64,000 nt of DNA. Origin: Croceicoccus sp. YJ47. GTDB lineage: Bacteria; Pseudomonadota; Alphaproteobacteria; Sphingomonadales; Sphingomonadaceae. The notes beneath the pieces are model-generated. The model had not been told where the DNA came from. It did not search any database and saw only the letters and a program-made list of their open reading frames with translations. The translations under genes were made by a program, and so were the position numbers. The first letter of the stretch is position 1. Every line of letters begins with the position of its first letter. This document shows positions 1-64,000 of the stretch, piece after piece. The stretch spans positions 1,120,501 through 1,184,500 of the forward strand of contig NZ_CP067087.1 in NCBI RefSeq assembly GCF_016745095.1, in the 5' to 3' direction.

Positions 1-492
1 GGCCTCGATCCGATTGAGCATATCAATCGCTTTCGGCAAAACCTGCGGTTCGAGCTTCCTGACAGGATGAAGGCGCTCGTTTATCCTATCGACCAGATAG
101 GCGAGATAGCCGTTGCCTGATCCGCGCGCGAGACCCAGATAAGCCGCGGCCAGGCGGTCGGGATAGGTATCAGAAGAGGGTTGATCATCTCTTTGGGCCT
201 CCGTCGAGGTGTTTTCCGACAATGAAGTTTCGAGAAGCAGCGCATTCACATTGAGGATATCCCGCAAAGCTTGCTCGGTCAGGACATGAACCCGGAACCC
301 TTCTCCGGGGGTCAGGTCGACTAGGCCTTCCCCAACGAGCTGGTTCAGGCTGTCCCGTACGGGCGTCATGCTCACTCCGAAGTCGTCGGCGAGCCGCATT
401 GCCTCCAGCTTCGTTCCGCCTCGCCATGCTCCCTCCATCAGTGCCCGCTTGAGGCGGCAATAGGTGGGTTCGAGAACGTGCGCGGGGCTCAC
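1..492 (-). CDS. GntR-family transcriptional regulator (3' end cut by window edge)
   Basis: The first 164 codons are present and the gene continues past base 1. A winged helix-turn-helix is readable near residues 20-65, including the GntR-typical segment SMTPVRDSLNQLVGEGLV. The remaining visible part would be the effector-binding helical domain, which is incomplete, so the subfamily (FadR or other) cannot be settled. The start is taken as GTG at 492, because it overlaps the stop of the PhyH gene in a GTGA arrangement and so suggests translational coupling. As the last visible member of the luxI operon it may regulate that operon or genes for metabolism of a PhyH product. This is inference from position. 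Confidence 0.85.
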   Translation of the reverse strand, partial: MSPAHVLEPTYCRLKRALMEGAWRGGTKLEAMRLADDFGVSMTPVRDSLNQLVGEGLVDLTPGEGFRVHVLTEQALRDILNVNALLLETSLSENTSTEAQRDDQPSSDTYPDRLAAAYLGLARGSGNGYLAYLVDRINERLHPVRKLEPQVLPKAIDMLNRIEA

Positions 493-1355
493 GACCGATA
501 ACGCTGCGCTTCGGCAAATTCGCGAACGGCATCCTCCTGGTCCGGACGCAGGCCATCGGTAGCCTGCGGATAATCGGGCACATCGCCGCGAAGAAGGATC
601 GAAGGACATTGCCCCTCAAAATTTCCGAGATTGGGGCGATGCTGGATATATCCCGCCAGCTCGGCGAGCTCAGGCGAGAAGGTTTTGGCGATCTGTGGCG
701 GATAAGCTAGCCAGAGGTTTTCATAGGGTTTGAGCCAGCCGAGGCTGTAACCGATCACGACGCCGCGTCGGACTGTATTCGTATGATTTGGCCCGGCACC
801 GTGCACGGTCGATCCTAGGAAGCAGATCGCGTCTCCGGGTCCGCATTCGGCCACTATCGGATCATCGAGTTGATCGAGACTTTCGATCACTTGCTTGTGC
901 GTACCGGGATATATGCGCGTTGCGCCGTTTTCGGCGGTGAACTCGGTGAGCGGCCAGATGACGTTGAGGAGATATTCGTGATCGCCTTTGCGGCCTGCCC
1001 ACATGTCGTGATCGCAATGCGGAAATTGTTCGATCTCTCCGGGATGGATGGCGATGGCCTGCGCGACATTAAGCTGGATCTTGTCGCAGGCGTCGCCGAG
1101 TATTTCCCGAGCGATTGCCAGGACCAGAGGCTGGAGCACGAGATCGCTCGCCCACCGTGACCGGCGTAGCAATCCCCCGAAACGCTGGGTCCGGCGCCCG
1201 TAGAAGTCGCCTTTGCCCGTCGGCGTTTTCTCGAATGCATCTTCAAGGTCCGCATCGAGCCCGGCTATAGTGGCATCGGGCATCAGGCGAGGGATTATGC
1301 AGTAGCCATCGGACCGTAGTTGCTCCAGCCATGGGGTGTGCGCTTTGTCGGTCAT
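489..1355 (-). CDS. Phytanoyl-CoA dioxygenase (PhyH) family protein
   Basis: This 288-residue protein has the PhyH-type Fe(II)/2-oxoglutarate oxygenase pattern. The HxD metal pair appears in FPHCDHDMW near residue 110, and the distal His and the Arg that would bind 2-oxoglutarate appear in HGAGPNHTNTVRRG near residue 185. The family hydroxylates varied small molecules and lipids, and the substrate here is unknown. Its ATG overlaps the luxI stop by 4 bp (ATGA), so it is translated from the quorum-sensing transcript. luxI-phyH pairs are known in sphingomonads. A role in making or modifying a signal or secondary metabolite is inferred from this coupling. Confidence 0.9.
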   Translation of the reverse strand: MTDKAHTPWLEQLRSDGYCIIPRLMPDATIAGLDADLEDAFEKTPTGKGDFYGRRTQRFGGLLRRSRWASDLVLQPLVLAIAREILGDACDKIQLNVAQAIAIHPGEIEQFPHCDHDMWAGRKGDHEYLLNVIWPLTEFTAENGATRIYPGTHKQVIESLDQLDDPIVAECGPGDAICFLGSTVHGAGPNHTNTVRRGVVIGYSLGWLKPYENLWLAYPPQIAKTFSPELAELAGYIQHRPNLGNFEGQCPSILLRGDVPDYPQATDGLRPDQEDAVREFAEAQRYRS

Positions 1356-1978
1356 GCGGCCAGCTCCATGCTGGCATTGGCGATGCGGTATGCCTCGCCG
1401 CCGTAGATGCCGGTGCTTTCAAGATCCTCGCGCGTATTTTGATCGATTTTAATCTGCAGTGCGACCAATTCTTGACCATCGATTACTTCGCCCGGTCCGA
1501 GCGGATGGCATTGCCAGCCGAAGTCTGCGATCTGCCGGAACCAGGGCATCGGAGCCACAGCCGTGTAGCCTGCAATCCCGTTCGCCAAGGCATGGTCGGC
1601 CAGCGCAGAGACAAGTTGGTTGCGGGCCTTGCGCCGATCGCCGCGCGGTAGCGTTGGCTCGATACAGAAGCGGGTCATCTCGCGGAAATTGCCATGCAAT
1701 GGGACAGGCCCGGCACACAGATGCGGGAACAGATCTTTGAGAATATGAGGGCCATCAGACCTCAGCAACCGCGCCGAAGCCCGGTGTCCGAAATCGTTGT
1801 CGGTCAGAACCAGATAGCTGGCTGACGGCGTGTCGAACTGATCGATTTCGTAGGCGTCCTCCAGAACGGGCACATCCCATTTGAGGAGGTCAACGAAGAC
1901 CCGCTTGCGCGCCTCGAACATTACGCGAAGTGCCGGATCGGCGAGACTGGCGCGAATTGCGCCCATTGATTGCTGCAT
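1352..1978 (-). CDS. luxI: LuxI-type acyl-homoserine lactone synthase
   Basis: A protein of 208 residues that should make an AHL signal from SAM and an acyl carrier. The conserved LuxI residues are readable: R and F in ARKRVFVDLLKW, the acidic cluster in EIDQFD, the ARL segment, LFP, and the E..R pair in REMTRFCIEP. I chose ATG 1978 because an AGGTGG ribosome site lies 6 bases upstream. An in-frame start at 2026 would add 16 residues that do not look like LuxI. It lies downstream of luxR on the same strand and overlaps the PhyH gene by 4 bp. The acyl-chain specificity cannot be read from sequence. Confidence 0.95.
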   Translation of the reverse strand: MQQSMGAIRASLADPALRVMFEARKRVFVDLLKWDVPVLEDAYEIDQFDTPSASYLVLTDNDFGHRASARLLRSDGPHILKDLFPHLCAGPVPLHGNFREMTRFCIEPTLPRGDRRKARNQLVSALADHALANGIAGYTAVAPMPWFRQIADFGWQCHPLGPGEVIDGQELVALQIKIDQNTREDLESTGIYGGEAYRIANASMELAA

Positions 1979-2154
1979 TGGGTCCACCTGCAAGATTGAT
2001 GACAGGCGGCATCTCAACAAATTCATTCAATTACAGACATACCAAGAACTGGGGATGGGGTTTCCTCGATTTACGCAATGCAACGCGAGTTCTCATCGCT
2101 CGGGCGACGGGTTATCGAAAATAGCGGAGGAACGCTGTGTTATTGCCAGTGGAT

Positions 2155-2907
2155 TTACCCTGCGTCCCGCCAACGGATAATGTCGGCAAACCCGATCAAC
2201 CCGTCGAACAGCGCCGCGACGACGAGGGACTGTTTACAATGGACCTGATAGCGTTCGCGGGCCATCTTGAGATGCTGAATCACGGTCTCCGTGCTGATTT
2301 CGAGTATCATGGCCGTTTCAGCCGCAGTCTTCCCTCTTGCAACCCAAAGCAGACACTCGCGCTGCCGGTCGGTCAGGGAGGGAACCTTCTCATCAAACTT
2401 TTCTGAACTCAGGCCCAGCGCGCAGCTCAAAGCCAGCGTCCCGACCATTTCCGCGACAGCGAAGCGCCGTCGGGGCAGTTCTCGCTCGGGCCGAACAGCA
2501 AAGGTGCAGGTACCGCGCCCTATCCCGGGCAAATGCCGCGGAACAGTATAGCCATTGCCGATACCGCATTCCCGGCCGACATTGAGCATTTGACGGTCGC
2601 CGCGCGTGAGAGGGACGAGTTCGTCAATCCAGTCCCAGGCAAAACCGATGATTGTCTTGTCACAGGCTCTTCGCACCGGATCCTGCCCTGCGAGGTCGAA
2701 GGCAATATAGACTCTCGCCCATTCGTCGGGATAGTCGTGCAATAGCAGGCCCGGTGCCTCGCACGATGTCGAACGCATCTCCAGGCTAAGCGCGAAGTGG
2801 TCGAAGCCAAGGCGCCGGGAAACCTGTTTAAGCGCACCGTCGAGTTCAGTGTCCGAACGGACATTGATAAGTTCAGTTGCGAATTCCTCCGCGAGATATG
2901 CGTACAT
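2155..2907 (-). CDS. luxR: LuxR-type AHL-responsive transcription factor
   Basis: A 250-residue protein with an N-terminal autoinducer-binding domain and a C-terminal LuxR helix-turn-helix. Ligand-pocket residues of the TraR/LuxR family are present: W and Y in WARVY, DP in GQDPV, W in FAWDWI, and a Gly in HLPGIG. The HTH begins at LTDRQRECLLWVARGKT near residue 190. The start is placed at ATG 2907. An upstream start at 2994 would add a Cys- and Arg-rich stretch with no family resemblance. It lies between the FseA-like gene and luxI, so it is the expected receptor for the AHL and the activator of the island. Confidence 0.93.
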   Translation of the reverse strand: MYAYLAEEFATELINVRSDTELDGALKQVSRRLGFDHFALSLEMRSTSCEAPGLLLHDYPDEWARVYIAFDLAGQDPVRRACDKTIIGFAWDWIDELVPLTRGDRQMLNVGRECGIGNGYTVPRHLPGIGRGTCTFAVRPERELPRRRFAVAEMVGTLALSCALGLSSEKFDEKVPSLTDRQRECLLWVARGKTAAETAMILEISTETVIQHLKMARERYQVHCKQSLVVAALFDGLIGFADIIRWRDAG

Positions 2908-2911
2908 AGAC

Positions 2912-2929
2912 CTGCCGTTCGATCGGCAG
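2912..2929 (-). promoter_or_regulatory. Hairpin at the luxR ribosome-binding region
   Basis: CTGCCG and CGGCAG form a 6-bp stem with a 6-base loop. The downstream arm ends 4 bases before the luxR ATG, so it covers the only purine-rich stretch (GGCAGG) that could bind the ribosome. This could hold back luxR translation. The folding effect is inferred. Confidence 0.4.
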
Positions 2930-3091
2930 CACGCAATCCAACACGCCGCCACCTGACCGCCTGCTCGGTGCCGGATCAGACGGTTCCATTCCACCTGTTC
3001 CAGCAGTTGCAGTTGCGACCCTCAAGGTCCGGTTCCAATCCGGGCGCGCCGCAAAATTCAGCAGCATGCCCCACGAAAAACCATAGTGCAT

Positions 3092-3875
3092 TCAGTGCGT
3101 TTGAAAAGAGCGGAGCCGGCTTTGGCGAAGCAAGCCGAGATAGCCGTGCGACGCCATTCGCCGCGCCTCAACCACGAGACGCTGGGTCTGGCGGCGTTGC
3201 GATGACGATTTCCAGTCAATGGCGCGCTGCGCGGACAATCCCCGATAAACAATGGTTCCAGCGATATCTTTTAGCATAACACCCTCAGGCGCCCGGGATA
3301 AAGCATCAAGTATGGCGAGCAGCAAGTGGAAGCGGTGGGACTGATAGGCAGTGGGCTGCAACTGGTTTCGCACGCTGGGAGCAGCGGAACCATCTACACA
3401 GCAGTGAAACGCATCGAGCGCCGCCAGCCTGATCGGAAACGACTGGTCCCGAGGGATCAGATAATTGTCTCCACCCAACCGGGCGGAGGCCATAACGAGC
3501 AGCCGATGGCGAGCGCCACCACCGGCGAGGACCAGATGATCTCCCGCATTGCTGGTTCGCTTGGAGATCAGGTCGCACGTTGCGCGCGCCGCCTTGACTG
3601 CGCGCCCACCGCCAAGAATTACCACATGAGCGTTTTCCTCGGCTTGCCAGATCGCCGGATGGCTGCGAGCTGAAAGGTCGGGATCAATCGGGAAATTCAA
3701 GGCCCCATGAACGCGCCATTCGGCGGCAAGCTGGGGATTGCGGGTCGAAACCGCTTTCGCTGGCGATCCGTGCGTATTGTTGCCGGTACGCGGCATTGCG
3801 GCGCAGGAATTCCTGCGCGAAATCCGAATAGTCGAATGCGCCTGTCCGGTCGTTGCTGTCAAATGGTCGATCCAT
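3092..3875 (-). CDS. fseA-like: FseA-like DUF6499/DUF2285 activator made by a +1 frameshift
   Basis: Two overlapping frames encode one protein. Frame one starts at ATG 3875 behind AGGAGG and gives a 63-residue DUF6499-type segment (DYSDFAQEFLRRNAAYR) ending WGLEFPD-stop at 3684. The following frame carries on with IDPDLSARSHPAIW and a complete DUF2285 domain ending near SQRRQTQRLVVEARR, stopping at 3092. A +1 slip at the TTT codon (3693-3695) gives a fused product of about 260 residues. In ICEMlSym(R7A) the msi172-msi171 pair is joined by the same tRNA-Phe UUU-to-UUC slip to make FseA, the quorum-controlled activator of the excisionase gene. Placement beside luxR/luxI fits that role. A decayed gene is the alternative. 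Confidence 0.85.
3684..3695 (-). other. Probable programmed +1 ribosomal frameshift site
   Basis: On the minus strand the zero frame reads TTT CCC GAT TGA. A Phe tRNA on TTT can re-pair one base forward on TTC, after which CCG ATT GAT CCC continues the DUF2285 frame. The slow CCC codon in the A site and a stop two codons later match the known logic of +1 sites and the FseA site in particular. Confidence 0.7.
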
Positions 3876-3952
3876 GAAGCACCTCCTTTCTCGCCGATTT
3901 CGCTAGAGGCGCCAGCACCGCGCCGACATTCCATGACCTAGGGGGCCGCCTC

Positions 3953-3964
3953 CCCAATATTGGG
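3953..3964. promoter_or_regulatory. Palindrome upstream of the FseA-like gene; candidate LuxR box
   Basis: CCCAATATTGGG is a perfect 12-bp palindrome whose near edge is 78 bp upstream of the fseA-like ATG. LuxR-type proteins bind symmetric sites upstream of the genes they activate, so this is the best candidate in the island. No second copy was seen between luxR and luxI. The rest of the gene-free stretch 3876-4283 shows nothing else I can name. Confidence 0.4.
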
Positions 3965-4283
3965 CATATTTGATCAGGCGCTCGCCGAGACCGTTGCTTT
4001 CTTAGGGAAGGCGACGACCGCCGCCACAAGCGGGTCCAAAACGGCTCTACTTACCTCTTGCAAGCCATTCCTATGTTGGGCAGATTGACAGCGCGCGGAT
4101 TGATATTCTGGCACCATCCGCGTGGATCTTTCCGCCGGACATCATGCACGCCGGTCCATCGCAGGCCCGGCGGCCGGACCGATCAAGGGGCACAAACTAG
4201 GCCCCGGACGGCGGCACAGACCTGGAACCCGCACGCAGTTCGCCACGGCGAACTCAGGTTGCGGTCGCCTCCAAGTTCGAAGC

Positions 4284-4865
4284 ATGACTCAAATTGCCGC
4301 CGAAATTCGGCACCAATCTCCCCAGTGCGTGGGTCCCGCATATTGCGCTGCAAAGGTAAGCCGAACGGTCGGTCGCCGCCGCACACTCGATGCCCTCTAC
4401 CGCGAGGAACGGGCTGGACTGATCGCCTATCTTGCGCGCCGCGTGGGCTCCGAACGCGCCCGCGACCTGGCACAGGACGTGTTCCTGCGTGCGGCGACCA
4501 GCAAGCAGCTGACGGAACTCGTCAATCCGGCGGGCTTTCTGAGGCGGATTGCATTCAACTTGATGGTGGACGAGGCGCGGCGGCAAAAGTGCCGGGTCAG
4601 GACCCAGCCACTTCTGGAGAACGCAGACGCGCCAAGCCGTGCTGCGCAAGAAGATGCCGTGCATGTCCGTGAAACCCGGCAAGCGCTGGAAATCGCGCTC
4701 GCAGAGCTCCCCGAAAAGTGCGCGCGTATCTTCGCGATGAACCGCTTCGAGAAGAAATCCTACCGAGAGATACATATCGAACTCGGCATCGCACTGCCGA
4801 CGGTCGACTATCACATGATGAAAGCTCTTGCGCATTTGCGTCAAGCGCTGGGTCACAGTTGGTGA
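4284..4865 (+). CDS. ECF-type RNA polymerase sigma factor of the lasso peptide cluster
   Basis: A 193-residue sigma-70 family protein. Region 2 reads LYREERAGLIAYLARRVGS...ARDLAQDVFLRA near residues 38-75, and region 4 has the HTH in KKSYREIHIELGIALPTVDYHMMKAL near residues 155-180. This pattern is that of FecI-type ECF factors that control TonB receptors. No FecR-type anti-sigma gene is adjacent, which is unusual. The start at ATG 4284 gives a normal N-terminus, although the ribosome site is weak. It is followed 120 bp later by the TonB receptor and is likely to drive the receptor, the isopeptidase and possibly the lasso operon. Confidence 0.85.
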   Translation: MTQIAAEIRHQSPQCVGPAYCAAKVSRTVGRRRTLDALYREERAGLIAYLARRVGSERARDLAQDVFLRAATSKQLTELVNPAGFLRRIAFNLMVDEARRQKCRVRTQPLLENADAPSRAAQEDAVHVRETRQALEIALAELPEKCARIFAMNRFEKKSYREIHIELGIALPTVDYHMMKALAHLRQALGHSW

Positions 4866-4900
4866 CTGCAGGCATCCGGCCAAAAGGGACCACTCAAAAT

Positions 4901-4920
4901 TTAATTTCAATTGAAACTAA
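4901..4920. promoter_or_regulatory. AT-rich palindrome between sigma factor and TonB receptor
   Basis: TTTCAATTGAAA is a perfect 12-bp palindrome (4905-4916). It extends to 20 bp with one mismatched pair. It lies 66 bp before the receptor start, in a GC-rich background. A repressor or activator operator is a reasonable guess; nothing identifies the protein. Confidence 0.35.
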
Positions 4921-4985
4921 GGTGCTCGCAAAAGTGAGCGTCATCTTCTGTAGCGGTAGGTCCGCGCCAAAACAGGGAGATATCA

Positions 4986-7340
4986 ATGTCGTCGACAATT
5001 CGCACACTTTCCGTCCTTCTAACCGGGGCAGCATTTGCAGGTGCCGCTCCTCCTCTTTTCGCCCAAGACAGTCCAGGCGAACAGGCACAAGATGACGCTG
5101 CCGAGGTTGGCGATACAGCTTTGGACGAAGAGAGTTCCGCGATCGTTGTCACGGGAACGCGTATCCGAGGCGCACGGGTCGTAGGTGAAGTCATCGAGCT
5201 TGATCGCGAGACGATCGTCGAGACGGGCCAGGTGGACCTCGGCGAAGCGATCCGCAACCTACCCCAGAATTTCTCGGGCGGTCAGAACCCTGGGGTTGGT
5301 TCGGGCGGCGGCATCGGCAATGAAAATGTAAATTCAGCATCGACTCCCAATCTGCGCGGGCTTGGGCCCGATGCGACGCTGACATTGCTCAACGGTCATC
5401 GCCTTCCATACAACTCGGCGTCCCAGGGCGTCGACATCTCCGCCATTCCGCTCGCCATTGTCGACCGGCTCGAGGTCGTCCCCGATGGAGCTTCAGCGCT
5501 CTATGGCTCGGACGCGGTTGGCGGCGTTGTGAACGTCATCCTGCGCCGCGACTTTGAGGGCGTGACAACCTCGGCCCAGATTGGAGCGAGCACCGATGGA
5601 GGCAACTTTCGCCAACAGGCCGACATAGTCGCAGGCACAATCTGGAACAGTGGCGGCTTCGTCTTCGCCTACGACTTCGCGAACAATTCCGGGATTGAGG
5701 CGAGGGAGCGCGCCTATGCAGGATCACTGCTACCGGAAACCTTGCTTTATCCCTCAAACCGGCGCCACGCCGTAACATTTTCGGCGCACCAGAGCTTGTC
5801 AGAAGGCGTGGAGGCCAATCTCGACGCGCTCTATTCGTATCGCGAATCAACCACCATTGATGGCACGCCGGCCCAGCGCATTCGGCGTGAGCCCGACCTC
5901 GAGACCTTTTCCGTAGCGCCGTCGCTGCAGTTCGACCTTGGGCCGAGTTGGAAGGCCAATCTCGCGGGTGTCTTCGGGCGCGATCGAACCCGCTTCCAGA
6001 CCAGTTTCATTCCAGAGACAGGTCCGGCGCGCGTCTCTACGGGAAGCTACCTGCATCAGATCACCTCGCTGGAAATGGGTGCGGAAGGCCCGGTCGCCAC
6101 TCTTCCCGGCGGCGAGACGCGCTTGGCTGTCGGCATCGGATTTCGTAACAATCGACTCGAGTACTCTCTGGAAAGCGCGATCCTGAATGCGCAATTCGAT
6201 GCAACGCAACGGGCACGCTTCGCCTACGCGGAACTGTATGTTCCATTCATGTCGGGTCGGAACGCCGTCGATGGAATCGAGCAGCTAACGCTATCCGCTG
6301 CAGTTCGCTACGAAGACTATCCCGGACTCGACCAGCTCGCCACCCCGCGCCTTGGGATTACCTATTCGCCAGGTGGTGATCTGATGTTCAGAGCGAGTTG
6401 GGCACGCTCGTTCAAGGCTCCCACGCTTTACCAGCAAAACATCTTTTCTCAGGCCATTCTGGTGCCTGCTGCGGCGTTCGGAGCGGGCACCGGCTCCGAC
6501 ACAGTGTTTCTGAGCGGGGGCGGCAATCCCAACCTCCGTCCCGAGCGCGCCCGAAGCTGGACGGCGGGAGTCGAGGTCCAGCCTGCAGCGGTCCGAGGAT
6601 TGACCGCCTCCGCGACTTGGTATGATATCCGCTATGACAACCGCGTCGTTGCGCCGATCGCTGGATCGATCGCAGCTGCTATCAACAATCCGGGATATGC
6701 CAGCCTCATCGATTTTTCACCTGATCCGGCCGATTTGGCCGAACTCATCACGGGTGCCCAGTTCGGATTGGAGAACTTCACAGGCCGCCCGTTCGATCCT
6801 GCAGACGTTGTCGTTCTGTTCGACAACAGGAACATTAATGTCGCGGCGTGGAGCGTAGAAGGGCTGGATGCCAGGATTGCCTGGAACCGCGATCTCGGGA
6901 ATGACCGCTCGATAGCATTGGATCTCAACGGCAGCTGGTTGCGCAGCAGGCAAACCATCACATCCGAACTACCTGAAGTCCAGCTTGCCGGTACGACTTT
7001 CAACCCGCCCCGCTACCGCGCGCGTGGAGCAGCAAGATATCGGGCAGGCCGCCTTACCGCCAATGCGGCAGTCAGTTATATCGGTGCGCTCGTCGACAGA
7101 CGGCTTGCAACCGTGCAGCGGCTGTCACCAAGCGCAACTGTCGATCTTGGCATGCACTATGCGGTCATTCGGGGAGACGGCCGTGATCCCGGTCTTGAAT
7201 TCTCGTTGACCATTCAAAACCTATTCAACGATAAGCCGGACGTGATCGGCCAAACCGGTCCCAACACAACACCCTACGATTCAACCAACTATTCTCCGAT
7301 CGGGCGCTTCATCGCGTTTGGCGTGAGGAGGCATTGGTAA
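4986..7340 (+). CDS. TonB-dependent outer-membrane receptor, probable lasso peptide transporter
   Basis: A 784-residue receptor with a signal peptide (SVLLTGAAFAGAAPPLFAQ). A TonB-box-like segment IVVTGTRIRG follows near residue 55, then the plug with PDGASALYGSDAVGGVVNVILRR near residues 160-185. A long beta-barrel ends in GVRRHW, with a C-terminal aromatic as expected for barrel assembly. The start has a GGGAG ribosome site. In proteobacterial lasso clusters a receptor of this kind takes the mature peptide back across the outer membrane. The adjacent isopeptidase, joined by a 1-base stop/start overlap, supports this. The ligand is inferred. Confidence 0.9.
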   Translation: MSSTIRTLSVLLTGAAFAGAAPPLFAQDSPGEQAQDDAAEVGDTALDEESSAIVVTGTRIRGARVVGEVIELDRETIVETGQVDLGEAIRNLPQNFSGGQNPGVGSGGGIGNENVNSASTPNLRGLGPDATLTLLNGHRLPYNSASQGVDISAIPLAIVDRLEVVPDGASALYGSDAVGGVVNVILRRDFEGVTTSAQIGASTDGGNFRQQADIVAGTIWNSGGFVFAYDFANNSGIEARERAYAGSLLPETLLYPSNRRHAVTFSAHQSLSEGVEANLDALYSYRESTTIDGTPAQRIRREPDLETFSVAPSLQFDLGPSWKANLAGVFGRDRTRFQTSFIPETGPARVSTGSYLHQITSLEMGAEGPVATLPGGETRLAVGIGFRNNRLEYSLESAILNAQFDATQRARFAYAELYVPFMSGRNAVDGIEQLTLSAAVRYEDYPGLDQLATPRLGITYSPGGDLMFRASWARSFKAPTLYQQNIFSQAILVPAAAFGAGTGSDTVFLSGGGNPNLRPERARSWTAGVEVQPAAVRGLTASATWYDIRYDNRVVAPIAGSIAAAINNPGYASLIDFSPDPADLAELITGAQFGLENFTGRPFDPADVVVLFDNRNINVAAWSVEGLDARIAWNRDLGNDRSIALDLNGSWLRSRQTITSELPEVQLAGTTFNPPRYRARGAARYRAGRLTANAAVSYIGALVDRRLATVQRLSPSATVDLGMHYAVIRGDGRDPGLEFSLTIQNLFNDKPDVIGQTGPNTTPYDSTNYSPIGRFIAFGVRRHW

Positions 7341-9487
7341 TGACTGCGCTCTTTGCGCTAGCGCTCAGCCTGACGATCGTGCCGACAGCTGAAGATCCGC
7401 CATCGGCCGAAGATCCGTGTGATGCACTGCCGGTCGCCCCGGAAACGGCAAATGCGGAGTTAGGTGAGTGGACAGTGGACGGACAAGTCCGGATTGCGGA
7501 TATTGGCGCACCGGTCGGAACTCCCAACCGAAGTGTATTTGGTATCTCGCCTGACGACAGCCAAATCGCCTTCACCGTCCGTCGCGCAATTCCCGAGACG
7601 AATAGCTATTGCCAAAGATTGCTGGTCGCGCCGTTGAGCGGCGAAGGTTCTCCAATCGAGGTGGCGCGCGGCGGGGAATTCATTCGCGACGATTTCCGGC
7701 TTCGCGACTTCACCGCGATACTGGCGGGTTGGCCTAGGACGAGCGCGCCGCGATGGTCGCCGGATGGCATGCGGATTGCGTATCTGAGGAGAGAAGCCGG
7801 TTCGACACAGGTTTGGTTGGCCAGCCCAACCGGGCAAACGGGTGCGGTCCGAGCAACCAATCTGGCCGACGATGTCGACGATTTCGCCTGGGCTCAGGAC
7901 GGAATGGGTCTCATTGTCAGCACAAGACCTGCAATTCGCCTCGCCGCCGCGGCAATCGCCAGCGAAGGCAGACGCGGATTTCTCTTCGACGCGCGGTTTG
8001 CGCCGCAGGCAGCCGACCGACCGATACCGACCGGTCATGCCGATCCGGTCTATACATGGGTTTCGCTTCGGGACGGGTCATCGCGACCTGCAACCGAAAT
8101 GGAGCAGGTGCTTATTGCCCCGCCGCGACCGGCAGCGATACCGGACAACGCACGAAATGTTCGATCAGGAGAGGGCGGATTTTCGGCCTGGCTCGAAGCA
8201 GAGTTCCCCGAGCGTCTCCTCAGCCCGACGCGGCTGGTTCTGGCCGCTCCGGACGGCAGCCGAAAAGTCTGCCCTGTCACGCAATGCGACGGCATCCGAG
8301 AACTGTTCTGGTCGGCCTCGGAGCGCGCCCTTTTCCTCGTCCAGCGTACTGGATGGGCCGACAGCCAGACGGCATTGTTGCGCTGGGATCCCCGCGATGC
8401 TGCGCCTCGCCAAGTCCTGATTTCCGATGATGTGTTCATCGGGTGCGCCCCTCATGCCAAGGAACTTATTTGCGGGCGTGAGGGCAGCACACAGCCTCGC
8501 CGATTAGTGGCGCTCGACATGCGAACGGGATCAGAACGACTGATCCACGATCCAAACCCGCAGCTTGAGAACATGGAGTATGGCTCCGTCCAGCGTTTCC
8601 GCTTCCGCCTGGCAAGCGGTGTCGAGAGTTTCGCCGACCTTGTCCTGCCGCCCACTCATCGACCTGGCGAACTGCATCCCCTGATCGTGGTGCAGTACCG
8701 GAGCCGGGGCTTCCTTCGCGGAGGAACCGGGGACGAGGTTCCGATCCAGCCTCTCGCCGCACGCGGATTCGCGGTCCTCAGTTTCGACCGGCCTGATTTC
8801 CCGCCAGAGGCGTATCTGGCAACAACCGATGCAGAAATACGGACATTGAGCGAAGATGACTGGGCGGACCGGCGCCAGGTGCAGGAAGCACTAGAGCTCG
8901 CTGTACGACGCGCCGTCGAGACTGGTGCGGTCGATCCAACGCGCATGGGGATCAGCGGATTCAGTGATGGCGGATCGACCGTCCAGTGGGCGCTGATCAA
9001 CTCGGACCTTTTCCAGGTCGCTTCGATGGGATCGTGCTGCGAGGATCTCTACTCCTTCGCTCTCGCTGCAGGGCCACGGTTTACCGAGTATTTGCGGGAC
9101 ATGGGTTATCGCTATTTCGAGCCCGGTGCCGAAACATTCTGGGAGCCCATGTCGCTCATACTCAATGTGGACCGGATCGATGTTCCAATTTTGATCCAGG
9201 CAGGGGACAGCGAGTACGAAGGCAGCCTCGATGTCGTTGAAACCTTCTCGCATAACAATAAGGCTATCGAACTCTACGTGTTCCCCGATGAGTCTCATGT
9301 CAAATGGCAATCGTCGCATCGCCTGGCGATGTACGAGCGCGTCGTCGAATGGTTCGAGTTCTGGCTTATGGGCAGGCTGAACTGCAATCCTTCAAGAGAA
9401 GCACAGTACGCCCGCTGGAGCGCCATGGAGGGTGCCCCGCCCACACGCGACCTTCGCTGCCATGCTGAACCATTAGCGGGTCCATGA
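7340..9487 (+). CDS. Lasso peptide isopeptidase (S9 prolyl-oligopeptidase fold)
   Basis: A 715-residue protein with a signal-like N-terminus (LFALALSLTIVP), a beta-propeller-like middle and a C-terminal alpha/beta hydrolase domain. The nucleophile motif is GISGFSDGGS near residue 538. An Asp in AGDSEYEGS and a His in DESHVKW complete the triad. Size and context match Atxe2-type isopeptidases, which open the lasso ring by cutting the isopeptide bond. I chose ATG 7340, which overlaps the receptor stop in TAATG and has GAGGAGG upstream. Its 3' end overlaps the convergent cyclase gene by 15 bp. A general dipeptidyl aminopeptidase would look similar; the cluster decides the call. Confidence 0.88.
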   Translation: MTALFALALSLTIVPTAEDPPSAEDPCDALPVAPETANAELGEWTVDGQVRIADIGAPVGTPNRSVFGISPDDSQIAFTVRRAIPETNSYCQRLLVAPLSGEGSPIEVARGGEFIRDDFRLRDFTAILAGWPRTSAPRWSPDGMRIAYLRREAGSTQVWLASPTGQTGAVRATNLADDVDDFAWAQDGMGLIVSTRPAIRLAAAAIASEGRRGFLFDARFAPQAADRPIPTGHADPVYTWVSLRDGSSRPATEMEQVLIAPPRPAAIPDNARNVRSGEGGFSAWLEAEFPERLLSPTRLVLAAPDGSRKVCPVTQCDGIRELFWSASERALFLVQRTGWADSQTALLRWDPRDAAPRQVLISDDVFIGCAPHAKELICGREGSTQPRRLVALDMRTGSERLIHDPNPQLENMEYGSVQRFRFRLASGVESFADLVLPPTHRPGELHPLIVVQYRSRGFLRGGTGDEVPIQPLAARGFAVLSFDRPDFPPEAYLATTDAEIRTLSEDDWADRRQVQEALELAVRRAVETGAVDPTRMGISGFSDGGSTVQWALINSDLFQVASMGSCCEDLYSFALAAGPRFTEYLRDMGYRYFEPGAETFWEPMSLILNVDRIDVPILIQAGDSEYEGSLDVVETFSHNNKAIELYVFPDESHVKWQSSHRLAMYERVVEWFEFWLMGRLNCNPSREAQYARWSAMEGAPPTRDLRCHAEPLAGP

Positions 9488-11199
9488 GCGAGCCCAATTC
9501 TCGGCTTCGAGCAGGTCAAGTATGCGACCGAACATGCTGTTGTCGTCTCGTTCATCAGTGCGCAGCGCGGCTTCCACGGCATGGCGGTCGATTACCCCGT
9601 TCGCGGCGAGCAACCCATCCAGCAAGCGCTCGGCGATCGAATTTCGGTTCAGGGCGAAAATTTGCCTTACGAAGCTGTCGGGTCCGGCCTTCGATGTTCT
9701 GGCCAGCACGGCAGGCGGCAATTCCTGTGCGAATGCCGCCCGGGCCAAAGCGCGGTTCCTGCCGCCGTGTGCCCATATCCAAGTCGGAACACCGAGACAA
9801 AACTCCATGAGCGGCTGACTCATTAGTGGCGAAAATCGAGGCGGGCCGGCGGCCAGTCCATGAATGTGGTTCTGTGCCCGCATGATCAGGACCATATGGT
9901 CGCGTTTTCCCGAACCTGAGATCCCTAGAGGACTCAGCCAGGGCACGAGTGGCTCGCTGTACGCAGCGTCAGTTCCGCAGGTAAGCAGACTCGCATCGAC
10001 CGGCCAGCTTTCCCTCGTTCCCTTACCAAGCCGTCTGCGAAGAACTGCGGCGACCATGGTGGGGACCGAGCATCCGGTGATATGGCACATGTCAATCAGG
10101 GAGCGCAGCACGCCTGTCCCCAGACCCTCCGCTGCCAGCCGGTCGGCTACCGGCGCAGAGGAATGGAGGAAACAGAACAGATTGTCGCCTCCGTTGCCAT
10201 CGTAGATGACCGAGGCGCCGAGGTCCGCCATCGCATCGACAAGCAAGGCGTCAAGAATGTGCTGGAATGAACGTCGGGCCGGTCGCGGCAACCCCCGGGA
10301 GGAAGACCTCGAAGGATCGTAAAACGCCGGGTCGTATATCCGTTCGACACACCGAACCCCGAACCATTCCGCCACGCGATTGGCGTATATGCGCTCGTCG
10401 CCGGACGGATCCGGAGTGGCGAGAGTAACGCAATCGAAGCGTTCGCCCGAATGGGCCAGAGCAGCGCAAATGAATGACGAATCGACGCCGCCCGATGCCG
10501 CTACGCTTGCTCTTCAAACATGCCGCTCCAGCTTTGCAGCACTGCGGCGCCGAGCTCCTTCAGTTGCGCGGCGTAATCCGTGAATGCCGGGATCGGCATT
10601 CGTGGGAGAAAGTCGGTTGCATGCCATATCCTACGGATCTGCAAACCCTGGCGCGCGAGTAAATGCAGCGATCCAGGCGCGAGTTCGTCAATTCCCTCAA
10701 GACACGTTTTCCGGTGGCGTTGTTCAGGCCGTAGCAGGTGCGCGTGCAGCGCCGGGTACGAAACCGGCGTCTCCAATCCTCCCGCTTCCGCAATCAGGAG
10801 CGGGTCACTGGTCAGTATGACGTGCTCGGATGTGGAGAGAAGGTAAACGGGCAAGAGTCCGGAAGGATCGACCAGCACACCCATTGGCCCATTGCTCCAA
10901 TCGCCTAGGATGGCGACATATCCACCCCAGACGTTGGCGACGAGATGCTTGGCGGCCTCCTCGGCTTCGGCCGGGGCCAACCCGAGTTCCTCGGCGGCGC
11001 GCACGCGGCGATATGTCGTTCGGGAAAAAGCGATCCCGATCAGGCAGCACTGTCGGTTCAGGAAATGGCAGGGCGTTTCGCTGTCACACCACAAGGCCGC
11101 GACATCGGAACAAACCTGACCCGGGGTTGCAACGATTGACGGCAAGATTTGGCCGTTCGCGCCATGAGGAACCGCAAGAACAAAACGTAGCGGTCTCAT
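9473..11199 (-). CDS. Lasso peptide cyclase (asparagine synthetase-like C protein), apparently frameshifted
   Basis: The N-terminal part (11199-10501) resembles the amidotransferase half and ends FEEQA-stop. The C-terminal synthetase half continues in the -1 frame, with the PP-loop SGGVDSS at about 10476 and YDGNGGDNLF further on. Adding one base near 10503 gives a single protein of about 575 residues, normal for lasso C proteins, with the usual 11 residues between the Trp of SWSGMF and SGG. This enzyme would adenylate the core Asp8 side chain and close the macrolactam. The start overlaps the B gene stop by 4 bp. Either the gene is broken, or the base loss is a sequence error, or a rare -1 shift restores it. 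Confidence 0.85.
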
Positions 11200-11810
11200 A
11201 CGACAAGAATTGGTTCATAGCGGAGCACTTCTTCGACACTGTCGTTCAAGACCGTGTCTCGGTGCTGCGTCCAGCAGTGTGCTGCAAAAGGGGGTGTATG
11301 GACGCCGATGACGATCCGCGCCCGGTCGCCATATGCGGCAAGACAAGTCGCGAGAGCGATGGAGCGCGAAAGACACCGGTCCGCAGCGGTGCGCAACAAT
11401 CGTGCATCCTCAAAAGCCCCGATACACCTGCGTCCCTTCTCACTGATCTCGAATTGGCTTTCCGACCTGGATTCGACAACGCTCCGTAATTGGGAAAGGA
11501 CCAGCGCCAAAGAGTGTTTCGCGAGCCGCGCTTCAACGCGGCGTTGCATCCAAAGCGCTCTCGCGACTGCGGGCAGACTAAAGGTGTGCTCGGCGATTGC
11601 CGGGCTCGATTGTTCTGGGACGGTCCAGTCCGCAGGCCGGGCGAGGCTGCTCGGTTGGTGCCATTGCTTCTCGGGATACCGGCCAAGTTTTTCGAGACAT
11701 CTGCGATTTTCGTCATCCGACAACCGAAAGTAGCGATCGTTGGAAACATCGAGAAATAGGAGCTGGCCATCCAAAATGCGCCACGCCAGTCCTTCGCGGT
11801 GGAGATCCAT
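11196..11810 (-). CDS. Lasso peptide B protein (leader recognition plus transglutaminase-like protease)
   Basis: A protein of 204 residues from ATG 11810. A GTG at 11858 would add 16 residues. The first 80 residues resemble the RiPP recognition element (LAWRILDGQLLFLDVSNDRYFRLS). The C-terminal half is the cysteine-protease domain, with Cys in ADRCLSRSIALATCLAAYG, His in PPFAAHCWTQH and Asp in VLND. Such fused B proteins bind the leader and cut after the conserved Thr-x pair so that the cyclase can act. It lies between precursor and cyclase genes on one strand and overlaps the cyclase start by 4 bp. Confidence 0.9.
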   Translation of the reverse strand: MDLHREGLAWRILDGQLLFLDVSNDRYFRLSDDENRRCLEKLGRYPEKQWHQPSSLARPADWTVPEQSSPAIAEHTFSLPAVARALWMQRRVEARLAKHSLALVLSQLRSVVESRSESQFEISEKGRRCIGAFEDARLLRTAADRCLSRSIALATCLAAYGDRARIVIGVHTPPFAAHCWTQHRDTVLNDSVEEVLRYEPILVV

Positions 11811-11872
11811 CGATTGGGAGCCCGAATCGGCGGGTCGCGCGGCAGGATTGCGCCGCACGGCCCGCCGAGGAC

Positions 11873-12010
11873 TTATTCGTCGAGCAGGCCCGGGCTGTTG
11901 GCCAATTGCCCGCCGCTGGCGTCGATGTAGAAACCGACGGCGCCCTTGGTCTCAACCGAGGCCTTGCCGAGGTCGATAACCTCATTCTGGTTATGGTCGA
12001 ACTCCTTCAT
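11873..12010 (-). CDS. Lasso peptide precursor
   Basis: A 45-residue peptide starting MKEFDHNQNEVIDLG, with an AGGAG site 6 bases before ATG. The leader would be 22 residues and ends ETK, putting Thr at -2, the conserved lasso position. The predicted 23-residue core begins GAVGFYID and ends PGLLDE, so Gly1 can be joined to the side chain of Asp8 in an 8-residue ring with a 15-residue tail. Asp8 is the only acidic residue in the 7-9 range. The gene is directly upstream of the B and C genes. The mature peptide's activity is unknown. Confidence 0.88.
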   Translation of the reverse strand: MKEFDHNQNEVIDLGKASVETKGAVGFYIDASGGQLANSPGLLDE

Positions 12011-12086
12011 GATTCACTCCTGTGGTTGGTATCGCGACTCGGACGTCGCAAGTGGAGAGTGAGCGCGGAGCGGAATTCAGACCAAC

Positions 12087-12103
12087 TTATAATGGAATTA
12101 TAA
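12087..12103. promoter_or_regulatory. AT-rich palindrome in the lasso precursor promoter region
   Basis: TTATAATGGAATTATAA has two perfect 7-bp arms around GGA and lies 77 bp upstream of the precursor ATG. On the minus strand it contains TATAAT, which could be the -10 box, so a bound regulator would block or shape the promoter. The same gene-free stretch (12011-12339) also holds GCGACCGGGTG at 12123-12133 and its inverse at 12197-12207. I see no gene in it. Confidence 0.4.
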
Positions 12104-12339
12104 ATACAGTGTGGTCGAAGATGCGACCGGGTGATGGAAACACCCGTTGGCGAGTGTATCGACACTTTTAGCTTTTCGCCTGGACATGCGTGTCGCCACC
12201 CGGTCGCTAGGAACATGCGTTCCCTACTTCACGATAAGGCCAATCATGCACGCGGAAACAGCGCAATTCTACCTACGTGTGCATTTCGCAAGTAAGAATG
12301 GCTTGGAAGAACCAGAAAAAGTTCCGATATTGTAGGTGC

Positions 12340-12576
12340 TTATTGTTTGGATAGTGCGCGCGATCCTCTGCGTGCCTTGGCAAAATCCCGGTCACTTGCA
12401 ACAAAGCGCTCGATCATCGGCGGAATAAGCAGCTCAGGCACAGGCGCACCCTCTGATACCCCGCCATTGAGCACGGTCCCATATTCGATCAGCCGGCGAT
12501 GGAGCCGGGCAGGGATTTCGATCGTTAACTTTACAGGCTTGCCATCGGTAATGTCGGAGAGCTTGAGCCGGGTCAT
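12340..12576 (-). CDS. DUF2274 domain protein of the trb operon
   Basis: A 78-residue protein with the DUF2274 pattern (KLSDITDGKPVKLTIEIPARLHRRLIEYG). It overlaps the trbI stop by 4 bp and is the last gene of the conjugation operon, its usual place in alphaproteobacterial ICEs. The function is unknown. The segment resembles small RHH-like DNA-binding proteins, but this is only an impression. Confidence 0.85.
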   Translation of the reverse strand: MTRLKLSDITDGKPVKLTIEIPARLHRRLIEYGTVLNGGVSEGAPVPELLIPPMIERFVASDRDFAKARRGSRALSKQ

Positions 12577-13751
12577 GCTCCACCCTCCAGCACAATATCG
12601 CGCGTCACCAGCACCCGCACGGGAAAGCCGGGGCGGATCGTCAGCGTCGGGCGGATATCAAGCTCGCGTGCAACGACCTGCTCGCCCGCGCGATTGATGC
12701 TGTCCTGACTGCCGCGGCGAACAGCGCGCAGCAGGTCATCATCTCCGCCTGCGCCAAGCTCGCCGCCAATCCCGAGCAAAGTGGAAACGAGCGCCGCCTT
12801 GACGACACCGCCCCAATGGTAATCGACGCCGTCTTCCAGTCCGGCATAGCCCGACGGATCGGCGACTGGCTGACGATCCAGCACGATCGAGCGACCATCG
12901 GGCAGGATGAGCCTGTTCCAGGCCAGCAGTACCCGGCGTTGCCCGAACCCGACATCGGAATCGTATTCGCCGATCAGGCGCGCACCCTGCGGGATCAGAA
13001 GATGCCGCCCCGTCGGGCTGTCATAGATATTCTCGGTCACCTGCGCGGTCACAAGGCCGGGCAGGTCTGAGCGGATGCCGGTGATCAGCGCTGCCGGAAT
13101 GATCGACCCGGCGTGAAGCAGCGCGCCAGATGGCACCGCCTCAAGCCGCTGCACGGACGCTGTCCGCGTGTCGGCAGGCCGTTCTAGAAAACTTGCCCGC
13201 GCGGTCGAGACGGAAGGCTGAACTGGTGCTGCGGGTTGCGGCCCAGCGCCCGAAGCTGCCGGACCGGAACTGGCAGCTTGTGTCCCGCCGCCGAAAAACA
13301 GGCGACTGCCGCGCGCCGCCTCGCGTTCCTGTTCTAGGCGTTCGCGCTCTATCTCTTCAGGGCTCGGCGCGGCCCGCTGTGGCGGAACCGGAGGCGGCGC
13401 GCCGACAGGGGGCAGCGCGGCAATGGCACCGCGATCCTGCGCCTCGAGGATCGGTTGACCGAGATCGCCCGGCAGCGGTGGCCCTAACCTGGGAACCTGG
13501 GAATAGTCTGCCGGGGCTGCGGCAAGTCCGTCTGCCACAGCAATCCCGTCGGTGTTGACCAGCTCTTCGCCGCCGTCCTGTGAAGGCGGCTGCAGGGCAT
13601 AGAGCAATATACCGCCAAGAACGGTCAGACCCGCGGCGCTGGCAAGGCCGATAGCCTTGCGTGAGAGCCTGACCACGCGCGGTCCTTCCCCGCGCAATTG
13701 AACGATGCTTTCGGCATCGGGTGACGGCTCGGTCTTGCCTTCCTCTTTCAC
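12573..13751 (-). CDS. trbI: Conjugal transfer protein TrbI (VirB10 family)
   Basis: A protein of 392 residues with one transmembrane segment near residues 33-52 (AIGLASAAGLTVLGGILLYAL), a Pro/Ala-rich periplasmic linker, and the VirB10 C-terminal domain (GSIIPAALITGIRSDLPG, IPQGARLIGEYDSDVGFGQ, LNRLILPDGRS-like). VirB10 proteins span both membranes and form part of the secretion-channel core with VirB9 and VirB7. The start is GTG, overlapping the trbG stop in GTGA. It lies between trbG and the DUF2274 gene. Confidence 0.95.
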   Translation of the reverse strand: MKEEGKTEPSPDAESIVQLRGEGPRVVRLSRKAIGLASAAGLTVLGGILLYALQPPSQDGGEELVNTDGIAVADGLAAAPADYSQVPRLGPPLPGDLGQPILEAQDRGAIAALPPVGAPPPVPPQRAAPSPEEIERERLEQEREAARGSRLFFGGGTQAASSGPAASGAGPQPAAPVQPSVSTARASFLERPADTRTASVQRLEAVPSGALLHAGSIIPAALITGIRSDLPGLVTAQVTENIYDSPTGRHLLIPQGARLIGEYDSDVGFGQRRVLLAWNRLILPDGRSIVLDRQPVADPSGYAGLEDGVDYHWGGVVKAALVSTLLGIGGELGAGGDDDLLRAVRRGSQDSINRAGEQVVARELDIRPTLTIRPGFPVRVLVTRDIVLEGGA

Positions 13752-14737
13752 GACCGGCCCCGCTTGCGGTTTTCAATCTTCACGCGGACCTGTCTGCGAC
13801 CGGCACCCAGGCGCAACTCGGCCTTATGGAAGAGGCGGTCGACGATGAGATAGCGCCCAGAGACCCGGTAATTGACCAGCTCGGCTGCGCCATCCGCGCC
13901 CACCACGAAAAACGGCGGCATTTCGCCCTGGGCGATGTCGGGTGGAAACTCGACCAAGGTCCGCTGTCCGTCGTCGAAGACACGAACGGGCCGCCAGTCA
14001 GGCTTATCTCCCGAGATGCGGTAATCGAAATTGAGCGCCTCCAGAGTGAATCCTTCGGTGACCGGTGCGGCTCGTGCCGCTCGCTCTTTTTCGCGGCGCA
14101 GCGCGATCAGTTCGTCTGCCGGATAGGACCAGCTGACCGAGGCCATATAGATGTTCGGGTTGGCGCGCAGTTCGATGTGATAGGTGCGGCGGTCGGTATT
14201 GATGACCAGATTGGTGGCGATATCGGGCCGCGTCGGTTTGATGAGGATATGCACACGTTGCGTCGCCCCCGAGCCGCTCAGCGTGTCACCGATCATCCAG
14301 CGCACGGTATCACCCGCAGCGACCGGTCCGGGGCCAACCAGCGTTTCGCCTTCCTGCAAGGCAATGTCGGTGACCTGCCCGGGCTTGGCGTAGACCTGGA
14401 ACAATGCACCTTCGCGATAGGCATAGCGCTGGATGGCATTGTCGAATCCTGCATTGTCCGGTTCGATCCTGGCGGCCTCATTCGCCGCCCCCACATGCCC
14501 CTCGGGGTCAGAGGCAGGGGAGCGGCGCGCGGCAGTGGGGGAGGCCTGCCGCGAGGGGGTGGTGGCATATGCAAGGGCCTGAACAAGGCGGGATGCATCG
14601 GCGAAGTCGATGGCTGCGATCGCCCGCGATGCGGCCTGTGCCTGCGGCGCAGGCGTCGCTGCCGCCGGCGATCCGGCAAAGAGCAGAACGCCCGCTGCGA
14701 GCAGCGCCGGACGGGAGAATTCAAGAAAGTGGGTCAT
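13748..14737 (-). CDS. trbG: Conjugal transfer protein TrbG (VirB9 family)
   Basis: A 329-residue periplasmic protein with a signal peptide (PALLAAGVLLFAGSPAAA). The VirB9/CagX domain shows YREGALFQVYAKPGQVTDIALQEGE, RTYHIELRANPNIYMASVSWSYP and the C-terminal FVVGADGAAELVNYRVSGRYLIVDRLF. It would build the outer-membrane ring of the T4SS core complex with TrbI. Its ATG shares one base with the trbF stop, so the two are translationally linked. Confidence 0.95.
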   Translation of the reverse strand: MTHFLEFSRPALLAAGVLLFAGSPAAATPAPQAQAASRAIAAIDFADASRLVQALAYATTPSRQASPTAARRSPASDPEGHVGAANEAARIEPDNAGFDNAIQRYAYREGALFQVYAKPGQVTDIALQEGETLVGPGPVAAGDTVRWMIGDTLSGSGATQRVHILIKPTRPDIATNLVINTDRRTYHIELRANPNIYMASVSWSYPADELIALRREKERAARAAPVTEGFTLEALNFDYRISGDKPDWRPVRVFDDGQRTLVEFPPDIAQGEMPPFFVVGADGAAELVNYRVSGRYLIVDRLFHKAELRLGAGRRQVRVKIENRKRGRS

Positions 14738-15417
14738 CAGCCAAGCTCCTTTGACCAGTTGATCGATGTGACGAAGATTCCGAGCGGATTGCTGGTGAGC
14801 GCGTCGGGTGTTCTGGGAGGCTGGACGGCAATGCCGAGAATGGCGGTCCAGCGAGTGGTTTCGGCGAGCGCGCCGTCACGGTAGCGCCGCTCGACCCAGG
14901 CCACGCGGAAGCTGCGCGGCGAGGCGCGGATCACGCTGGTGACATCGACCGCCACCTGTTCGCGGCCGATCGCTGCGAACGGGTCGTTGGCCCGCGCATA
15001 ATCGTTGAGCGCCAAGGCACCCTTGTCGCTGGCGAACTGGTAGGCTCTGAGCCAGTTCTCGCGCACCACAATTGGATCGTCGGGGATAGCGCGGACATGC
15101 TCGATAAACCGGGCGAGGTGAAAGGCGATCTGCGGATCGGTCGGCTCGTAATCCGCAGCGGCGGGAGCGACGGTGCGAGCCTCGCCCAGCCTGTCGACCT
15201 CGACCACCCAGGGCACGATGGTACCGCGCGCATTCTGCCACAGGAGGCCGCCGGTCAGCACGGCGGACAGGCCGAGCGCGCCGAAAAAGGCGTAGCGCCA
15301 GCTCTTTGCCTGGACGCGCGCGGAACCGATGCGCTCGTCCCAGACCTGCGCCGCGCGCTGGTAGGGCGTCTCTGCTTGAGGCGTCTTTGCGTACCGGATC
15401 GAAGGCCGTTTGAACAT
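14737..15417 (-). CDS. trbF: Conjugal transfer protein TrbF (VirB8 family)
   Basis: A protein of 226 residues from ATG 15417 (MFKRPSIRYAKTPQAETPYQ). A longer frame starting at 15516 would overlap trbL and has no family resemblance. It has one transmembrane segment near residues 36-55 (YAFFGALGLSAVLTGGLLW) and a periplasmic NTF2-like VirB8 domain. VirB8 proteins assemble the inner-membrane part of the T4SS. It sits 7 bp after trbL. Confidence 0.95.
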   Translation of the reverse strand: MFKRPSIRYAKTPQAETPYQRAAQVWDERIGSARVQAKSWRYAFFGALGLSAVLTGGLLWQNARGTIVPWVVEVDRLGEARTVAPAAADYEPTDPQIAFHLARFIEHVRAIPDDPIVVRENWLRAYQFASDKGALALNDYARANDPFAAIGREQVAVDVTSVIRASPRSFRVAWVERRYRDGALAETTRWTAILGIAVQPPRTPDALTSNPLGIFVTSINWSKELG

Positions 15418-15424
15418 TGTAAAG

Positions 15425-16738
15425 CTAATCCTTCTCTTTGGTGTCGATGGAAGCGCCTGCGCCGGAGCCGTCGCCGGCACGCACGGTGTGGGCGGCAAGC
15501 GAGGCCGAATGGCCAAGGCTCTGCCTGTGCTTCATGGACCGCGCCCAGGCTGGCGGGCCGTTTGTCTGTTCGGAATCCGGTGACGAAGCACCGGAAGCGG
15601 GCACGATGCGCCCACCCATATTCCCGACCGACGCTCGTGCGCCGTCGCGGAAGTTGCTCTTGGCGCTGTCTGTCGCCTTGCGCAGCGGCGACATGGCGGC
15701 ACCGCCTGCTGCGCGGCCAACACCGGCCATTCCGCCTGCGACGGCGGCGCCGCCGCTCTTGCCCGCCGAACCGGTCGCATAGGCCATGGTCGCACCTCCG
15801 GCGGCGCGCGAGGTGCCTCGCGCGACGGAAGAGGCTGCACTGGCGACCGCGCCGCCAGCGAGCTTGGCACCGGCCACGCCGCCGACCGCAGCGCCGCCTG
15901 CCAGAAGCGCGGTGCCTGCGGCAGCGCCTGCGCCGAGCTGCGGACCGCCCGCGACAATGCCATTGGCGATCCCCGGCCCGAAAATGCCGAGACCAAGCAG
16001 GGTGAGGCTGGCGAGCACGATGGCCAGCGCATCCTCGATGGTGGGCTCGCCGGGGATGGCGCCGGTGAACTCGGCGAAGAGCGTCGAACCGATGCCGATG
16101 ATGACGGCGAGAACGAGCACCTTGATCCCCGACGAGACCACATTGCCGAGCACGCGTTCGGCGAGGAAAGCGGTCTTGCCGAACAGCCCAAAGGGAATGA
16201 GCACGAAACCCGCCAAGGTCGTCAGCTTGAACTCGATCAGGGTCACGAACAGCTGGATGGAGAGAATGAAGAAGGCGATGATGACAATCGCCCAGGCGAC
16301 AAGCAGGATGATGATCTGCAGAAAATTCTCGAAGAAGCCGACATAGCCCATCAAATCGGCAATCGATTCGAGGAGCGGCCAGGCGGCATCGATGCCAACC
16401 TGCGCCACCCTTCCCGGCTGCAACAGATCGCCCGCGCCGAGCCCCGAACCGCTCGCCTTGAGGCCAAGCCCGGCGAAACTGTTGAACACGATGTTGGCGA
16501 GCGCGCTCCAGTTGCCGATGATGTAGGCAAAGATCCCGACAAAGAGCGTCTTCTTGACGAGCCGGGCGATGATGTCGTCGTTCGCGCCCCAGCTCCAGAA
16601 CAAGGCCGCCAACGTGACATCGATCACGATCAGCGTGGTCGCGATGAACGCCACCTCGCCCGAAAGCAGCCCGAAGCCGCTGTCGATATATTGCGAGAAG
16701 ATCGCCAGAAAGCGATCGACGACGCCGGTGCCGCCCAT
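15425..16738 (-). CDS. trbL: Conjugal transfer protein TrbL (VirB6 family)
   Basis: A 437-residue inner-membrane protein. Several hydrophobic segments fill the first 280 residues (for example VAFIATTLIVIDVTLAALFW and IIILLVAWAIVIIAFFILSI). A Gly/Ala-rich low-complexity stretch and a polar tail follow. VirB6 proteins line the inner-membrane channel for DNA. The low-complexity tail is usual for TrbL and may explain the long meaningless frames on the other strand. Confidence 0.95.
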   Translation of the reverse strand: MGGTGVVDRFLAIFSQYIDSGFGLLSGEVAFIATTLIVIDVTLAALFWSWGANDDIIARLVKKTLFVGIFAYIIGNWSALANIVFNSFAGLGLKASGSGLGAGDLLQPGRVAQVGIDAAWPLLESIADLMGYVGFFENFLQIIILLVAWAIVIIAFFILSIQLFVTLIEFKLTTLAGFVLIPFGLFGKTAFLAERVLGNVVSSGIKVLVLAVIIGIGSTLFAEFTGAIPGEPTIEDALAIVLASLTLLGLGIFGPGIANGIVAGGPQLGAGAAAGTALLAGGAAVGGVAGAKLAGGAVASAASSVARGTSRAAGGATMAYATGSAGKSGGAAVAGGMAGVGRAAGGAAMSPLRKATDSAKSNFRDGARASVGNMGGRIVPASGASSPDSEQTNGPPAWARSMKHRQSLGHSASLAAHTVRAGDGSGAGASIDTKEKD

Positions 16739-16739
16739 G

Positions 16740-17066
16740 TCAGTCCTCCCCTCTCGCTTCGCCGGAAGAGGACTCAGGCAGCGCCCGATCGCCGATCCCG
16801 GAATAAGCCTCGGGGTGATCGACGCCGAAGAAGCGGCGGCGCTTCTCGGCCCAGGCGTCGCGGCAATCGGGCGAGGACAGCGCCAGTTCGCCCATTTGAG
16901 CGCAAACCCTCAGCTGGGCCGGCAGCGGATCGCCGTCGGGCACCCATATGCGCCGGTCGGCTTGCCGCACCGGTGCGGGCTCCTCGCGCAGCTGTACGAT
17001 CGTCATCGCGATGGCGAGACCGACGAACACAGCGGCACCGATGCGCGCGAGAAGCTTGGTGTCCAT
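16740..17066 (-). CDS. trbK: Putative entry-exclusion protein, TrbK-like
   Basis: A 108-residue protein with an N-terminal transmembrane segment (IGAAVFVGLAIAMTIVQL) and a short periplasmic part with two Cys (VCAQMGELALSSPDCRDAW). Position between trbJ and trbL and this layout fit the alternative TrbK family found in alphaproteobacterial ICEs. TrbK proteins stop a cell receiving a second copy of the same element. The family call is by context and pattern. Confidence 0.75.
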   Translation of the reverse strand: MDTKLLARIGAAVFVGLAIAMTIVQLREEPAPVRQADRRIWVPDGDPLPAQLRVCAQMGELALSSPDCRDAWAEKRRRFFGVDHPEAYSGIGDRALPESSSGEARGED

Positions 17067-17072
17067 CGCGGA

Positions 17073-17819
17073 TCAGTCCGATCCGCCGGGCAGATAGCGC
17101 GGACGAATAGCGAGAAACCGCCTCAGCTGTTCGCGCGCCTGTGCCTTGGCCGCCGCGCGTTCGGCCGCATCGAGCGCCTGCGCCCTGCCAGTAGCGGCGA
17201 GCGTGGCGGTCAGGTCGGCCAGCTGGCGGGCCTGCAATGCCAGCAGCTGGTTGCCAGCCTGTGCTGCCTGCAAGGCACCCGTGGCGGACTGGCTCGCCGA
17301 AACGAGGCTGCCGAGCGCTTCGCGCGAACCGTCGATATTGGCAACTGTGCCCGCCTGGACCTTAAGAGCATCTTCGAAGGCCGCCACGCTGTTTTGCCAG
17401 CGCGCCTCGGCGCCGTCGACCATCGCCTGCTGCGAGGCACCGAGCGGAACGTTCTTGTAGTGCAGGTCGAAAGCGCCCTCGATGGTGCGGACATCGTAGG
17501 CGATGCGCTGGGCTTCGTTCAGCAGTCGCTGGGTCTGCTGGATCTGATCCTGCAAGGGCTGCACGAGCGTGAGCGGCAGGCTTTCGAGGTTTCTCGCTTC
17601 GTTGATGAGCGAGTCCGCCTGGTTCTGGAGCATGCGGATCTGGTTGTTGATCTGCTCGAGCGTGCGCGCGGCGGTCAGCACGTTCTGCGCGTAATTGGAC
17701 GGATCATAGACGATCCCGCCGAACTGGGCGTGTGCGGGCGATGATACCAAGGCGCTCGTACTCGCCATGGCGAGCGCGGTGCCCATGGCGATGCTGCGGA
17801 CAATTTGTCGAGAGGTCAT
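17073..17819 (-). CDS. trbJ: Conjugal transfer protein TrbJ (VirB5 family)
   Basis: A 248-residue periplasmic protein with a signal peptide (IAMGTALAMASTSALVSSPAHAQ), then helical segments starting VYDPSNYAQNVLTAARTLEQINNQIRMLQNQ, typical of TrbJ. VirB5 proteins sit at the pilus tip or base and aid contact with recipients. Its ATG overlaps the trbE stop by 4 bp. Confidence 0.95.
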   Translation of the reverse strand: MTSRQIVRSIAMGTALAMASTSALVSSPAHAQFGGIVYDPSNYAQNVLTAARTLEQINNQIRMLQNQADSLINEARNLESLPLTLVQPLQDQIQQTQRLLNEAQRIAYDVRTIEGAFDLHYKNVPLGASQQAMVDGAEARWQNSVAAFEDALKVQAGTVANIDGSREALGSLVSASQSATGALQAAQAGNQLLALQARQLADLTATLAATGRAQALDAAERAAAKAQAREQLRRFLAIRPRYLPGGSD

Positions 17820-20278
17820 TTCAGGTCTCCTTCTGGTGGGATTGGGGGGTCGGAAGAGTGTCCACTGTCAGCGAGCAATTGGGCAGCCCAGTCGAGGCCG
17901 CGATGTCTCAGCCAGTGGGCGGCAAAGCCACTCCGGCCATGCTCTTCGACGATGCGGGAAATGGCCAGCTGGTCGCTCTTGGAGGAGGCGGCGGTAAAGG
18001 AGAGCGCCACTTCGCCAAGGCCCAGTTCGAACAGGCGATTGCCGCGAGAGGACTGACAGTAATAGTCGCGCTTGGCCGTTGCCCGGCTGAGGATTTCAAT
18101 CTGGCGGTCGTTCAGTCCAAAGCGGCGATAGATACCCAAAATCTGGGGTTCGACCGCCCGGTCATTGGGCAGGAAAATGCGCGTCGGGCAGCTCTCGATA
18201 ATCGCGGGCGCGATTGCCGAGGTCTCGATATCGGCAAGGCTTTGGGTGGCGAAAACGACACTCGCATTCTTCTTGCGCAGGGTCTTGAGCCATTCGCGCA
18301 ATTGCGCGGCGAAAGCTGGACTGTCGAGCACCAGCCAGCCTTCGTCGATGATGATGAGTGTGGGCGAGCCATCAAGGCGTCCTTCGATCCTGTGAAACAG
18401 ATAGGACAGCACGGCAGGCGCAGCCGCCGATCCGGTCAGCCCTTCGGTCTCGAACGCCTGGAAACTCGCTTCGCCCAGCCGTTCACTTTCGGCATCGAGC
18501 AGCCGTCCGAACGGCCCACCGACGCAGTAGGGGGCAAGCGCCTGCTTCAATGCCTGTGATTGCAAAAGAACAGCGAGCCCGGTGACCGTGCGTTCGGCGA
18601 CCGGCGCGCTCGCCAGCGAGCTCAGCGCCGACCACAGATGGTCCTTGGTCTCCGGATCCACCGTGACGCCCTCCGTAGCGAGGATCGCCTGAAGCCATTC
18701 TGAGGCCCAGTTGCGCTCCCCCGGCTCATCGATCCGTGCCAACGGTTGCAGCAGGACCACCTCGTCGCTCTCCTCGGAAAGACTCGATCCCAGATCCTGC
18801 CAGTCGCCGCCGCAGGCGAGCGCTGCCGCACGGATCGAGCCGCCGAAATCGAAAGCGAAAATCTGCGACCCGGTATAGCGGCGGAACTGCATGGCCATCG
18901 TGGCCAGCAACACCGACTTACCCGCTCCGGTGGGGCCGACGACGAGGCTATGTCCGACGTCGCCGACATGAAGCGCAAAGCGAAATGGGGTCGAACCTTC
19001 GGTTTTTGCGTAAAACAACGGCGGCGCGTCGAAATGCGCATCGCGTTCGGGTCCGGCCCACACCGCAGAGAGCGGCATCATATGCGCGAGGTTCAGGGTA
19101 GAGACCGGAGGCTGGCGAACATTGGCATAGACATGCCCGGGCAGCGATCCGAGCCAGGCCTCGATCGCGTTCATGCCTTCGGTCACGCAGGTAAAATCGC
19201 GTCCCTGGATGACCTTCTCGACAAGCCGCAGTTTCTCGGCGGCAAGCGCCGGATCCTCGTCCCACACCGTAACGGTCGCGGTGACCAGCGCGAGCCCGAC
19301 ATGGTCGGCGCCCAGCTCCTGTAGCGCAGCATCGGCATCCTCGGCCTTGTTGGCCGCATCGCTATCGACCAGCACCGAGGCCTCGTTGGTCATCACTTCC
19401 TTGAGGATCGCGGCGACCGATTTGCGCTTGGCGAACCACTGGCGGCGGATTTTCGAGAGCAGCTTCGTCGCGTCGCTCTTGTCGAGCATGATCGCGCGCG
19501 TCGACCAGCGATAGGTAAAGCCTTGCGCATTGAGTTCGTCGAGCAACCCGGGAAAGGTCGCGCTCGGAAAGCCGATCACGGTCAGCGTCCGCAGATGGGC
19601 CGCACCCAGGCGCGGTTCGAGACCGCCGGTCAGCGGCTCGTCGGCAAGCAGCGCATCGAGATGCATCGGGGTTTCGGGAACGCATACGTCGTGCACTCGC
19701 GTCGAGATGCAGCTGTGAAGATAACTCAGCGTCTCGCCATCATCGAGCCATTGGACCTCGGGGAAGAACCCTTCGAACAGGCGCAGCAGCCGGTCGGTCC
19801 GATCGGCGAAGCCCTCGAGAAGCTCGCCCGGGTCAATGCCTTTCTCGGCCTTGCCTTCGTAGAGCCAGCTCTCAGCCCGCGCGGCATCCTCGGCAGGCGG
19901 CATCCACAGCAGGGTCAGATAGTAGCGGCTCTCGAAATGCGCGCCTTCCTCTGCGAACTGTGCCGCGCGTTCGCGTTCGACCAGCGCCGATGCCGGGTCG
20001 GGAAAGGCGCAGGCCGGATAGTCCAGTGCCGGACGGCGCACCGCCTCGACGAAGATCGACCAGCCCGAGCCAAGCCTGCGCAGCGCGCTGTTCAATCGCG
20101 CGGTCGTTGCAACCAGTTCGGCAGGGGTAGCACTGTCGAGATCCGGCCCCCGAAAGCGCGCGCTGCGCTGGAAGCTGCCGTCCTTGTTGAGTACGACGCC
20201 GGGGGCGACCAGCGCCGCCCACGGGAGGAAGTCTGCAAGCCGGTCGGCCTTGTTTCGATATTCGCGCAGGGACAGCAT
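17816..20278 (-). CDS. trbE: Conjugal transfer ATPase TrbE (VirB4 family)
   Basis: An 820-residue cytoplasmic ATPase. The CagE/VirB4 N-terminal domain begins LREYRNKADRLADFLPW. The P-loop VVGPTGAGKSVLL is near residue 450, and the Walker B segment TLIIIDEGWLVLD near residue 645. It powers pilus assembly and substrate transfer together with TrbB and TraG. The length is normal for the family and the frame is intact. It follows trbD by 3 bp. Confidence 0.97.
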   Translation of the reverse strand: MLSLREYRNKADRLADFLPWAALVAPGVVLNKDGSFQRSARFRGPDLDSATPAELVATTARLNSALRRLGSGWSIFVEAVRRPALDYPACAFPDPASALVERERAAQFAEEGAHFESRYYLTLLWMPPAEDAARAESWLYEGKAEKGIDPGELLEGFADRTDRLLRLFEGFFPEVQWLDDGETLSYLHSCISTRVHDVCVPETPMHLDALLADEPLTGGLEPRLGAAHLRTLTVIGFPSATFPGLLDELNAQGFTYRWSTRAIMLDKSDATKLLSKIRRQWFAKRKSVAAILKEVMTNEASVLVDSDAANKAEDADAALQELGADHVGLALVTATVTVWDEDPALAAEKLRLVEKVIQGRDFTCVTEGMNAIEAWLGSLPGHVYANVRQPPVSTLNLAHMMPLSAVWAGPERDAHFDAPPLFYAKTEGSTPFRFALHVGDVGHSLVVGPTGAGKSVLLATMAMQFRRYTGSQIFAFDFGGSIRAAALACGGDWQDLGSSLSEESDEVVLLQPLARIDEPGERNWASEWLQAILATEGVTVDPETKDHLWSALSSLASAPVAERTVTGLAVLLQSQALKQALAPYCVGGPFGRLLDAESERLGEASFQAFETEGLTGSAAAPAVLSYLFHRIEGRLDGSPTLIIIDEGWLVLDSPAFAAQLREWLKTLRKKNASVVFATQSLADIETSAIAPAIIESCPTRIFLPNDRAVEPQILGIYRRFGLNDRQIEILSRATAKRDYYCQSSRGNRLFELGLGEVALSFTAASSKSDQLAISRIVEEHGRSGFAAHWLRHRGLDWAAQLLADSGHSSDPPIPPEGDLK

Positions 20279-20281
20279 AGC

Positions 20282-20557
20282 TCAGACCTGCAGATGCGCG
20301 GGAAACCGCAGATGCCGCCGCGCAACATCGACGAATTGCGGGTCGCGCCGGGCGGCCCAGACCGCGACCATGTGGCCGAACGCAAAAAAGACGATGCCTG
20401 CGATCCACAGCTGCAGACCGAGCCCAATCGCGCCCGCCAGTGTGGCATTGGCGATGGCAAGCCCGCGCGGCGCACCGCCGAGCAGGATATGCTCGGTCAG
20501 CGCCCGGTGGACAGGCACCGCAAAGCCGTTCGGCAGAGAAGATTGACCGCTGTCCAT
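20282..20557 (-). CDS. trbD: Conjugal transfer protein TrbD (VirB3 family)
   Basis: A 91-residue inner-membrane protein. The N-terminal motif FAVPVHRALTEHILLGGAPRG is the VirB3/TrbD signature and two close hydrophobic segments follow. It is associated with the VirB4 ATPase at the base of the T4SS. It lies between trbC and trbE with a 1-bp overlap. Confidence 0.95.
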   Translation of the reverse strand: MDSGQSSLPNGFAVPVHRALTEHILLGGAPRGLAIANATLAGAIGLGLQLWIAGIVFFAFGHMVAVWAARRDPQFVDVARRHLRFPAHLQV

Positions 20558-20889
20558 CAGACCAGCGCTCCGCCGCCGAAGGAGAAGAACGAAAGGAAGA
20601 AGGAGGACGCGGCAAAGGCGATCGAAAGCCCGAAGACGATCTGGATCAAGCGCCGGAAACCGCCCGACGTATCCCCGAAGGCAAGCGCCAGCCCGGTGGC
20701 GATGATGATGATCACGGCGACGATCTTGGCGACCGGGCCCTGGATGGATTCAAGGATCGCCTGGAGCGGCGCCTCCCACGGCATCGACGAACCGGCAGCG
20801 TGGGCGGGCGTGGCGACAGCCAGTGCCGCGAAACTGCCCAGCACAAGGGCCGACAGGCGCGAGCGCGCCCGCAAGAATATATGGGTCAC
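20557..20889 (-). CDS. trbC: Conjugal pilin TrbC (VirB2 family)
   Basis: A 110-residue pilin precursor with a long signal peptide ending THAHA-like PAHAAGSSM, followed by two hydrophobic helices (IVAVIIIIATGLALAFGD and LIQIVFGLSIAFAASSFFLSFF). These features are those of VirB2-type pilins. The GTG start overlaps the restored trbB stop in GTGA, which supports the reading of trbB as a full-length frame that has lost one base. Confidence 0.93.
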   Translation of the reverse strand: MTHIFLRARSRLSALVLGSFAALAVATPAHAAGSSMPWEAPLQAILESIQGPVAKIVAVIIIIATGLALAFGDTSGGFRRLIQIVFGLSIAFAASSFFLSFFSFGGGALV

Positions 20890-21868
20890 GAAGGGTCTCC
20901 TGCTGAGGATGGAAGGGGGGCGAGAACGTATTCGCCGGTGGCATCGAGTCCGCGTACTTCGGCGAGCTCGGCAAGGCGCCGCCCAGTACCGTCGCGCACG
21001 AGCACGGCGATGATGTCGATGGTCTCAGCGATCAGCGCGCGCGGCACGGTGACCACGCTTTCCTGGATCAGCTGTTCGAGCCGCCGCAGCGTACCGAGCG
21101 CCGGTAGCCGGTATGAATCGTGCCGATCCCGCCCGGATGACCGGTGCCCCAGGCTTTCAGCAGATCGAGCGCTTCGGCACCGCGCACCTCACCGATCGGA
21201 ATGCGATCGGGCCGCAAGCGCAGCGCGGATCGGACGAGATCGGACAAGGTCGCAACGCCGTCCTTGGTTCGCAGCGACACCAGATTGGACGCTGCACATT
21301 GCAGCTCCAGCGTATCCTCGATCAGAACGACACGGTCGGACGTGGATGCGACCTCGGCGAGCAACGCATTGGTGAGCGTCGTCTTGCCGGTTGAGGTGCC
21401 GCCGACGACCAGAATGTTCTTCTTTGCAGCGACTGCACCGGCAAGCGCTTCGGCCTGCCATTTGCTCATGATCCCTGCTGTCACATAATCGGCCAGCGAG
21501 AACACCGCGATGGCTGGCTTGCGGATGGCGAAGCTTGGGGCGGCAACCACCGGTGGTAGCAAACCTTCGAAGCGTTCGCCGCCTTCCGGGAGTTCGGCGG
21601 ATACGCGCGGTGCACCTGCGTGAACCTCGGCGCTGACATGATGGGCGACCAGCCGGATGATCCGCTCACCATCGGCTGCGCTCATCAGATATTCGGTCGC
21701 CGCGAGGCCTTCGCCCAATCGGTCCACCCAGAGACGCCCATCGGGGTTGAGCATGACTTCGATGACATCGGGTTCATCAAGCCAGCGGGCGATATCAGCA
21801 CCAAGCGCGGTGCGCAGCATGCGCGCGCCGCGCGATGCGATTTCGGACCTGAGAGGGATAACGCTCAT
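20886..21868 (-). pseudogene. trbB: trbB (VirB11 ATPase) with an apparent 1-nt deletion
   Basis: From ATG 21868 the frame has the VirB11 features P-loop VVGGTSTGKTTLTNALL, the Asp box LIEDTLELQ, GEVRGAEALDLLKAWGTGHPGGIGTIHTG, and then turns to nonsense after HTGYR, stopping at 21068. In the next frame the expected C-terminus follows (TLRRLEQLIQESVVTVPRALIAE...), running to a TGA at 20886 that overlaps trbC. One added base near 21086-21095 restores 327 residues. The short product would lack the C-terminal part of the ATPase domain and is unlikely to work. A sequence error is possible. Confidence 0.85.
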
Positions 21869-22208
21869 GGACTGCCTCGGATGCGGCAACCGACCACCGG
21901 CTGCATTCGCGAGGCAGATCAAAAAGACATCAAATCATGGTCGGGCAACAAGGAATCGCGCAAATCGTAGATTAGCGTGGCATTGAGAGGAAACGTCGCT
22001 TGAGCGAGGCTTCCCAAAGGTGATGATGCTGACGACTTTGCTCTACATGCGCCCCGCTATAAGCGATCTTCACGCTGAACGGAGCTTCCCGGACGTTGCT
22101 AAGCAAGGCCCGGTTAGAAAGGAATTGGCGGGGAATACAATTGGCCAAGAATTGTCGGACCACTGTTAAACCTGCACATAGGGCCGACCATCTTTAAACG
22201 GGGCATCC
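21869..22208. other. Gene-free left junction of the inserted defence block
   Basis: These 340 bp separate trbB from the NotI-family nuclease gene. The trbB-proximal part is the normal leader between the CopG-type gene and trbB. The distal part is less GC-rich and precedes genes on the other strand. I found no gene, inverted terminal repeat or target duplication in it. Confidence 0.4.
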
Positions 22209-23246
22209 ATGGCCGACAGAAAATTCCATATCGCAGAATGGTATGGCGATCCGTTTCACGAACTCGCGGATACCGCACGTGTTGTACGCGCCGCGCATGT
22301 CGTGGGTGGTTCCGCAATGAAGAAAGACGAGCTCGACCGCCTCGCCGTACTCGAGCAAAAGCTGGCCGAAACATCTCTGACGGCGCGCGAAGCGAAACGC
22401 CTCGATGTACTTCGCGAGAAGCTTTCGAAGCAGAATGAAGACGAGCTGCCTTGCCCGTTCAAGGCCGGACGAGACCACCCCGTTTGCACCAAGAAAGGCG
22501 GGGTGTGTTCAATCCGCCTTTATGAAGACAGCGGCAATCAAATCGAACCTGTAAAAGGCGATCAAGGAAAGATTAGATCGCTTTGCCCATGGCGGTTCCA
22601 TCAGGGTCACGTCGCATTTGCAGAAATCGGCAAGAGCCTTCTGGGAACTTCGGACCCGGTCGAGGTCGGCGAGGTTGGGTTTCTCGAATCTACCGGCAGC
22701 CTGGACAGCGAAGAGGGCAAAGACGTCGGTCGGATAGACATGGTCCTGCTCAAGTTGGACAAGGATGACCAGTCCTTGCTGGACTGGGTGGCTGTCGAGG
22801 TTCAGGCAGTTTATTTTTCTGGCAAGAGGATGGCAGTCGAATTTGACGATATCGCCAACCGTCAGGGGAAACTGGCAATGCCGGTCCTGGGCAGGCGCCC
22901 TGACTACCGCAGCAGCGGCGTAAAGCGGCTCATGCCTCAGCTTCTGACCAAGATTCCTACGCTCAGGCGCTGGGGAAAGAAGATGGCCATCGTGGTCGAT
23001 TGGGCTTTCTACCATTCGATGGGCCAGATGGAGCAGACAAAGCATATTTCCAACGCCGATATCGCGTGGTTTATCGCAGATTTTGTCGAAGATCCGGTGT
23101 CGGGCCGTTACCAGCTCAAGATCGTGGATGAGATTTATACCACTCTCGAAAGCGCTACGCTCGGATTGACCGGCGGAATTCCGGTTGCTCAAGGCGACTT
23201 CGAAGCGCGGATCAAGGCGAAAGCAGGACTGGATCGCTTGCTATGA
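22209..23246 (+). CDS. NotI-family type II restriction endonuclease
   Basis: A 345-residue protein that matches the NotI pattern. The N-terminus has FHIAEWYGDPFHE, like the start of NotI. A four-Cys metal-binding set is spread over CPFKAGRDHPVC, GGVCSIR and LCPWRF. The PD-(D/E)xK core is seen as an Asp in GRIDMVLLK followed by VAVEVQAVYFSG (E-x-Q). NotI cuts GCGGCCGC; whether this enzyme has the same site is unknown. The methyltransferase gene follows 52 bp later. At least one GCGGCCGC site occurs in the window (58350-58357), so a NotI-like specificity would need methylation protection. Confidence 0.85.
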   Translation: MADRKFHIAEWYGDPFHELADTARVVRAAHVVGGSAMKKDELDRLAVLEQKLAETSLTAREAKRLDVLREKLSKQNEDELPCPFKAGRDHPVCTKKGGVCSIRLYEDSGNQIEPVKGDQGKIRSLCPWRFHQGHVAFAEIGKSLLGTSDPVEVGEVGFLESTGSLDSEEGKDVGRIDMVLLKLDKDDQSLLDWVAVEVQAVYFSGKRMAVEFDDIANRQGKLAMPVLGRRPDYRSSGVKRLMPQLLTKIPTLRRWGKKMAIVVDWAFYHSMGQMEQTKHISNADIAWFIADFVEDPVSGRYQLKIVDEIYTTLESATLGLTGGIPVAQGDFEARIKAKAGLDRLL

Positions 23247-23298
23247 CACAGCGATATATGTATCAGGACAAAAAGAGAACAAACCGAAGGCTGTCTCA

Positions 23299-24420
23299 AT
23301 GACAAAATCCGCGATTGATCTGTTTTGTGGTGCTGGAGGCCTCTCTGCCGGACTGGAGATGGCGGGCTTTCGCGTCCTGGCCGGGAATGATTGCTTCGAG
23401 GCGGCAGGCAAAACGTTTTCGGCAACCCATCCGAACGCGCAATTCATCCCGGGCCCGATCGAGGATTTGTCGGTCGAGCGGCTCATGAGAGTGACCGGGC
23501 TCAAGAAAGGCGAGTTGACCGTGCTCGTTGGCGGACCGCCCTGTCAGGCCTACTCGGTCTACAATCATAAGCGTGGCATGCATGACAGGCGCGCAACGCT
23601 GTTCAGGGAATACCTTCGGATCGTTGAGGGCATGAAACCCGAATGGATCGTGATGGAGAATGTCAAAGGCATCTATTCCATCGGCGGTGGCGAAGCGGTT
23701 CGCACAATCAAAGCCGAACTTGCGGCTCTGGGGTACGACGTCGAAGAGGCAGTGCTCAAGGCCGAAGATTTCGGTGTACCGCAGGAACGCCGCAGAGTGG
23801 TCTTTATCGGCAACCGGCTCGGCCTGCCTATCTCCCACCCGGATCCCACCCACGGACCGGACCGGGCCCATCCCTTCACGACAATTCAAGATGCGATCGG
23901 TGACCTTCCCGAGATCGAGAACGGTGAAGATCCGGGTGCCCCTGCCTATCGCACAGAGGCTTCGTCGGCCTTCCAGCGTCAGCTGCGTGGCAATGCAACC
24001 CACGTGACGCAGCACGCCGCACCGCGCCTCGGCAAGGTGAATATGGATCGCCTTCCGCACATCCCGCAAGGCGGAAGCTGGCGCGACATTCCGCATGAAC
24101 TTCTGCCTGCGGGCATGAAAAGAGCAAAGCGGTCCGATCACACCAAGCGTTACGGTCGGATGCGTTGGGACGGTCTTGCGTGCACGATCCTGACCAAATG
24201 CGACATTCACTGGGGCGCTTACATCCATCCGGAAAAGGATCGTGCGATAACCGTTCGCGAAGCGGCTCGCCTGCAATCATTCCCGGACTATTTCGAGTTT
24301 TTCGGCTCGAAGACAGAACAGTATATTCAGGTGGGAAATGCAGTGCCTCCCCTGCTCGGGAAAGCCATTGGAGAACATCTGCTGACGCTTATGTCGCACC
24401 AGGTGAGACGAGCCGCTTGA
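23299..24420 (+). CDS. DNA (cytosine-5) methyltransferase of the NotI-type system
   Basis: A 373-residue C5 methyltransferase with its motifs in order: FCGAGGLSAGLEMAGF (motif I), GGPPCQAYS with the catalytic Cys (motif IV), MENVKGI (motif VI), QERRRVVFIG (motif VIII), and the C-terminal REAARLQSFPDYFEF and QVGNAVPP (motifs IX-X). The target-recognition region lies between about residues 215 and 290. ATG 23299 is chosen over an in-frame start at 23185, which would overlap the nuclease gene. It protects host DNA from the upstream nuclease. Confidence 0.95.
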   Translation: MTKSAIDLFCGAGGLSAGLEMAGFRVLAGNDCFEAAGKTFSATHPNAQFIPGPIEDLSVERLMRVTGLKKGELTVLVGGPPCQAYSVYNHKRGMHDRRATLFREYLRIVEGMKPEWIVMENVKGIYSIGGGEAVRTIKAELAALGYDVEEAVLKAEDFGVPQERRRVVFIGNRLGLPISHPDPTHGPDRAHPFTTIQDAIGDLPEIENGEDPGAPAYRTEASSAFQRQLRGNATHVTQHAAPRLGKVNMDRLPHIPQGGSWRDIPHELLPAGMKRAKRSDHTKRYGRMRWDGLACTILTKCDIHWGAYIHPEKDRAITVREAARLQSFPDYFEFFGSKTEQYIQVGNAVPPLLGKAIGEHLLTLMSHQVRRAA

Positions 24421-24467
24421 CACGCGCCCAGCCGGCAGGCCGAAGCACTGATAGAAAGGATGCTCAG

Positions 24468-24707
24468 ATGAGCTTCGACTATCACAGGGAGATGACGGAA
24501 GCAGTGTCGCAGGCCCCTTCTTCAGACCCGAATGATCTGGTCTGGATCATGAACGATTACCACAGAGCCAGGTATCGTCACTTCCTTGAATTCGAGATGG
24601 GTGTCGAAGTCGACGACTCGGAATCTTTCGGCATTCCGATAGAAACGGGCGAACCATCAGATGGCAGGCCTTTCCAGTTGATCCAAAAATATAGGTCGCA
24701 ATCGTAG
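24468..24707 (+). CDS. Small protein downstream of the restriction-modification pair
   Basis: A 79-residue acidic protein (MSFDYHREMTEAVSQAPSS...) preceded by AAGGA 9 bases before ATG and 47 bp after the methyltransferase. I do not recognise a family. No transmembrane segment or HTH is evident. It may belong to the restriction-modification operon as a control or accessory protein, which is inferred from strand and spacing. Confidence 0.55.
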   Translation: MSFDYHREMTEAVSQAPSSDPNDLVWIMNDYHRARYRHFLEFEMGVEVDDSESFGIPIETGEPSDGRPFQLIQKYRSQS

Positions 24708-24803
24708 CGTCAACTTTGGGCCGGAAGCTGACCGTCTGCTTCAAGAGATGAGCCAGCAAAGAGCTGTCATTCGACATTCGGTATTCATCGGCGGGCTCTT
24801 CAG

Positions 24804-25085
24804 CTACAACTCGGCGAAGATCTTAGAATATCGTCCGTCACCTTTTTGGTAGGCGGGTCGTTCGTCTTCGAACGGTTCGCCCTGCGGCTCGATCGCAGTC
24901 ATCTCGGAAAGAATGTAGAGGCGAAAATCCTCCCCGCTCCCACCAGAGAGCTGCCAAGCGCTCAAGCTCTCATTCCCATTGTGCTGAACGCCGTAAGTGT
25001 GGGGCTCAACCACTCGCGTTTTGCCCTTATAATCGAAAGTCAGGAGTAGTCGTTCTTGTATCGCATTGATAATCGTCTGATTCAT
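24804..25085 (-). CDS. Stand-alone WYL-domain-like protein
   Basis: A 93-residue protein. LLTFDYKGKTRVVEPHTYGVQ and the following strand pattern (FRLYILSEMTAIEP) resemble the WYL ligand-sensing fold, usually part of larger regulators with an HTH. Here the HTH is absent. It is divergent from the OLD nuclease gene, with only 31 bp between the two starts, so the two probably share a control region. WYL proteins often regulate or sense within defence systems. Confidence 0.65.
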   Translation of the reverse strand: MNQTIINAIQERLLLTFDYKGKTRVVEPHTYGVQHNGNESLSAWQLSGGSGEDFRLYILSEMTAIEPQGEPFEDERPAYQKGDGRYSKIFAEL

Positions 25086-25116
25086 AAGTCTTCCTACTTC
25101 CAGTCGGAGAACAGCT

Positions 25117-27084
25117 TTGCAGCTAAAACAGATCCGGGTCCAGAACTTCCGATCATTGAAAGACGTGACGATTGACGTCGGTGCCCATACTGCGCTGATT
25201 GGTGGGAACGGCGCTGGTAAGTCCAGTGTCCTAAAAGCATTACAGGCCTTCTATTCGACATCGAAGAAACTGCCTTCCGACGATTTCTACGGTCGCGATG
25301 AAAATCTAGAGGTAAGTATCGAGCTGACTTACAATCAGCTTACGCCTCTTGAGGCTGAAAGCTTTGCGAGCAGGGTGCGCAATGGCGAGCTGGTCGTCAC
25401 ACGCATCTTTGATCAAACTGCATCGACAGGGCGATACCATGGTTCGGTTCTTCAAAATTCCGACTTCGTTCCGATCCGAGGACTCATACAAGCAGGTCCT
25501 CGCCGTGACGCTTATAGGGATCTCCGCAACAACAACCCAGCATATGCAGGCCTGCCTGCCGTTACCAGCGCAACGCAAGCCGATGACGCCATGTCGGCGT
25601 GGGAGGAGGCGAATCCCGAAGCCTTGGAGCTTCATTTGGATGATGGTCAATTCTTCGGATTCCAGAATGCGAGCAGAGGAGCATTGCAGCGCCATACGAC
25701 CTTCGTCTTTGTGTCCGCAGTTCGGGACGCTTCCGTTGACGCGACCGACGGGAAGAGCTCGGCGGTAGGACAGCTTCTTGAGTTGCTCGTCAGAAGCGCA
25801 ATCCAGCAACGTCAGGAGATCCAGGCTTTCAAGCAGGAGATGGCAGAGCGCTATCAGGAATTGGTATCACCGGAGAATATGCCAGAACTCGGCGTTCTCG
25901 CAGACAACCTCACCCGAGATTTGCGCAATCTCTACGAGGACGCAGCGGTAGGCATGGATTGGCGAGCGGTCGAGGAATTTCCAGTTCCTCTCCCGATGGC
26001 AGATGTGGAGCTATCTGATGATGGTTTCGGAGCCCCAGTCGATCGTCAGGGCCATGGTCTGCAACGCGCTTTCATTTTCACGATCTTGCAGCATTTAGCT
26101 CGCTCGACGGTTCTGGCCGGGAACGAGGTGGAAGAGGAGGAGCCCGAAGGCGAACAGACGCCAGTTCCGCAGCTCATCTTGGCGATCGAAGAACCTGAAC
26201 TCTATCAGCATCCCACAAAACAACGTCATTTAGCGGACGTTTTGCGAGGATTGAGCAACGGCACGTTGCCGGGTGCCGATGCGCGGACTCAGATTCTATT
26301 TGCAACGCACTCACCGTTCTTCGTCTCGCTCGGGCATGCCGACGAGATACGCTTAGCTCGAAAAATTGCGATCGAAGAGTGTGAGTTCAAAATCTGCGAT
26401 CTGCAATCGCTTTCCCTAGATGCCGCAGCGACACGTTTGGAGGCGGCTTGGCAGAAGGATCCGGGCACCTTTACCGGCGCGACCCTGATGCCCCGTCTGC
26501 ATATTCTCGGTGCAGAGTTGAGTGAGGGCTATTTCGCCCAAGGCGTGATCCTCGTCGAAGGGAGGAGCGACAAGGCAGCTCTGGAAGCGGCTGCCCGAAT
26601 GCTTAATGTAAATTTCGCTTCGGCGGGCATCGCTATCTTGTCAGCCGAAGGCAAGGAAAATCTGGACCGACCTTATGTGATTTTTACCGAGCTCGGCGTG
26701 CCGGTCTACACGATCTGGGATTGCGATGGGCACAAGAACGCAAACAACGCTCACCCAGCTACGAACCTAGCGCTTGCGCGGCTCTGCGATCTGACAGGGG
26801 ACATCGAGGAAGCTCCCACAGAGACCACGGTCGAAGCGAGTTACGCACACTTCCAAGACTCTCTGGAGCGCACTTTGAAGAGCGAAATCGGCGAGGCAGA
26901 ACTTCAGCAGTATCTCCAAGCAGCGTGTGCGCCACTTGAACTGCCGGCTAACGGAGAAACTCAAAAGATTCCCGAAGTGATGTTCCAAACTCTTTCGCTT
27001 GCGAGAGAAAACGGAAAAGAGTCGGCTATTCTCAATTCCATTGTCCAGCGTGCCTGGACACACCTCACAGGTCAAAATCTCTAG
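25117..27084 (+). CDS. OLD-family ATP-dependent endonuclease (AAA plus TOPRIM)
   Basis: A 655-residue protein. The ABC-type ATPase has the P-loop LIGGNGAGKSSVLKAL near residue 35 and a Walker B region ILAIEEPELYQHPTKQRHL near residue 350. The TOPRIM nuclease domain starts at VILVEGRSDKAALEAAARML near residue 478, with a DxD-like WDCDGHK near residue 533. OLD nucleases are used in phage exclusion, including the Gabija GajA protein. No UvrD-type GajB partner is next to it, so it looks like a class 1 OLD. The start is TTG with GGAG upstream. The gene is less GC-rich than its surroundings, a sign of separate acquisition. Confidence 0.88.
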   Translation: MQLKQIRVQNFRSLKDVTIDVGAHTALIGGNGAGKSSVLKALQAFYSTSKKLPSDDFYGRDENLEVSIELTYNQLTPLEAESFASRVRNGELVVTRIFDQTASTGRYHGSVLQNSDFVPIRGLIQAGPRRDAYRDLRNNNPAYAGLPAVTSATQADDAMSAWEEANPEALELHLDDGQFFGFQNASRGALQRHTTFVFVSAVRDASVDATDGKSSAVGQLLELLVRSAIQQRQEIQAFKQEMAERYQELVSPENMPELGVLADNLTRDLRNLYEDAAVGMDWRAVEEFPVPLPMADVELSDDGFGAPVDRQGHGLQRAFIFTILQHLARSTVLAGNEVEEEEPEGEQTPVPQLILAIEEPELYQHPTKQRHLADVLRGLSNGTLPGADARTQILFATHSPFFVSLGHADEIRLARKIAIEECEFKICDLQSLSLDAAATRLEAAWQKDPGTFTGATLMPRLHILGAELSEGYFAQGVILVEGRSDKAALEAAARMLNVNFASAGIAILSAEGKENLDRPYVIFTELGVPVYTIWDCDGHKNANNAHPATNLALARLCDLTGDIEEAPTETTVEASYAHFQDSLERTLKSEIGEAELQQYLQAACAPLELPANGETQKIPEVMFQTLSLARENGKESAILNSIVQRAWTHLTGQNL

Positions 27085-27178
27085 TCTCACCGGCTAAAAA
27101 ATCAGATTCCGCTTCAGAAACAAATCTGCCAAGTCCAAGCGCTGAGTGTCACGGTCGTGTTTGTGGTCAAAGCCTCCT

Positions 27179-29806
27179 TCAACCAATTGCGATGTGCGTG
27201 CCGCCAAGGTGTCGAAAAGCTCGCTCCCGACACGTGAGAAGGATTACTTGCATCCGCTCAGCAGCTTCAGTCAGAATATCACTCATCAGATCCAGTCTAG
27301 CATCGTCGGAATAGGCTAGCGGGTCATCGAGGATCAAGGATACCGGTCGTCCCTTTTCGAGGAGCATGTCGGCGAAGGCCAACCGTGTTAGGACTGCGAG
27401 TTGCTCCTGCGTTCCGCGGGATAGGTTGGAACATCCTTCCTCAGTTCCTGCCCGAGTGATCGAATGCAGCTGGAGATCTTCTGTGAACGACAGGTCACAT
27501 CCGGGCAGAAGCCGCTCAATGTGGCGTTTTGCCCTGCGAGCAATGGGTCCAACATAAGTACGGGAGGTCTCTAAACGCGCATCTTCGAGCGTGTCGCGCA
27601 ACAGTTTCACTGTTGTAGCTTCTTCGCTCACGCGATCGAATAACCTTTGCGCAGCTTCCGCCTCTTCCTCTGCCTTTGCTGCTGCTTCGGCGAGGCCTTT
27701 TCCGCCTTCGGTTTCAATTGTGGCTTCAAGTCTCGCGATCTCCAGCTGAAGTTCGGTGGCTTGCGTTCGGGCTGACTCCGCGCGCTTGTCGATCTTCTCT
27801 ATTTGTCGTTCTATGGCGTCGGGATCGAGAGAACCAGCATTCTCCTGAGCCTTTTGCCATGCGACATCCGCACTGGCTGCTTTCTTGCGCGCGGCGAGCA
27901 GTTCCGCATCCAAGTTTGCGAAGCGCGGGTCTGCTTCGATTGTTGCAATCTGCTGCTCGGCGCTAGCGAGAGTGGAGCGTGCCGAGGTTTCTGCTGTGGC
28001 GAGTGGGCGGTCCTTCTCTTCAGCCTTTCGCAAGGCTTCAAGTGCAGCCTGGTGAGTGCCATCGGCGGTCGCGAGACCATCCTCAGCATCTTCGAAACAC
28101 TTCTCCAATTCAGCTAGGTCGGGAATTGTAGCAGGTGCCACCGTGTCGCTGTCAGCGATTGACGCGACGAATCTCCTCAATGCATCAGCCCCAGCACCAA
28201 CTTCTACTGCCGGCACGGCGGGGGTGATTGCTTCGATACGCGCATCGAGCGCGGCGATACTTGCTTTCGCATCACGAGCGGCGTCAACACGATTGCGCGC
28301 TTCCGAAACACTCGCGACACCGATCTGAGACAGCTCCGTTTTGAGCCGTGCGTTTAGATTGTCCAGCTGCGCTTGCGCACTCGCTGTCCCGCGCGGCGGT
28401 TTGACGATCAGTTCGGCGCCACCGCCGAGACCAATCCTGGTTTCCTCAATGATCGTTCGCGTGCCGTTGCCAAATTCATCCCCATCGACAGTAATGTGGG
28501 ATGCTTCGCCGACCAGTTCGATGGTGGTTGAGCCAGCAGATAGCTCGGCAGAGGCGGTCGCGACGTCCCGTTGGAGGGATTCCAGCGACTTCATCGTTTG
28601 GGGATCGACGCCAGACGCTTCGATCTTTCTTGCTTCAGCAAGCTCTGCCTCCAGCTCGACGAGCTTTTCATGTCGACTTTTCGCGTCAGCGATTGCCGAA
28701 TGTTGAGAAGCGGCGGTGGCGAGCAGCCGGGCGTGTCCTAACGCGGATCGTGCGGCTGCGCGGGCATCGCGGGCCGATGACAGCGCTTGCTTCGCGCTCT
28801 CTTCTTTCTTCTTCGCGTCCGCGACTTCCGCCTCGACTTCCGCCCGTTTTGAATTTGCATCGGCTAATGCATCAGTGGCTTCTGACTTCGCTGATACAGC
28901 AGTTTTATGGCGTTCCGCGAACTCGCCAAGCGCGTCGGCATCTGCCTGTGCCGCCGAGCGTTCGGCTTTGCGCTGGCCGAGCATCAAGGCGGCTGCCCGG
29001 GCTGTTTCGAGAGACTTCACGAGATCGGCACGCGCTCGTACATCGTGTTCGTCCGCCAATTCACGTTTCAGAACCTTGATACGCGCTTGTTTGTCGGCAA
29101 GCTCTGAGAAGGAACGTTCCAACGCGGCGAGATCGGAGGCGGCCTGATCCGCTGCATCTCGCGCCGTTTGCGCAGCATCACGTGCCGATTTTTGTCGGCC
29201 CCCAATCGAACCGCCTGGAGTCCAGTAATCGGCGAATTGCTTGTCGACGGAGGCACGTACGGCATCGTGCGTCGCCCCACCCATGATCGAGCCAACTTCC
29301 GCTTCCAAGGTTGAGCGTACGCTGTTCCGCACGATTTCACCCGGCGCCTTTACGGAAAGCGCATCACCTTGTCCGACCCAGAGCAAACCTAAGGCACCGT
29401 AGGAGTCCAGATCGGCATCACGGCTCGTGCTGCGCTCGAACCCAAGCAGCGCCTGTAATTGTTCTTCCGCCGCATCGCCTGAAGTGCGTCCTTTCGGCCC
29501 CCGGACTTCAAGTGCTGGCGATTTGAGGAATTTCTTGGCGACGTGCCAACGCTCTTCGTCGATCTGAAACTCAATTTCGACCTCGGGCGCTACGTTTTCG
29601 CCGAATGGCATGAAGGATTGCGCAAGCTGGTTTTTCGTACCGTGCCGGACGAAGAGGCCGGCGCGAAGGGCTTCGAGAAGCGTGGATTTGCCGGTTTCGT
29701 TTGGCTCGATGACAATGTTGAGGCCGCTTCCGAGGCCTTCGATCACCATGGGATCGCGGAACTTCCGGAAATTGGTCGCGACAATGCGTTCGAGCTGCAA
29801 GCTCAT
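27179..29806 (-). CDS. SbcC/YhaN-like SMC-type ATPase
   Basis: An 875-residue ATPase. The N-terminal P-loop is IVIEPNETGKSTLLEALRAG. Long Ala/Glu/Lys-rich coiled coils fill the middle (about residues 190-760), and the C-terminus has the signature LSRGTQEQLAVLTRLAFAD and Walker B SLILDDPLAYSDD. No CxxC zinc hook was seen, unlike classical SbcC/Rad50. It starts within the stop of the metallophosphatase gene (4-bp overlap), so the two form an SbcCD-like nuclease pair that would cut DNA ends or hairpins. Placement in a defence block suggests an anti-phage or anti-plasmid role, which is inferred. Confidence 0.85.
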   Translation of the reverse strand: MSLQLERIVATNFRKFRDPMVIEGLGSGLNIVIEPNETGKSTLLEALRAGLFVRHGTKNQLAQSFMPFGENVAPEVEIEFQIDEERWHVAKKFLKSPALEVRGPKGRTSGDAAEEQLQALLGFERSTSRDADLDSYGALGLLWVGQGDALSVKAPGEIVRNSVRSTLEAEVGSIMGGATHDAVRASVDKQFADYWTPGGSIGGRQKSARDAAQTARDAADQAASDLAALERSFSELADKQARIKVLKRELADEHDVRARADLVKSLETARAAALMLGQRKAERSAAQADADALGEFAERHKTAVSAKSEATDALADANSKRAEVEAEVADAKKKEESAKQALSSARDARAAARSALGHARLLATAASQHSAIADAKSRHEKLVELEAELAEARKIEASGVDPQTMKSLESLQRDVATASAELSAGSTTIELVGEASHITVDGDEFGNGTRTIIEETRIGLGGGAELIVKPPRGTASAQAQLDNLNARLKTELSQIGVASVSEARNRVDAARDAKASIAALDARIEAITPAVPAVEVGAGADALRRFVASIADSDTVAPATIPDLAELEKCFEDAEDGLATADGTHQAALEALRKAEEKDRPLATAETSARSTLASAEQQIATIEADPRFANLDAELLAARKKAASADVAWQKAQENAGSLDPDAIERQIEKIDKRAESARTQATELQLEIARLEATIETEGGKGLAEAAAKAEEEAEAAQRLFDRVSEEATTVKLLRDTLEDARLETSRTYVGPIARRAKRHIERLLPGCDLSFTEDLQLHSITRAGTEEGCSNLSRGTQEQLAVLTRLAFADMLLEKGRPVSLILDDPLAYSDDARLDLMSDILTEAAERMQVILLTCRERAFRHLGGTHIAIG

Positions 29807-30915
29807 GAGCCGACTACCTTGGCGTGTTCGACAAATAGCCGTTCAAGTGCTTTTCGCGCGATCAGGCTTTCTGGCCCATCCTCCTGGATACGAGCATTGA
29901 GCGTCGAAGCTGCTGTTCCCAAGATCCCTTCGGCGGCAAATGCCGCCAGATCGTCGTCACTGGGTTTCGCTACGAGGTCCGTTGCCGAGAAGGAGAAGTA
30001 GCGGAACCTGTGCGCAAGATCGTGCTCGATCGAGCTCAGTATGGCGACGCGGTCAGTCAGTGTCGTGATGCCGCTTAGCGTCAACCGAACGAGCGTTGCG
30101 GCAGGATCGCACTCGTCGAGAAGTTGGGCACTGTAAGCTTCGAACCCTGCGGCATCGTCCACGCGCCAGTCGCGCCTCAGCCATTGGTACTTTCCCGTTC
30201 GGAGTTCGGTGACGATCGGTTCGCTACTTTGTTCGAGTTCCACAAGCAGCGCTTTGCCAGGTTCATCGCGCTGAAACTGATCAACCTCTGGCGTTCCGGA
30301 ATACCAGGTGCGCGAATTCACCTGCAGGAGGCCGTGCCAGTCACCAAGGGCAAGATAGTCGAGCGCGGAGCGCGCCGCGCGATCAGGAGCGATTTGGTTC
30401 TTTGTCTCGCCTTGAGCACTGAAATCTACGATCGACCCGTGTGCCAGTCCTATGCGTAGAATTGCTCCGGGGGTCTCCATTGTGTCGAAGGACTCTGTCG
30501 GGTCGTCATTCTGATGGCGATGAACGAGCGGTGCTGGTAACAGCCAAACGCCGTCATCGAGTTCGCTTGGTCGAGCCTCCGGTATCAAGTTTACGTTGCC
30601 TGGTAGACGCCCTTCGATCCGGTCCCACAAACCTCCGGCTCTGACGAAATCGTGATTTCCGGGTAGCAGCCACCAACTGCATTGATACCGTTCCATTCGG
30701 GAGAGAGCTTGAACGATTGTTCGCGTGTCTGGACCTTCGGTGTCAAAGACGTCACCTGCTACCAGGATATGCGGAACCGAATGCTCTCTTGTCATCTGCC
30801 CGATGGTGTCAATCGCATCAAAGCGCGCTTCCGTGAGGGCGCTGCGCACTTCGGGTTCAGCCCAGGCAAAGGGCTTTCCTAATTGCCAGTCGGCGGTGTG
30901 AATAAAACGAAACAC
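29803..30915 (-). CDS. SbcD/YhaO-like metallophosphoesterase nuclease
   Basis: A 370-residue protein with the calcineurin-type motifs in order: IHTADWQLGKPF, LVAGDVFD, LLPGNHDFVR, GLAHGS and LALGDWHG. These residues bind two metals in SbcD and Mre11-type nucleases. The C-terminal part would contact its ATPase partner, encoded just downstream with a 4-bp overlap. The start is supported by position after a clear promoter-like, palindrome-bearing leader. Confidence 0.88.
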   Translation of the reverse strand: MFRFIHTADWQLGKPFAWAEPEVRSALTEARFDAIDTIGQMTREHSVPHILVAGDVFDTEGPDTRTIVQALSRMERYQCSWWLLPGNHDFVRAGGLWDRIEGRLPGNVNLIPEARPSELDDGVWLLPAPLVHRHQNDDPTESFDTMETPGAILRIGLAHGSIVDFSAQGETKNQIAPDRAARSALDYLALGDWHGLLQVNSRTWYSGTPEVDQFQRDEPGKALLVELEQSSEPIVTELRTGKYQWLRRDWRVDDAAGFEAYSAQLLDECDPAATLVRLTLSGITTLTDRVAILSSIEHDLAHRFRYFSFSATDLVAKPSDDDLAAFAAEGILGTAASTLNARIQEDGPESLIARKALERLFVEHAKVVGS

Positions 30916-30942
30916 GTTATCCCCTCATTCCCCGTCGTCACT

Positions 30943-30960
30943 TGAGGTCGGTGGACCTCA
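30943..30960. promoter_or_regulatory. Inverted repeat upstream of the SbcD-like gene
   Basis: TGAGGTC and GACCTCA form a perfect 7-bp inverted repeat around GGTG, 28 bp before the gene start, where an operator could block the promoter. The rest of the gene-free stretch 30916-31281 shows nothing I can assign; a 74-codon frame at 31061-31285 has no support. Confidence 0.35.
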
Positions 30961-31281
30961 CCCTCCAATCAATCCGCTTACGGACCTAGTCTTTGTTATT
31001 CTGCTCAGGCAACTGCGCGACAAGTGAAAATTTCAATCTTCTTGTCGCAATATCTCTTTCTCAAAAGGCTTTTTTGACAAAGCGCACGGCGACCGACGCA
31101 AGATCGGTCCAATGATGCGGCACGCGCAATGGCAGCTTTTGAGAATAAACGCTGAGTTGCTTAACGTCCGACAATGGGGCGCAAAGCAGTCTTTGACTGG
31201 AATGTCCGCAATCGGATCGAAAGCGGAAGGTCCGCTTAGGGCGAGCCGAAGCGCAAAGCTGCCGCACTGCGAAAAAGGGTC

Positions 31282-32220
31282 TCACTGATTATCCGGTCGC
31301 GCTTTCGCGGCAGCCTTGAGCTTTCCTAAGCGCTCGCTGCATACCTCGTGCACGACACGGCCAAGCTCCTCGACCTGCTCGCCAAGCCATTCGAGCTCTT
31401 CTTTCGTGATGCGGTAGTGCTTTGAGTAGCGCGCCTTGACGTAGGCTTCCTTGAGCTTCTCGAAGCGCGCGCGATCACGACGAGTGTTGCGCGGCCAGAC
31501 ATAGGTCAGGCGGGGGTCGATCCGTTCGGCCTGGGTGCGGAGGAAGCCGAGATTGTGCACATGCGGCGTGTAAAAAGTGCAGACAAGAAGCACACAGTGA
31601 TAAAGGAATTCGGCTGCCTGGTGAGTATCAAAAGCTGCTTCTTTTAGGCGGCCCTGGCTGGCTGTGTATCGGGCTGTGTCCAATCGACCCGCACCACCTG
31701 GAAACCACTCATCAAAATACTCCTGCGCCATGCAAAGCGCCTGTTCGGGGGTCTTCGGCTTTGGCGTGTGCAATTCGGTATCGTCGGACTCGTAAAGCGC
31801 GATCCCGTCCTTGGCGACATCCATGAAGAAGTAGCGGCCATGGGCCAGCCCATCGTTCACTTCCTGCAAGGTATGGACAATGAAGTTCACCGGCGTGTTG
31901 AGCGTCTTGGTGACGCCGTATTCGCGTATGAGCCGATCGTCGAGCTTCGACCAGTACTTCACCCGATCAACGAGGCGTTTGTCGTTGACGATGATGAGCA
32001 GGTCGTAATCCGACTGGTAACCCTTGGCCGTATGCGGTTCGTCGACCCATGTGCCGCGCGCATAGCTGCCGTAGAGCACAACCTTGAGAATGCGCCCCGC
32101 CTTCTTCCATTCGTGCTTTGCCAGTGCAAAGGCATCATCGAATTCTTCGAAAATCAGCTGCACCACGCGCTCAAGTTCGCGTTGCTTTTGCGGAGGCAGA
32201 TGATCGAGTTCGGTGCGCAT
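31282..32220 (-). CDS. Nucleotidyltransferase fused to a HEPN domain
   Basis: A 312-residue protein. The first half is a minimal nucleotidyltransferase with VVLYGSYARGTW and the metal-binding SDYDLLIIV, split by a short insert. The second half, from about residue 160, is helical with HQAAEFLYHCVLLVCTFY and looks like a HEPN domain. A possible active-site Arg/His lies in KARYSKHY, though the spacing is not the standard RxxxxH. MNT and HEPN proteins usually form toxin-antitoxin pairs in which the transferase silences the RNase by AMP addition; here both are in one chain. Start at ATG 32220. It is the right-most gene of the inserted block. Confidence 0.8.
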   Translation of the reverse strand: MRTELDHLPPQKQRELERVVQLIFEEFDDAFALAKHEWKKAGRILKVVLYGSYARGTWVDEPHTAKGYQSDYDLLIIVNDKRLVDRVKYWSKLDDRLIREYGVTKTLNTPVNFIVHTLQEVNDGLAHGRYFFMDVAKDGIALYESDDTELHTPKPKTPEQALCMAQEYFDEWFPGGAGRLDTARYTASQGRLKEAAFDTHQAAEFLYHCVLLVCTFYTPHVHNLGFLRTQAERIDPRLTYVWPRNTRRDRARFEKLKEAYVKARYSKHYRITKEELEWLGEQVEELGRVVHEVCSERLGKLKAAAKARPDNQ

Positions 32221-32349
32221 TACTGGACCTTTAGCAAGCACTTGGAATGGTTGCACCCTCGCATTGCTGCGCGGTGCGGCGGCGCATCCAACAAAGCGTC
32301 CCTCTCCTCTATTCGTAGGGTTTCCCTGCCGGACTATCGACAACCTCTG

Positions 32350-32826
32350 TCAGGGCTGCGCCGGAGACTCCGGACCGCCTCCGTTTCTATTCCCGACCTC
32401 ACCCAGTTCGGGTTCCGGAGCCGCGCGAATGAGATCGTCAGCGAGATGCCTTCCCGTCTCCATGCGCCGTGCGAGCGCTTCGACGAAGAAGTCGAACCGC
32501 TTTTCGGCATCGGCACGCGCGGCAGCGTTGGCCTCAGTCGGGATTGCCGGGGTCACCGCCAACCATCGCCTGAGATAGAGCGCGAAGGCCTCGTTCCCGA
32601 CCTCGATATGATAGTCGAGCTTGCCGATCTGTCGGCTTATGCGATCAAGTCGGCGGCTGAAGGCCGCTTCCATGCGTTCCGATCCATCGGGTGACAGGAA
32701 CGAGGCAATGGCGGCCTCCACCACCGAAGCCTGCGAAACGCGCTTGCGACCTGCGTAGTCGGCGAGCTGCCTGGAAAGGGCTGGCGGCAAGCGAAAGGTA
32801 TGCTTGATACGGTTGCCCTTGCTCAT
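32350..32826 (-). CDS. CopG/ribbon-helix-helix protein of the transfer operon
   Basis: A 158-residue protein. An RHH-like N-terminus (IKHTFRLPPALSRQLADYAGRKRVSQASVVEAAIASFL) is followed by a helical tail. Its ATG overlaps the traG stop by 4 bp. In ICEs of this type the gene lies between traG and trbB; here trbB is 10.5 kb away because of the inserted defence block. It may act at the oriT or regulate the trb operon. Confidence 0.85.
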   Translation of the reverse strand: MSKGNRIKHTFRLPPALSRQLADYAGRKRVSQASVVEAAIASFLSPDGSERMEAAFSRRLDRISRQIGKLDYHIEVGNEAFALYLRRWLAVTPAIPTEANAAARADAEKRFDFFVEALARRMETGRHLADDLIRAAPEPELGEVGNRNGGGPESPAQP

Positions 32827-34817
32827 AACTCGATCCCGTCGCCCGGATCGAGTGCAGCGCGCCGCGCATTGGCCTGCATCCGATCGGCCATCCTGCGATT
32901 GCGGTTTGCCTGATCCTCGTCGCTACGGTCGTCAAACTCAAATTCGTTGGGAATTGCCATGGGCGGCGGCGCCACATCCTCGTATTCCGGCAAGTCGGGC
33001 GATTGGCGGATCCCGCCATCGGACTGGCGATCATCGACCTCGTACTCTTCAGATCCGGTCAGTGATTTCTCCGATTGCGAAGGCGGGATCACATGTCTCC
33101 CGTGCCACTCACCCTTGTCCGGCGCGAACTCCGACTTTTTGCCCGTTGGCGGACGCTCTACCCTTTTGCTGAGCCGGGGATCGCGGTAGTAGCGCGCTTT
33201 CCTGGCACGGATCGGATGCACGCCTGCGAGCATCACGATTTCGTCGGTGTCGGGAAGCTGCATGATCTCGCCTTGGGTCAGTAGAGCGCGCGCCGTCTCC
33301 GACCGCGAGACCATCAAGTGGCCGAGCCAGGGCGAGAGGCGATGTCCGGCATAATTGCGCATCGCCCGGGTCTCGGTCGCGGTCCCGAGCGATTCCGAAA
33401 CGCGTTTGGCGGTGCGCTCGTCATTGGTCGCGAAGCACACCCGCACATGGCAATTGTCCAGAATGGCATTGTTCTGCCCGTAGGCTTTCTCGATCTGGTT
33501 CAATGACTGGGCGATCAGAAACGCCTTGATGCCGTAGCCCGCCATGAAGGCGAGCGCGCTTTCGAAAAAGTCGAGCCGGCCCAAGGCTGGAAACTCGTCG
33601 AGCATCAGAAGAAGCCGTTCGCGATCGGCACCCTCCTGCAGGTCCTCGGTCAGGCGTCTTCCGAGCTGGTTGAGGATGAGCCGGATGAGCGGCTTGGTGC
33701 GGCTGATGTCGGAGGGCGGGACAACGAGGTAGAGTGTGACCGGTTGGCCCTGTGCCACCAGGTCCGCGATCCGCCATTCGCAATGACGGGTGACCCGGGC
33801 GATGACCGGATCGCGGTACAGCCCGAGGAACGACATGGCAGTCGAGAGCACGCCCGAGCGTTCGTTCTCCGACTTGTTGAGCAATTCACGGGCCGCGCTC
33901 GCAACCACCGGATGGATGCCGTCTTCCCCCAGATGCGGTGTGTGCATCATGGCGGTCAGTGTCGCCTCGATTGATCGGCGCGGATCGGAGAGGAAGTTCG
34001 CCACCCCGGCGAGCGTCTTGTCAGGCTCGGCATAAAGCACATGCAGAATAGCCCCGACGAGAAGCGCATGGCTGGTCTTTTCCCAGTGATTGCGCCGTTC
34101 GAGCGAGCCTTCCGGATCGACCAGTACATCGGCGATGTTCTGCACGTCGCGCACCTCGTTGATGCCGCGCCGCACTTCCATCAGCGGATTATAGGCTGCC
34201 GACGCCTCATTGGTCGGATCGAACAGAAGCGTGCGGCTGAAGCTGGACCGGAAACCAGCGGTCAGCTCCCAGTTCTCGCCCTTGATATCGTGGACGATCG
34301 CCGAGTGCGGCCAGGTCAGCAGCGTCGGCACGACAAGGCCGACCCCCTTGCCGCTGCGCGTCGGTGCGAAACAGAGCACATGTTCTGGCCCGTCGTGGCG
34401 AAGATAGAGATTGGCGTGCTGGCCGATAATGACGCCCTTGCCCGCCAGAAGGCCAGCGCGTGCTATTTCGGAACGGGTCGCCCAGCGCGCCGAGCCATAG
34501 GTCGCACTGTTCCTGATTTCTCGGGCGCGCCAGACCGACATGCCGATCGCGACAACTACCGACACGAGACCGCCCGATGCAGCAATCATTCCGCCGGTCT
34601 CGAAGATGCGCGGCGCATAGGCTTCGTAGCTGAACCACCACCAGAAGATGGCGTAAGGCGGATAAATGGGCGATCCGGAGACACTGAACCACGGCGCGCC
34701 CAGCTGCGCCTGGTAGCCAAGAGCGTCCGCGGTCCATTGGGTACCCGCCCAGACGCCTGCGAGCGTGAGGGCGAAGACGACGAGTATCTGACCCCACAAT
34801 ATCCGGGTTGCCGACAC
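32823..34817 (-). CDS. traG: Type IV coupling protein TraG (VirD4 family)
   Basis: A 664-residue inner-membrane ATPase. Transmembrane segments occur near the N-terminus (ILVVFALTLAGVWAG and SGGLVSVVVAIGMSVW). The P-loop is CFAPTRSGKGVGLVVPTLL near residue 155, and the Walker B is LLMLDEFPALGRLDF near residue 405. The protein brings the relaxase-DNA complex to the secretion channel. The C-terminal tail is charged and low in order. The length is normal. Confidence 0.97.
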   Translation of the reverse strand: MSATRILWGQILVVFALTLAGVWAGTQWTADALGYQAQLGAPWFSVSGSPIYPPYAIFWWWFSYEAYAPRIFETGGMIAASGGLVSVVVAIGMSVWRAREIRNSATYGSARWATRSEIARAGLLAGKGVIIGQHANLYLRHDGPEHVLCFAPTRSGKGVGLVVPTLLTWPHSAIVHDIKGENWELTAGFRSSFSRTLLFDPTNEASAAYNPLMEVRRGINEVRDVQNIADVLVDPEGSLERRNHWEKTSHALLVGAILHVLYAEPDKTLAGVANFLSDPRRSIEATLTAMMHTPHLGEDGIHPVVASAARELLNKSENERSGVLSTAMSFLGLYRDPVIARVTRHCEWRIADLVAQGQPVTLYLVVPPSDISRTKPLIRLILNQLGRRLTEDLQEGADRERLLLMLDEFPALGRLDFFESALAFMAGYGIKAFLIAQSLNQIEKAYGQNNAILDNCHVRVCFATNDERTAKRVSESLGTATETRAMRNYAGHRLSPWLGHLMVSRSETARALLTQGEIMQLPDTDEIVMLAGVHPIRARKARYYRDPRLSKRVERPPTGKKSEFAPDKGEWHGRHVIPPSQSEKSLTGSEEYEVDDRQSDGGIRQSPDLPEYEDVAPPPMAIPNEFEFDDRSDEDQANRNRRMADRMQANARRAALDPGDGIEL

Positions 34818-34917
34818 GGCTGTCTCCTTTCGTGAAGGGCAGCACGGCGGCTTTGCATCGCATATTCAAGTCAGAAGCTGCGTGATCGCAGGCTGGCGTA
34901 GCGAAAGCGGCACGCGG

Positions 34918-35619
34918 CTAGATTGCTTCCCAATCATAGGCCGGATTGCCAGACCAGGTCAGCCGGTACATTGAACCTTGCGCGACCGATTGCACGACAT
35001 TGGGCCACAAGGCCGCGATGCATGTTCCGCCCGCATGGCGGACCGAAGGATAGATAATGCCGTTATGGTAAGCGGCGCGTGACTGCGCCGCTAGAGCATT
35101 GCCGACAGGATAGCCTTTCGTCTTGTCCGGATCGAGTGCCGGGTGATCGGGCGAGCCGCGCAGATCGATAAAGACCCCCGCCATGCTGGCGATCATCTCG
35201 CCATATTCGACAACGGCATCGAAATCGCCGGCATCGGCGAGCGCCTGGGTCAGATGATGACCGACCTCGGCGATACAGGTCTCGACATCGAGCGCGGCAT
35301 ACCATGCGCCGCGGTTCGCGGGGTTGAAGCGATTGGACTCGCGCGGCTTGGCGTATGCAAAGCTCGCATTGATAAATCTGGCATGCGGCACGCCGTGAAC
35401 CAGTTCGTCGGCTGTCAGCCCGCCAAGCCCGCGCTCTTCGGCGATCAGGCGCGAACTCGTCGCCCCCTCGATTTCAGCGAGCAGCGCGAGATCTTCGTTA
35501 CTGTCGGCAAGCGGAGCCATGACCGCTTCGCGCAAACGCGCGCTGGAAACGAGCCGGACCGTCCGCTCGAAGGCTTCGCGGATCTGCGGCGGCTCGCCTG
35601 CCTCCTCAGAGCCCGCCAC
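34918..35619 (-). CDS. RES-domain toxin
   Basis: A 233-residue protein with the RES fold signature: an Arg in ESNRFNPANRGAWYAALD, a Glu in TCIAEVGHHL and a late Ser in YPSVRHAGGTCIA. RES toxins such as MbcT break down cellular NAD+. It overlaps the antitoxin gene by 14 bp with GTG as start, the normal order being antitoxin first. The pair lies between the relaxase and traG and should help keep the element in the cell. Confidence 0.88.
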   Translation of the reverse strand: MAGSEEAGEPPQIREAFERTVRLVSSARLREAVMAPLADSNEDLALLAEIEGATSSRLIAEERGLGGLTADELVHGVPHARFINASFAYAKPRESNRFNPANRGAWYAALDVETCIAEVGHHLTQALADAGDFDAVVEYGEMIASMAGVFIDLRGSPDHPALDPDKTKGYPVGNALAAQSRAAYHNGIIYPSVRHAGGTCIAALWPNVVQSVAQGSMYRLTWSGNPAYDWEAI

Positions 35620-36037
35620 GAAGCGCGTCGATATACTGTCTGGTCTCCAGCATGCGCGGAATACCGCCTTCGATCATTGCCTGGATGGGCGAGCGGCGAT
35701 CGAAGACCGGCGCCCTGTTTTCAAGCTTCGGCCAGCGGTCGGCCATGTCGTTGGCAAACAGCAGGTGCAGCCCCTTGAACAGGCCGATCAGCGCCGACGC
35801 GCGGGTCAACTGGTCCTGACCGAGCGAGCCTTCCCATGTTCCGGCTTTCATCCGGTCCCAGGTGCTTTCGGACACGCCGAGCAGTGCAGCACCGTCGGCA
35901 TTGCTCGCACCCCAGGCCTCGATGAGCCGCAGCACGGCTTTCACCGCAGCGCTAGTGAGGCGGCTGCGATCATCGTCGCTCGCAAAGGTCTGAAGCCCGC
36001 TGGGAGCTTCGGCATGCTGAATTGCTGCACTTACCAT
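35606..36037 (-). CDS. Xre/MbcA/ParS-type antitoxin
   Basis: A 143-residue protein with an N-terminal helical HTH region (AVLRLIEAWGASNADGAALLGVSESTWDRMKAG) and the C-terminal MbcA/ParS toxin-binding domain (SALIGLFKGLHLLFANDMADRWPKLENRAPVFDRRSPIQAMIEGG). ATG 36037 is preceded by AGGAG. The pair is led by a strong sigma-70-like promoter, where the HTH would be expected to repress its own operon. Confidence 0.88.
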   Translation of the reverse strand: MVSAAIQHAEAPSGLQTFASDDDRSRLTSAAVKAVLRLIEAWGASNADGAALLGVSESTWDRMKAGTWEGSLGQDQLTRASALIGLFKGLHLLFANDMADRWPKLENRAPVFDRRSPIQAMIEGGIPRMLETRQYIDALRGGL

Positions 36038-36055
36038 ATCGCATCTCCTGACGCT

Positions 36056-36085
36056 TGTATAAGCATCATATGACGCGTTTGTCAA
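36056..36085 (-). promoter_or_regulatory. Sigma-70-type promoter of the antitoxin-toxin operon
   Basis: The minus strand has TTGACA (36085-36080), an 18-bp spacer and TATACA (36061-36056), ending 18 bp before the antitoxin ATG. The spacer contains the symmetric CATATG. TGACGC is repeated at 36049 and 36071, so an autoregulatory operator may overlap the promoter. Confidence 0.6.
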
Positions 36086-36111
36086 GGTTTCCTGTGCAAG
36101 CGCTGCGTTCT

Positions 36112-37854
36112 TCAAATTACTGGACCGCGCGAGCGCGCAAAGTTCCAATCGACACCGCCGCGTTCATTGACCTTGCCTACGATCTCTTTCCCCAAATGCT
36201 GCTCAAGGTCGCGCCTCCAGGGCACGAGCTGGAAGCCCACTCCGTCATCGATCATGGCAAACCGGCCCGAGGCGAGCGTGATGCGCTCGCGGTAGGTGCC
36301 GGAAACATGTTCGCCCTCCGCCACCGGCCTTGATTTACGACCGTAACGCGCGGCCAGCGCTTCAGCCGCTGAGTCCAGTTCCTGCTTGCGGAGTGTGCCC
36401 AGCAGATTGCGGGCCAGGGTCACGCTCTTCCCATGCCGCTTCGCCAGCCCTTGATCGACAAGCCAGTCACGGCGCTCATCCAGAGCCAGCCGCACATCGG
36501 CGCCAAACCCGCTTCCCAGCGTCTCGGCTCGAGGCGACAACAGCTGCCGATCGAGCCAGGTTGCGCCGCGAGCGTCGACCTGCCGCTCGAGCGGCAGGTC
36601 CGAACGCACCAGCAGGCTGCTGCGCCGTCGCCCCTTGCGGTCGGTCCATTCGCTTGTTTCAACGATGGCTCCAGGCGCTGCATCGCTCGTCTGGTCCAGA
36701 TCGGGGAAGCGAAGATAGTGCGCGCGGCCGTCAACTCCTTTGACGATCGCATAGGCCTCGCCCGTCAGCTCATTATGAAGACCGCGCTCGACCAACCTTC
36801 CAATGACTCGGCGGTTCTCGTCTTTTCCATGCAGCGCGAAGGATGCAAGGCCGTCATGCGCGCCGCGTCCACTCATCGCCTTGTGCAAGGTCTTGATGAT
36901 GTCGCCGCGCTCGCCCAGCGCGCGCAATGTCGGTTCGCAATCTGCGGCCAAGGTCCAGCGCGCCGACCCGACCCGCTCAGCCAATCCCATGCGTTCGAGC
37001 ATTTGTGCGCGGCCAATAAGGAATGCGCGGTTGCTGCGGCGTGTCGCATCGGCCTCGGGGGACAAATCGACCACGCCAAGATCGTCGCGCTGATTTTGCA
37101 AGCGGCGGTCGAGCGAGGTCCAGCGCTCGGCATCGACCTCGCGGCGGAGCGCTTGCTGAATATCGCGCTCGCTGCGCGGGCCGAGCTCGACGGTGACGCG
37201 CTCCTGGGCGCGGGCACGCATACCTTCGCTGATATACGAGCGATCGATCACCAGGTCCTTGCCGCCCGAGGCAACGCCGCGAACCAGAACATGGACATGC
37301 GGGTTGTCGGTATTCCAGTGGTCGACCGCCACCCAGTCGAGCCTGGTGTCGAGATCGCTCGCCATATCTTCGAGGATTTCGCGCGTGAAAGCGCGCAGGT
37401 CGGCCATCTCGCTTGCGTCTTCCGGCGACACGATGAAGCGGAAGTGATGCCGGTCGTCTTCGCAGCGCGCGGCGAAGGCATCGCCGTCGACCTCATCCGA
37501 CAAGGCATCGAACATCTGGGCATCCGATCCGTCACGGGTGACGCCGTCGCGTTCGAGATAGGCGATGTGGCGGGCGAGCGGTGCCGAGCGGAAACGGCTG
37601 CCGCTATGACGGACGACGCGCGTCTTGATAATGACCCGCCGCTGGAAAGCATGGGAGCGGCCTCGGAACGCAGCATGTTTGCCGCGCCCCAGGTGCCCGG
37701 TTCCGCCTCCCGCCCGGCCTCGCCCGAGCGGTGTATAACCTGATCGGCGCGAGGCCTGCAGCACGCGTGCGACCAGCGTACCGGCCTTGCGATAGGCGCG
37801 CGCATCACTGTCTCTCGACCGACCTGGCCTGATATCGAGTTCATCGTCAGCCAC
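36112..37854 (-). CDS. rlxS: Relaxase (VirD2-like, DUF3363), MobP-type
   Basis: A 580-residue relaxase. The three-His metal site appears in VDHWNTDNPHVHVLVRG near residue 175. The N-terminus is Arg-rich, and the middle and C-terminal DUF3363 domain includes the late segment LASGRFAMIDDGVGFQLVPWRRDLEQHLG. It would nick oriT and carry the strand into the recipient. The start is GTG. Upstream lies an intergenic stretch now split by an IS66 insertion, and downstream is the antitoxin promoter. Confidence 0.93.
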   Translation of the reverse strand: MADDELDIRPGRSRDSDARAYRKAGTLVARVLQASRRSGYTPLGRGRAGGGTGHLGRGKHAAFRGRSHAFQRRVIIKTRVVRHSGSRFRSAPLARHIAYLERDGVTRDGSDAQMFDALSDEVDGDAFAARCEDDRHHFRFIVSPEDASEMADLRAFTREILEDMASDLDTRLDWVAVDHWNTDNPHVHVLVRGVASGGKDLVIDRSYISEGMRARAQERVTVELGPRSERDIQQALRREVDAERWTSLDRRLQNQRDDLGVVDLSPEADATRRSNRAFLIGRAQMLERMGLAERVGSARWTLAADCEPTLRALGERGDIIKTLHKAMSGRGAHDGLASFALHGKDENRRVIGRLVERGLHNELTGEAYAIVKGVDGRAHYLRFPDLDQTSDAAPGAIVETSEWTDRKGRRRSSLLVRSDLPLERQVDARGATWLDRQLLSPRAETLGSGFGADVRLALDERRDWLVDQGLAKRHGKSVTLARNLLGTLRKQELDSAAEALAARYGRKSRPVAEGEHVSGTYRERITLASGRFAMIDDGVGFQLVPWRRDLEQHLGKEIVGKVNERGGVDWNFARSRGPVI

Positions 37855-37871
37855 AGACAGGAAAACCGGTA

Positions 37872-37989
37872 GACGGCGCTTTCAGCATTGAAAAGCCTAA
37901 GGATTTCGATCCAAGCGCCTGCAGGCGTACAGCAGAGACGGCGCATATTCTCCCGCAAAACCAACCACCTGCAGCCCGGCCGACGGCGC
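37872..37989. repeat. Three copies of GACGGCGC and a palindrome upstream of the relaxase
   Basis: GACGGCGC occurs at 37872, 37937 and 37982, and a perfect palindrome CGCCTGCAGGCG at 37916-37927. All lie within 140 bp upstream of the relaxase, in the spacer now split by IS66. They could be protein-binding sites of an oriT or of a regulator; nothing in the sequence proves it. Confidence 0.35.
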
Positions 37990-38011
37990 TGCTTTTATCT
38001 CGCCATCCCTC

Positions 38012-38019
38012 CCTTCCAT
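38012..38019. repeat. Target-site duplication, left copy
   Basis: CCTTCCAT directly precedes the left inverted repeat of the IS66 element and is identical to the right copy at 40838-40845. Eight base pairs is the usual IS66 duplication length. Confidence 0.95.
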
Positions 38020-38098
38020 GTAAGCGTCCGGTATCGGCACCTGATTTCCGGGGTGCAATTTTCGTCCAGCGGGTGTTCTCGTGGTGGCTGGAGGTTGC

Positions 38099-38857
38099 AT
38101 GGCTGCTCGTTCCCATTTTGATAATCCGGCGCGGCGTGAGTGGTGGTCGGTGCATGTCGAGGCGTGGCAGCGCAGCGGACTGTCGCGGCGCAAATACTGC
38201 CGGGCTCACAAGCTGACCGAGACGACTTTCGCGCGCTGGATCGATGTGCTGACCGACGCAAAAACGGCTAGAATCCGTGTCGAACGCGCAGCTGCCGAGC
38301 GGCGGGCGAAGCGCAGCCGCAAGGGCGGCAAGCTGACGAGAGACCGCCGCAATCAGGCAGCGCAGGCGTACTGGGCGATGCATGTCGAGGCGCTCGAATG
38401 GAGCGGGATGACGGTGCGCGAGTATGCCGCCGCGTTGTCGATCTCGCAGCACAGCCTGCGCAGATGGCGCGATCTGCTGGCCGATCAGGAGGTGCCGGTC
38501 GACTGGCGCGCGCGGCTGCATCCGAGCGCCAGGCCGCAAATAGGCAGCGCTGCTAGTCCTAGGACTAAGGGCGAGCTTAGTCCTAATAATCTGCATGCAG
38601 ATGCAGTTCCGGGGTTGACCGAAGGCGCTTTGCGTGGGTCCGAACAGGCAGACCGGGTGCAGCGGCGCAGCTTCAGTGAGAACGAGAAGCGCGCGATCGC
38701 GATGCAGACGCTCGAGCCTCATGTGACCGTCTCGCAGGTCGCGCGGCGGCACGGGATCGCGACCTCGCTGCTGTTCCGCTGGCGCGCGCAGCTGGGGCTT
38801 GGCGCAGGCGAGCAGGTGCGTCTGGTGACGGTGCGGGTTGAGGAGAACGTGCGATGA
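38099..38857 (+). CDS. tnpA: IS66 protein TnpA (accessory transposition protein)
   Basis: A 252-residue protein with two N-terminal repeats of a similar helical module (VEAWQRSGLSRRKYCRAHKLTETTFARW and VEALEWSGMTVREYAAALSISQHSLRRW). A C-terminal HTH follows (AMQTLEPHVTVSQVARRHGIATSLLFRWRAQLG). ATG 38099 has GGAGG upstream. It is needed for IS66 transposition but is not the catalytic subunit. Confidence 0.92.
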   Translation: MAARSHFDNPARREWWSVHVEAWQRSGLSRRKYCRAHKLTETTFARWIDVLTDAKTARIRVERAAAERRAKRSRKGGKLTRDRRNQAAQAYWAMHVEALEWSGMTVREYAAALSISQHSLRRWRDLLADQEVPVDWRARLHPSARPQIGSAASPRTKGELSPNNLHADAVPGLTEGALRGSEQADRVQRRSFSENEKRAIAMQTLEPHVTVSQVARRHGIATSLLFRWRAQLGLGAGEQVRLVTVRVEENVR

Positions 38858-39207
38858 TGCTGCTTCCGGCAGGTACGAAGGTGCATCTGGCGCTGGGCCA
38901 TACCGACATGCGCAAGGGGATCGATGGTCTTGCGACCATGGTCCAGGAGGTGCTGAGGCAAGACAGCTTCTCGGGTCACCTGTTCGCGTTCCGAGGGCGC
39001 AATGCGCGGATCATCAAGATCCTCTACTGGGACGGCAGCGGGCTGTGCCTGTTCACCAAAAGGATGGAGCATGGCGGCTTCGTTTGGCCGAGCGTGCACC
39101 AGGTGGGCGAGAGCGTGACGCTCTCCCATGCGCAGCTGGCGATGCTGATCGAGGGGATCGACTGGCGGCGTCCCGAGCAGCAGTGGAGGCCGCGAAAGGC
39201 GGGCTGA
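38854..39207 (+). CDS. tnpB: IS66 protein TnpB (Orf2)
   Basis: A 117-residue protein with the IS66 Orf2 signature: GHTDMRKGIDGLATMVQEVL, FRGRNARIIKILYWDGSGLCLFTKRME and HAQLAMLIEGIDWRRP. Its ATG overlaps the tnpA stop in ATGA. Confidence 0.95.
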   Translation: MMLLPAGTKVHLALGHTDMRKGIDGLATMVQEVLRQDSFSGHLFAFRGRNARIIKILYWDGSGLCLFTKRMEHGGFVWPSVHQVGESVTLSHAQLAMLIEGIDWRRPEQQWRPRKAG

Positions 39208-39264
39208 AAAACTGCCTGAAACCGGCGCGAAACCGGCAGAAAAGCTTGAGAAAATGCTGCTCTT

Positions 39265-40815
39265 ATGGTAGCAGAATCCATGCGGCTCGAGCTCGACAAT
39301 CTGCCGTCCGATGTCGGTCTTCTGCACCAGTTGGTGCGCGACATGGCGTCGCTGGTCGAGACCCGCAATGACGAGATCGAACGCCTTCAGGCGATCATCA
39401 CCAAGCTCCAAAGGATGCAGTTCGGGCGCCGCTCCGAGCGGCTCGATCCCGACCAGTTGGCGCTCGGTCTGGAAGACCTCGATGCCGATATCGCGCGCAT
39501 CGAGGAGAACGGTCCGGTCATCGCTGGCGATGCCGATGCGGTCGGACGGCGTCCACACCGCGCGCCGCTGCCCGATCATCTGGAGCGCGAAGAGGTGGTG
39601 ATCGACGCGCAGCACGAGGCCTGTCCGTGCTGCGGCGGTGCGCTTCATAGTATGGGCGAGAGCGTCTCCGAAATGCTCGACTGGGTGCCGGCAAAGCTGC
39701 GCGTGATCCGCACGACGCGTCCCAAATATGCCTGCCGTACATGCGGCAGCCTGGTTCAGGCTCCGGCTCCCGAGCGCGTGATCGCGGGCGGGCTGGCGAC
39801 ACCGGCGCTGCTCACTCAGGTGCTGGTGAGCAAGTACTGCGACCATACCCCGCTCTACCGCCAGTCGCGCATCTTCGCCCGGCACGGGATGGAGCTCTCG
39901 CGTTCGACGCTGGGCGGATGGGTCGGTGGTGCATGCTGGTGGCTCGAAGCTCTGCATGAGCGCCTCTGCGCCGATGTGTTCGCTTCCGACCATCTGTTCG
40001 CCGACGACACGCCGGTTCCGGTGCTCGATCCGGGACGCGGGCGGACCAAGACCGGGCGCTTGTGGGTCTATGCGCGCGAGCAGCGCGGATGGGGCGGGCC
40101 TGCACCGCCCGCGGCGGTTTACCTGTTCGCGCCCGACCGCAAGGCGGAGCGACCGATGACGCATCTGCGCGGATACAAGGGTGTGCTGCACGTCGACGGC
40201 TATGCCGGGTTCGAGCGTCTGACCGCGCGCGGAGACATCGTGCTTGCCGCGTGCTGGGCACATACCCGGCGCAAGTTTTACGACGTTCACCAGCAGACCG
40301 GCTCGCCGGTGGCCGAAGAAGCGCTGCGGCGTATCGCCGATCTCTACGCGATCGAAGCGAAGGCGCGCGGACGCTCGCCCGACGACCGCCTCGCATGGCG
40401 CCGCTCGCTCAGCGCGCCGCATCTGGCAGTGTTCAAGCCCTGGCTCGAAGCGCAACTGGCGCAGCTCGCGCGCAGCAGCACCCTTGCCGATGCGGTCCGC
40501 TATGCGCTGGCGCGCTGGGCGGGCCTCACCCGGTTCCTCGACGATGGTTGCATCGAGCTCGACACCAATCCGGTCGAGCGCGCGATCCGTCCGGTCGCGC
40601 TCGGACGCAAGAACCACCTGTTCGCAGGCTCCGATGGCGGCGGGCATCGCTGGGCCATCATCTGCTCGCTGATCGAGACCGCAAAGCTCAACAAGGTCGA
40701 GCCCCATGCCTGGCTCAGCGATGTCCTGACCCGCATGGCCGACGGTCATCCTGCCAGCCGACTCGACGAACTCCTGCCGTGGAACTGGACGCTCACTCAT
40801 CAGCCCAGAACCTGA
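39265..40815 (+). CDS. tnpC: IS66 transposase TnpC
   Basis: A 516-residue transposase with an N-terminal coiled coil (ETRNDEIERLQAIITKLQRMQFG), a Cys-rich zinc-binding region (CPCCGG and CRTCG) and the DDE catalytic core. Active-site regions include the Asp segment FADDTPVP, HVDGYAGF and the Glu-bearing DTNPVERAIRPVALGRKNHLF. It is intact. Confidence 0.95.
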   Translation: MVAESMRLELDNLPSDVGLLHQLVRDMASLVETRNDEIERLQAIITKLQRMQFGRRSERLDPDQLALGLEDLDADIARIEENGPVIAGDADAVGRRPHRAPLPDHLEREEVVIDAQHEACPCCGGALHSMGESVSEMLDWVPAKLRVIRTTRPKYACRTCGSLVQAPAPERVIAGGLATPALLTQVLVSKYCDHTPLYRQSRIFARHGMELSRSTLGGWVGGACWWLEALHERLCADVFASDHLFADDTPVPVLDPGRGRTKTGRLWVYAREQRGWGGPAPPAAVYLFAPDRKAERPMTHLRGYKGVLHVDGYAGFERLTARGDIVLAACWAHTRRKFYDVHQQTGSPVAEEALRRIADLYAIEAKARGRSPDDRLAWRRSLSAPHLAVFKPWLEAQLAQLARSSTLADAVRYALARWAGLTRFLDDGCIELDTNPVERAIRPVALGRKNHLFAGSDGGGHRWAIICSLIETAKLNKVEPHAWLSDVLTRMADGHPASRLDELLPWNWTLTHQPRT

Positions 40816-40837
40816 CGTGCAAGAACCGGACGCTAAC

Positions 40838-40845
40838 CCTTCCAT
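40838..40845. repeat. Target-site duplication, right copy
   Basis: CCTTCCAT directly follows the right inverted repeat of the IS66 element and matches the left copy base for base. Confidence 0.95.
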
Positions 40846-40920
40846 TGATGCCTAGGTCTCCGCTCCTACGCCCGCTTTCGCCAGGGAACGCATGCCTGCG
40901 CGAAGGTGCGAGGACCGCTC

Positions 40921-41601
40921 TCATTGAGGGCAAGCCGTCGAGACGGGCGCGAAAAGATCATGCGCGGGCTGTTCCGGGCGCGCAAAAGGGTTCGCTACGG
41001 GGCCGGGCGCAGCCACCTCGTCCAACTCTTGTCGCGCCGCGCCGGAAGGCTGCAAGACGCCGGGCGGAACATTCCCGGCTTGAAGAGGCGCCGCCGCAAA
41101 AATGCGCTCGGACTGCAACAGGGGCGCAATCCGGGCGACATAGCGGCGTGTTTCGAGTGGCAGCGAACGCCGTCCGGCAAGCCAGTCTTCGTAGCGTCCC
41201 GGACCCGAATTGTATGCAGCGAGGAAACCTTGCGCGCCGTAGCGATCGTACATTTCGCGCAGGTAAGAGGTACCGGCCAGAATGTTGTCGCGTGGGTCGA
41301 AAGGGTCTTGCCCAAGCGAGAACCGGGCGCGCTGCCGCGCCCAGGTTCCGGGCATGAGCTGCATGAGACCCATCGCTCCTGCTCTGGAAACGGCCCGCAC
41401 CCGGCCAGCACTTTCGACCCGGATCACCGCGTAGATCCAGCGCTCGGGAATGCCGAATTGCTGCGATGCTTCGCTGACATGCACTGCAATCTCGACGCGC
41501 GGGGAAGGTCGGACAAACTGCTCCGATTGCGCAAAACCCTGCGCCGGACTCGCCGCCAGCATGGCGGCCAGGAGTCCCGGCAGAAGATACGGGCGGGGCA
41601 C
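40921..41601 (-). CDS. Lytic transglycosylase (VirB1-like)
   Basis: A 226-residue exported protein with a signal peptide (LLPGLLAAMLAASPAQGFAQ). The SLT domain has the catalytic Glu in VIRVESAGRVRAVSRAGAMGLMQLMPGTW and the following AAYNSGPGRYEDW. It opens peptidoglycan for the conjugation channel. The start is GTG. The IS66 element inserted 75 bp after its stop, so it no longer shares an uninterrupted transcript with the relaxase. Confidence 0.92.
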   Translation of the reverse strand: MPRPYLLPGLLAAMLAASPAQGFAQSEQFVRPSPRVEIAVHVSEASQQFGIPERWIYAVIRVESAGRVRAVSRAGAMGLMQLMPGTWARQRARFSLGQDPFDPRDNILAGTSYLREMYDRYGAQGFLAAYNSGPGRYEDWLAGRRSLPLETRRYVARIAPLLQSERIFAAAPLQAGNVPPGVLQPSGAARQELDEVAAPGPVANPFARPEQPAHDLFAPVSTACPQ

Positions 41602-41605
41602 GGAA

Positions 41606-41938
41606 TCAGTCCTTTGCCGGGCGGCGCGCGCTGCGCGACCATATCAGGACATGGCTCTGGTCGTCAGAACTGAACAGATTCGCGCGCAGGGGCCCCGCCA
41701 ACGCTGGGTCGTCGATGAGGAGCGTAACGAAGCTGCCTGCCCTGTCGCCGACATGCTTCCAGCCTGCGCCCACTTCGTAGGTTTCCTCGCCCTCGCCTGC
41801 CATGATGCGATAGTCCGGGGCGTTCTCGGTGTCGCCGGGGTCGGCGGCCACGAGGGTCAGCGGCCTATCGATGGTCAGGGTTTTCAGCCGCCCCTCGAAG
41901 CCGTCGGGTGTAGCTGTAAAAGTGCCGATACAGGTCAT
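41606..41938 (-). CDS. DUF736 family protein
   Basis: A 110-residue protein with the DUF736 pattern: IGTFTATPDGFEGRLKTLTID near the start, the PDYRIM segment and the GAGWK segment. The family is a regular companion of alphaproteobacterial transfer genes and has no settled function. Its start overlaps the traF stop by 4 bp. Confidence 0.9.
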   Translation of the reverse strand: MTCIGTFTATPDGFEGRLKTLTIDRPLTLVAADPGDTENAPDYRIMAGEGEETYEVGAGWKHVGDRAGSFVTLLIDDPALAGPLRANLFSSDDQSHVLIWSRSARRPAKD

Positions 41939-42516
41939 TGTGCGTCTCCTTCAGTGACGTTGGGGATGGGAAAGTCGGCAAGCGAGGCAAGCAGGACATA
42001 GTTTCCGTTGCCCGCTTCATCGGTCCAGACGGGCCGCGCCCGCCCGATGACATCGGCGCGTGCGACAGGCCCGAAATAACGCCCGTCAAAGCTGCCGGGG
42101 ACGCGCGTGTTCATCGCGAACAGTTCATCCGCAGCGATAGTTCGGCACCCTTCCCAGACCGGCAGTTCGCGTCCAAGGCTGTCGAGCCGACGCGCCGCTC
42201 CCGCAGCCGTCCCATTGATTGTGATCAGAAGGTCGTGCCGGCAGACCGTATCCCCGCCAAGCGCCGCGACCTCCTTGATGAGCGGAATGCCCGCAGGAAG
42301 ATAACCGCGCGAGGCGAGGTATCGCTGCAGCCTGGAAGAAGGTTCGATCGCGACGCGGTCGCCTATCTGAATAGCGGTCTTTGCGCCGATAGAGTACAGG
42401 CCAATCGGCACGCTGGCAGTCGCGTTCCAGACGAAAAGTCGCGAGAGCGGGAATGCAACGCTGGCTAGTGTCGCTGCCGCGACCATCCCTGCCAGAAAGG
42501 CGGTGCGCCGCCTCAT
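41935..42516 (-). CDS. traF: S26-family conjugative signal peptidase TraF
   Basis: A 193-residue membrane protease with one N-terminal transmembrane segment (TAFLAGMVAAATLASVAFPL). The catalytic Ser is in ATASVPIGLYSI and the catalytic Lys in LIKEVAALGGD. TraF of this type trims and may cyclise the TrbC pilin. ATG 42516 overlaps the DUF2840 stop by 4 bp. Confidence 0.92.
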   Translation of the reverse strand: MRRRTAFLAGMVAAATLASVAFPLSRLFVWNATASVPIGLYSIGAKTAIQIGDRVAIEPSSRLQRYLASRGYLPAGIPLIKEVAALGGDTVCRHDLLITINGTAAGAARRLDSLGRELPVWEGCRTIAADELFAMNTRVPGSFDGRYFGPVARADVIGRARPVWTDEAGNGNYVLLASLADFPIPNVTEGDAQ

Positions 42517-43205
42517 GATTGCAGCTTTCGCCGCCGCAGCCAGGCGCGATGGCGCGCAGGGGAATAGGAACGTGCCTGCATGCCCGCTGCCAGCCTGTTG
42601 TGGACATGACGCCAGTGGTCCGGAGCCACATCGCAGGGATCGATGCCGTGCTCCTCGATCGCATCGATCAGCGCAAAGGCCTGGCGGACTTTGGGCCAGC
42701 CTTTCACCGACAACAGGATTTGCGCGCCGGGATCGACCTGCGGCAATGTGGTCAACGGGTCGCCGATGCTGACGGCGCGGGCGATCGCGAACGCCGAGCG
42801 GATAGTCCCGTAATCGTTCGAAGCCCACCGAACCAAGGCAAAGACCTGTCCGGGAGCATAGCTTTCGATACGCGTCCGGCGATCAAGAATGCGCTCTTCA
42901 ACGGGCTTGCCGAACCGAAGCCAGTCTTCCTGCACGCCGCCGCGCCACACCAGTCTGACATGCGTGAGTGGCGGTTCACCGGTACCTGCGTCGACCCTTT
43001 CCGCGGGCGGAAGCGAAGCGCGCGCTGCGCTTTTGCACAGGCGTGGCTGTGTTAGCAGGAATCTGGAAGATTCCTTGTTAGCATTGTTAAGGGCTCCGCA
43101 AGCGCTGCGTTTCCGGCGAGTCGCGCGGGCTCTCGGTTCCTGATAGTCCGGGCATCGGGTTCCCGATCGTCCGAACGTTATGGTTCCTGATAGTCCGAAC
43201 ATCAC
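42513..43205 (-). CDS. DUF2840 family protein with an unclear start
   Basis: The DUF2840 domain is clear from LTHVRLVWRGGVQEDWLRFGKP to the C-terminal DPCDVAPDHWRHVHNRL...HRAWLRRRK (about 165 residues). No ATG, GTG or TTG exists in frame just before it. The only upstream ATG, at 43205, would read through the iteron repeats and a palindrome, which is unlikely to be real coding. The native 5' end was probably lost together with parA, which normally lies between repA and this gene. Confidence 0.75.
   Translation of the reverse strand: MMFGLSGTITFGRSGTRCPDYQEPRARATRRKRSACGALNNANKESSRFLLTQPRLCKSAARASLPPAERVDAGTGEPPLTHVRLVWRGGVQEDWLRFGKPVEERILDRRTRIESYAPGQVFALVRWASNDYGTIRSAFAIARAVSIGDPLTTLPQVDPGAQILLSVKGWPKVRQAFALIDAIEEHGIDPCDVAPDHWRHVHNRLAAGMQARSYSPARHRAWLRRRKLQS
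43050..43083. repeat. Palindrome flanked by TGTTAGCA repeats, candidate partition or origin site
   Basis: AGGAATCT and AGATTCCT are perfect 8-bp arms around GGA (43057-43075). TGTTAGCA occurs directly on both sides (43050-43057 and 43076-43083), with a further partial TGTTAAG after it. Location behind repA and next to iterons suggests a role in replication or partition. Confidence 0.5.
43135..43203. repeat. Three tandem iterons behind repA, candidate replication origin
   Basis: Three direct repeats with a period of about 23-24 bp follow the core GGTTCCTGATAGTCCG: copies start at 43135, 43158 (with two changes, GGTTCCCGATCGTCCG) and 43182. The last one overlaps the repA stop. Repeats of this kind are bound by replication initiators of the RepA type. 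Confidence 0.65.
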
Positions 43206-44086
43206 ACGCCCTTTTCCACAAGGGGCAGACCGATGCGGCGCCGCGCAGCTGTAAAGGGATCGACAGGCGTCGCGACGAACAGGAGGCGCTCGCGGCCGAA
43301 CTGGTGCTCAAGAGCGAGACTGTAGCCCGGCAGGGACTGGCGGCGGACGATGGTCCGCACTTCGAAAGCGAAGCGCTTCAATGGCGAGAGCGCGCCCGAT
43401 TTCACATGCAGGTGCGAAATGTCGAAACTCCACCCGCCCTTCTGCTTCCCGCCGTGTTTGCGAACGATGCGATAGAGCCAGCGTTCGAGACCGCCGGTGA
43501 GCGCGAAATAAGCCGGGTCGATGGTCAGGACGAGCGCACGGTCGAGCACGCCCTCGTAGAGCCAGTCTGGCAGGATCATTTCGATGCCGAGTGCGCGCCC
43601 CTTGTCATCGAGCCGTTCGCGCCATTCGTTGATCCAGGAAAATCGTCGGCGTCGCCGTGCTCCGTCCTGCCGGATCGAGGTGGCGATGCTGGTCGACTGC
43701 AATCGGTCGAGCGCCGCCTTCAGGCGCTCGTAGCCAGCTTTTCCGGTTCCGCGCCGGGTGAAGGTCAGGATTTCATGGGGCGTCGCAGCGATCAGGCGCG
43801 AGGTGGCTTTGCCGGCATCGCGCGCCTCGACGATCTGGCTCGCTACCCAGATCAGCACATCGGCATCCCAGATCGTAGCCATTCCATGCTCGGCGGTCGC
43901 TTCGACCAGAATGGCGACCTCGCCCATACGAAAGTCGATCGGCTTCACCCGCTTCGTCTTGGCAAGGCTGAAGAAAGGCCAGGCCATCAGGTCCTGGGCA
44001 TCGCGCGCGGCGATGTCGCTGCCCGCGCCGACGAACAGGTCGAGCTGTCCGGCCTCGCCGTCCGATGTCCTCAAGGAGCGCATCAT
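43202..44086 (-). CDS. repA: Replication initiator protein A
   Basis: A 294-residue RPA-type initiator. The conserved segments are MAWPFFSLAKTKRVKPIDF near the start, IWDADVLIWVASQIVEARD, and the winged-helix part HKHGGKQKGGWSFDISHLHVKSGALSPLKRFAFEVRTIV-like (my reading begins RKHGG). Such genes are common in alphaproteobacterial ICEs, where they allow transient replication after excision. It starts 6 bp after the excisionase-like gene. Confidence 0.9.
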   Translation of the reverse strand: MMRSLRTSDGEAGQLDLFVGAGSDIAARDAQDLMAWPFFSLAKTKRVKPIDFRMGEVAILVEATAEHGMATIWDADVLIWVASQIVEARDAGKATSRLIAATPHEILTFTRRGTGKAGYERLKAALDRLQSTSIATSIRQDGARRRRRFSWINEWRERLDDKGRALGIEMILPDWLYEGVLDRALVLTIDPAYFALTGGLERWLYRIVRKHGGKQKGGWSFDISHLHVKSGALSPLKRFAFEVRTIVRRQSLPGYSLALEHQFGRERLLFVATPVDPFTAARRRIGLPLVEKGV

Positions 44087-44092
44087 ACCGCC

Positions 44093-44365
44093 TCAGCGCC
44101 GGACCGGACCGGTGTAGCCGTCGATCCGCTTGGCAGGATGGACGATGCCCGTGCCCGGATCGCTGGTCGAACGGCGCAGGCCCTGCTCGGCCCAGGCGTC
44201 GAGATCTTCGGGCCGGTAAACGATGCGGCCTCCGAGCTTGTGGTATACCGGCCCTGTTCCATAGCATCTGTGCTTCTCGAGCGTGCGCGGCGAAAGCCCC
44301 AGATGCACCGCGGCATCGGGGGTGCGCAGGTAACGGGGGCGGACCGGATCGGGGACGGCGGGCAT
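44093..44365 (-). CDS. AlpA/excisionase-like helix-turn-helix protein (RdfS-like)
   Basis: A 90-residue protein with a MerR/AlpA-type HTH: YLRTPDAAVHLGLSPRTLEKHRCYGTGPVYHKLGGRIVYRPEDLDAWAE in pieces. It is the first gene of the transfer and replication operon, ahead of repA, DUF2840 and traF. In ICEMlSym(R7A) the excisionase RdfS is a small protein of this type, led by an FseA-controlled promoter and placed ahead of traF. A role as recombination directionality factor is therefore inferred. Confidence 0.75.
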   Translation of the reverse strand: MPAVPDPVRPRYLRTPDAAVHLGLSPRTLEKHRCYGTGPVYHKLGGRIVYRPEDLDAWAEQGLRRSTSDPGTGIVHPAKRIDGYTGPVRR

Positions 44366-44937
44366 TGTATGAGCTCCACGAGGCTTGGGTGGCTGCGGCT
44401 AACTGCCGCTGATTGCGGAGGGTGATGGCGCATGCCTTGGCAATGGGGGGAGCGACACAATGGTGCGTTCGGATTTGTCGCCCCTACCGGTAGTGGGCTC
44501 GCTAAGATCGAGGAGGGGCGACATCCGTGTAGAGCCCGGCGACATCGCGCCGCCCGGCAGGCTTTCGGCTGCAATGCCGAAAGGCCCGAAAGAGAAGGCG
44601 CACCTGCGAGAGAGGCAGCGGCCAAGGGCCTGTGGGAAGCAAGGCAAGCGGGGCATGTCGCGGCCGTAGCTTCCCGCTCGCCCGACCCGCTGCCGATTCG
44701 CAAGTGCGTGCGGGGCCCCGGAACGCATAATGCCGCACCCTCAGGAGCGCATCGCCAGATGCGCGGGACAGAGTGCGTCCCCAGCCCCGCTCGACATAGC
44801 CCGACGGACAGTGGGCCAGGCTGATACTCGGAGAAACGCCGGTTTCTACGGGATAGAAACCTTGACCCTGAAGCCCGGCCACTGAGACACATGAAAAAGG
44901 GCAGGAACCGCTGCTGGTCCCTGCCCTGCCGGATGAC
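44366..44937. promoter_or_regulatory. Gene-free leader of the transfer operon, with an inverted repeat
   Basis: No credible gene lies here. GGTTTCTA (44841-44848) and TAGAAACC (44854-44861) form a perfect 8-bp inverted repeat around CGGGA, and a further GAAAC precedes it. The part next to 44365 should hold the promoter of the excisionase-like gene, the expected FseA target. I could not identify its -10 and -35 boxes with confidence. Confidence 0.45.
44894..44926 (-). terminator. Rho-independent terminator after the 73-residue protein gene
   Basis: On the minus strand GGGCAGGGACC pairs with GGTTCCTGCCC around a short loop and is followed by TTTTT. It starts 11 bp after the stop of the gene at 44938. 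Confidence 0.85.
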
Positions 44938-45159
44938 TCAGAACTCGTCGAGCATTCCGCCATGGACGGTATGAACGACCCGGATCGCAAGATGCGGGGG
45001 CAGCGCGTTGTAGTCGCCTTCGTCGACCGCGCGATATCCGATCTCGTCATCCTCGATAACATGCTGGTCGAAGAAGCTGTGCAAGGCCCGTTGCTCGGCT
45101 GTTGCCAGAGCCTCGAAATAGTTGCGCGAGGGCAGTGTGCATTGCGTGAAATAGGTCAT
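44938..45159 (-). CDS. Small conserved-looking protein of unknown function
   Basis: A 73-residue acidic protein (MTYFTQCTLPSRNYFEALATAEQ...) with an AGGAGG site 7 bases before ATG. A clear terminator follows, so it is a complete single-gene unit. I do not recognise a family, and there is no transmembrane segment. Its place between the transfer operon leader and ssb suggests an element-maintenance or early-transfer function, by position only. Confidence 0.7.
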   Translation of the reverse strand: MTYFTQCTLPSRNYFEALATAEQRALHSFFDQHVIEDDEIGYRAVDEGDYNALPPHLAIRVVHTVHGGMLDEF

Positions 45160-45503
45160 GATAATCCTCCTGAAATCTGTCGTAAGACGACAGGAGGTCG
45201 GCGGATGGGCCTGGGCAGGCCGGGTCACAGGATCGCCTGCCAAGGCGACCGCGAAGCGGCGCAGGGGGTGACGATTTTGTCCGGTGCCGGATGCAATCCG
45301 GCGGCGGGCAAAATGGTGGGGCCCCTGTCGTCCTTGATGCGGGCGGCGCAGGACCATCATGCTGGAAGTGCGGTAAAGCCAGGCCAATCCAGTCCACCAC
45401 AATCGACGGCTTCGAATGAGCGCTGCCAGCATGGATCTGGCCATCTGGGCAAAGCTTGTCTGACCCAGGGAGAAAAGATCGAGCGAAAGGACAGGTGAAC
45501 AGC
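45160..45503. other. Gene-free stretch
   Basis: Between the small protein gene and the ssb terminator I see no frame with a ribosome site or family resemblance. The promoter of the 73-residue protein gene should lie in its left part. Confidence 0.4.
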
Positions 45504-45532
45504 AAAAAGGCCCTGCCGTTTCCGGCAGAGCC
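45504..45532 (-). terminator. Rho-independent terminator of ssb
   Basis: On the minus strand GGCTCTGCCG and CGGCAGGGCC pair around GAAA and are followed by TTTTT. It begins 29 bp after the ssb stop. Confidence 0.85.
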
Positions 45533-45560
45533 TCTTCGTATAGTGACGACCGGATCGATG

Positions 45561-45959
45561 TCAGTCGATCTCGGGAGCGTCGGTGTTGTCGTTGTCGTCA
45601 CCCGAGCCATTGCCGCGGGAGAGGAAGTCGACCTTGTCGGCGAGGATCTCGGTGCCGTAGCGCGTGACGCCGTCCTTGTCCTCCCACTGGGTGTAGTGGA
45701 TGCGGCCCTGGACACTGACCAGCTGGCCCTTGGAGCAATACTGGCCGACGGTCTTGGCGAGGCCGTTGAAACAGGTCACCCGGTGGAACTCGCTTTCCTT
45801 GGCGGTGTAACCGTTCTCGTCCTTGTAGGTCTTGCCGTCCTTGTCGCGTGCGGGGCGATCGGTGACGACGGTGATCCCGGTGACGTTGGTTCCGCCCTGG
45901 GTCTCGCGGGTTTCCGGATCGCGGGCGATGCGGCCAGTGAGGATTGCGATATTGGTCAT
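45561..45959 (-). CDS. ssb: Single-stranded DNA-binding protein
   Basis: A 132-residue protein with an N-terminal OB-fold: NIAILTGRIARDPETRETQGGTNVTGITVVTDRP, FHRVTCFNGLAKTVGQYCSKGQLVSVQGRIHYTQWEDKDG. A short acidic tail ends EID rather than the standard DDDIPF. SSBs on conjugative elements protect the incoming strand. It forms its own unit with a palindrome in the leader and a terminator behind. Confidence 0.93.
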   Translation of the reverse strand: MTNIAILTGRIARDPETRETQGGTNVTGITVVTDRPARDKDGKTYKDENGYTAKESEFHRVTCFNGLAKTVGQYCSKGQLVSVQGRIHYTQWEDKDGVTRYGTEILADKVDFLSRGNGSGDDNDNTDAPEID

Positions 45960-45985
45960 GAGATAAGTTCCTTCAGTTCCTCAAA

Positions 45986-46002
45986 CCGGAGACCATCTCC
46001 GG
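45986..46002. promoter_or_regulatory. Palindrome in the ssb leader
   Basis: CCGGAGA and TCTCCGG are perfect 7-bp arms around CCA, 27 bp upstream of the ssb start. It could be an operator or a leader hairpin. Confidence 0.35.
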
Positions 46003-46226
46003 CTTGCGAACATCCAGAAGAAGCAGGGCATGGGAGGACTGCACCGCAGGAGCGAAGCTCCAAGGGAAACCTGTTTATGACGGGTGGTGCGGGCAGGCAG
46101 CGCAGCTGCCAACACGGCCGGAAAGGAACGGGTTGCTGCCCTCAGCTGACCTGGTTCAGGACTGTTCGCGGCAAAAGCTGGATGGGTATCGGGCGTGGGT
46201 CTGAAGGTGCCAGGACCCTGCTGCAA

Positions 46227-46496
46227 TCAACCTACCCCATCGCCTTCCGATGCCGCCAGGAGATCCATGAAATTGCGGGCTGAATCCCGATCATCTGCCT
46301 TGTCGAACACGGCCTCGAGGTCGGGGGCAGACCCGAGCAGGTAGAGCATGGCCCACAAGGCAAAGCGCTTGCCCCGGTCATGCTCGAGACCGAGATCGAC
46401 CTGGCACCGCTCGATCCCCGATGCCAATGTCTCTGCGCCAACCATTCCGAGATCGGCAGTGCGGAAATAGCGGACGAGGAGCGTATCGAGGCCCAT
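46227..46496 (-). CDS. Small protein of unknown function
   Basis: An 89-residue protein with a hydrophobic patch (RFALWAMLYLLGSAPDLEAVF) and an acidic tail. The ribosome site is weak (AGAGA). It lies between ssb and another small gene on the same strand. I do not recognise a family. Confidence 0.6.
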   Translation of the reverse strand: MGLDTLLVRYFRTADLGMVGAETLASGIERCQVDLGLEHDRGKRFALWAMLYLLGSAPDLEAVFDKADDRDSARNFMDLLAASEGDGVG

Positions 46497-46567
46497 CGCA
46501 GTCTCTTCAGGTCAGCGATCCAGCCGCAGGCAGGAGCGCCAGGGTTCGAGGGCCGGTCATGCGTCGG

Positions 46568-46921
46568 TCAATCGGCTGAAGGTTCCTCGCGAAACCGTCG
46601 AGCGCGCTCGACAAAGTGCTCCATTTGTGTGGCAGCGTGCAAGGTTAGCGGATGCTGCGTCGCGTCGGCGCGTGGGGAGATGAACTCGGCCAGTTGTTCG
46701 ATCGCAGTGAGCTGATGATCGCTTGCCGTGGACAATAATCCTAGCACCATGTTTTCGAGCGCGATCACCCTTATGCGTAGCTGGATTATTTCGGCATCAG
46801 TGAGCGGAGGGATGTCCCATTTCTCGCAATCGGCCGCGAGGGCTTCCTGCGGCCCGCAAGGGAGCGCACCGCCTTCGTCTTCCCAGCGCGACAGCGCACC
46901 GGCCTTTCTTTTTTCGGCCAT
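46568..46921 (-). CDS. Small helical protein of unknown function, paralogue of the 49.1-kb gene
   Basis: A 117-residue protein from ATG 46921, with AAGGA upstream. The core IIQLRIRVIALENMVLGLLSTASDHQ is followed by ISPRADATQHPLTLHAATQMEHFVERARRF. The same pattern occurs in the protein at 49073-49408. The leucine-rich core could form a short coiled coil. No known domain is recognised. Confidence 0.7.
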   Translation of the reverse strand: MAEKRKAGALSRWEDEGGALPCGPQEALAADCEKWDIPPLTDAEIIQLRIRVIALENMVLGLLSTASDHQLTAIEQLAEFISPRADATQHPLTLHAATQMEHFVERARRFREEPSAD

Positions 46922-47028
46922 TGGCAGTTCCTTTCCATGTCCCACCTGGCGATTGGCAGCGCAATGCTTGCATAGCACGAAGCCATGCCGGGAAGCGCCT
47001 AGAACGTTGACAACGAAGACAAAGAGAC

Positions 47029-47123
47029 GGAACCCCGCGCGTTGGGTTGGTCTTCACGCGGGGTTCCAGAACGGCCCCATGGGCACCTGCGACCCGCAGG
47101 GCTTCGGGGGGAGGCGGGGCCGT
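47029..47123. repeat. Two strong inverted repeats in a gene-free stretch
   Basis: GGAACCCCGCG (47029-47039) pairs with CGCGGGGTTCC (47057-47067), an 11-bp perfect stem. ACGGCCCC (47071-47078) pairs with GGGGCCGT (47116-47123), followed by CCTTTTC. They may be terminators, but no plus-strand gene ends nearby. The stretch 46922-47206 has no gene. Confidence 0.4.
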
Positions 47124-47206
47124 CCTTTTCTGATATCCGGATTTCCGTCGCGATTGCTTGCAGACGATTTCTCCTGACTATCCTGACTGATGGACCATGC
47201 GCCGGA

Positions 47207-47614
47207 TTACATGCCTTCCATGTCGTGATCGGCCATCGAGGACATGTCATGGTCGGCATGGGGATCGGCGGGCGGGGTCGCCTCGCTCTCGGGTTGAGCG
47301 CGCGGTGCCGGCGCGGCGGATGTGGCAATTACGCGTGGTGCCGGTGAGGCGGCTCGCCGAGACGCGGGCGCGGCAGCATCGCCTTTCGAAAGAGCGTCCT
47401 GCCGCGCAGCCACTGACTCACTTTCGGAGGGAGAGGTTGCCGGGTCTGCAAGACCACCCTCGGGTGCCGTGCCGGGCATCACCGTCGCTTCGCCCATCGG
47501 CGACACCTCTGAGGTGGGTGTGCTCTTCTGCGCTTCGTCGCAAGCAGCAAGAGCGGACACTAGTGGCACAATCGCGAGAATCCCGAACGCCGCTTTTAAT
47601 CTGGAAGTACGCAT
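47207..47614 (-). CDS. Met/His-rich lipoprotein, probable copper binder
   Basis: A 135-residue protein with a lipoprotein signal (LAIVPLVSALAAC) giving a lipid-bound Cys near residue 24. A long Pro/Ala/Ser-rich linker follows, then the tail HADHDMSSMADHDMEGM, which can bind copper through Met and His. GGAG lies upstream of ATG 47614. It follows the DUF2231 gene by 14 bp. The family is unknown; metal binding is inferred from composition. Confidence 0.75.
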   Translation of the reverse strand: MRTSRLKAAFGILAIVPLVSALAACDEAQKSTPTSEVSPMGEATVMPGTAPEGGLADPATSPSESESVAARQDALSKGDAAAPASRRAASPAPRVIATSAAPAPRAQPESEATPPADPHADHDMSSMADHDMEGM

Positions 47615-47628
47615 GCTGTTCAACTCCT

Positions 47629-48300
47629 TCAGAGCCAGGAAATTCCGAGATGGTTTGGCCCATGCGCGAGCTCGCCGCCAAGGAAGCCCTGCACCAGAAT
47701 AAGTGCCGCCATCGAGAAGATAGCCGTACGCAACCATGCGCGGCTCTGGCTCGGCCTGCTCGCGAGGTATGCCATCGCAATACCGAGAACCGCGATCAGC
47801 ATACCGTTCCATCGATGCACCTGCATGACGGTATCGCCGCCGAACCATAGCCCGGTGTGAATCCATCCGAATAGTGCGGCTATCACCGCACCGGTCGCTC
47901 CGCCGTAAACGAGTACGCGCACCGCACTTTCCAGGCCCGCTCCTTTCCGGCGCATCACGAACAATTCGGTGGCCGCAGCCATGAGAAACAAGGCAATCGG
48001 GAAATGGATCGTTGCCGGATGCAGTTTTTTCAGGACGGCGATGACGCCGGAATCGCCCTCATCAGCATGGCCACCAGCCTCGTCATGGCCTCCACTTGCT
48101 TCGTCGTGCCCGGCTGAGGGCTCGCCAACCGCTCCGCCGTCGCCCATCTGCGCCATGGCCGCCTGGTCGTGCGCATCGCCATTCGCGGCGGCAGGCGCGG
48201 CGCTCGTCTCTTCGCCGTGTTTTTCGTCGCCATGAGCCTGAACTGGTCCGACGAAGAGCAAGCTGGCGGCCACGATAGCCATGAATTGTATTCGTTTCAT
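47629..48300 (-). CDS. DUF2231-like membrane protein with His-rich periplasmic part
   Basis: A 223-residue protein with a signal peptide (AIVAASLLFVGPVQAHGDEKHG), a His/Glu-rich stretch, then four hydrophobic segments beginning LHPATIHFPIALFLMAAATELF, the DUF2231 start. It is paired with the downstream lipoprotein. The His/Met composition and neighbours point to copper or another metal at the envelope, as inference. Confidence 0.75.
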   Translation of the reverse strand: MKRIQFMAIVAASLLFVGPVQAHGDEKHGEETSAAPAAANGDAHDQAAMAQMGDGGAVGEPSAGHDEASGGHDEAGGHADEGDSGVIAVLKKLHPATIHFPIALFLMAAATELFVMRRKGAGLESAVRVLVYGGATGAVIAALFGWIHTGLWFGGDTVMQVHRWNGMLIAVLGIAMAYLASRPSQSRAWLRTAIFSMAALILVQGFLGGELAHGPNHLGISWL

Positions 48301-48507
48301 TCTCTACGGGCTCCGGTCTTGGCGATGGTCGTGCGACCTATCGTGTCTGTAATGCTCTGCGAACCTTCATCTCTTGCGGTGATGGAGCGCGGCGATCGTC
48401 GACGCGTGAGGGTTCAAATTTTACTTACGAGATGGTCGGGCCTGGCACCGCGCCCTGGTAAGAGTGTGGCCAGGCTCAGGCACAAGCGAGAGCCCGGCCA
48501 CCGCCTC

Positions 48508-48894
48508 CTAATCGTCTTGCGCTATGTTCTCGTGAGCGGCCATCTGCTCCATCATGTCATGCATCATCATGCGCTGGTGACAGGCCGCCATCAAATCGGA
48601 ATTGTCCCCCTGCATCATCCCCGCCATGTGCTCCTGCATCGCTGTGCGGTGCTCGGCCATAAGCCTTTGGCGTTCGGCAGGATCGCTCGCCGCTCGGGCC
48701 TGCTGCATCAGCGCGCGCATTTCAGCCATCTTCTCGCGATGGGCCGTCATGGCCTCGGAATCCTGCATCATGTGGCTAGCGTGATCCTGCTGCTGTGCCG
48801 CAGCCTGAGCTCCGTGGTCATGCTGTTCCTGAGCCATCGCCGGAGTGGCTGTCAGACCAGTAGCGAGAATGAGAGCTAGAGCTGTCCGTTTCAT
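48508..48894 (-). CDS. Periplasmic Met/His-rich metal-binding protein
   Basis: A 128-residue protein with a signal peptide (ALALILATGLTATPAMAQ) and a helical mature part rich in Met and His (HASHMMQDSEAMTAHREKMAEM and CHQRMMMHDMMEQMAAHE). This is the composition of periplasmic copper carriers, and the helical pattern with LMAEHRTAMQEHM resembles the Spy/CpxP group loosely. It has its own site of the type TTGAGGG-N16-CGTA upstream, so it should be part of the metal regulon. Confidence 0.78.
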   Translation of the reverse strand: MKRTALALILATGLTATPAMAQEQHDHGAQAAAQQQDHASHMMQDSEAMTAHREKMAEMRALMQQARAASDPAERQRLMAEHRTAMQEHMAGMMQGDNSDLMAACHQRMMMHDMMEQMAAHENIAQDD

Positions 48895-48948
48895 AATCGA
48901 TTTCCTTTCGTCGGTCATGCGATGGGTGCTGTGCGCATTCATTCTCTT

Positions 48949-48975
48949 TACGCAGCCAACATCTCTTCCCCTCAA
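48949..48975 (-). promoter_or_regulatory. Candidate CnrH-like sigma promoter before the Met/His-rich protein gene
   Basis: On the minus strand TTGAGGG (48975-48969), a 16-bp spacer and CGTA (48952-48949), about 55 bp before the start codon at 48894. It matches four other sites in the window exactly in both boxes and spacing. Confidence 0.75.
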
Positions 48976-49072
48976 ACAATTACCGCGCCCACCGGAGACG
49001 GCTGAGCCGATCGCACAACCGGTTGCAGGAATGGGGTTTTTCGGTCACCCTTTTTGACCGAAGCCTGTAGAG

Positions 49073-49408
49073 ATGAATGAGACAGATCATGGTGACAACA
49101 GAGCCGTCGGAGAAGCAGTCGTGAGCACGGTCAATGAGAACGGCAGCTGGGATATCCCGGAGCCCGATCATGCCGAACTGGTGCAAATGCGCATTCGCCT
49201 CATAACTCTCGAGAACATAGTTCTCGGCCTTTTGTCCGGGGCGAGCGATGAACAGATCGAACAGATCAGGAAACGTGCGGACATGATCGAACCGCGCCCC
49301 GATGCGAGCCGGCATCCGCTTACCGAACTGGCAGCAGGTGACATGCGGAAATTTCTCGAACGCGCTGCTCGCATGGCCAAGACCGAGAGCCGCGAAGACC
49401 GTGACTGA
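49073..49408 (+). CDS. Small helical protein of unknown function, paralogue of the 46.6-kb gene
   Basis: A 111-residue protein. The segment LVQMRIRLITLENIVLGLLSGASDEQIEQIRKRADMIEPRPDASRHPLTELAAGDM, read in pieces, matches the protein at 46568-46921. The ribosome site is weak. It is divergent from the Met/His-rich protein gene, with 178 bp between. No domain is recognised; two copies in one element suggest a maintained function. Confidence 0.65.
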   Translation: MNETDHGDNRAVGEAVVSTVNENGSWDIPEPDHAELVQMRIRLITLENIVLGLLSGASDEQIEQIRKRADMIEPRPDASRHPLTELAAGDMRKFLERAARMAKTESREDRD

Positions 49409-49501
49409 TCCAGGCTTTGGGGCAGCAAGGGCGTTATGCAGGACGTGGAACTTCAGCCCGACGCTATTTCCTTGCGCACATCATTCCGGCGTATCCGCAG
49501 T

Positions 49502-49942
49502 ATGACCAGAACCCATTGGCTCATCTTTGCTTGTGGAGGCCTGATCGCGTTCGTCTGGGAGATCTTCCAGATGCCGTTTTTCAAGCCGGGAAATCTCGAG
49601 CCCTTTGATCAGACCATTCGCTGCGGCATTGCAAGCCTGGGCGATGGCGTGATCCTGCTGACAGCTTACAGCCTTGCAGCATTGCGCGGCGGGCATGCGT
49701 GGCCCTGGCAGTCAGACAAACTACCCTATGCGATCTATTTCGGCTTCGGGCTTGTCGTCGCCATTGCCGTCGAAATGATCGCCACATCGCTTCCGGCAAA
49801 CAGTTTCCTAAGCTGGCGCTACAGCGAGTTGATGCCGCACGAGCCAGTAACGGGACTGGCGCTGATCCCGATCGCGATGTGGACGATCGTGCCGGCGCTA
49901 ACGATCCTTCTGGTCCGCTTTGCCCGAGCCAAGGCCGAGTGA
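49502..49942 (+). CDS. Predicted membrane protein
   Basis: A 146-residue protein from ATG 49502, with four hydrophobic segments (LIFACGGLIAFVWEIFQM, GVILLTAYSLAAL, IYFGFGLVVAIAVEMIA and GLALIPIAMWTIVPALTILLV). An upstream in-frame start at 49436 is possible. I do not recognise the family. It lies 93 bp after the small paralogue gene and converges with the PepSY gene. Confidence 0.7.
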   Translation: MTRTHWLIFACGGLIAFVWEIFQMPFFKPGNLEPFDQTIRCGIASLGDGVILLTAYSLAALRGGHAWPWQSDKLPYAIYFGFGLVVAIAVEMIATSLPANSFLSWRYSELMPHEPVTGLALIPIAMWTIVPALTILLVRFARAKAE

Positions 49943-49955
49943 ACAAGGGACGCTT

Positions 49956-50690
49956 TTAGGGAGCGTTGGGCGCAGGTTTCGCCCGCCGCCTGATCCTGGG
50001 AAACCGGTTGGCAAGCAGGACAAAGCCCGAAAGCGCGATGATTGTCCCGCCGATCCCGAACAATAGCAGCCACCAGCTGTTGATCCGGTCGCGCTGCGTC
50101 CAGTCCATGATATGCAGCCCCCAGACAAAATCGAACAGGCGCCAGGTGTCGCTGCGGGCAGCGAGCACCGAGCCGCTCGATGCATCGATGTAGACGCGGG
50201 TATTGTCCTCATCGCCATAGGTGATCTGCCACGCCGGAAACGGACCCCGGAATTCGGTCCCGACAGCATCTTCGATGAGGCGCGTGGTCGCTATGGTGGT
50301 TGGTGGCCCGGTCCAGGCATAGCGAGCGATGGCCTGTGCGCTTGCAGCGGGAAGAGGCGAAAGGAGAATGCCGCTGTCCGGGTCGCGGAGCGTGACGCTT
50401 CCATCGTCCCGGCGGACCTCGGTTACGGCCCTGCCGCCGACCGCGCGCGTCGCAAGGGAAACCACCCCCTCCCTGCTATCGAGCCATTGGGGCAGGACAG
50501 CATCAGCGGGCAGGACCTCCGGTGCGCGCGAAACGACATGTTCGGACCGGACCTCTTCGATGTCGAGGAACGACATCAGCGCCCCGGTGATCATCCACAG
50601 TAGCACCTGGACGCCGACAAAGACTGCTAGCCATTTGTGAAGCTTGTTGCCCAGCACATGAAGACGCAGCTTGAAAGAGCGTGTCGCCAA
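49956..50690 (-). CDS. PepSY-domain membrane protein
   Basis: A 244-residue protein with an N-terminal transmembrane segment (KWLAVFVGVQVLLWMITGALMSF), a periplasmic PepSY-like part (AWQITYGDEDNTRVYIDASSGSVLAARSD) and a C-terminal segment (WWLLLFGIGGTIIALSGFVLLA). Proteins of this kind occur with iron or copper handling. It is 20 bp after the NTF2-like gene in the copper operon. Confidence 0.85.
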   Translation of the reverse strand: MATRSFKLRLHVLGNKLHKWLAVFVGVQVLLWMITGALMSFLDIEEVRSEHVVSRAPEVLPADAVLPQWLDSREGVVSLATRAVGGRAVTEVRRDDGSVTLRDPDSGILLSPLPAASAQAIARYAWTGPPTTIATTRLIEDAVGTEFRGPFPAWQITYGDEDNTRVYIDASSGSVLAARSDTWRLFDFVWGLHIMDWTQRDRINSWWLLLFGIGGTIIALSGFVLLANRFPRIRRRAKPAPNAP

Positions 50691-50710
50691 TCGGTGTTCC
50701 CCCGATCAGA

Positions 50711-51271
50711 TCAGTTGTTACGCGGTGCGCGTGACGATGAATGGTACTGAACGATCTTCCAGCCATCTGCATCATGGGCGAGGACCGAGGTCGCAACCCC
50801 TTCGCGGTCGATTACGCGACCGTCGGCCAGTTCGATCCGATAGGTGTACGTTTCGCGGCCATACGCCATATGTCCCATCCGGGTGACTGCGAGCGTCGGT
50901 TCGCCGAAGGTGAAGCTGGTTATTGCATCGAGTTCCGGTCCTAGGTGATGCTCCATGTAATGCGTGAAGCTGCCTTCCGCCTTGCCGTTTTCGTAAACGA
51001 AGGATTCCTCGGCAAACAGCGCGGCCATGGCCTCTGCATCGCGCGACGTCAGGGCATCGCGATATGATGTCAGAACCGCTTCTGCGCCAGCAACGTCATC
51101 GTTCATCGCAGCCATATGCTCAGCATGGTCCATGTCCTGGGCCGAATGGTCCATCTGCGTCGAAGCCGCAGGGTCCGAGTGCGCAGAATGATCCATGGAT
51201 TGTGCCAGTGCGGGAGTGCCCCCTGCGGCCAAGGCCAGGGCGACCGCGCTTAGGGATAGTCTTGTCCTCAT
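50711..51271 (-). CDS. Exported SnoaL/DUF4440-like protein with Met/His-rich N-terminus
   Basis: A 186-residue protein with a signal peptide (ALALAAGGTPALAQ). The MDHS-type stretch (MDHSAHSDPAASTQMDHSAQ) is followed by an NTF2-like fold (AVLTSYRDALTSRDAEAMAALFAEESFVYENG and DADGWKIVQYHSSSR). The Met/His part probably binds copper. It lies 16 bp after copB. The job of the NTF2 domain is unknown. Confidence 0.8.
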   Translation of the reverse strand: MRTRLSLSAVALALAAGGTPALAQSMDHSAHSDPAASTQMDHSAQDMDHAEHMAAMNDDVAGAEAVLTSYRDALTSRDAEAMAALFAEESFVYENGKAEGSFTHYMEHHLGPELDAITSFTFGEPTLAVTRMGHMAYGRETYTYRIELADGRVIDREGVATSVLAHDADGWKIVQYHSSSRAPRNN

Positions 51272-51287
51272 TGTATATTTCCTTCTC

Positions 51288-52505
51288 TTAAAACCAGAAT
51301 CGCATGCCCACGACGTAATTCGTCACGCTAGGGTCTTCCCCTGCGGCGCGTGCAAAATCGGCACTCTGACCGATCCGCCACTCCTGGGAGACGCCGACAT
51401 AGGGCGCGAATTCGCGTGCGAACTCGTAGCGAAGACGCAGACCTGCCTCGATCCGGTCGAGGCCAGCGCCAATGCCGAGTTCGGGAATATCCTGAGCCGA
51501 AAGAGCGATTTCGGCTCGCGGCTGGAGGATCAGCCGCTGCGTGATGCGCTGATCAAGCTCGCCCTCGAAGCGCGCGGTTACATCACCCTTGTTCGATACG
51601 AACGCTGCAACGTCGACCTCGAACTGGTAGGGAGCAATGCCCTGTATGCCAATGACAGCATGGGTGCGCTCGGGTCCTGTCAAATCCTGGCGCACACCTG
51701 TCTGCAGGTCGAAAAAGGGAGCGATCGCCCGGCTCCAGAGTGCCTGGACTTCGGCTCCCTCGACAGGCTCACCGAAGCTGCCTTCGCCCTCGGATTTGAA
51801 CCAGAACTTGTCGATATCACCACCATAATAGCCCTGGATGTCCCAAAGATATCCATCCGCTCCCTCGCGGGCGCGGTATTCGAGCCGGTCGCCCTGAAAC
51901 CAGAAGCGCATCCCGCCGTCGGTCTCGCGGACAAGTTCGCGCCGCGCTTCGTTCATGGCTTCCTCGCCCCAGATCGCAACCGCCGCGCGCGCGGGACCGC
52001 TCCCAGCTTCGGGAGGAGGCGGCAGCAGCGGGATATCGTCGTTCGAGCTCATCTGCATCGCCGAATGGTCCATGCCCTGCATGTCCTGCGATCCCGTCTG
52101 CCCATGGTTCATCTGGCTGTGATCCATCTGCCCACGGTCCATCGACAAGCTGCTGGCTTCCGCCTGCCCCATGTCGCCGTGGTTCATCTGCGAATGATCC
52201 ATCGCGCCTTCGCTAGGCCTGCCCTGCGGCATCGAGCCATGATCCATCGTCGAATGGTCCATCGTCGAATGGTCCATCGCAGCTTCAGGCGGGGCAGTAC
52301 GTTCGCACGCTCCCTCTGTTACCGGATGTCCCATCGCACGATGGCGCGCAGCTTCTTCCTCGCACTTTACCTTGGCGTCAGACTGCGCCTCGGCGCTCTG
52401 CTGCGGCTCCGCCGGCGAGTGACCGGCATGCTGGGCTGCGGCGGGCGAAGCGAGGACTGAACCTGCTGCGACGGAGGCGAGGAAGCTGAAATTGAAAGTC
52501 TTCAT
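51288..52505 (-). CDS. copB: Copper resistance protein B
   Basis: A 405-residue outer-membrane protein. A signal peptide (SFLASVAAGSVLASPAAAQ) is followed by a Met/His-rich region with repeated MDHSTMDHS and MNHGDM units (about residues 75-155). The CopB beta-barrel domain then runs to a C-terminal Phe (YVVGMRFWF). CopB retains or exports copper at the outer membrane with CopA. Its start overlaps the copA stop by 4 bp. Confidence 0.93.
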   Translation of the reverse strand: MKTFNFSFLASVAAGSVLASPAAAQHAGHSPAEPQQSAEAQSDAKVKCEEEAARHRAMGHPVTEGACERTAPPEAAMDHSTMDHSTMDHGSMPQGRPSEGAMDHSQMNHGDMGQAEASSLSMDRGQMDHSQMNHGQTGSQDMQGMDHSAMQMSSNDDIPLLPPPPEAGSGPARAAVAIWGEEAMNEARRELVRETDGGMRFWFQGDRLEYRAREGADGYLWDIQGYYGGDIDKFWFKSEGEGSFGEPVEGAEVQALWSRAIAPFFDLQTGVRQDLTGPERTHAVIGIQGIAPYQFEVDVAAFVSNKGDVTARFEGELDQRITQRLILQPRAEIALSAQDIPELGIGAGLDRIEAGLRLRYEFAREFAPYVGVSQEWRIGQSADFARAAGEDPSVTNYVVGMRFWF

Positions 52506-54352
52506 GCTTCGCTCCCGTCCGGATTGGCAACCGTGACGATCTGAAACATCCCGGCATGCATGTGGTAGAGAAGGTGGCAGTGGAAGGCCCAGTCGCCCGG
52601 CTCGTCCGCCGTCAGGTCGAACTGCGCGCTGCCACCCGGCTGCAGGATAACTGTGTGCTTGAGCGGTTGACGGTCGGCCGGGGCGCCATTGACCAGCTCG
52701 AAGAAATGGCCGTGCAAGTGAATTGGGTGCGCCATCATCGTATCGTTGATGAGCTTCACGCGCACGCGTTCATCGTAGGCAAAGCGGATCGGCTCGTCGG
52801 AGACGGCGGAGAACTTCTTGCCGTCGAACGACCACATGTAGCGTTCCATATTGCCGGTCAGATGGATTTCCATTCGCCGTGACGGCGTGCGGCCCTCGCG
52901 GTGCGGCGTCAGAGCACGCAGCTTGCGATAGTCAAGCGTGCGGTGCGGCACATCGGCAAGGCCGATGCCGGGATCGCCCATACGGTCGACCGGGTTCATC
53001 GCAACCATGTCGAGGCCAGGTCCGACCCTGACATCCGGCGGCAGCCGAGACGTGTCGCGCATCTGCATGCCCCCCGCCATGCCAGCCATTCCGGCCATCT
53101 CCGCCGAACCGCCATCCATACCGGACATCCCATCCGCGCCAGCCGCTCCGCTCGATCCGTGATCCATTCCGGCCATCCCGCCGGCACCATGGTCCATGCC
53201 GGCCATACCAGCATCGCTCTCGCCGGCTCCGTGGTCCATGCCGCTCATGCCCATATCGGCCATGGTCAGTAGCGGGGGATCGCGCAGCGGCGGGATGGCA
53301 GCGCGTGCTCCAGGCGTGCTCGTCAGGGTTGCGATGCCCATGCCCGAGCGGTCCATCGACTCCGCCACCAGCGTGTAGGCCTGCTGTTCGCGGGGCGTCA
53401 CGACCACGTCATAGGTTTCAGCAACGCCGATCTGGAACTCGTCGACTTCTACCGGTTCAACGTTCTGCCCGTCCGCCTGAACGACGGTCATCGGCAGACC
53501 GGGAATGCGAATATTGAAAAAGGTCATGGCTCCGGCATTGATGAAGCGCAGGCGTACGCGCTCGCCGGGGCGGAAGAGGTATTCCAGATTATCGAGCGGG
53601 CCGTGACCGTTGAGAAGATAGGTATAGGCCGCGCTCGACACATCGAGAATGTCGGTCGGCATCATGCGCATTCTGGCCCACATCCGGCGATCCTCGCCCG
53701 AGAGCGGATAGTCGTCGGTCCAGGTGTTCTGGTTGTAGTTGAAGTAGCCTTCGCCCTTCTTGAGCTTGTCGAAGATCGTGTGGGGCGACATTTCGCTGAA
53801 CTCGCTCAGCACCACGATATATTCGCGGTCGGCCTGCACCGGATCGGGACCTGCGGGATCGACCACGATCGGACCATAATGACCGGCCTGTTCCTGCAGC
53901 CCGCTATGCGAATGCCACCAATAGGTGCCCGCCTGCCGCACGGGAAATTCCGCTGTGAAGGTCTCGCCCGGCTTCACGCCGGGAAAACTTACGCCCGGCA
54001 CGCCATCGAGCTGGAACGGCACGAGCAGGCCATGCCAGTGGATCGAGGTGTCTTCCTCAAGCTGGTTATGAACGTTGAGGCGGACGGTGGTCCCTTCGCG
54101 CAGGCGAAGGAGCGGCCCAGGGATGCTGCCATTGACGGCAATCGCGCCGCCACGCCTGTTGCCGGAGGAGAAAGCCGAACGCGCAACCGTCAGATCGATA
54201 TTCGGTCCGGTCGCCTCGTCGATACCTCGTCGGGCGGCCCCGGAGAGCAGATCTCCGCCTCGCGCCCAAGCGGGAACGGCACCGGCCAGGCCAAGCAGGC
54301 CCAGCCCGCTGGCACTTGCTCCAAGGAATTTTCGGCGATTTACGGCAGGCAT
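52502..54352 (-). CDS. copA: Copper resistance multicopper oxidase CopA
   Basis: A 616-residue oxidase with a twin-arginine signal (NRRKFLGASASGLGLLGLAG). The four copper-binding motifs are present: SIHWHGLLV, TYWWHSHSG, HPIHLHGHFFEL and HCHLLYHMHAGM. A Met-rich insert near residues 370-430 (repeated MAGMDHG) is typical of CopA/PcoA. It oxidises Cu(I) in the periplasm. A TTGAGGG-N16-CGTA site precedes it by 33 bp and overlaps the end of the sigma-factor gene. Confidence 0.95.
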   Translation of the reverse strand: MPAVNRRKFLGASASGLGLLGLAGAVPAWARGGDLLSGAARRGIDEATGPNIDLTVARSAFSSGNRRGGAIAVNGSIPGPLLRLREGTTVRLNVHNQLEEDTSIHWHGLLVPFQLDGVPGVSFPGVKPGETFTAEFPVRQAGTYWWHSHSGLQEQAGHYGPIVVDPAGPDPVQADREYIVVLSEFSEMSPHTIFDKLKKGEGYFNYNQNTWTDDYPLSGEDRRMWARMRMMPTDILDVSSAAYTYLLNGHGPLDNLEYLFRPGERVRLRFINAGAMTFFNIRIPGLPMTVVQADGQNVEPVEVDEFQIGVAETYDVVVTPREQQAYTLVAESMDRSGMGIATLTSTPGARAAIPPLRDPPLLTMADMGMSGMDHGAGESDAGMAGMDHGAGGMAGMDHGSSGAAGADGMSGMDGGSAEMAGMAGMAGGMQMRDTSRLPPDVRVGPGLDMVAMNPVDRMGDPGIGLADVPHRTLDYRKLRALTPHREGRTPSRRMEIHLTGNMERYMWSFDGKKFSAVSDEPIRFAYDERVRVKLINDTMMAHPIHLHGHFFELVNGAPADRQPLKHTVILQPGGSAQFDLTADEPGDWAFHCHLLYHMHAGMFQIVTVANPDGSEA

Positions 54353-54384
54353 AGGGAGCTCCTGAAAATGCGTATACCGTCACT

Positions 54385-54411
54385 TACGCGGCCACCTGCG
54401 CTACCCCTCAA
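54385..54411 (-). promoter_or_regulatory. Candidate CnrH-like sigma promoter of copA-copB
   Basis: On the minus strand TTGAGGG (54411-54405), 16 bp and CGTA (54388-54385). The -35 box lies in the last codons of the sigma-factor gene, so copA can be transcribed apart from the regulator operon. Confidence 0.8.
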
Positions 54412-54967
54412 AGTTTTCGAATCGCTCCTTCAGCCGGTTGCGCGCGCGGTAGATGCGCGTCTCGACGGCCTTCTCCGTGGTGCCGAGCAGCTCGGCAGCC
54501 TCGGCCTGGCTGTACCCTTCGACAGTGACCAGCACGAGCGCCTCTTGCAGCCGCACCGGCAAGCGCCCGATTTCGGCCTCGACCAGCCGCAGCTGTTCGC
54601 GGGCTCCGGCAACATTTTCGGGATTGGGGGCATCGTCGGCAACGGCGTCGGCTTCCCGCCCGCTCGGCAAGCCAAGGAAGCCCGCAACTTTCCTCCGGCG
54701 GAGCCTGTCGCGGCACCTGTTGAGAACGATTGTCGTCAAATAGGGACCGATGGGCTTGCTCGGGTCGACGCGATGCCGTGTCAGCCAGACCGAAGCGAGA
54801 CCGTCCTGGACGACATCTTCGGCCTGCGATGGTGAACCCAGCATACGCGTGGCAAGCGCGATCAACCGGGCGATCTCGCTCTCGACGAGAGCTGTAAACG
54901 CCCGCTTGTCACCGGCTATCGCCCGCCCGATCAGCGCTTCGTTCGAAGTGTCATCCACCGCTGCCAA
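54401..54967 (-). CDS. cnrH-like: ECF sigma factor, CnrH-like
   Basis: A 188-residue ECF factor. Region 2 reads FTALVESEIARLIALATRMLGSPSQAEDVVQDGLASVW, and region 4 LPVRLQEALVLVTVEGYSQAEAAELLGTTEKAVETRIYRARNRL. It is the third gene after the CnrY-like and CnrX-like genes, the same order as the cnrYXH operon of Cupriavidus metallidurans. It should be held by the membrane protein and freed when the periplasmic sensor binds metal, then drive the TTGAGGG-N16-CGTA promoters. Confidence 0.9.
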   Translation of the reverse strand: MAAVDDTSNEALIGRAIAGDKRAFTALVESEIARLIALATRMLGSPSQAEDVVQDGLASVWLTRHRVDPSKPIGPYLTTIVLNRCRDRLRRRKVAGFLGLPSGREADAVADDAPNPENVAGAREQLRLVEAEIGRLPVRLQEALVLVTVEGYSQAEAAELLGTTEKAVETRIYRARNRLKERFENFEG

Positions 54968-54973
54968 GGCTGA

Positions 54974-55408
54974 TCAGTCACGCGGATCGCGCGTGAGGGC
55001 CGCGGACACTTTCCGGTCGAACTGAAGCTGCTGATCGGGATCGAGAATTTCGCGCATGTCGAAGACGTGGCGCACGGTCGCTTTTTGCAAATCGCCCATG
55101 CGCGCATGCACCTCGTCGATCGCGGCACTGACTTCGGGCCCGTATTCGTGCTCGGTTTCCATCGCCTGGGCGAGCTGGGCGTTGGCTGCGCGCGCAGAGG
55201 CTTCGAGCCTTGCCTGTTCTACCGCGAAACGCGCTTCGAGCGCGTCGAGACGCTCCTCCTGGTCAGCCGAGAGCGAGAGTTCATCGTGCACGAACTGGTG
55301 CAGGCTACCCTCGGCATCGTTGTTGGACCAGCGATCGGCTGCAAGCGCTCCGAGGCATCCGGCGAGCGCCGCCAGCAGGACCGCGAGGACAAGGTGAAAC
55401 TTCTTCAA
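54974..55408 (-). CDS. cnrX-like: Periplasmic heavy-metal sensor, CnrX-like
   Basis: A 144-residue protein with an N-terminal membrane anchor (LVLAVLLAALAGCLGALAA) and a helical periplasmic sensor domain. The CnrX pattern is clear: HQFVH (H-x3-H) near residue 37, ETEHEYGPEVSAAIDEVHARMGDLQKATVRHVFDMREIL with HVFDM (H-x3-M) near residue 117. In CnrX these His, Glu and Met positions bind Ni or Co; here the target genes point to copper. It overlaps neither neighbour but is 3 and 6 bp from them. Confidence 0.88.
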   Translation of the reverse strand: MKKFHLVLAVLLAALAGCLGALAADRWSNNDAEGSLHQFVHDELSLSADQEERLDALEARFAVEQARLEASARAANAQLAQAMETEHEYGPEVSAAIDEVHARMGDLQKATVRHVFDMREILDPDQQLQFDRKVSAALTRDPRD

Positions 55409-55411
55409 CGC

Positions 55412-55708
55412 CTATGACCCCACATGAAGCAATGCAGCAGGTGACAGGGATTCTCCGCCAACGAGGCTCTCGCCAACAATTTCTGTAGGAGCGCCATATT
55501 CGGACGGCCATCCGCTGGTCCCTGCGCCTGCCGCCAGGCCGACGACAAACAGACCGGCGAACAAGGCCATTCTGCGCCGCTGATCGGCAATTTCGCCAAG
55601 CTGTCCCGCGCGCTGCCAGACGCCGTTCATGAAGTCGGGCGGCACGTCGCCAGCCTCCTGCGAGGCCATGTTGCCGAGCATCGCATCGAGTGTCTGATTA
55701 TCACGCAT
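55412..55708 (-). CDS. cnrY-like: Membrane anti-sigma factor, CnrY-like
   Basis: A 98-residue protein with a cytoplasmic N-terminal part of about 45 residues (PPDFMNGVWQRAGQLGEIADQ), one transmembrane segment (MALFAGLFVVGLAAGAG) and a short periplasmic tail. The layout and position before the CnrX-like and CnrH-like genes match CnrY. Sequence similarity alone would be weak, so the call rests on operon order and topology. Confidence 0.75.
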   Translation of the reverse strand: MRDNQTLDAMLGNMASQEAGDVPPDFMNGVWQRAGQLGEIADQRRRMALFAGLFVVGLAAGAGTSGWPSEYGAPTEIVGESLVGGESLSPAALLHVGS

Positions 55709-55738
55709 CCCTTGCTCCTGTCGGTTGCACGGTTTCTA

Positions 55739-55765
55739 TACGCGACACTTCGCGCAAACCCTCAA
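55739..55765 (-). promoter_or_regulatory. Candidate sigma promoter of the CnrYXH-like operon
   Basis: On the minus strand TTGAGGG (55765-55759), 16 bp and CGTA (55742-55739), followed by TAGA, 31 bp before the start codon at 55708. It implies positive feedback on the regulator operon. Its -35 box faces that of the plus-strand promoter in an inverted repeat. Confidence 0.78.
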
Positions 55766-55774
55766 GTTTCTTTT

Positions 55775-55801
55775 TTGAGGGCTGCGGGTTGGCGACGCGT
55801 A
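55775..55801 (+). promoter_or_regulatory. Candidate sigma promoter of the methyltransferase-DUF411 operon
   Basis: TTGAGGG (55775-55781), 16 bp and CGTA (55798-55801), 57 bp before the gene start. Together with the minus-strand site it makes a divergent promoter pair with the -35 boxes 9 bp apart. Confidence 0.75.
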
Positions 55802-55857
55802 AGAGGAGATAAGTGTAGCAACAGCGGTATGTACCAGCGTCGAATGGGAGCCATGGC

Positions 55858-56544
55858 ATGAAAAGCGCGGCAGTTCCGCCAAAAGAACGCGAGTTCACTC
55901 CGCCGCTGGGCAAAAGCTGGCTCACGCCGTTCTATGACCGCGCGATCGCAGTCTTTACGCGCGAGAGCCGGTGGCGCCGCGCGATCGTCGAAGAGGCCGT
56001 ATTGGTGCCGGGCGACAAGGTCATCGATGTCGGGTGCGGCACCGGGACCTTGCTCAGGGCGCTGATGGCCAGCTGTCCCGAAGCCGGCTTCATCGGCGTT
56101 GAGCCAGACCCCGCAGCGCTGGTTATCGCGCAGCGCAAATTCGGGGCCGGAGTCGATATGGTCCGGTGGCACAACGGCTTTCTCGACAGTCTCGAGCTTT
56201 CCGGCGGCTGGCAACCAGATAAGATCGTCAGCACCCTCGTCCTTCACCAGGTGCCTTTGGCGCAAAAACGCGCGATCCTCGAGCAGATCGAGAACCTGCT
56301 CGCCCCCGGGGGCATGGCGCTGATTGCTGACTATATGGGGCAGGATGCTCCACTCATGCGCGCGCTGTTCCGTTCGAGCGTTCAGCTTCTCGACGGCGTG
56401 AAGGACACCCAGCCAAGCGCCGACGTAGCCGTCGAGAAATTGCTCGCCGAGATTTTCGCGGACGCCGAATTGCTCGATCGTATCCATACCGCGACCGGAA
56501 CCATTTCTCTCTGGCGCGGCATCAAGAAAGGCAATGCTCAATGA
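55858..56544 (+). CDS. Class I SAM-dependent methyltransferase
   Basis: A 228-residue protein with motif I VIDVGCGTGTLLRAL near residue 60, a motif II Glu in FIGVEPDPAALVIA and PDKIVSTLVLHQVPLAQKRAIL, the UbiE/COQ5-like post-motif. The substrate is unknown. It is driven by a metal-regulon-type promoter and overlaps the DUF411 gene by 4 bp, so a role in metal stress (for example metal or thiol methylation) is possible. Confidence 0.88.
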   Translation: MKSAAVPPKEREFTPPLGKSWLTPFYDRAIAVFTRESRWRRAIVEEAVLVPGDKVIDVGCGTGTLLRALMASCPEAGFIGVEPDPAALVIAQRKFGAGVDMVRWHNGFLDSLELSGGWQPDKIVSTLVLHQVPLAQKRAILEQIENLLAPGGMALIADYMGQDAPLMRALFRSSVQLLDGVKDTQPSADVAVEKLLAEIFADAELLDRIHTATGTISLWRGIKKGNAQ

Positions 56545-57008
56545 ACCTCATGAAAGACTCGAGACCGCTGCGCCGTTCGCTGGCGGCCTCGCTCCTCCTC
56601 GCCCTTGCAGCCTGCTCGAATGCGGCCCAGGCCGCGACCTACACCATGTACCGCGACGCAGGATGCGGCTGCTGTCTCAACTGGGCCGGTCACGTCGAAC
56701 ATGGGCTCGAAGCAGAGGTCGCCTCGGTCGACACCGACGACATGGCTGCGCTCAAGACAGCCAGGGGTGTGCCGCAGGATCTGTGGTCGTGTCACACGAT
56801 GGAAGTCGATGGCTATATCATCGAAGGCCACGTACCCGCCGGTGCGGTCGCGAAGCTATTGCGCGAACGACCTGAGGGCTTTGCCGGTCTGGCCGTGCCC
56901 GGAATGCCGCTTGGCTCGCCCGGAATGGAAGTCGGGGACCAGGTGCAGCCTTATGATGTCATCGCCTTCGGTCCAGGCGGGCGGAGCGTGTTCGCATCCT
57001 ACCCGTGA
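56541..57008 (+). CDS. DUF411 (CopG-like) periplasmic metal-binding protein
   Basis: A 155-residue exported protein with a lipoprotein-like signal (SLAASLLLALAACSNAAQA). The DUF411 signature is MYRDAGCGCCLNWAGHVEHG, with a later Cys in DLWSCHTMEVDGYIIEGHVP, which can bind copper. It is translationally coupled to the methyltransferase by ATGA. Members of this family are common in copper and silver resistance loci. Confidence 0.92.
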   Translation: MNLMKDSRPLRRSLAASLLLALAACSNAAQAATYTMYRDAGCGCCLNWAGHVEHGLEAEVASVDTDDMAALKTARGVPQDLWSCHTMEVDGYIIEGHVPAGAVAKLLRERPEGFAGLAVPGMPLGSPGMEVGDQVQPYDVIAFGPGGRSVFASYP

Positions 57009-57052
57009 CTATGGACGAGCCAGTTTCGTGCCAACTCTAAAGGAGGACCATC

Positions 57053-57328
57053 ATGTCAGACTATTCGGTTAAAGCCTCAATACTGATATGGGGCTGGACA
57101 CTCAGTCTCTTCCTGCTTTTCAGCTACCTGATCTGCATCGGTTTCGGCCTGCTCGCGCCCGAACGGGCGCATATGCACGAAGCATGGGCGCCGCTGCTTC
57201 CCGGTTTCGAATGGCTAACCCTCTCAGGCTTTCTGGCAGGCGCTCTCGGCAGCTTTCTGTACGGCTGGTACATCGCGATCATTGGGGTGCCACTGCTGCG
57301 ATTTTTCCGAAACCGGTTCAGGACGTAG
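57053..57328 (+). CDS. DUF5676 family membrane protein
   Basis: A 91-residue protein with two hydrophobic segments (LSLFLLFSYLICIGFGLL and FLAGALGSFLYGWYIAIIGVPLL). It begins with AGGAGG-like AAAGGAGGACC before ATG. DUF5676 proteins are common next to metal-resistance genes. It lies 44 bp after the DUF411 gene. Confidence 0.85.
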   Translation: MSDYSVKASILIWGWTLSLFLLFSYLICIGFGLLAPERAHMHEAWAPLLPGFEWLTLSGFLAGALGSFLYGWYIAIIGVPLLRFFRNRFRT

Positions 57329-57462
57329 CAAATCGGCGGCGATGGACGCGTGCCTTGATACTCGCGGAGCATTTCCAGCTGCGCAAGCAGTCCGCTTTGG
57401 GCTGCAATTTGCTCGAGCGCCCCGAGCAAAACGCAACTCTCCGGATTTGTCCTGAAATATTT

Positions 57463-57489
57463 TTGAGGGATGAGCCCCGGCTGAACGTA
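57463..57489 (+). promoter_or_regulatory. Candidate CnrH-like sigma promoter before the APC permease
   Basis: TTGAGGG (57463-57469), 16 bp and CGTA (57486-57489), 51 bp before the permease start. Box sequences and spacing are identical to the other four sites. Confidence 0.72.
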
Positions 57490-57539
57490 CTGTTCGGCAT
57501 GATCTTTCTTTAACGGGAGACCATCGACAGGGGAAAGTC

Positions 57540-58892
57540 TTGCAAGACAATGAGCACGAGAATCAAAGCGAGGCAGCTGGCTCGATAACCCTGCTGGGCG
57601 GCGTGGCGATGGGAACCGGCGTCATGATCGGTGCCGGCATATTCGCGCTGACCGGGCAGATCGCCGAGCTTGCCGGTCCGCTCTTCCCCTTATCCTTCAT
57701 CGCTGGCGCGCTGGTAACCTCGCTGGCGGCCTACAGCTATATCAAGATGTCGAACAAATGGCCGTCTTCGGGCGGCGTCGCGATGATCTTGCAGAAAGCA
57801 TATGGTCCCGGCGTCATTGCCGCGTCGGCATCGCTCCTGATGGCGCTCTCGATGGTCATCAATGAAAGTCTCGTGGCCCGCACCTTTGCGACTTACGCGC
57901 TGCGCCCGTTCGGCCTCGAAAGCAGCGGGTGGCTCGTTTCTCTCGCAGCGCTTGCCCTCATCATCTTCGCCTATCTCGTCAATGCAGCGGGCAACAAGTC
58001 GGTAAGCAGCTTCTCGCTCATCATGTCCGCCATCAAGATCGGCGGCATCGCGCTGTTCGCAGTCGCGGCGATCTGGGCCAGCGGTTTTTCATCACGCGCG
58101 TTTTCGCAGCCCGTCTCGCTGACCAATGCAGAAGCCCTGCTCGCCTCGGTTGCTTTCTCGATCCTCGCCTTCAAGGGCTTCACCACAATAACCAATAGCG
58201 GCGGCGAAATCGTCGACCCGCACAAGAATGTCGGCCGGACCATCATGATCTCGATCGCGGTCTGCATCGTGATCTACCTGCTCGTGGCAGTGGCGGTGGG
58301 TTCGAGCCTGAGCATATCCGAGATCGTCGAGGCGCGCGATTATTCGCTCGCGGCCGCAGCGCGTCCGGCGCTGGGTGAGCTGGGCTTCTATTTCACCGTG
58401 GCGATCGCGATCGCCGCCACGACGTCGGGCGTGATCGCGAGCGTATTTGCTGTGTCGCGCATGCTTGCGATGCTGACCGACATGAAAATGATCCCGCACA
58501 GCCATTTCGGCATGAGCGGCGGGATACGCAGCCACATGCTGGTCTATACGGTGGTCATTGCCGGGACGCTTGCCGTCCTGTTCGATCTGTCGCGGATCGC
58601 CTCGCTGGGCGCCTTCTTCTACCTCGTCATGGATATGCTGGTGCACTGGGGCGTCCTGCGTCACCTGCGCAAGGAAGTCGGCGCGCGCGCAACAATACTT
58701 CTCACAGCACTTGCGGCAGATGGCGTGGTCCTCGCAGCCTTTACCGCGGCCAAATTGCGCAGCGATCCTGCCGTTGTCTCCTATGCGGCGATCGGCATCG
58801 TCGCGGTGTTTGTGGGAGAATGGATCTACCTCTCGCGCAATTCCGAAGCGCCCGCTTCTCACCAACATGATCGGTCAGGAGAGAAGAGTTGA
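57540..58892 (+). CDS. APC-family amino acid or polyamine permease
   Basis: A 450-residue transporter with about 12 hydrophobic segments. The APC signature is near the start (GVMIGAGIFALTGQIAELAGPLFPLSFI). The start is TTG 57540. The substrate cannot be named. A metal-regulon-type promoter stands upstream, which is unexpected for a permease of this family; uptake of a thiol precursor or other protective compound is one idea. Confidence 0.88.
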   Translation: MQDNEHENQSEAAGSITLLGGVAMGTGVMIGAGIFALTGQIAELAGPLFPLSFIAGALVTSLAAYSYIKMSNKWPSSGGVAMILQKAYGPGVIAASASLLMALSMVINESLVARTFATYALRPFGLESSGWLVSLAALALIIFAYLVNAAGNKSVSSFSLIMSAIKIGGIALFAVAAIWASGFSSRAFSQPVSLTNAEALLASVAFSILAFKGFTTITNSGGEIVDPHKNVGRTIMISIAVCIVIYLLVAVAVGSSLSISEIVEARDYSLAAAARPALGELGFYFTVAIAIAATTSGVIASVFAVSRMLAMLTDMKMIPHSHFGMSGGIRSHMLVYTVVIAGTLAVLFDLSRIASLGAFFYLVMDMLVHWGVLRHLRKEVGARATILLTALAADGVVLAAFTAAKLRSDPAVVSYAAIGIVAVFVGEWIYLSRNSEAPASHQHDRSGEKS

Positions 58893-59004
58893 TGGCACCT
58901 TCTTCAACCAGCTTTGCCGCTTTTACGCCGGGCTTTTTCGAAACCGTCTCCCGAAAACCGGAGTTGACGAAGCGAAACGTCACACAAAACAGATGGAGCG
59001 ATTC

Positions 59005-59754
59005 ATGACGACCCGAACAGCGGCGGTTTACCGGATGGTTATGGAGGACCATGTCTGTCCCTATGGCATCAAGACGGTCGATCTTCTCAAGCGGCAAGGC
59101 TTCGAGATCGAGGATCATCACCTGACCAGCAGGCAGGAAACCGACGCATTCAAGGACAAGCACGGCGTCGACACCACCCCGCAGACTTTTATCGAAGGCA
59201 AGCGCATTGGCGGCTATGACGATGTCCGCGAGTTCTTCGGCAAAAGCCGCTCGCAGCCCGAGGAAGGCGAAACCAGCTATCAGCCGGTCATTGCGATTTT
59301 CGCGATCGCGCTGCTGCTCGCGCTCGGACTGAGCTGGGCCTTTTTTGATAACCTCTTCACTGTCCGGGCCGCCGAATGGTTCGTCAGCCTCTCGATGACC
59401 CTGCTCGCTGTCCAGAAGCTTCAGGACGTGCGCAGTTTCTCGACGATGTTCCTCAACTACGATCTCCTCGCACGGCGCTGGGTGCCCTATGGCTTCGTCT
59501 ATCCGTTCGGCGAAGCCGCTGCCGGCATTCTCATGACCGCGGGCGCGCTGACCTGGCTTTCTGCCCCGCTGGCATTGTTCATCGGCACCGTCGGCGCTGT
59601 CAGCGTCTTCAAGGCTGTCTACATCGACAAGCGCGAACTCAAATGCGCCTGCGTGGGCGGCAGCAGCAATGTGCCGCTCGGCTTTGTCTCGCTGACCGAA
59701 AATCTGTTCATGATCGGAATGGGCCTGTGGATGGGCGCGAAGCTTCTCGCATGA
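59005..59754 (+). CDS. Glutaredoxin fused to a MauE-like membrane domain
   Basis: A 249-residue protein. The first 80 residues are a glutaredoxin with a monothiol-like site (EDHVCPYGIKTVDLL) and the cis-Pro segment TTPQTFIEGKRIGGYDD. The rest has four hydrophobic segments of the MauE/DoxX type with a CACVGG motif near the end. It probably moves reducing power across the membrane for envelope thiols or metals. Start ATG 59005; an ATG at 58993 is possible. It overlaps the ion-channel gene by 4 bp. Confidence 0.85.
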   Translation: MTTRTAAVYRMVMEDHVCPYGIKTVDLLKRQGFEIEDHHLTSRQETDAFKDKHGVDTTPQTFIEGKRIGGYDDVREFFGKSRSQPEEGETSYQPVIAIFAIALLLALGLSWAFFDNLFTVRAAEWFVSLSMTLLAVQKLQDVRSFSTMFLNYDLLARRWVPYGFVYPFGEAAAGILMTAGALTWLSAPLALFIGTVGAVSVFKAVYIDKRELKCACVGGSSNVPLGFVSLTENLFMIGMGLWMGAKLLA

Positions 59755-60164
59755 TCACCGCGCTCCTTCTCGCCGTCTTCCTGTTCCTTGCAGCCGTCGC
59801 TTCCCACCTTGCCATTCTGGGTGTCGGCCACCGGCTTTTCGATCGCCGCCGCGATACGCTGGCAAAGCTTGCCGTGTCGCTGCTCGTGCTCGCGTCGCAT
59901 TTCCTGGTCGCGATCCTTTTTGCCGCAGGTTTCTGGCTGGGCGCGCAATGGGGTCTGGGAGGGTTCGACAAAACACCTTCCATGGACTGGATGGACTACT
60001 TCTATTTCTCGCTCATCAACGTGACCACACTCGGACTGGGCGACATTTATCCGACCGAGCACCTGAGGGTTCTCGCCGGCGTCGAGGCCCTCACCGGCTT
60101 CGCCCTCATCAGCTGCTCGGCGCAGCTATTCTGGACCATGATGCACAAAGGAGAAGAAGCATGA
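59751..60164 (+). CDS. Two-transmembrane ion-channel-like protein
   Basis: A 137-residue protein with about three hydrophobic segments and a pore-loop motif VTTLGLGDIYPTEHLR in place of the potassium-channel TVGYGD. The fold is of the ion channel (Ion_trans_2) type; potassium selectivity is uncertain because the Tyr is replaced by Leu. It is coupled to both neighbours by ATGA overlaps. Confidence 0.82.
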   Translation: MITALLLAVFLFLAAVASHLAILGVGHRLFDRRRDTLAKLAVSLLVLASHFLVAILFAAGFWLGAQWGLGGFDKTPSMDWMDYFYFSLINVTTLGLGDIYPTEHLRVLAGVEALTGFALISCSAQLFWTMMHKGEEA

Positions 60165-60688
60165 CCGAAAAGACAACCCACTCGGACAAGGGAGGGGGCG
60201 GCAACTACTGGCGGTTCATGGCCATGGTGTCGACTTCGACCGTGATCATGTTCTTCCTGATGTATGCCAACACCTTCACCATTGACGATGTCTTCTGGAG
60301 CGAAACGCGCTTCTGGATGATGTTCGTCATGGGTGCGATGATGATGGTCGTCATGCTGCTCTTCATGTGGGGCATGTACAAGGACCGGACCAAGAACTTC
60401 ATCATTCTGGGTGTCGGCGCCTTTGTGTTCGCGCTCGCACTATGGCTGGTGCGCAGCCAGACCACCGTCGACGATACCGAATATATGGCAGCGATGATCC
60501 CGCACCACTCAATCGCGATCATGACCAGCGAACGCGCGAGCCTGAAAGATCCTCGCGTGCGCGAACTCGCGCAGGCTATCATCGTCGCGCAGCGCCGCGA
60601 AATCGCCGAGATGAAATATCTCATAGACGATATCGAGCAGAACGGTCCTCGGACCGAAGAACGCCTGCCCGAGGAGATGCAGCCATGA
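60161..60688 (+). CDS. DUF305-type membrane protein
   Basis: A 175-residue protein with three hydrophobic segments (FMAMVSTSTVIMFFLMYA, FVMGAMMMVVMLLFMWGM and FIILGVGAFVFALALWLV). A DUF305-like helical part follows: EYMAAMIPHHSIAIMTSERASL and VRELAQAIIVAQRREIAEMKYLI. Met and His in AAMIPHHSIAIM could bind copper. It is coupled to the channel and lipoprotein genes by 4-bp overlaps. Confidence 0.88.
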   Translation: MTEKTTHSDKGGGGNYWRFMAMVSTSTVIMFFLMYANTFTIDDVFWSETRFWMMFVMGAMMMVVMLLFMWGMYKDRTKNFIILGVGAFVFALALWLVRSQTTVDDTEYMAAMIPHHSIAIMTSERASLKDPRVRELAQAIIVAQRREIAEMKYLIDDIEQNGPRTEERLPEEMQP

Positions 60689-61173
60689 ACAAGATAGCTT
60701 TCACAGCGCTCATCGCGCTGCCGCTTGCCGCCTGCAATTCGAACACCGCTCCGGGCAACGACCGCGAAGCCCAGCTCGACCCACCTGCCACTGCCGCGCC
60801 GATCGAGGACGCGGCCAGTGCACTGGCAAATGTCAGCCCGGGCCTCATGCTTCCCGAGACAATGAATGAGGCGGACCTTGCTGCTCTGGGCGCAGGACAG
60901 GCCTGCCAGTTCCGCCTGACCGAAGTGGCCTTTCCGTCGTTTGTTTATGACGGCGACGGGGGCGGAGCGATCAAGATCAATGGCAAATTGATCCCCGTGA
61001 CCGCCGATGGCCCCGGCAGCTATGCGAATGGCGAGCTTCGGATCAGAACCCGTATGCTGGATGATGAAGGCGATGCGGGCCTGCAAATGCAGGAGATGAT
61101 CGTGGCAGCACCAAGAGCCAAGGATGAATTCGGCTTCTGGGGTTATACCACCTGTCCGGCTGACGGAGCCTGA
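60685..61173 (+). CDS. Lipoprotein of unknown function
   Basis: A 162-residue protein with a lipoprotein signal (ALIALPLAAC) and a mature domain beginning near residue 65 (EADLAALGAGQACQFRLTEVAFPSFVYDGDGGG...). Two Cys may pair. I do not recognise the family. Its ATG overlaps the DUF305 gene stop, so it closes the four-gene operon. Confidence 0.75.
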   Translation: MNKIAFTALIALPLAACNSNTAPGNDREAQLDPPATAAPIEDAASALANVSPGLMLPETMNEADLAALGAGQACQFRLTEVAFPSFVYDGDGGGAIKINGKLIPVTADGPGSYANGELRIRTRMLDDEGDAGLQMQEMIVAAPRAKDEFGFWGYTTCPADGA

Positions 61174-61266
61174 TACTGGCAGGGCGCATGGGCGGGCCGT
61201 CGGCTACCCCGTGCGCCCGCGCCGCCGCCCTTCGTCGCCCATACCAGTCTTAACAGGAACAAGCAG

Positions 61267-61971
61267 ATGACTGATACGAGGCCCATCGCTGTCTTCGGCG
61301 CAGGCGGGAAGACCGGCACCGAGCTATTGAGGCGTGCCCTTGCCCGGGACATACCGATCCGCGCCTTCGAACACACCGTGCCTGGGCCAGACGAGCGAGT
61401 GGGCGACTTCGAATATATCGAATGCGATGTGCTGTCGGACGATTTCGCGGGCGATCTCGATGGCTGCCGCGCGGTCATCTCGACCCTCGGTGTCGCTTTT
61501 GGTCCGGGCAATGCGATCGATCCACCGCCGCTCTATACCGATGGCACGCGCAACCTGCTCGGGGCGATGGCACAAGCGAAGATCGACCGCATTGCCGTGA
61601 TCTCCGCCGCCTTCGTCGAACATCAGTCGAGCGTTCCGGCGTGGTTTGAACTCACCGCTAAGCCAGCATTGTTCAATATACTCGAGCAGATGCGCGCCAT
61701 GGAAGCGATGCTCAGCGACGCCCAAGGTATCAAATGGACGACCGCACGGCCGGGTTGGCTGCTGGATGAGCCTTACACTGGCGAGGCCGTGATTACGGAC
61801 GAGCGGCTGGCGGAAGGCTGTTTCCGCTGCCGTCATGCTGATCTCGCGGCGAGCCTGCTTGAATTCGTGTGCGAAGATACCTGGATCAACGCAAAGCCTG
61901 CCATCGGCAGGCCCGAAGCCGAACATTTCGAGAGCCCTGCCACCATCAAGGCCGAACTCGGGATCGATTGA
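61267..61971 (+). CDS. NmrA-like NAD(P)-binding protein
   Basis: A 234-residue Rossmann-fold protein. The nucleotide-binding motif is AVFGAGGKTGTELLRRAL at the N-terminus, and VISTLGVAFGPGN and IDRIAVISAAFVEH follow the atypical SDR pattern. The substrate is unknown. It is separate from the operon before it (93 bp) and from the next gene (71 bp). Confidence 0.85.
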   Translation: MTDTRPIAVFGAGGKTGTELLRRALARDIPIRAFEHTVPGPDERVGDFEYIECDVLSDDFAGDLDGCRAVISTLGVAFGPGNAIDPPPLYTDGTRNLLGAMAQAKIDRIAVISAAFVEHQSSVPAWFELTAKPALFNILEQMRAMEAMLSDAQGIKWTTARPGWLLDEPYTGEAVITDERLAEGCFRCRHADLAASLLEFVCEDTWINAKPAIGRPEAEHFESPATIKAELGID

Positions 61972-62042
61972 GCGCCGTATCATTTTGCGATTTGTGACGG
62001 GCCCGAACGTTACAAGTTGTGAGCAACAGACAAGGAAATCGT

Positions 62043-63395
62043 ATGTTTCTGGAGAAAATCAAAACCCCTGGCCTCTCGCACCTTTCCTACATCATCGGCT
62101 CGGGCGGACAGGCAGCGGTCATCGATCCGCGCCGGGACTGCGAGATCTATGTCGAAAAGGCCCGGGCCGAAGGACTGGAGATAACGCACATCTTCGAAAC
62201 CCATCGCAATGAGGATCTGATCAGCGGCTCGCCGATCCTTGCGGACTTGACTGGTGCGACGGTTCACCACGGTCCCAATCCGGCGGGAAACGTGGTCTTC
62301 GCCAACACTACGCGCGAAGGCGATTGTTTCGAGCTGGGTCAATTGAAGATCGAAGTGCTTGAAACACCTGGACACACTGACGATCATCTCGCTTTCGTCA
62401 TTCATGACAGCGAATATTGCGAGGGACCGGTCGGCGTCTTTACCGGCGATGCGCTGTTCGTCGGCGATGTCGGGCGCACCGATTTCTATCCCGAGCGCAA
62501 GGAAGAAGTCGCGGGCCTTTTGTTCGATTCCCTGCAGAAACTTTGCGGCCTCGGCGATCAGGCGATTATCTACCCGGCGCATGGTGCGGGCTCGGTCTGC
62601 GGGTCGGGAATGGCGGACCGGGAATTCTCGACAATCGGCCACGAGCGGCGCAACAACCCGCGCCTGCGCATCTCCGACCGCGATGAGTTCATCGAGGCGA
62701 AGGTAGCAGAGCACCACTACCAGCCGCCCTATTTCCGGCTGATGGAGCGGCTTAACCTCGAAGGGGCCGATGCCGCGCCGCGGATTATGCGGCCAAGGCG
62801 TCTGGGGCTGGAAGACCTTAGCGAGAGCGGCGCTGATCACCTGGTCGATGTGCGCGAGCCGCTCGCCTACGCTGCTTACCATCTGCCGGGTGCCATGTGC
62901 CTTCCGGTTGGAATGATACCGGCCTTTGCCGGATGGTTCCTCGGTGAAGGCGACAGGATCGCCCTCATTGCTTCCGAGGAAGGCCAGCTAGCCCAGGCCA
63001 TGGCCCATCTGGTGCGCATCGGTCTCGATAATGTTGTCGGCGGTTATGTCGGCGTGGTTCCAGCCGCCGCACAGGGCAAAGCGATGCGCAGCATTCCCAT
63101 GATTGGCACCGAGGAAGTCGCGCGCAGGCTCGATCAGGACAGCGGCGAGTGGACCTTGCTCGACGTGCGCGACGCGGACGAACGGCAAGTAGCAAGCATC
63201 GACGGGTCAGAACATATCTATGTCGGTGAGCTCAACACGCGGTGGGATGATCTCGACCGCGACCGCCACTACACGCTGATGTGCGCGAGCGGCATGCGGG
63301 CGAGCGTTGCCGCAGGCTGGCTGGCGAGCCAGGGCTTCAAGCGCCTCGACATCTATCTCGGCTCCATGGGGGCATGGAAGAACGCGCATGGCTGA
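62043..63395 (+). CDS. MBL-fold hydrolase with two rhodanese domains (persulfide dioxygenase-like)
   Basis: A 450-residue protein. Residues 1-240 are a metallo-beta-lactamase fold with ETPGHTDDHL, FTGDALFVGDVGRTDFY and YPAHGAGSVCG. The first metal motif reads THRNEDLISGS instead of THxHxDH. The first rhodanese domain (about 265-350) lacks a Cys; the second (about 360-450) has the active-site Cys in LMCASGMRAS. Related fusions oxidise persulfides in sulfide handling. The altered metal motif leaves the exact reaction open. Confidence 0.85.
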   Translation: MFLEKIKTPGLSHLSYIIGSGGQAAVIDPRRDCEIYVEKARAEGLEITHIFETHRNEDLISGSPILADLTGATVHHGPNPAGNVVFANTTREGDCFELGQLKIEVLETPGHTDDHLAFVIHDSEYCEGPVGVFTGDALFVGDVGRTDFYPERKEEVAGLLFDSLQKLCGLGDQAIIYPAHGAGSVCGSGMADREFSTIGHERRNNPRLRISDRDEFIEAKVAEHHYQPPYFRLMERLNLEGADAAPRIMRPRRLGLEDLSESGADHLVDVREPLAYAAYHLPGAMCLPVGMIPAFAGWFLGEGDRIALIASEEGQLAQAMAHLVRIGLDNVVGGYVGVVPAAAQGKAMRSIPMIGTEEVARRLDQDSGEWTLLDVRDADERQVASIDGSEHIYVGELNTRWDDLDRDRHYTLMCASGMRASVAAGWLASQGFKRLDIYLGSMGAWKNAHG

Positions 63396-63406
63396 TGTTT
63401 GGCCTC

Positions 63407-64000
63407 TCAGACTGCAAGGCGCAGACCCCGCAGCCGCAGTGCATTCCCTATCACCGATACCGAAGAGAGGCTCATGGCCGCCGCCGCGATCATCGGGCTG
63501 AGCAGCACTCCGAAGAAAGGATACAGCACGCCTGCCGCGACCGGAATGCCAAGCGTATTGTAAGCGAAGGCGAAAAACAGGTTCTGCCGGATGTTGCGCA
63601 TCGTTCCGCGCGATAGCACGATGGCCTGCACCACTCCCGTCAGGTCCCCGCGAACCAGCGTCACACCGGCGCTTTCGATTGCAACATCGGTGCCGGTGCC
63701 CATGGCAATGCCGACATCGGCGGCGGCCAGTGCAGGCGCATCGTTGATCCCGTCCCCGGCCATGCCGACGCGGCGACCTTGCGCTTTCAGCTCTTCGATC
63801 TTGCGGTGCTTGTCTTCGGGCGAGACATTGGCGTGCACTTCGTCGATTCCCATTTCGCGCGCGACCGCTGCGGCAGTGCCGCGGCTGTCGCCAGTCAGCA
63901 TAACGACCCGGATTCCGCGCTTGTGCAGCGCCGCAATGGCCGCTGCACTGGTAGGCTTGATCGGATCGGCCACCGCAATGAGCCCTGCCGGACGGCCATC
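63407..64000 (-). CDS. Copper-type P1B ATPase, C-terminal part (5' end outside the window)
   Basis: About 197 residues are visible, read from the window edge. The hinge and phosphorylation-domain motifs are [26 protein letters not shown] and [21 protein letters not shown], and two final transmembrane segments include [19 protein letters not shown] (YN) and [16 protein letters not shown] (MxxSS). The YN and MSS residues are those of Cu(I)-exporting ATPases. It converges with the MBL-rhodanese gene, 11 bp between the stops. Confidence 0.92.

Follow-up and report, generated by a model that had tools for sequence, protein, structure and literature searches.

The locus analysed here, in a stretch of 64,000 nucleotides from Croceicoccus sp. 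YJ47 (hereafter the window), poses two questions: do a pair of minus-strand reading frames lying next to luxR and luxI together encode one regulator made by a programmed frameshift, and if so, what would that regulator switch on?

A regulator gene split at a TTT codon

Working along the minus strand from its 5′ end, we see a 63-amino-acid frame that matches DUF6499 (positions 3684–3875; PF20109, E 9.6e-16) and ends WGLEFPD-stop, followed in the +1 frame by a match to DUF2285 (3092–3692; PF10074, RovC_DNA-bd, E 4.2e-20), which stays open down to position 3092. The junction, on the minus strand, reads TGG GGC CTT GAA TTT C CCG ATT GAT CCC; that is, a TTT codon at 3695–3693 followed by a C at 3692 whose omission gives a protein of 260 amino acids. 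The exact join by a +1 slip at TTT-C that a sequence-only reading had described is thus confirmed, with both halves matching their Pfam domains. In the window genome, a single contig of 3.35 Mb, PF10074 (at E up to 0.001) and PF00765 (luxI) each match once.

An N-terminal DUF6499, a C-terminal DUF2285 and a +1 site between them bear out the proposed membership of the FseA-type family, and the window gene is, as judged from its sequence, an FseA-type split gene—hereafter fseA. The frameshift is already known as a kind, since the published family (4,709 curated members) mostly needs it, in about 61% of cases (PMC10359603). A profile of 13 fused proteins, drawn from the 102 loci described below, matches RovC (PDB 6xz5) over both domains with an E-value of 2.3e-16, and QseM (7uqt) weakly (E 0.0043); a single fused protein compared with solved structures by phmmer found no match. 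RovC is a distant relative and itself activates a type VI secretion system (PMC10359603). Across the alignment of the 13 proteins W57-G58-L59, F61 (at the junction) and W221 are invariant, and D190 nearly so.

How general the split is can be judged from a survey of 199 genomes of the same bacterial family, 61 of which together hold 102 matches to PF20109; the surroundings of all 102 were read, usually up to 8 kb per side or as far as a contig end allowed (under 6 kb on one side for 13 of them). Seventy-nine are split by +1, 19 are in a single frame and four are unclear or cut, the class of two loci (L127 and L107) having been changed manually. Every one of the 79 split genes has TTT as its slip codon (78 TTT-C, one TTT-T), preceded by TGGGGG in 62 and by TGGGGC, the form found in the window, in 15. 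TTT makes up 89 of the 312 Phe codons in 17 ORFs of the window, and the 14 of the 19 single-frame homologues read at the slip position have TTC in six cases, TTT in one and another codon in seven. The occurrence of TTT at the slip codon is therefore more than chance, the loci being related and hence not independent trials.

A second set, overlapping the first such that their counts are not additive, was obtained by searching named genomes with the LuxR of the window, which gave 27 loci. In 23 of these fseA lies directly upstream of luxR (cut short in L193), and all 23 are split at TTT (20 TTTC, three TTTT; L187 read by hand). As for the other four, L192 and L195 begin inside luxR, L194 is a distant match of 29%, and L189, from Erythrobacter sp. 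QSSC1-22B, keeps luxR-luxI-phyH-gntR with no fseA upstream.

One could suppose a broken gene, in which a single-frame regulator has been split by an indel of one base or by an error in sequencing; one extra base would look identical, and single-frame homologues make up 19 of the 102 loci. We regard this as very improbable, because the same codon carries the split in all five survey elements in which fseA comes first (type C, below; window included), whose fused proteins are as little as 45% identical, as well as in the 23 named loci; close relatives with an uninterrupted frame, looked for as evidence against a programmed slip, were thus not found in either set. Read in the +1 frame, moreover, the DUF2285 half has a dN/dS of 0.30 against the related element in genome G128; the value for the DUF6499 half is 0.88, from 14 changes, too few to tell. 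With 79 of 102 survey loci split, all at TTT, in addition to those of the named set, the split is no sequencing error.

The two frames might also give separate proteins that act unfused, the DUF2285 part serving for instance as an antiactivator resembling QseM, given that both frames are open and that translation could begin inside the DUF2285 frame. This, too, we think improbable, if less so than a broken gene: joining the frames restores the domain order of the single-frame homologues, and a TTT kept at every slip codon would be needless for separate genes.

For the preferred reading, a +1 slip that fuses the two halves, the mechanism has a precedent in the FseA of the Mesorhizobium element ICEMlSym(R7A), which is reportedly made by a slip of tRNA-Phe from UUU to UUC. 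A slip from CCC to CCG after the TTT was considered and set aside as a general explanation, being possible at the 36 TTTCCC sites and not at the 32 TTTCGC sites; re-pairing at TTT (to TTC or TTT) would thus be the common denominator.

The conjugative element and its lux genes

To judge by the genes around it, the fseA-luxR-luxI-phyH block belongs to an integrative conjugative element (ICE) and occupies its integrase end. To the left lie a GntR-family regulator (1–609, minus strand, completed left of the window) and, beyond it, a Phage_integrase gene (genome positions 1119135–1120418). To the right we find genes for a sigma factor, a TonB receptor and an S9 peptidase together with lasso-type genes, then the trb conjugation genes including TrbI, TrbL and TrbE (12573–20278, minus); further right follow a NotI-type nuclease, the TraG/VirD4 coupling protein (32823–34817, minus), an Xre-RES pair, the relaxase (36112–37854, minus; DUF3363, with Relaxase just below cut-off) and an IS66 insertion, and finally a run of SLT transglycosylase, S26 peptidase, DUF2840, RPA and HTH_17 genes that is read leftwards from 44.4 kb. 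With integrase, relaxase, coupling protein and type IV secretion genes all present, the suggestion that the block belongs to a mobile element holds. No second copy of the left junction, as expected of an attL/attR pair, was found in the 139 kb read, nor any tRNA near the integrase by ARAGORN in L040.

TrbE lies some 15 kb from fseA in four of the five type C elements (G000, G128, G004 and G164). In the fifth, G162, there is no TrbE nearby and the stretch corresponding to window positions 10657–33689 is absent (at about 14440 of L032), the fseA-luxR-lasso genes being kept at 99%. Several passengers can be seen in the window copy: the NotI-type restriction endonuclease gene (22209–23246, E 4.3e-102) and the Xre-RES pair (34918–36148), both inside the element, and the IS66 insertion (38081–40815, transposase E 8.3e-100), which sits between the relaxase and transglycosylase genes and may interrupt the transfer operon here.

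The lux genes all lie on the minus strand and match their domains above cut-off: luxR (2155–2994; autoinducer-binding domain plus GerE), luxI (1352–1978; an AHL synthase whose start is inferred, the ORF being open from 2026) and phyH (489–1355; phytanoyl-CoA dioxygenase family), which overlaps luxI. From fseA to the end of luxI is about 2.5 kb, and the quorum-sensing genes do share one strand-uniform block with fseA, as first described. Within the survey a luxR, luxI or phyH homologue is present at 31 of the 102 loci (luxR at 30; L107 has luxI only), and we distinguish three layouts: type A, luxR-luxI-phyH-fseA (n = 12); type B, with luxR divergent from fseA (n = 14); and type C, with fseA first (n = 5 including the window), in two members of which luxI lies past the cargo. 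The gap between luxR and luxI, 128 bp in the window (2027–2154), measures 7.5–8.1 kb in G128 and G162 (L032, L033, L137, L138), where it holds what we read as mer- and ars-type genes. Since the luxR of these two genomes is 96–99% identical to that of the window and luxI only 68%, the gap is a site of recombination as well as of cargo, at which the signal gene luxI may have been exchanged against a constant receptor luxR.

By comparison among loci we recognise putative LuxR-type boxes at two places, both noticed after aligning rather than predicted beforehand: CCCAATATTGGG (3953–3964, minus), centred 83 bp upstream of the fseA ATG, and CCCCAGTTCTTGGTATG (2038–2054, minus), centred about 67 bp upstream of the inferred luxI ATG; the tra boxes of R7A are at 69 and 67 bp (PMC5882170). 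Upstream of luxI the sequence CCCC[AT]GTTCTTGGTATGTC recurs in all five type C elements, in flanks that have otherwise diverged on alignment, and its core, with some freedom, in each of the 20 luxI promoters examined from the named set (those of L192 and L195, which also have luxI, are not among them). The fseA box is the more variable: its right arm, TGGGGA, is found 78–120 bp from the start used in 17 of the 18 fseA promoters examined among the 23 of the named set, the left arm varies, and L193 has a variant box. CCCAATATTGGG is the only exact CCCANNNNTGGG in the 64 kb, where 1.02 would be expected, and agrees with the consensus used at 12 of 16 positions, a score reached by 5% of 60 shuffles. 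Elsewhere the likeness between the two boxes is closer: in L188 the fseA box, TCCCAAGAACTGGGGA, agrees at every base with the reverse complement of the box before luxI in L184, and the fseA box of L108/L109 (G004/G164) matches the luxI box of L105 at 15 of 16 positions, reached by none of 60 shuffles; these shuffles, like the Fisher tests below, ignore the kinship of the loci. Boxes upstream of both fseA and the AHL synthase are thus present, on comparative grounds, as a switch of the R7A type requires. At the divergent type B loci no LuxR box precedes fseA by the consensus used, except for one site in L127. Some type A loci (L041, L042, L045, L110, L124, L129) carry another palindrome, for example CCGAGTAATCACTCGG, about as far upstream of luxI, which hints—for those type A loci read there—at a different LuxR specificity.

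A candidate FseA target and the proposed switch

If the locus works as in R7A, FseA should act on an excisionase gene, and a candidate rdfS is found 40 kb from fseA: an HTH_17 protein of 90 amino acids (44093–44365, minus; domain match, E 1e-9) in an inferred role, followed by genes for an RPA initiator, DUF2840, an S26 peptidase (TraF-like) and an SLT transglycosylase (40921–44086, minus). Upstream of it lies a 28-bp inverted repeat, CGACAA-N16-GTGTCG (44453–44480, minus), which by comparison among elements we take as a candidate FseA box. The published box consists of two inverted hexamers, with a spacer of 15 or 16, upstream of rdfS (PMC10359603); ours agrees with it in length and spacing, a comparison that leaves the hexamer letters aside and involves an rdfS that is a candidate only, and it stands about 26 bp farther from the start codon than in the PrdfS sequences given in that paper. 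Like the LuxR-type boxes, it was noticed only after aligning. All five type C elements have the repeat, some 115 bp ahead of the HTH_17 gene, in one case with T for the first C; in G004 its contig is not the one that carries fseA. Six of 25 other HTH_17 homologues have, in the corresponding position, a changed form that is still paired, GGACA-N18/19-TGTCC; at the remaining 19 the repeat was not found in the form searched. An HTH_17 homologue starts about 0.9 kb after the DUF6499 start in 20 of 44 cases among the matches listed, from 27 genomes.

FseA could by now regulate cargo rather than transfer, for instance the adjoining lasso-peptide-type cluster (4122–12010), which comprises, besides the sigma factor, TonB receptor and S9 peptidase, asparagine-synthase-like and transglutaminase-like proteins and a 45-amino-acid precursor-like ORF (12010–11873). 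Lasso genes occur near the fseA-luxR block, on either side, in 20 of the 23 named loci; G162 has retained them together with fseA-luxR and without the trb segment; and a copy of the candidate FseA box with one mismatch lies inside a lasso gene, at 11234–11261. Set against this, the only exact copy in the 64 kb is the one at the HTH_17 gene (with one mismatch allowed there are seven matches in the window, 2.90 being expected), and TrbE is kept within the same distance in all type C elements save one. We therefore consider a role confined to cargo unlikely, albeit the least so of the three alternatives weighed here.

The reading we favour, to which we assign a probability of roughly 0.78, is that the locus is a transfer switch of the ICE in which LuxR-AHL and a frameshift-limited FseA would together drive the excisionase-like gene. 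The split frame, the conserved TTT, the gene order and the conserved operator-like sequences are what we observe, and each action step is predicted from them. AHL made by LuxI would bind LuxR; LuxR-AHL at the box before fseA would raise fseA and probably luxR, and at the box before luxI would provide positive feedback. The fseA mRNA would mostly yield the 63-amino-acid DUF6499 peptide, a minority of ribosomes slipping +1 at TTT-C to make the 260-amino-acid FseA, which would then bind the 28-bp inverted repeat 40 kb away and switch on the excisionase-like gene together with those downstream of it. The proposed working follows the R7A model minus QseM (PMC5882170, PMC11963761).

The antiactivator, and relation to known systems

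QseM-like genes were sought with a profile of lone DUF2285 proteins, which found both of two control peptides. Such a gene lies within about 4 kb of fseA at 59 of the 71 lux-less loci, in 56 of them directly upstream and on the same strand (among the 12 without it, L085 and L093 are at contig ends), and downstream of fseA in nine of the 12 type A loci; the same profile found none at the 14 type B or the five type C loci, nor in the 139 kb surrounding the window, the G162 and G128 stretches or the 27 named loci. Comparing lux-less loci with types B and C (0 of 19), type A left out, gives p = 1e-11 by Fisher's test; a general rule that luxR means no QseM is contradicted by type A.

With Pfam PF10074 at E up to 5, only fseA was found in G000, G128 and G004, at a setting that also gives weak matches in eight of 14 control genomes. 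Lone PF10074 copies adjoin other fseA genes in G114, G162 and G164, and a further lone match in G162, located elsewhere at 2482955, is weak and falls below cut-off (E 0.015); a search of the window's own genome alone with a QseM-like query, run without a control, gave no match. A very diverged antiactivator in the type C layout may have escaped these searches. As no QseM-like antiactivator was found in this layout, LuxR control and the frameshift appear to be its remaining brakes.

It has been suggested that the frameshift might act as a pause, letting QseM catch the nascent DUF6499 domain (PMC10359603). Among the 98 classifiable loci, split genes have a QseM-like gene nearby in 53 cases and lack it in 26, against 12 and seven for single-frame genes (Fisher p 0.79); with split or single frame showing no link to a nearby QseM-like gene, the purpose of the frameshift becomes directly testable. 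We give even odds to the idea that type C is a QseM-free branch of FseA, in which the antiactivator was lost, LuxR-AHL was recruited to the fseA promoter, independently of the other fseA genes linked to luxRI, and the frameshift was kept; if true, the frameshift would be a brake of its own and not mainly a pause for QseM.

The association with lux genes seems to have more than one origin. A maximum-likelihood tree built from 98 fused proteins places type A in one clade (99/97) and type C in another (100/99), the latter within a supported group of otherwise lux-less genes (97/94) and apart from types A and B. Most simply, fseA and luxRI-phyH would have been joined at least twice; a single gain of fseA-luxRI-phyH with later losses is the less simple alternative. 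The pair phyH-luxI also travels on plasmids: 35 records matched, both genes being annotated in 13 of 15 among the matches listed.

How far, then, does the layout differ from that of Mesorhizobium? In R7A, traR lies upstream of an operon of traI2, msi172-msi171 and qseM-qseC (PMC5882170, supplementary figure legend), such that genes for the receptor, a synthase-type protein and the frameshifted activator cluster there too; the difference claimed at the outset thus holds for details only. These are the order fseA-luxR-luxI-phyH in place of traR, traI2-msi172-msi171, a luxI with a full-length domain match, the presence of phyH, the lack of a detectable QseM, the adjoining lasso-peptide genes and the distance of 40 kb between fseA and the HTH_17 gene. 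Common to both are a DUF6499 and a DUF2285 united by a +1 frameshift (Msi172-Msi171 in R7A), LuxR-type control and a trb-type ICE (PMC10359603, PMC5882170, PMC11963761); in R7A, FseA activates the excisionase promoter via a 28-bp inverted repeat (PMC10359603), the repeat and its role being predicted here. The 71 lux-less loci share the FseA family with the window (split in 56), and have no luxR, luxI or phyH in the stretch read, of up to 8 kb. Sphingomonad luxR-luxI-phyH clusters have been described as topology T, with luxI adjoining phyH and luxR and sometimes virB genes (PMC4288048); the gene beside phyH is given there as hypothetical X, and the paper makes no mention of DUF2285.

The FseA family, the frameshift, quorum-sensing control and luxI-phyH neighbours are thus already known. 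Within the main text of open-licence PMC papers we found neither fseA with luxRI-phyH in sphingomonads nor a QseM-free version, and the QseM-less layout looks new, against a QseM-like gene near fseA at most lux-less loci. With the whole predicted circuit, a switch known from work on Mesorhizobium would be extended to bacteria of the erythrobacter and novosphingobium type, in which type C elements offer natural cases that separate the frameshift from the antiactivator. It also suggests that transfer switches can include the neighbouring luxI and phyH genes of sphingomonads, which have been in the literature since 2015 or earlier (PMC4288048).
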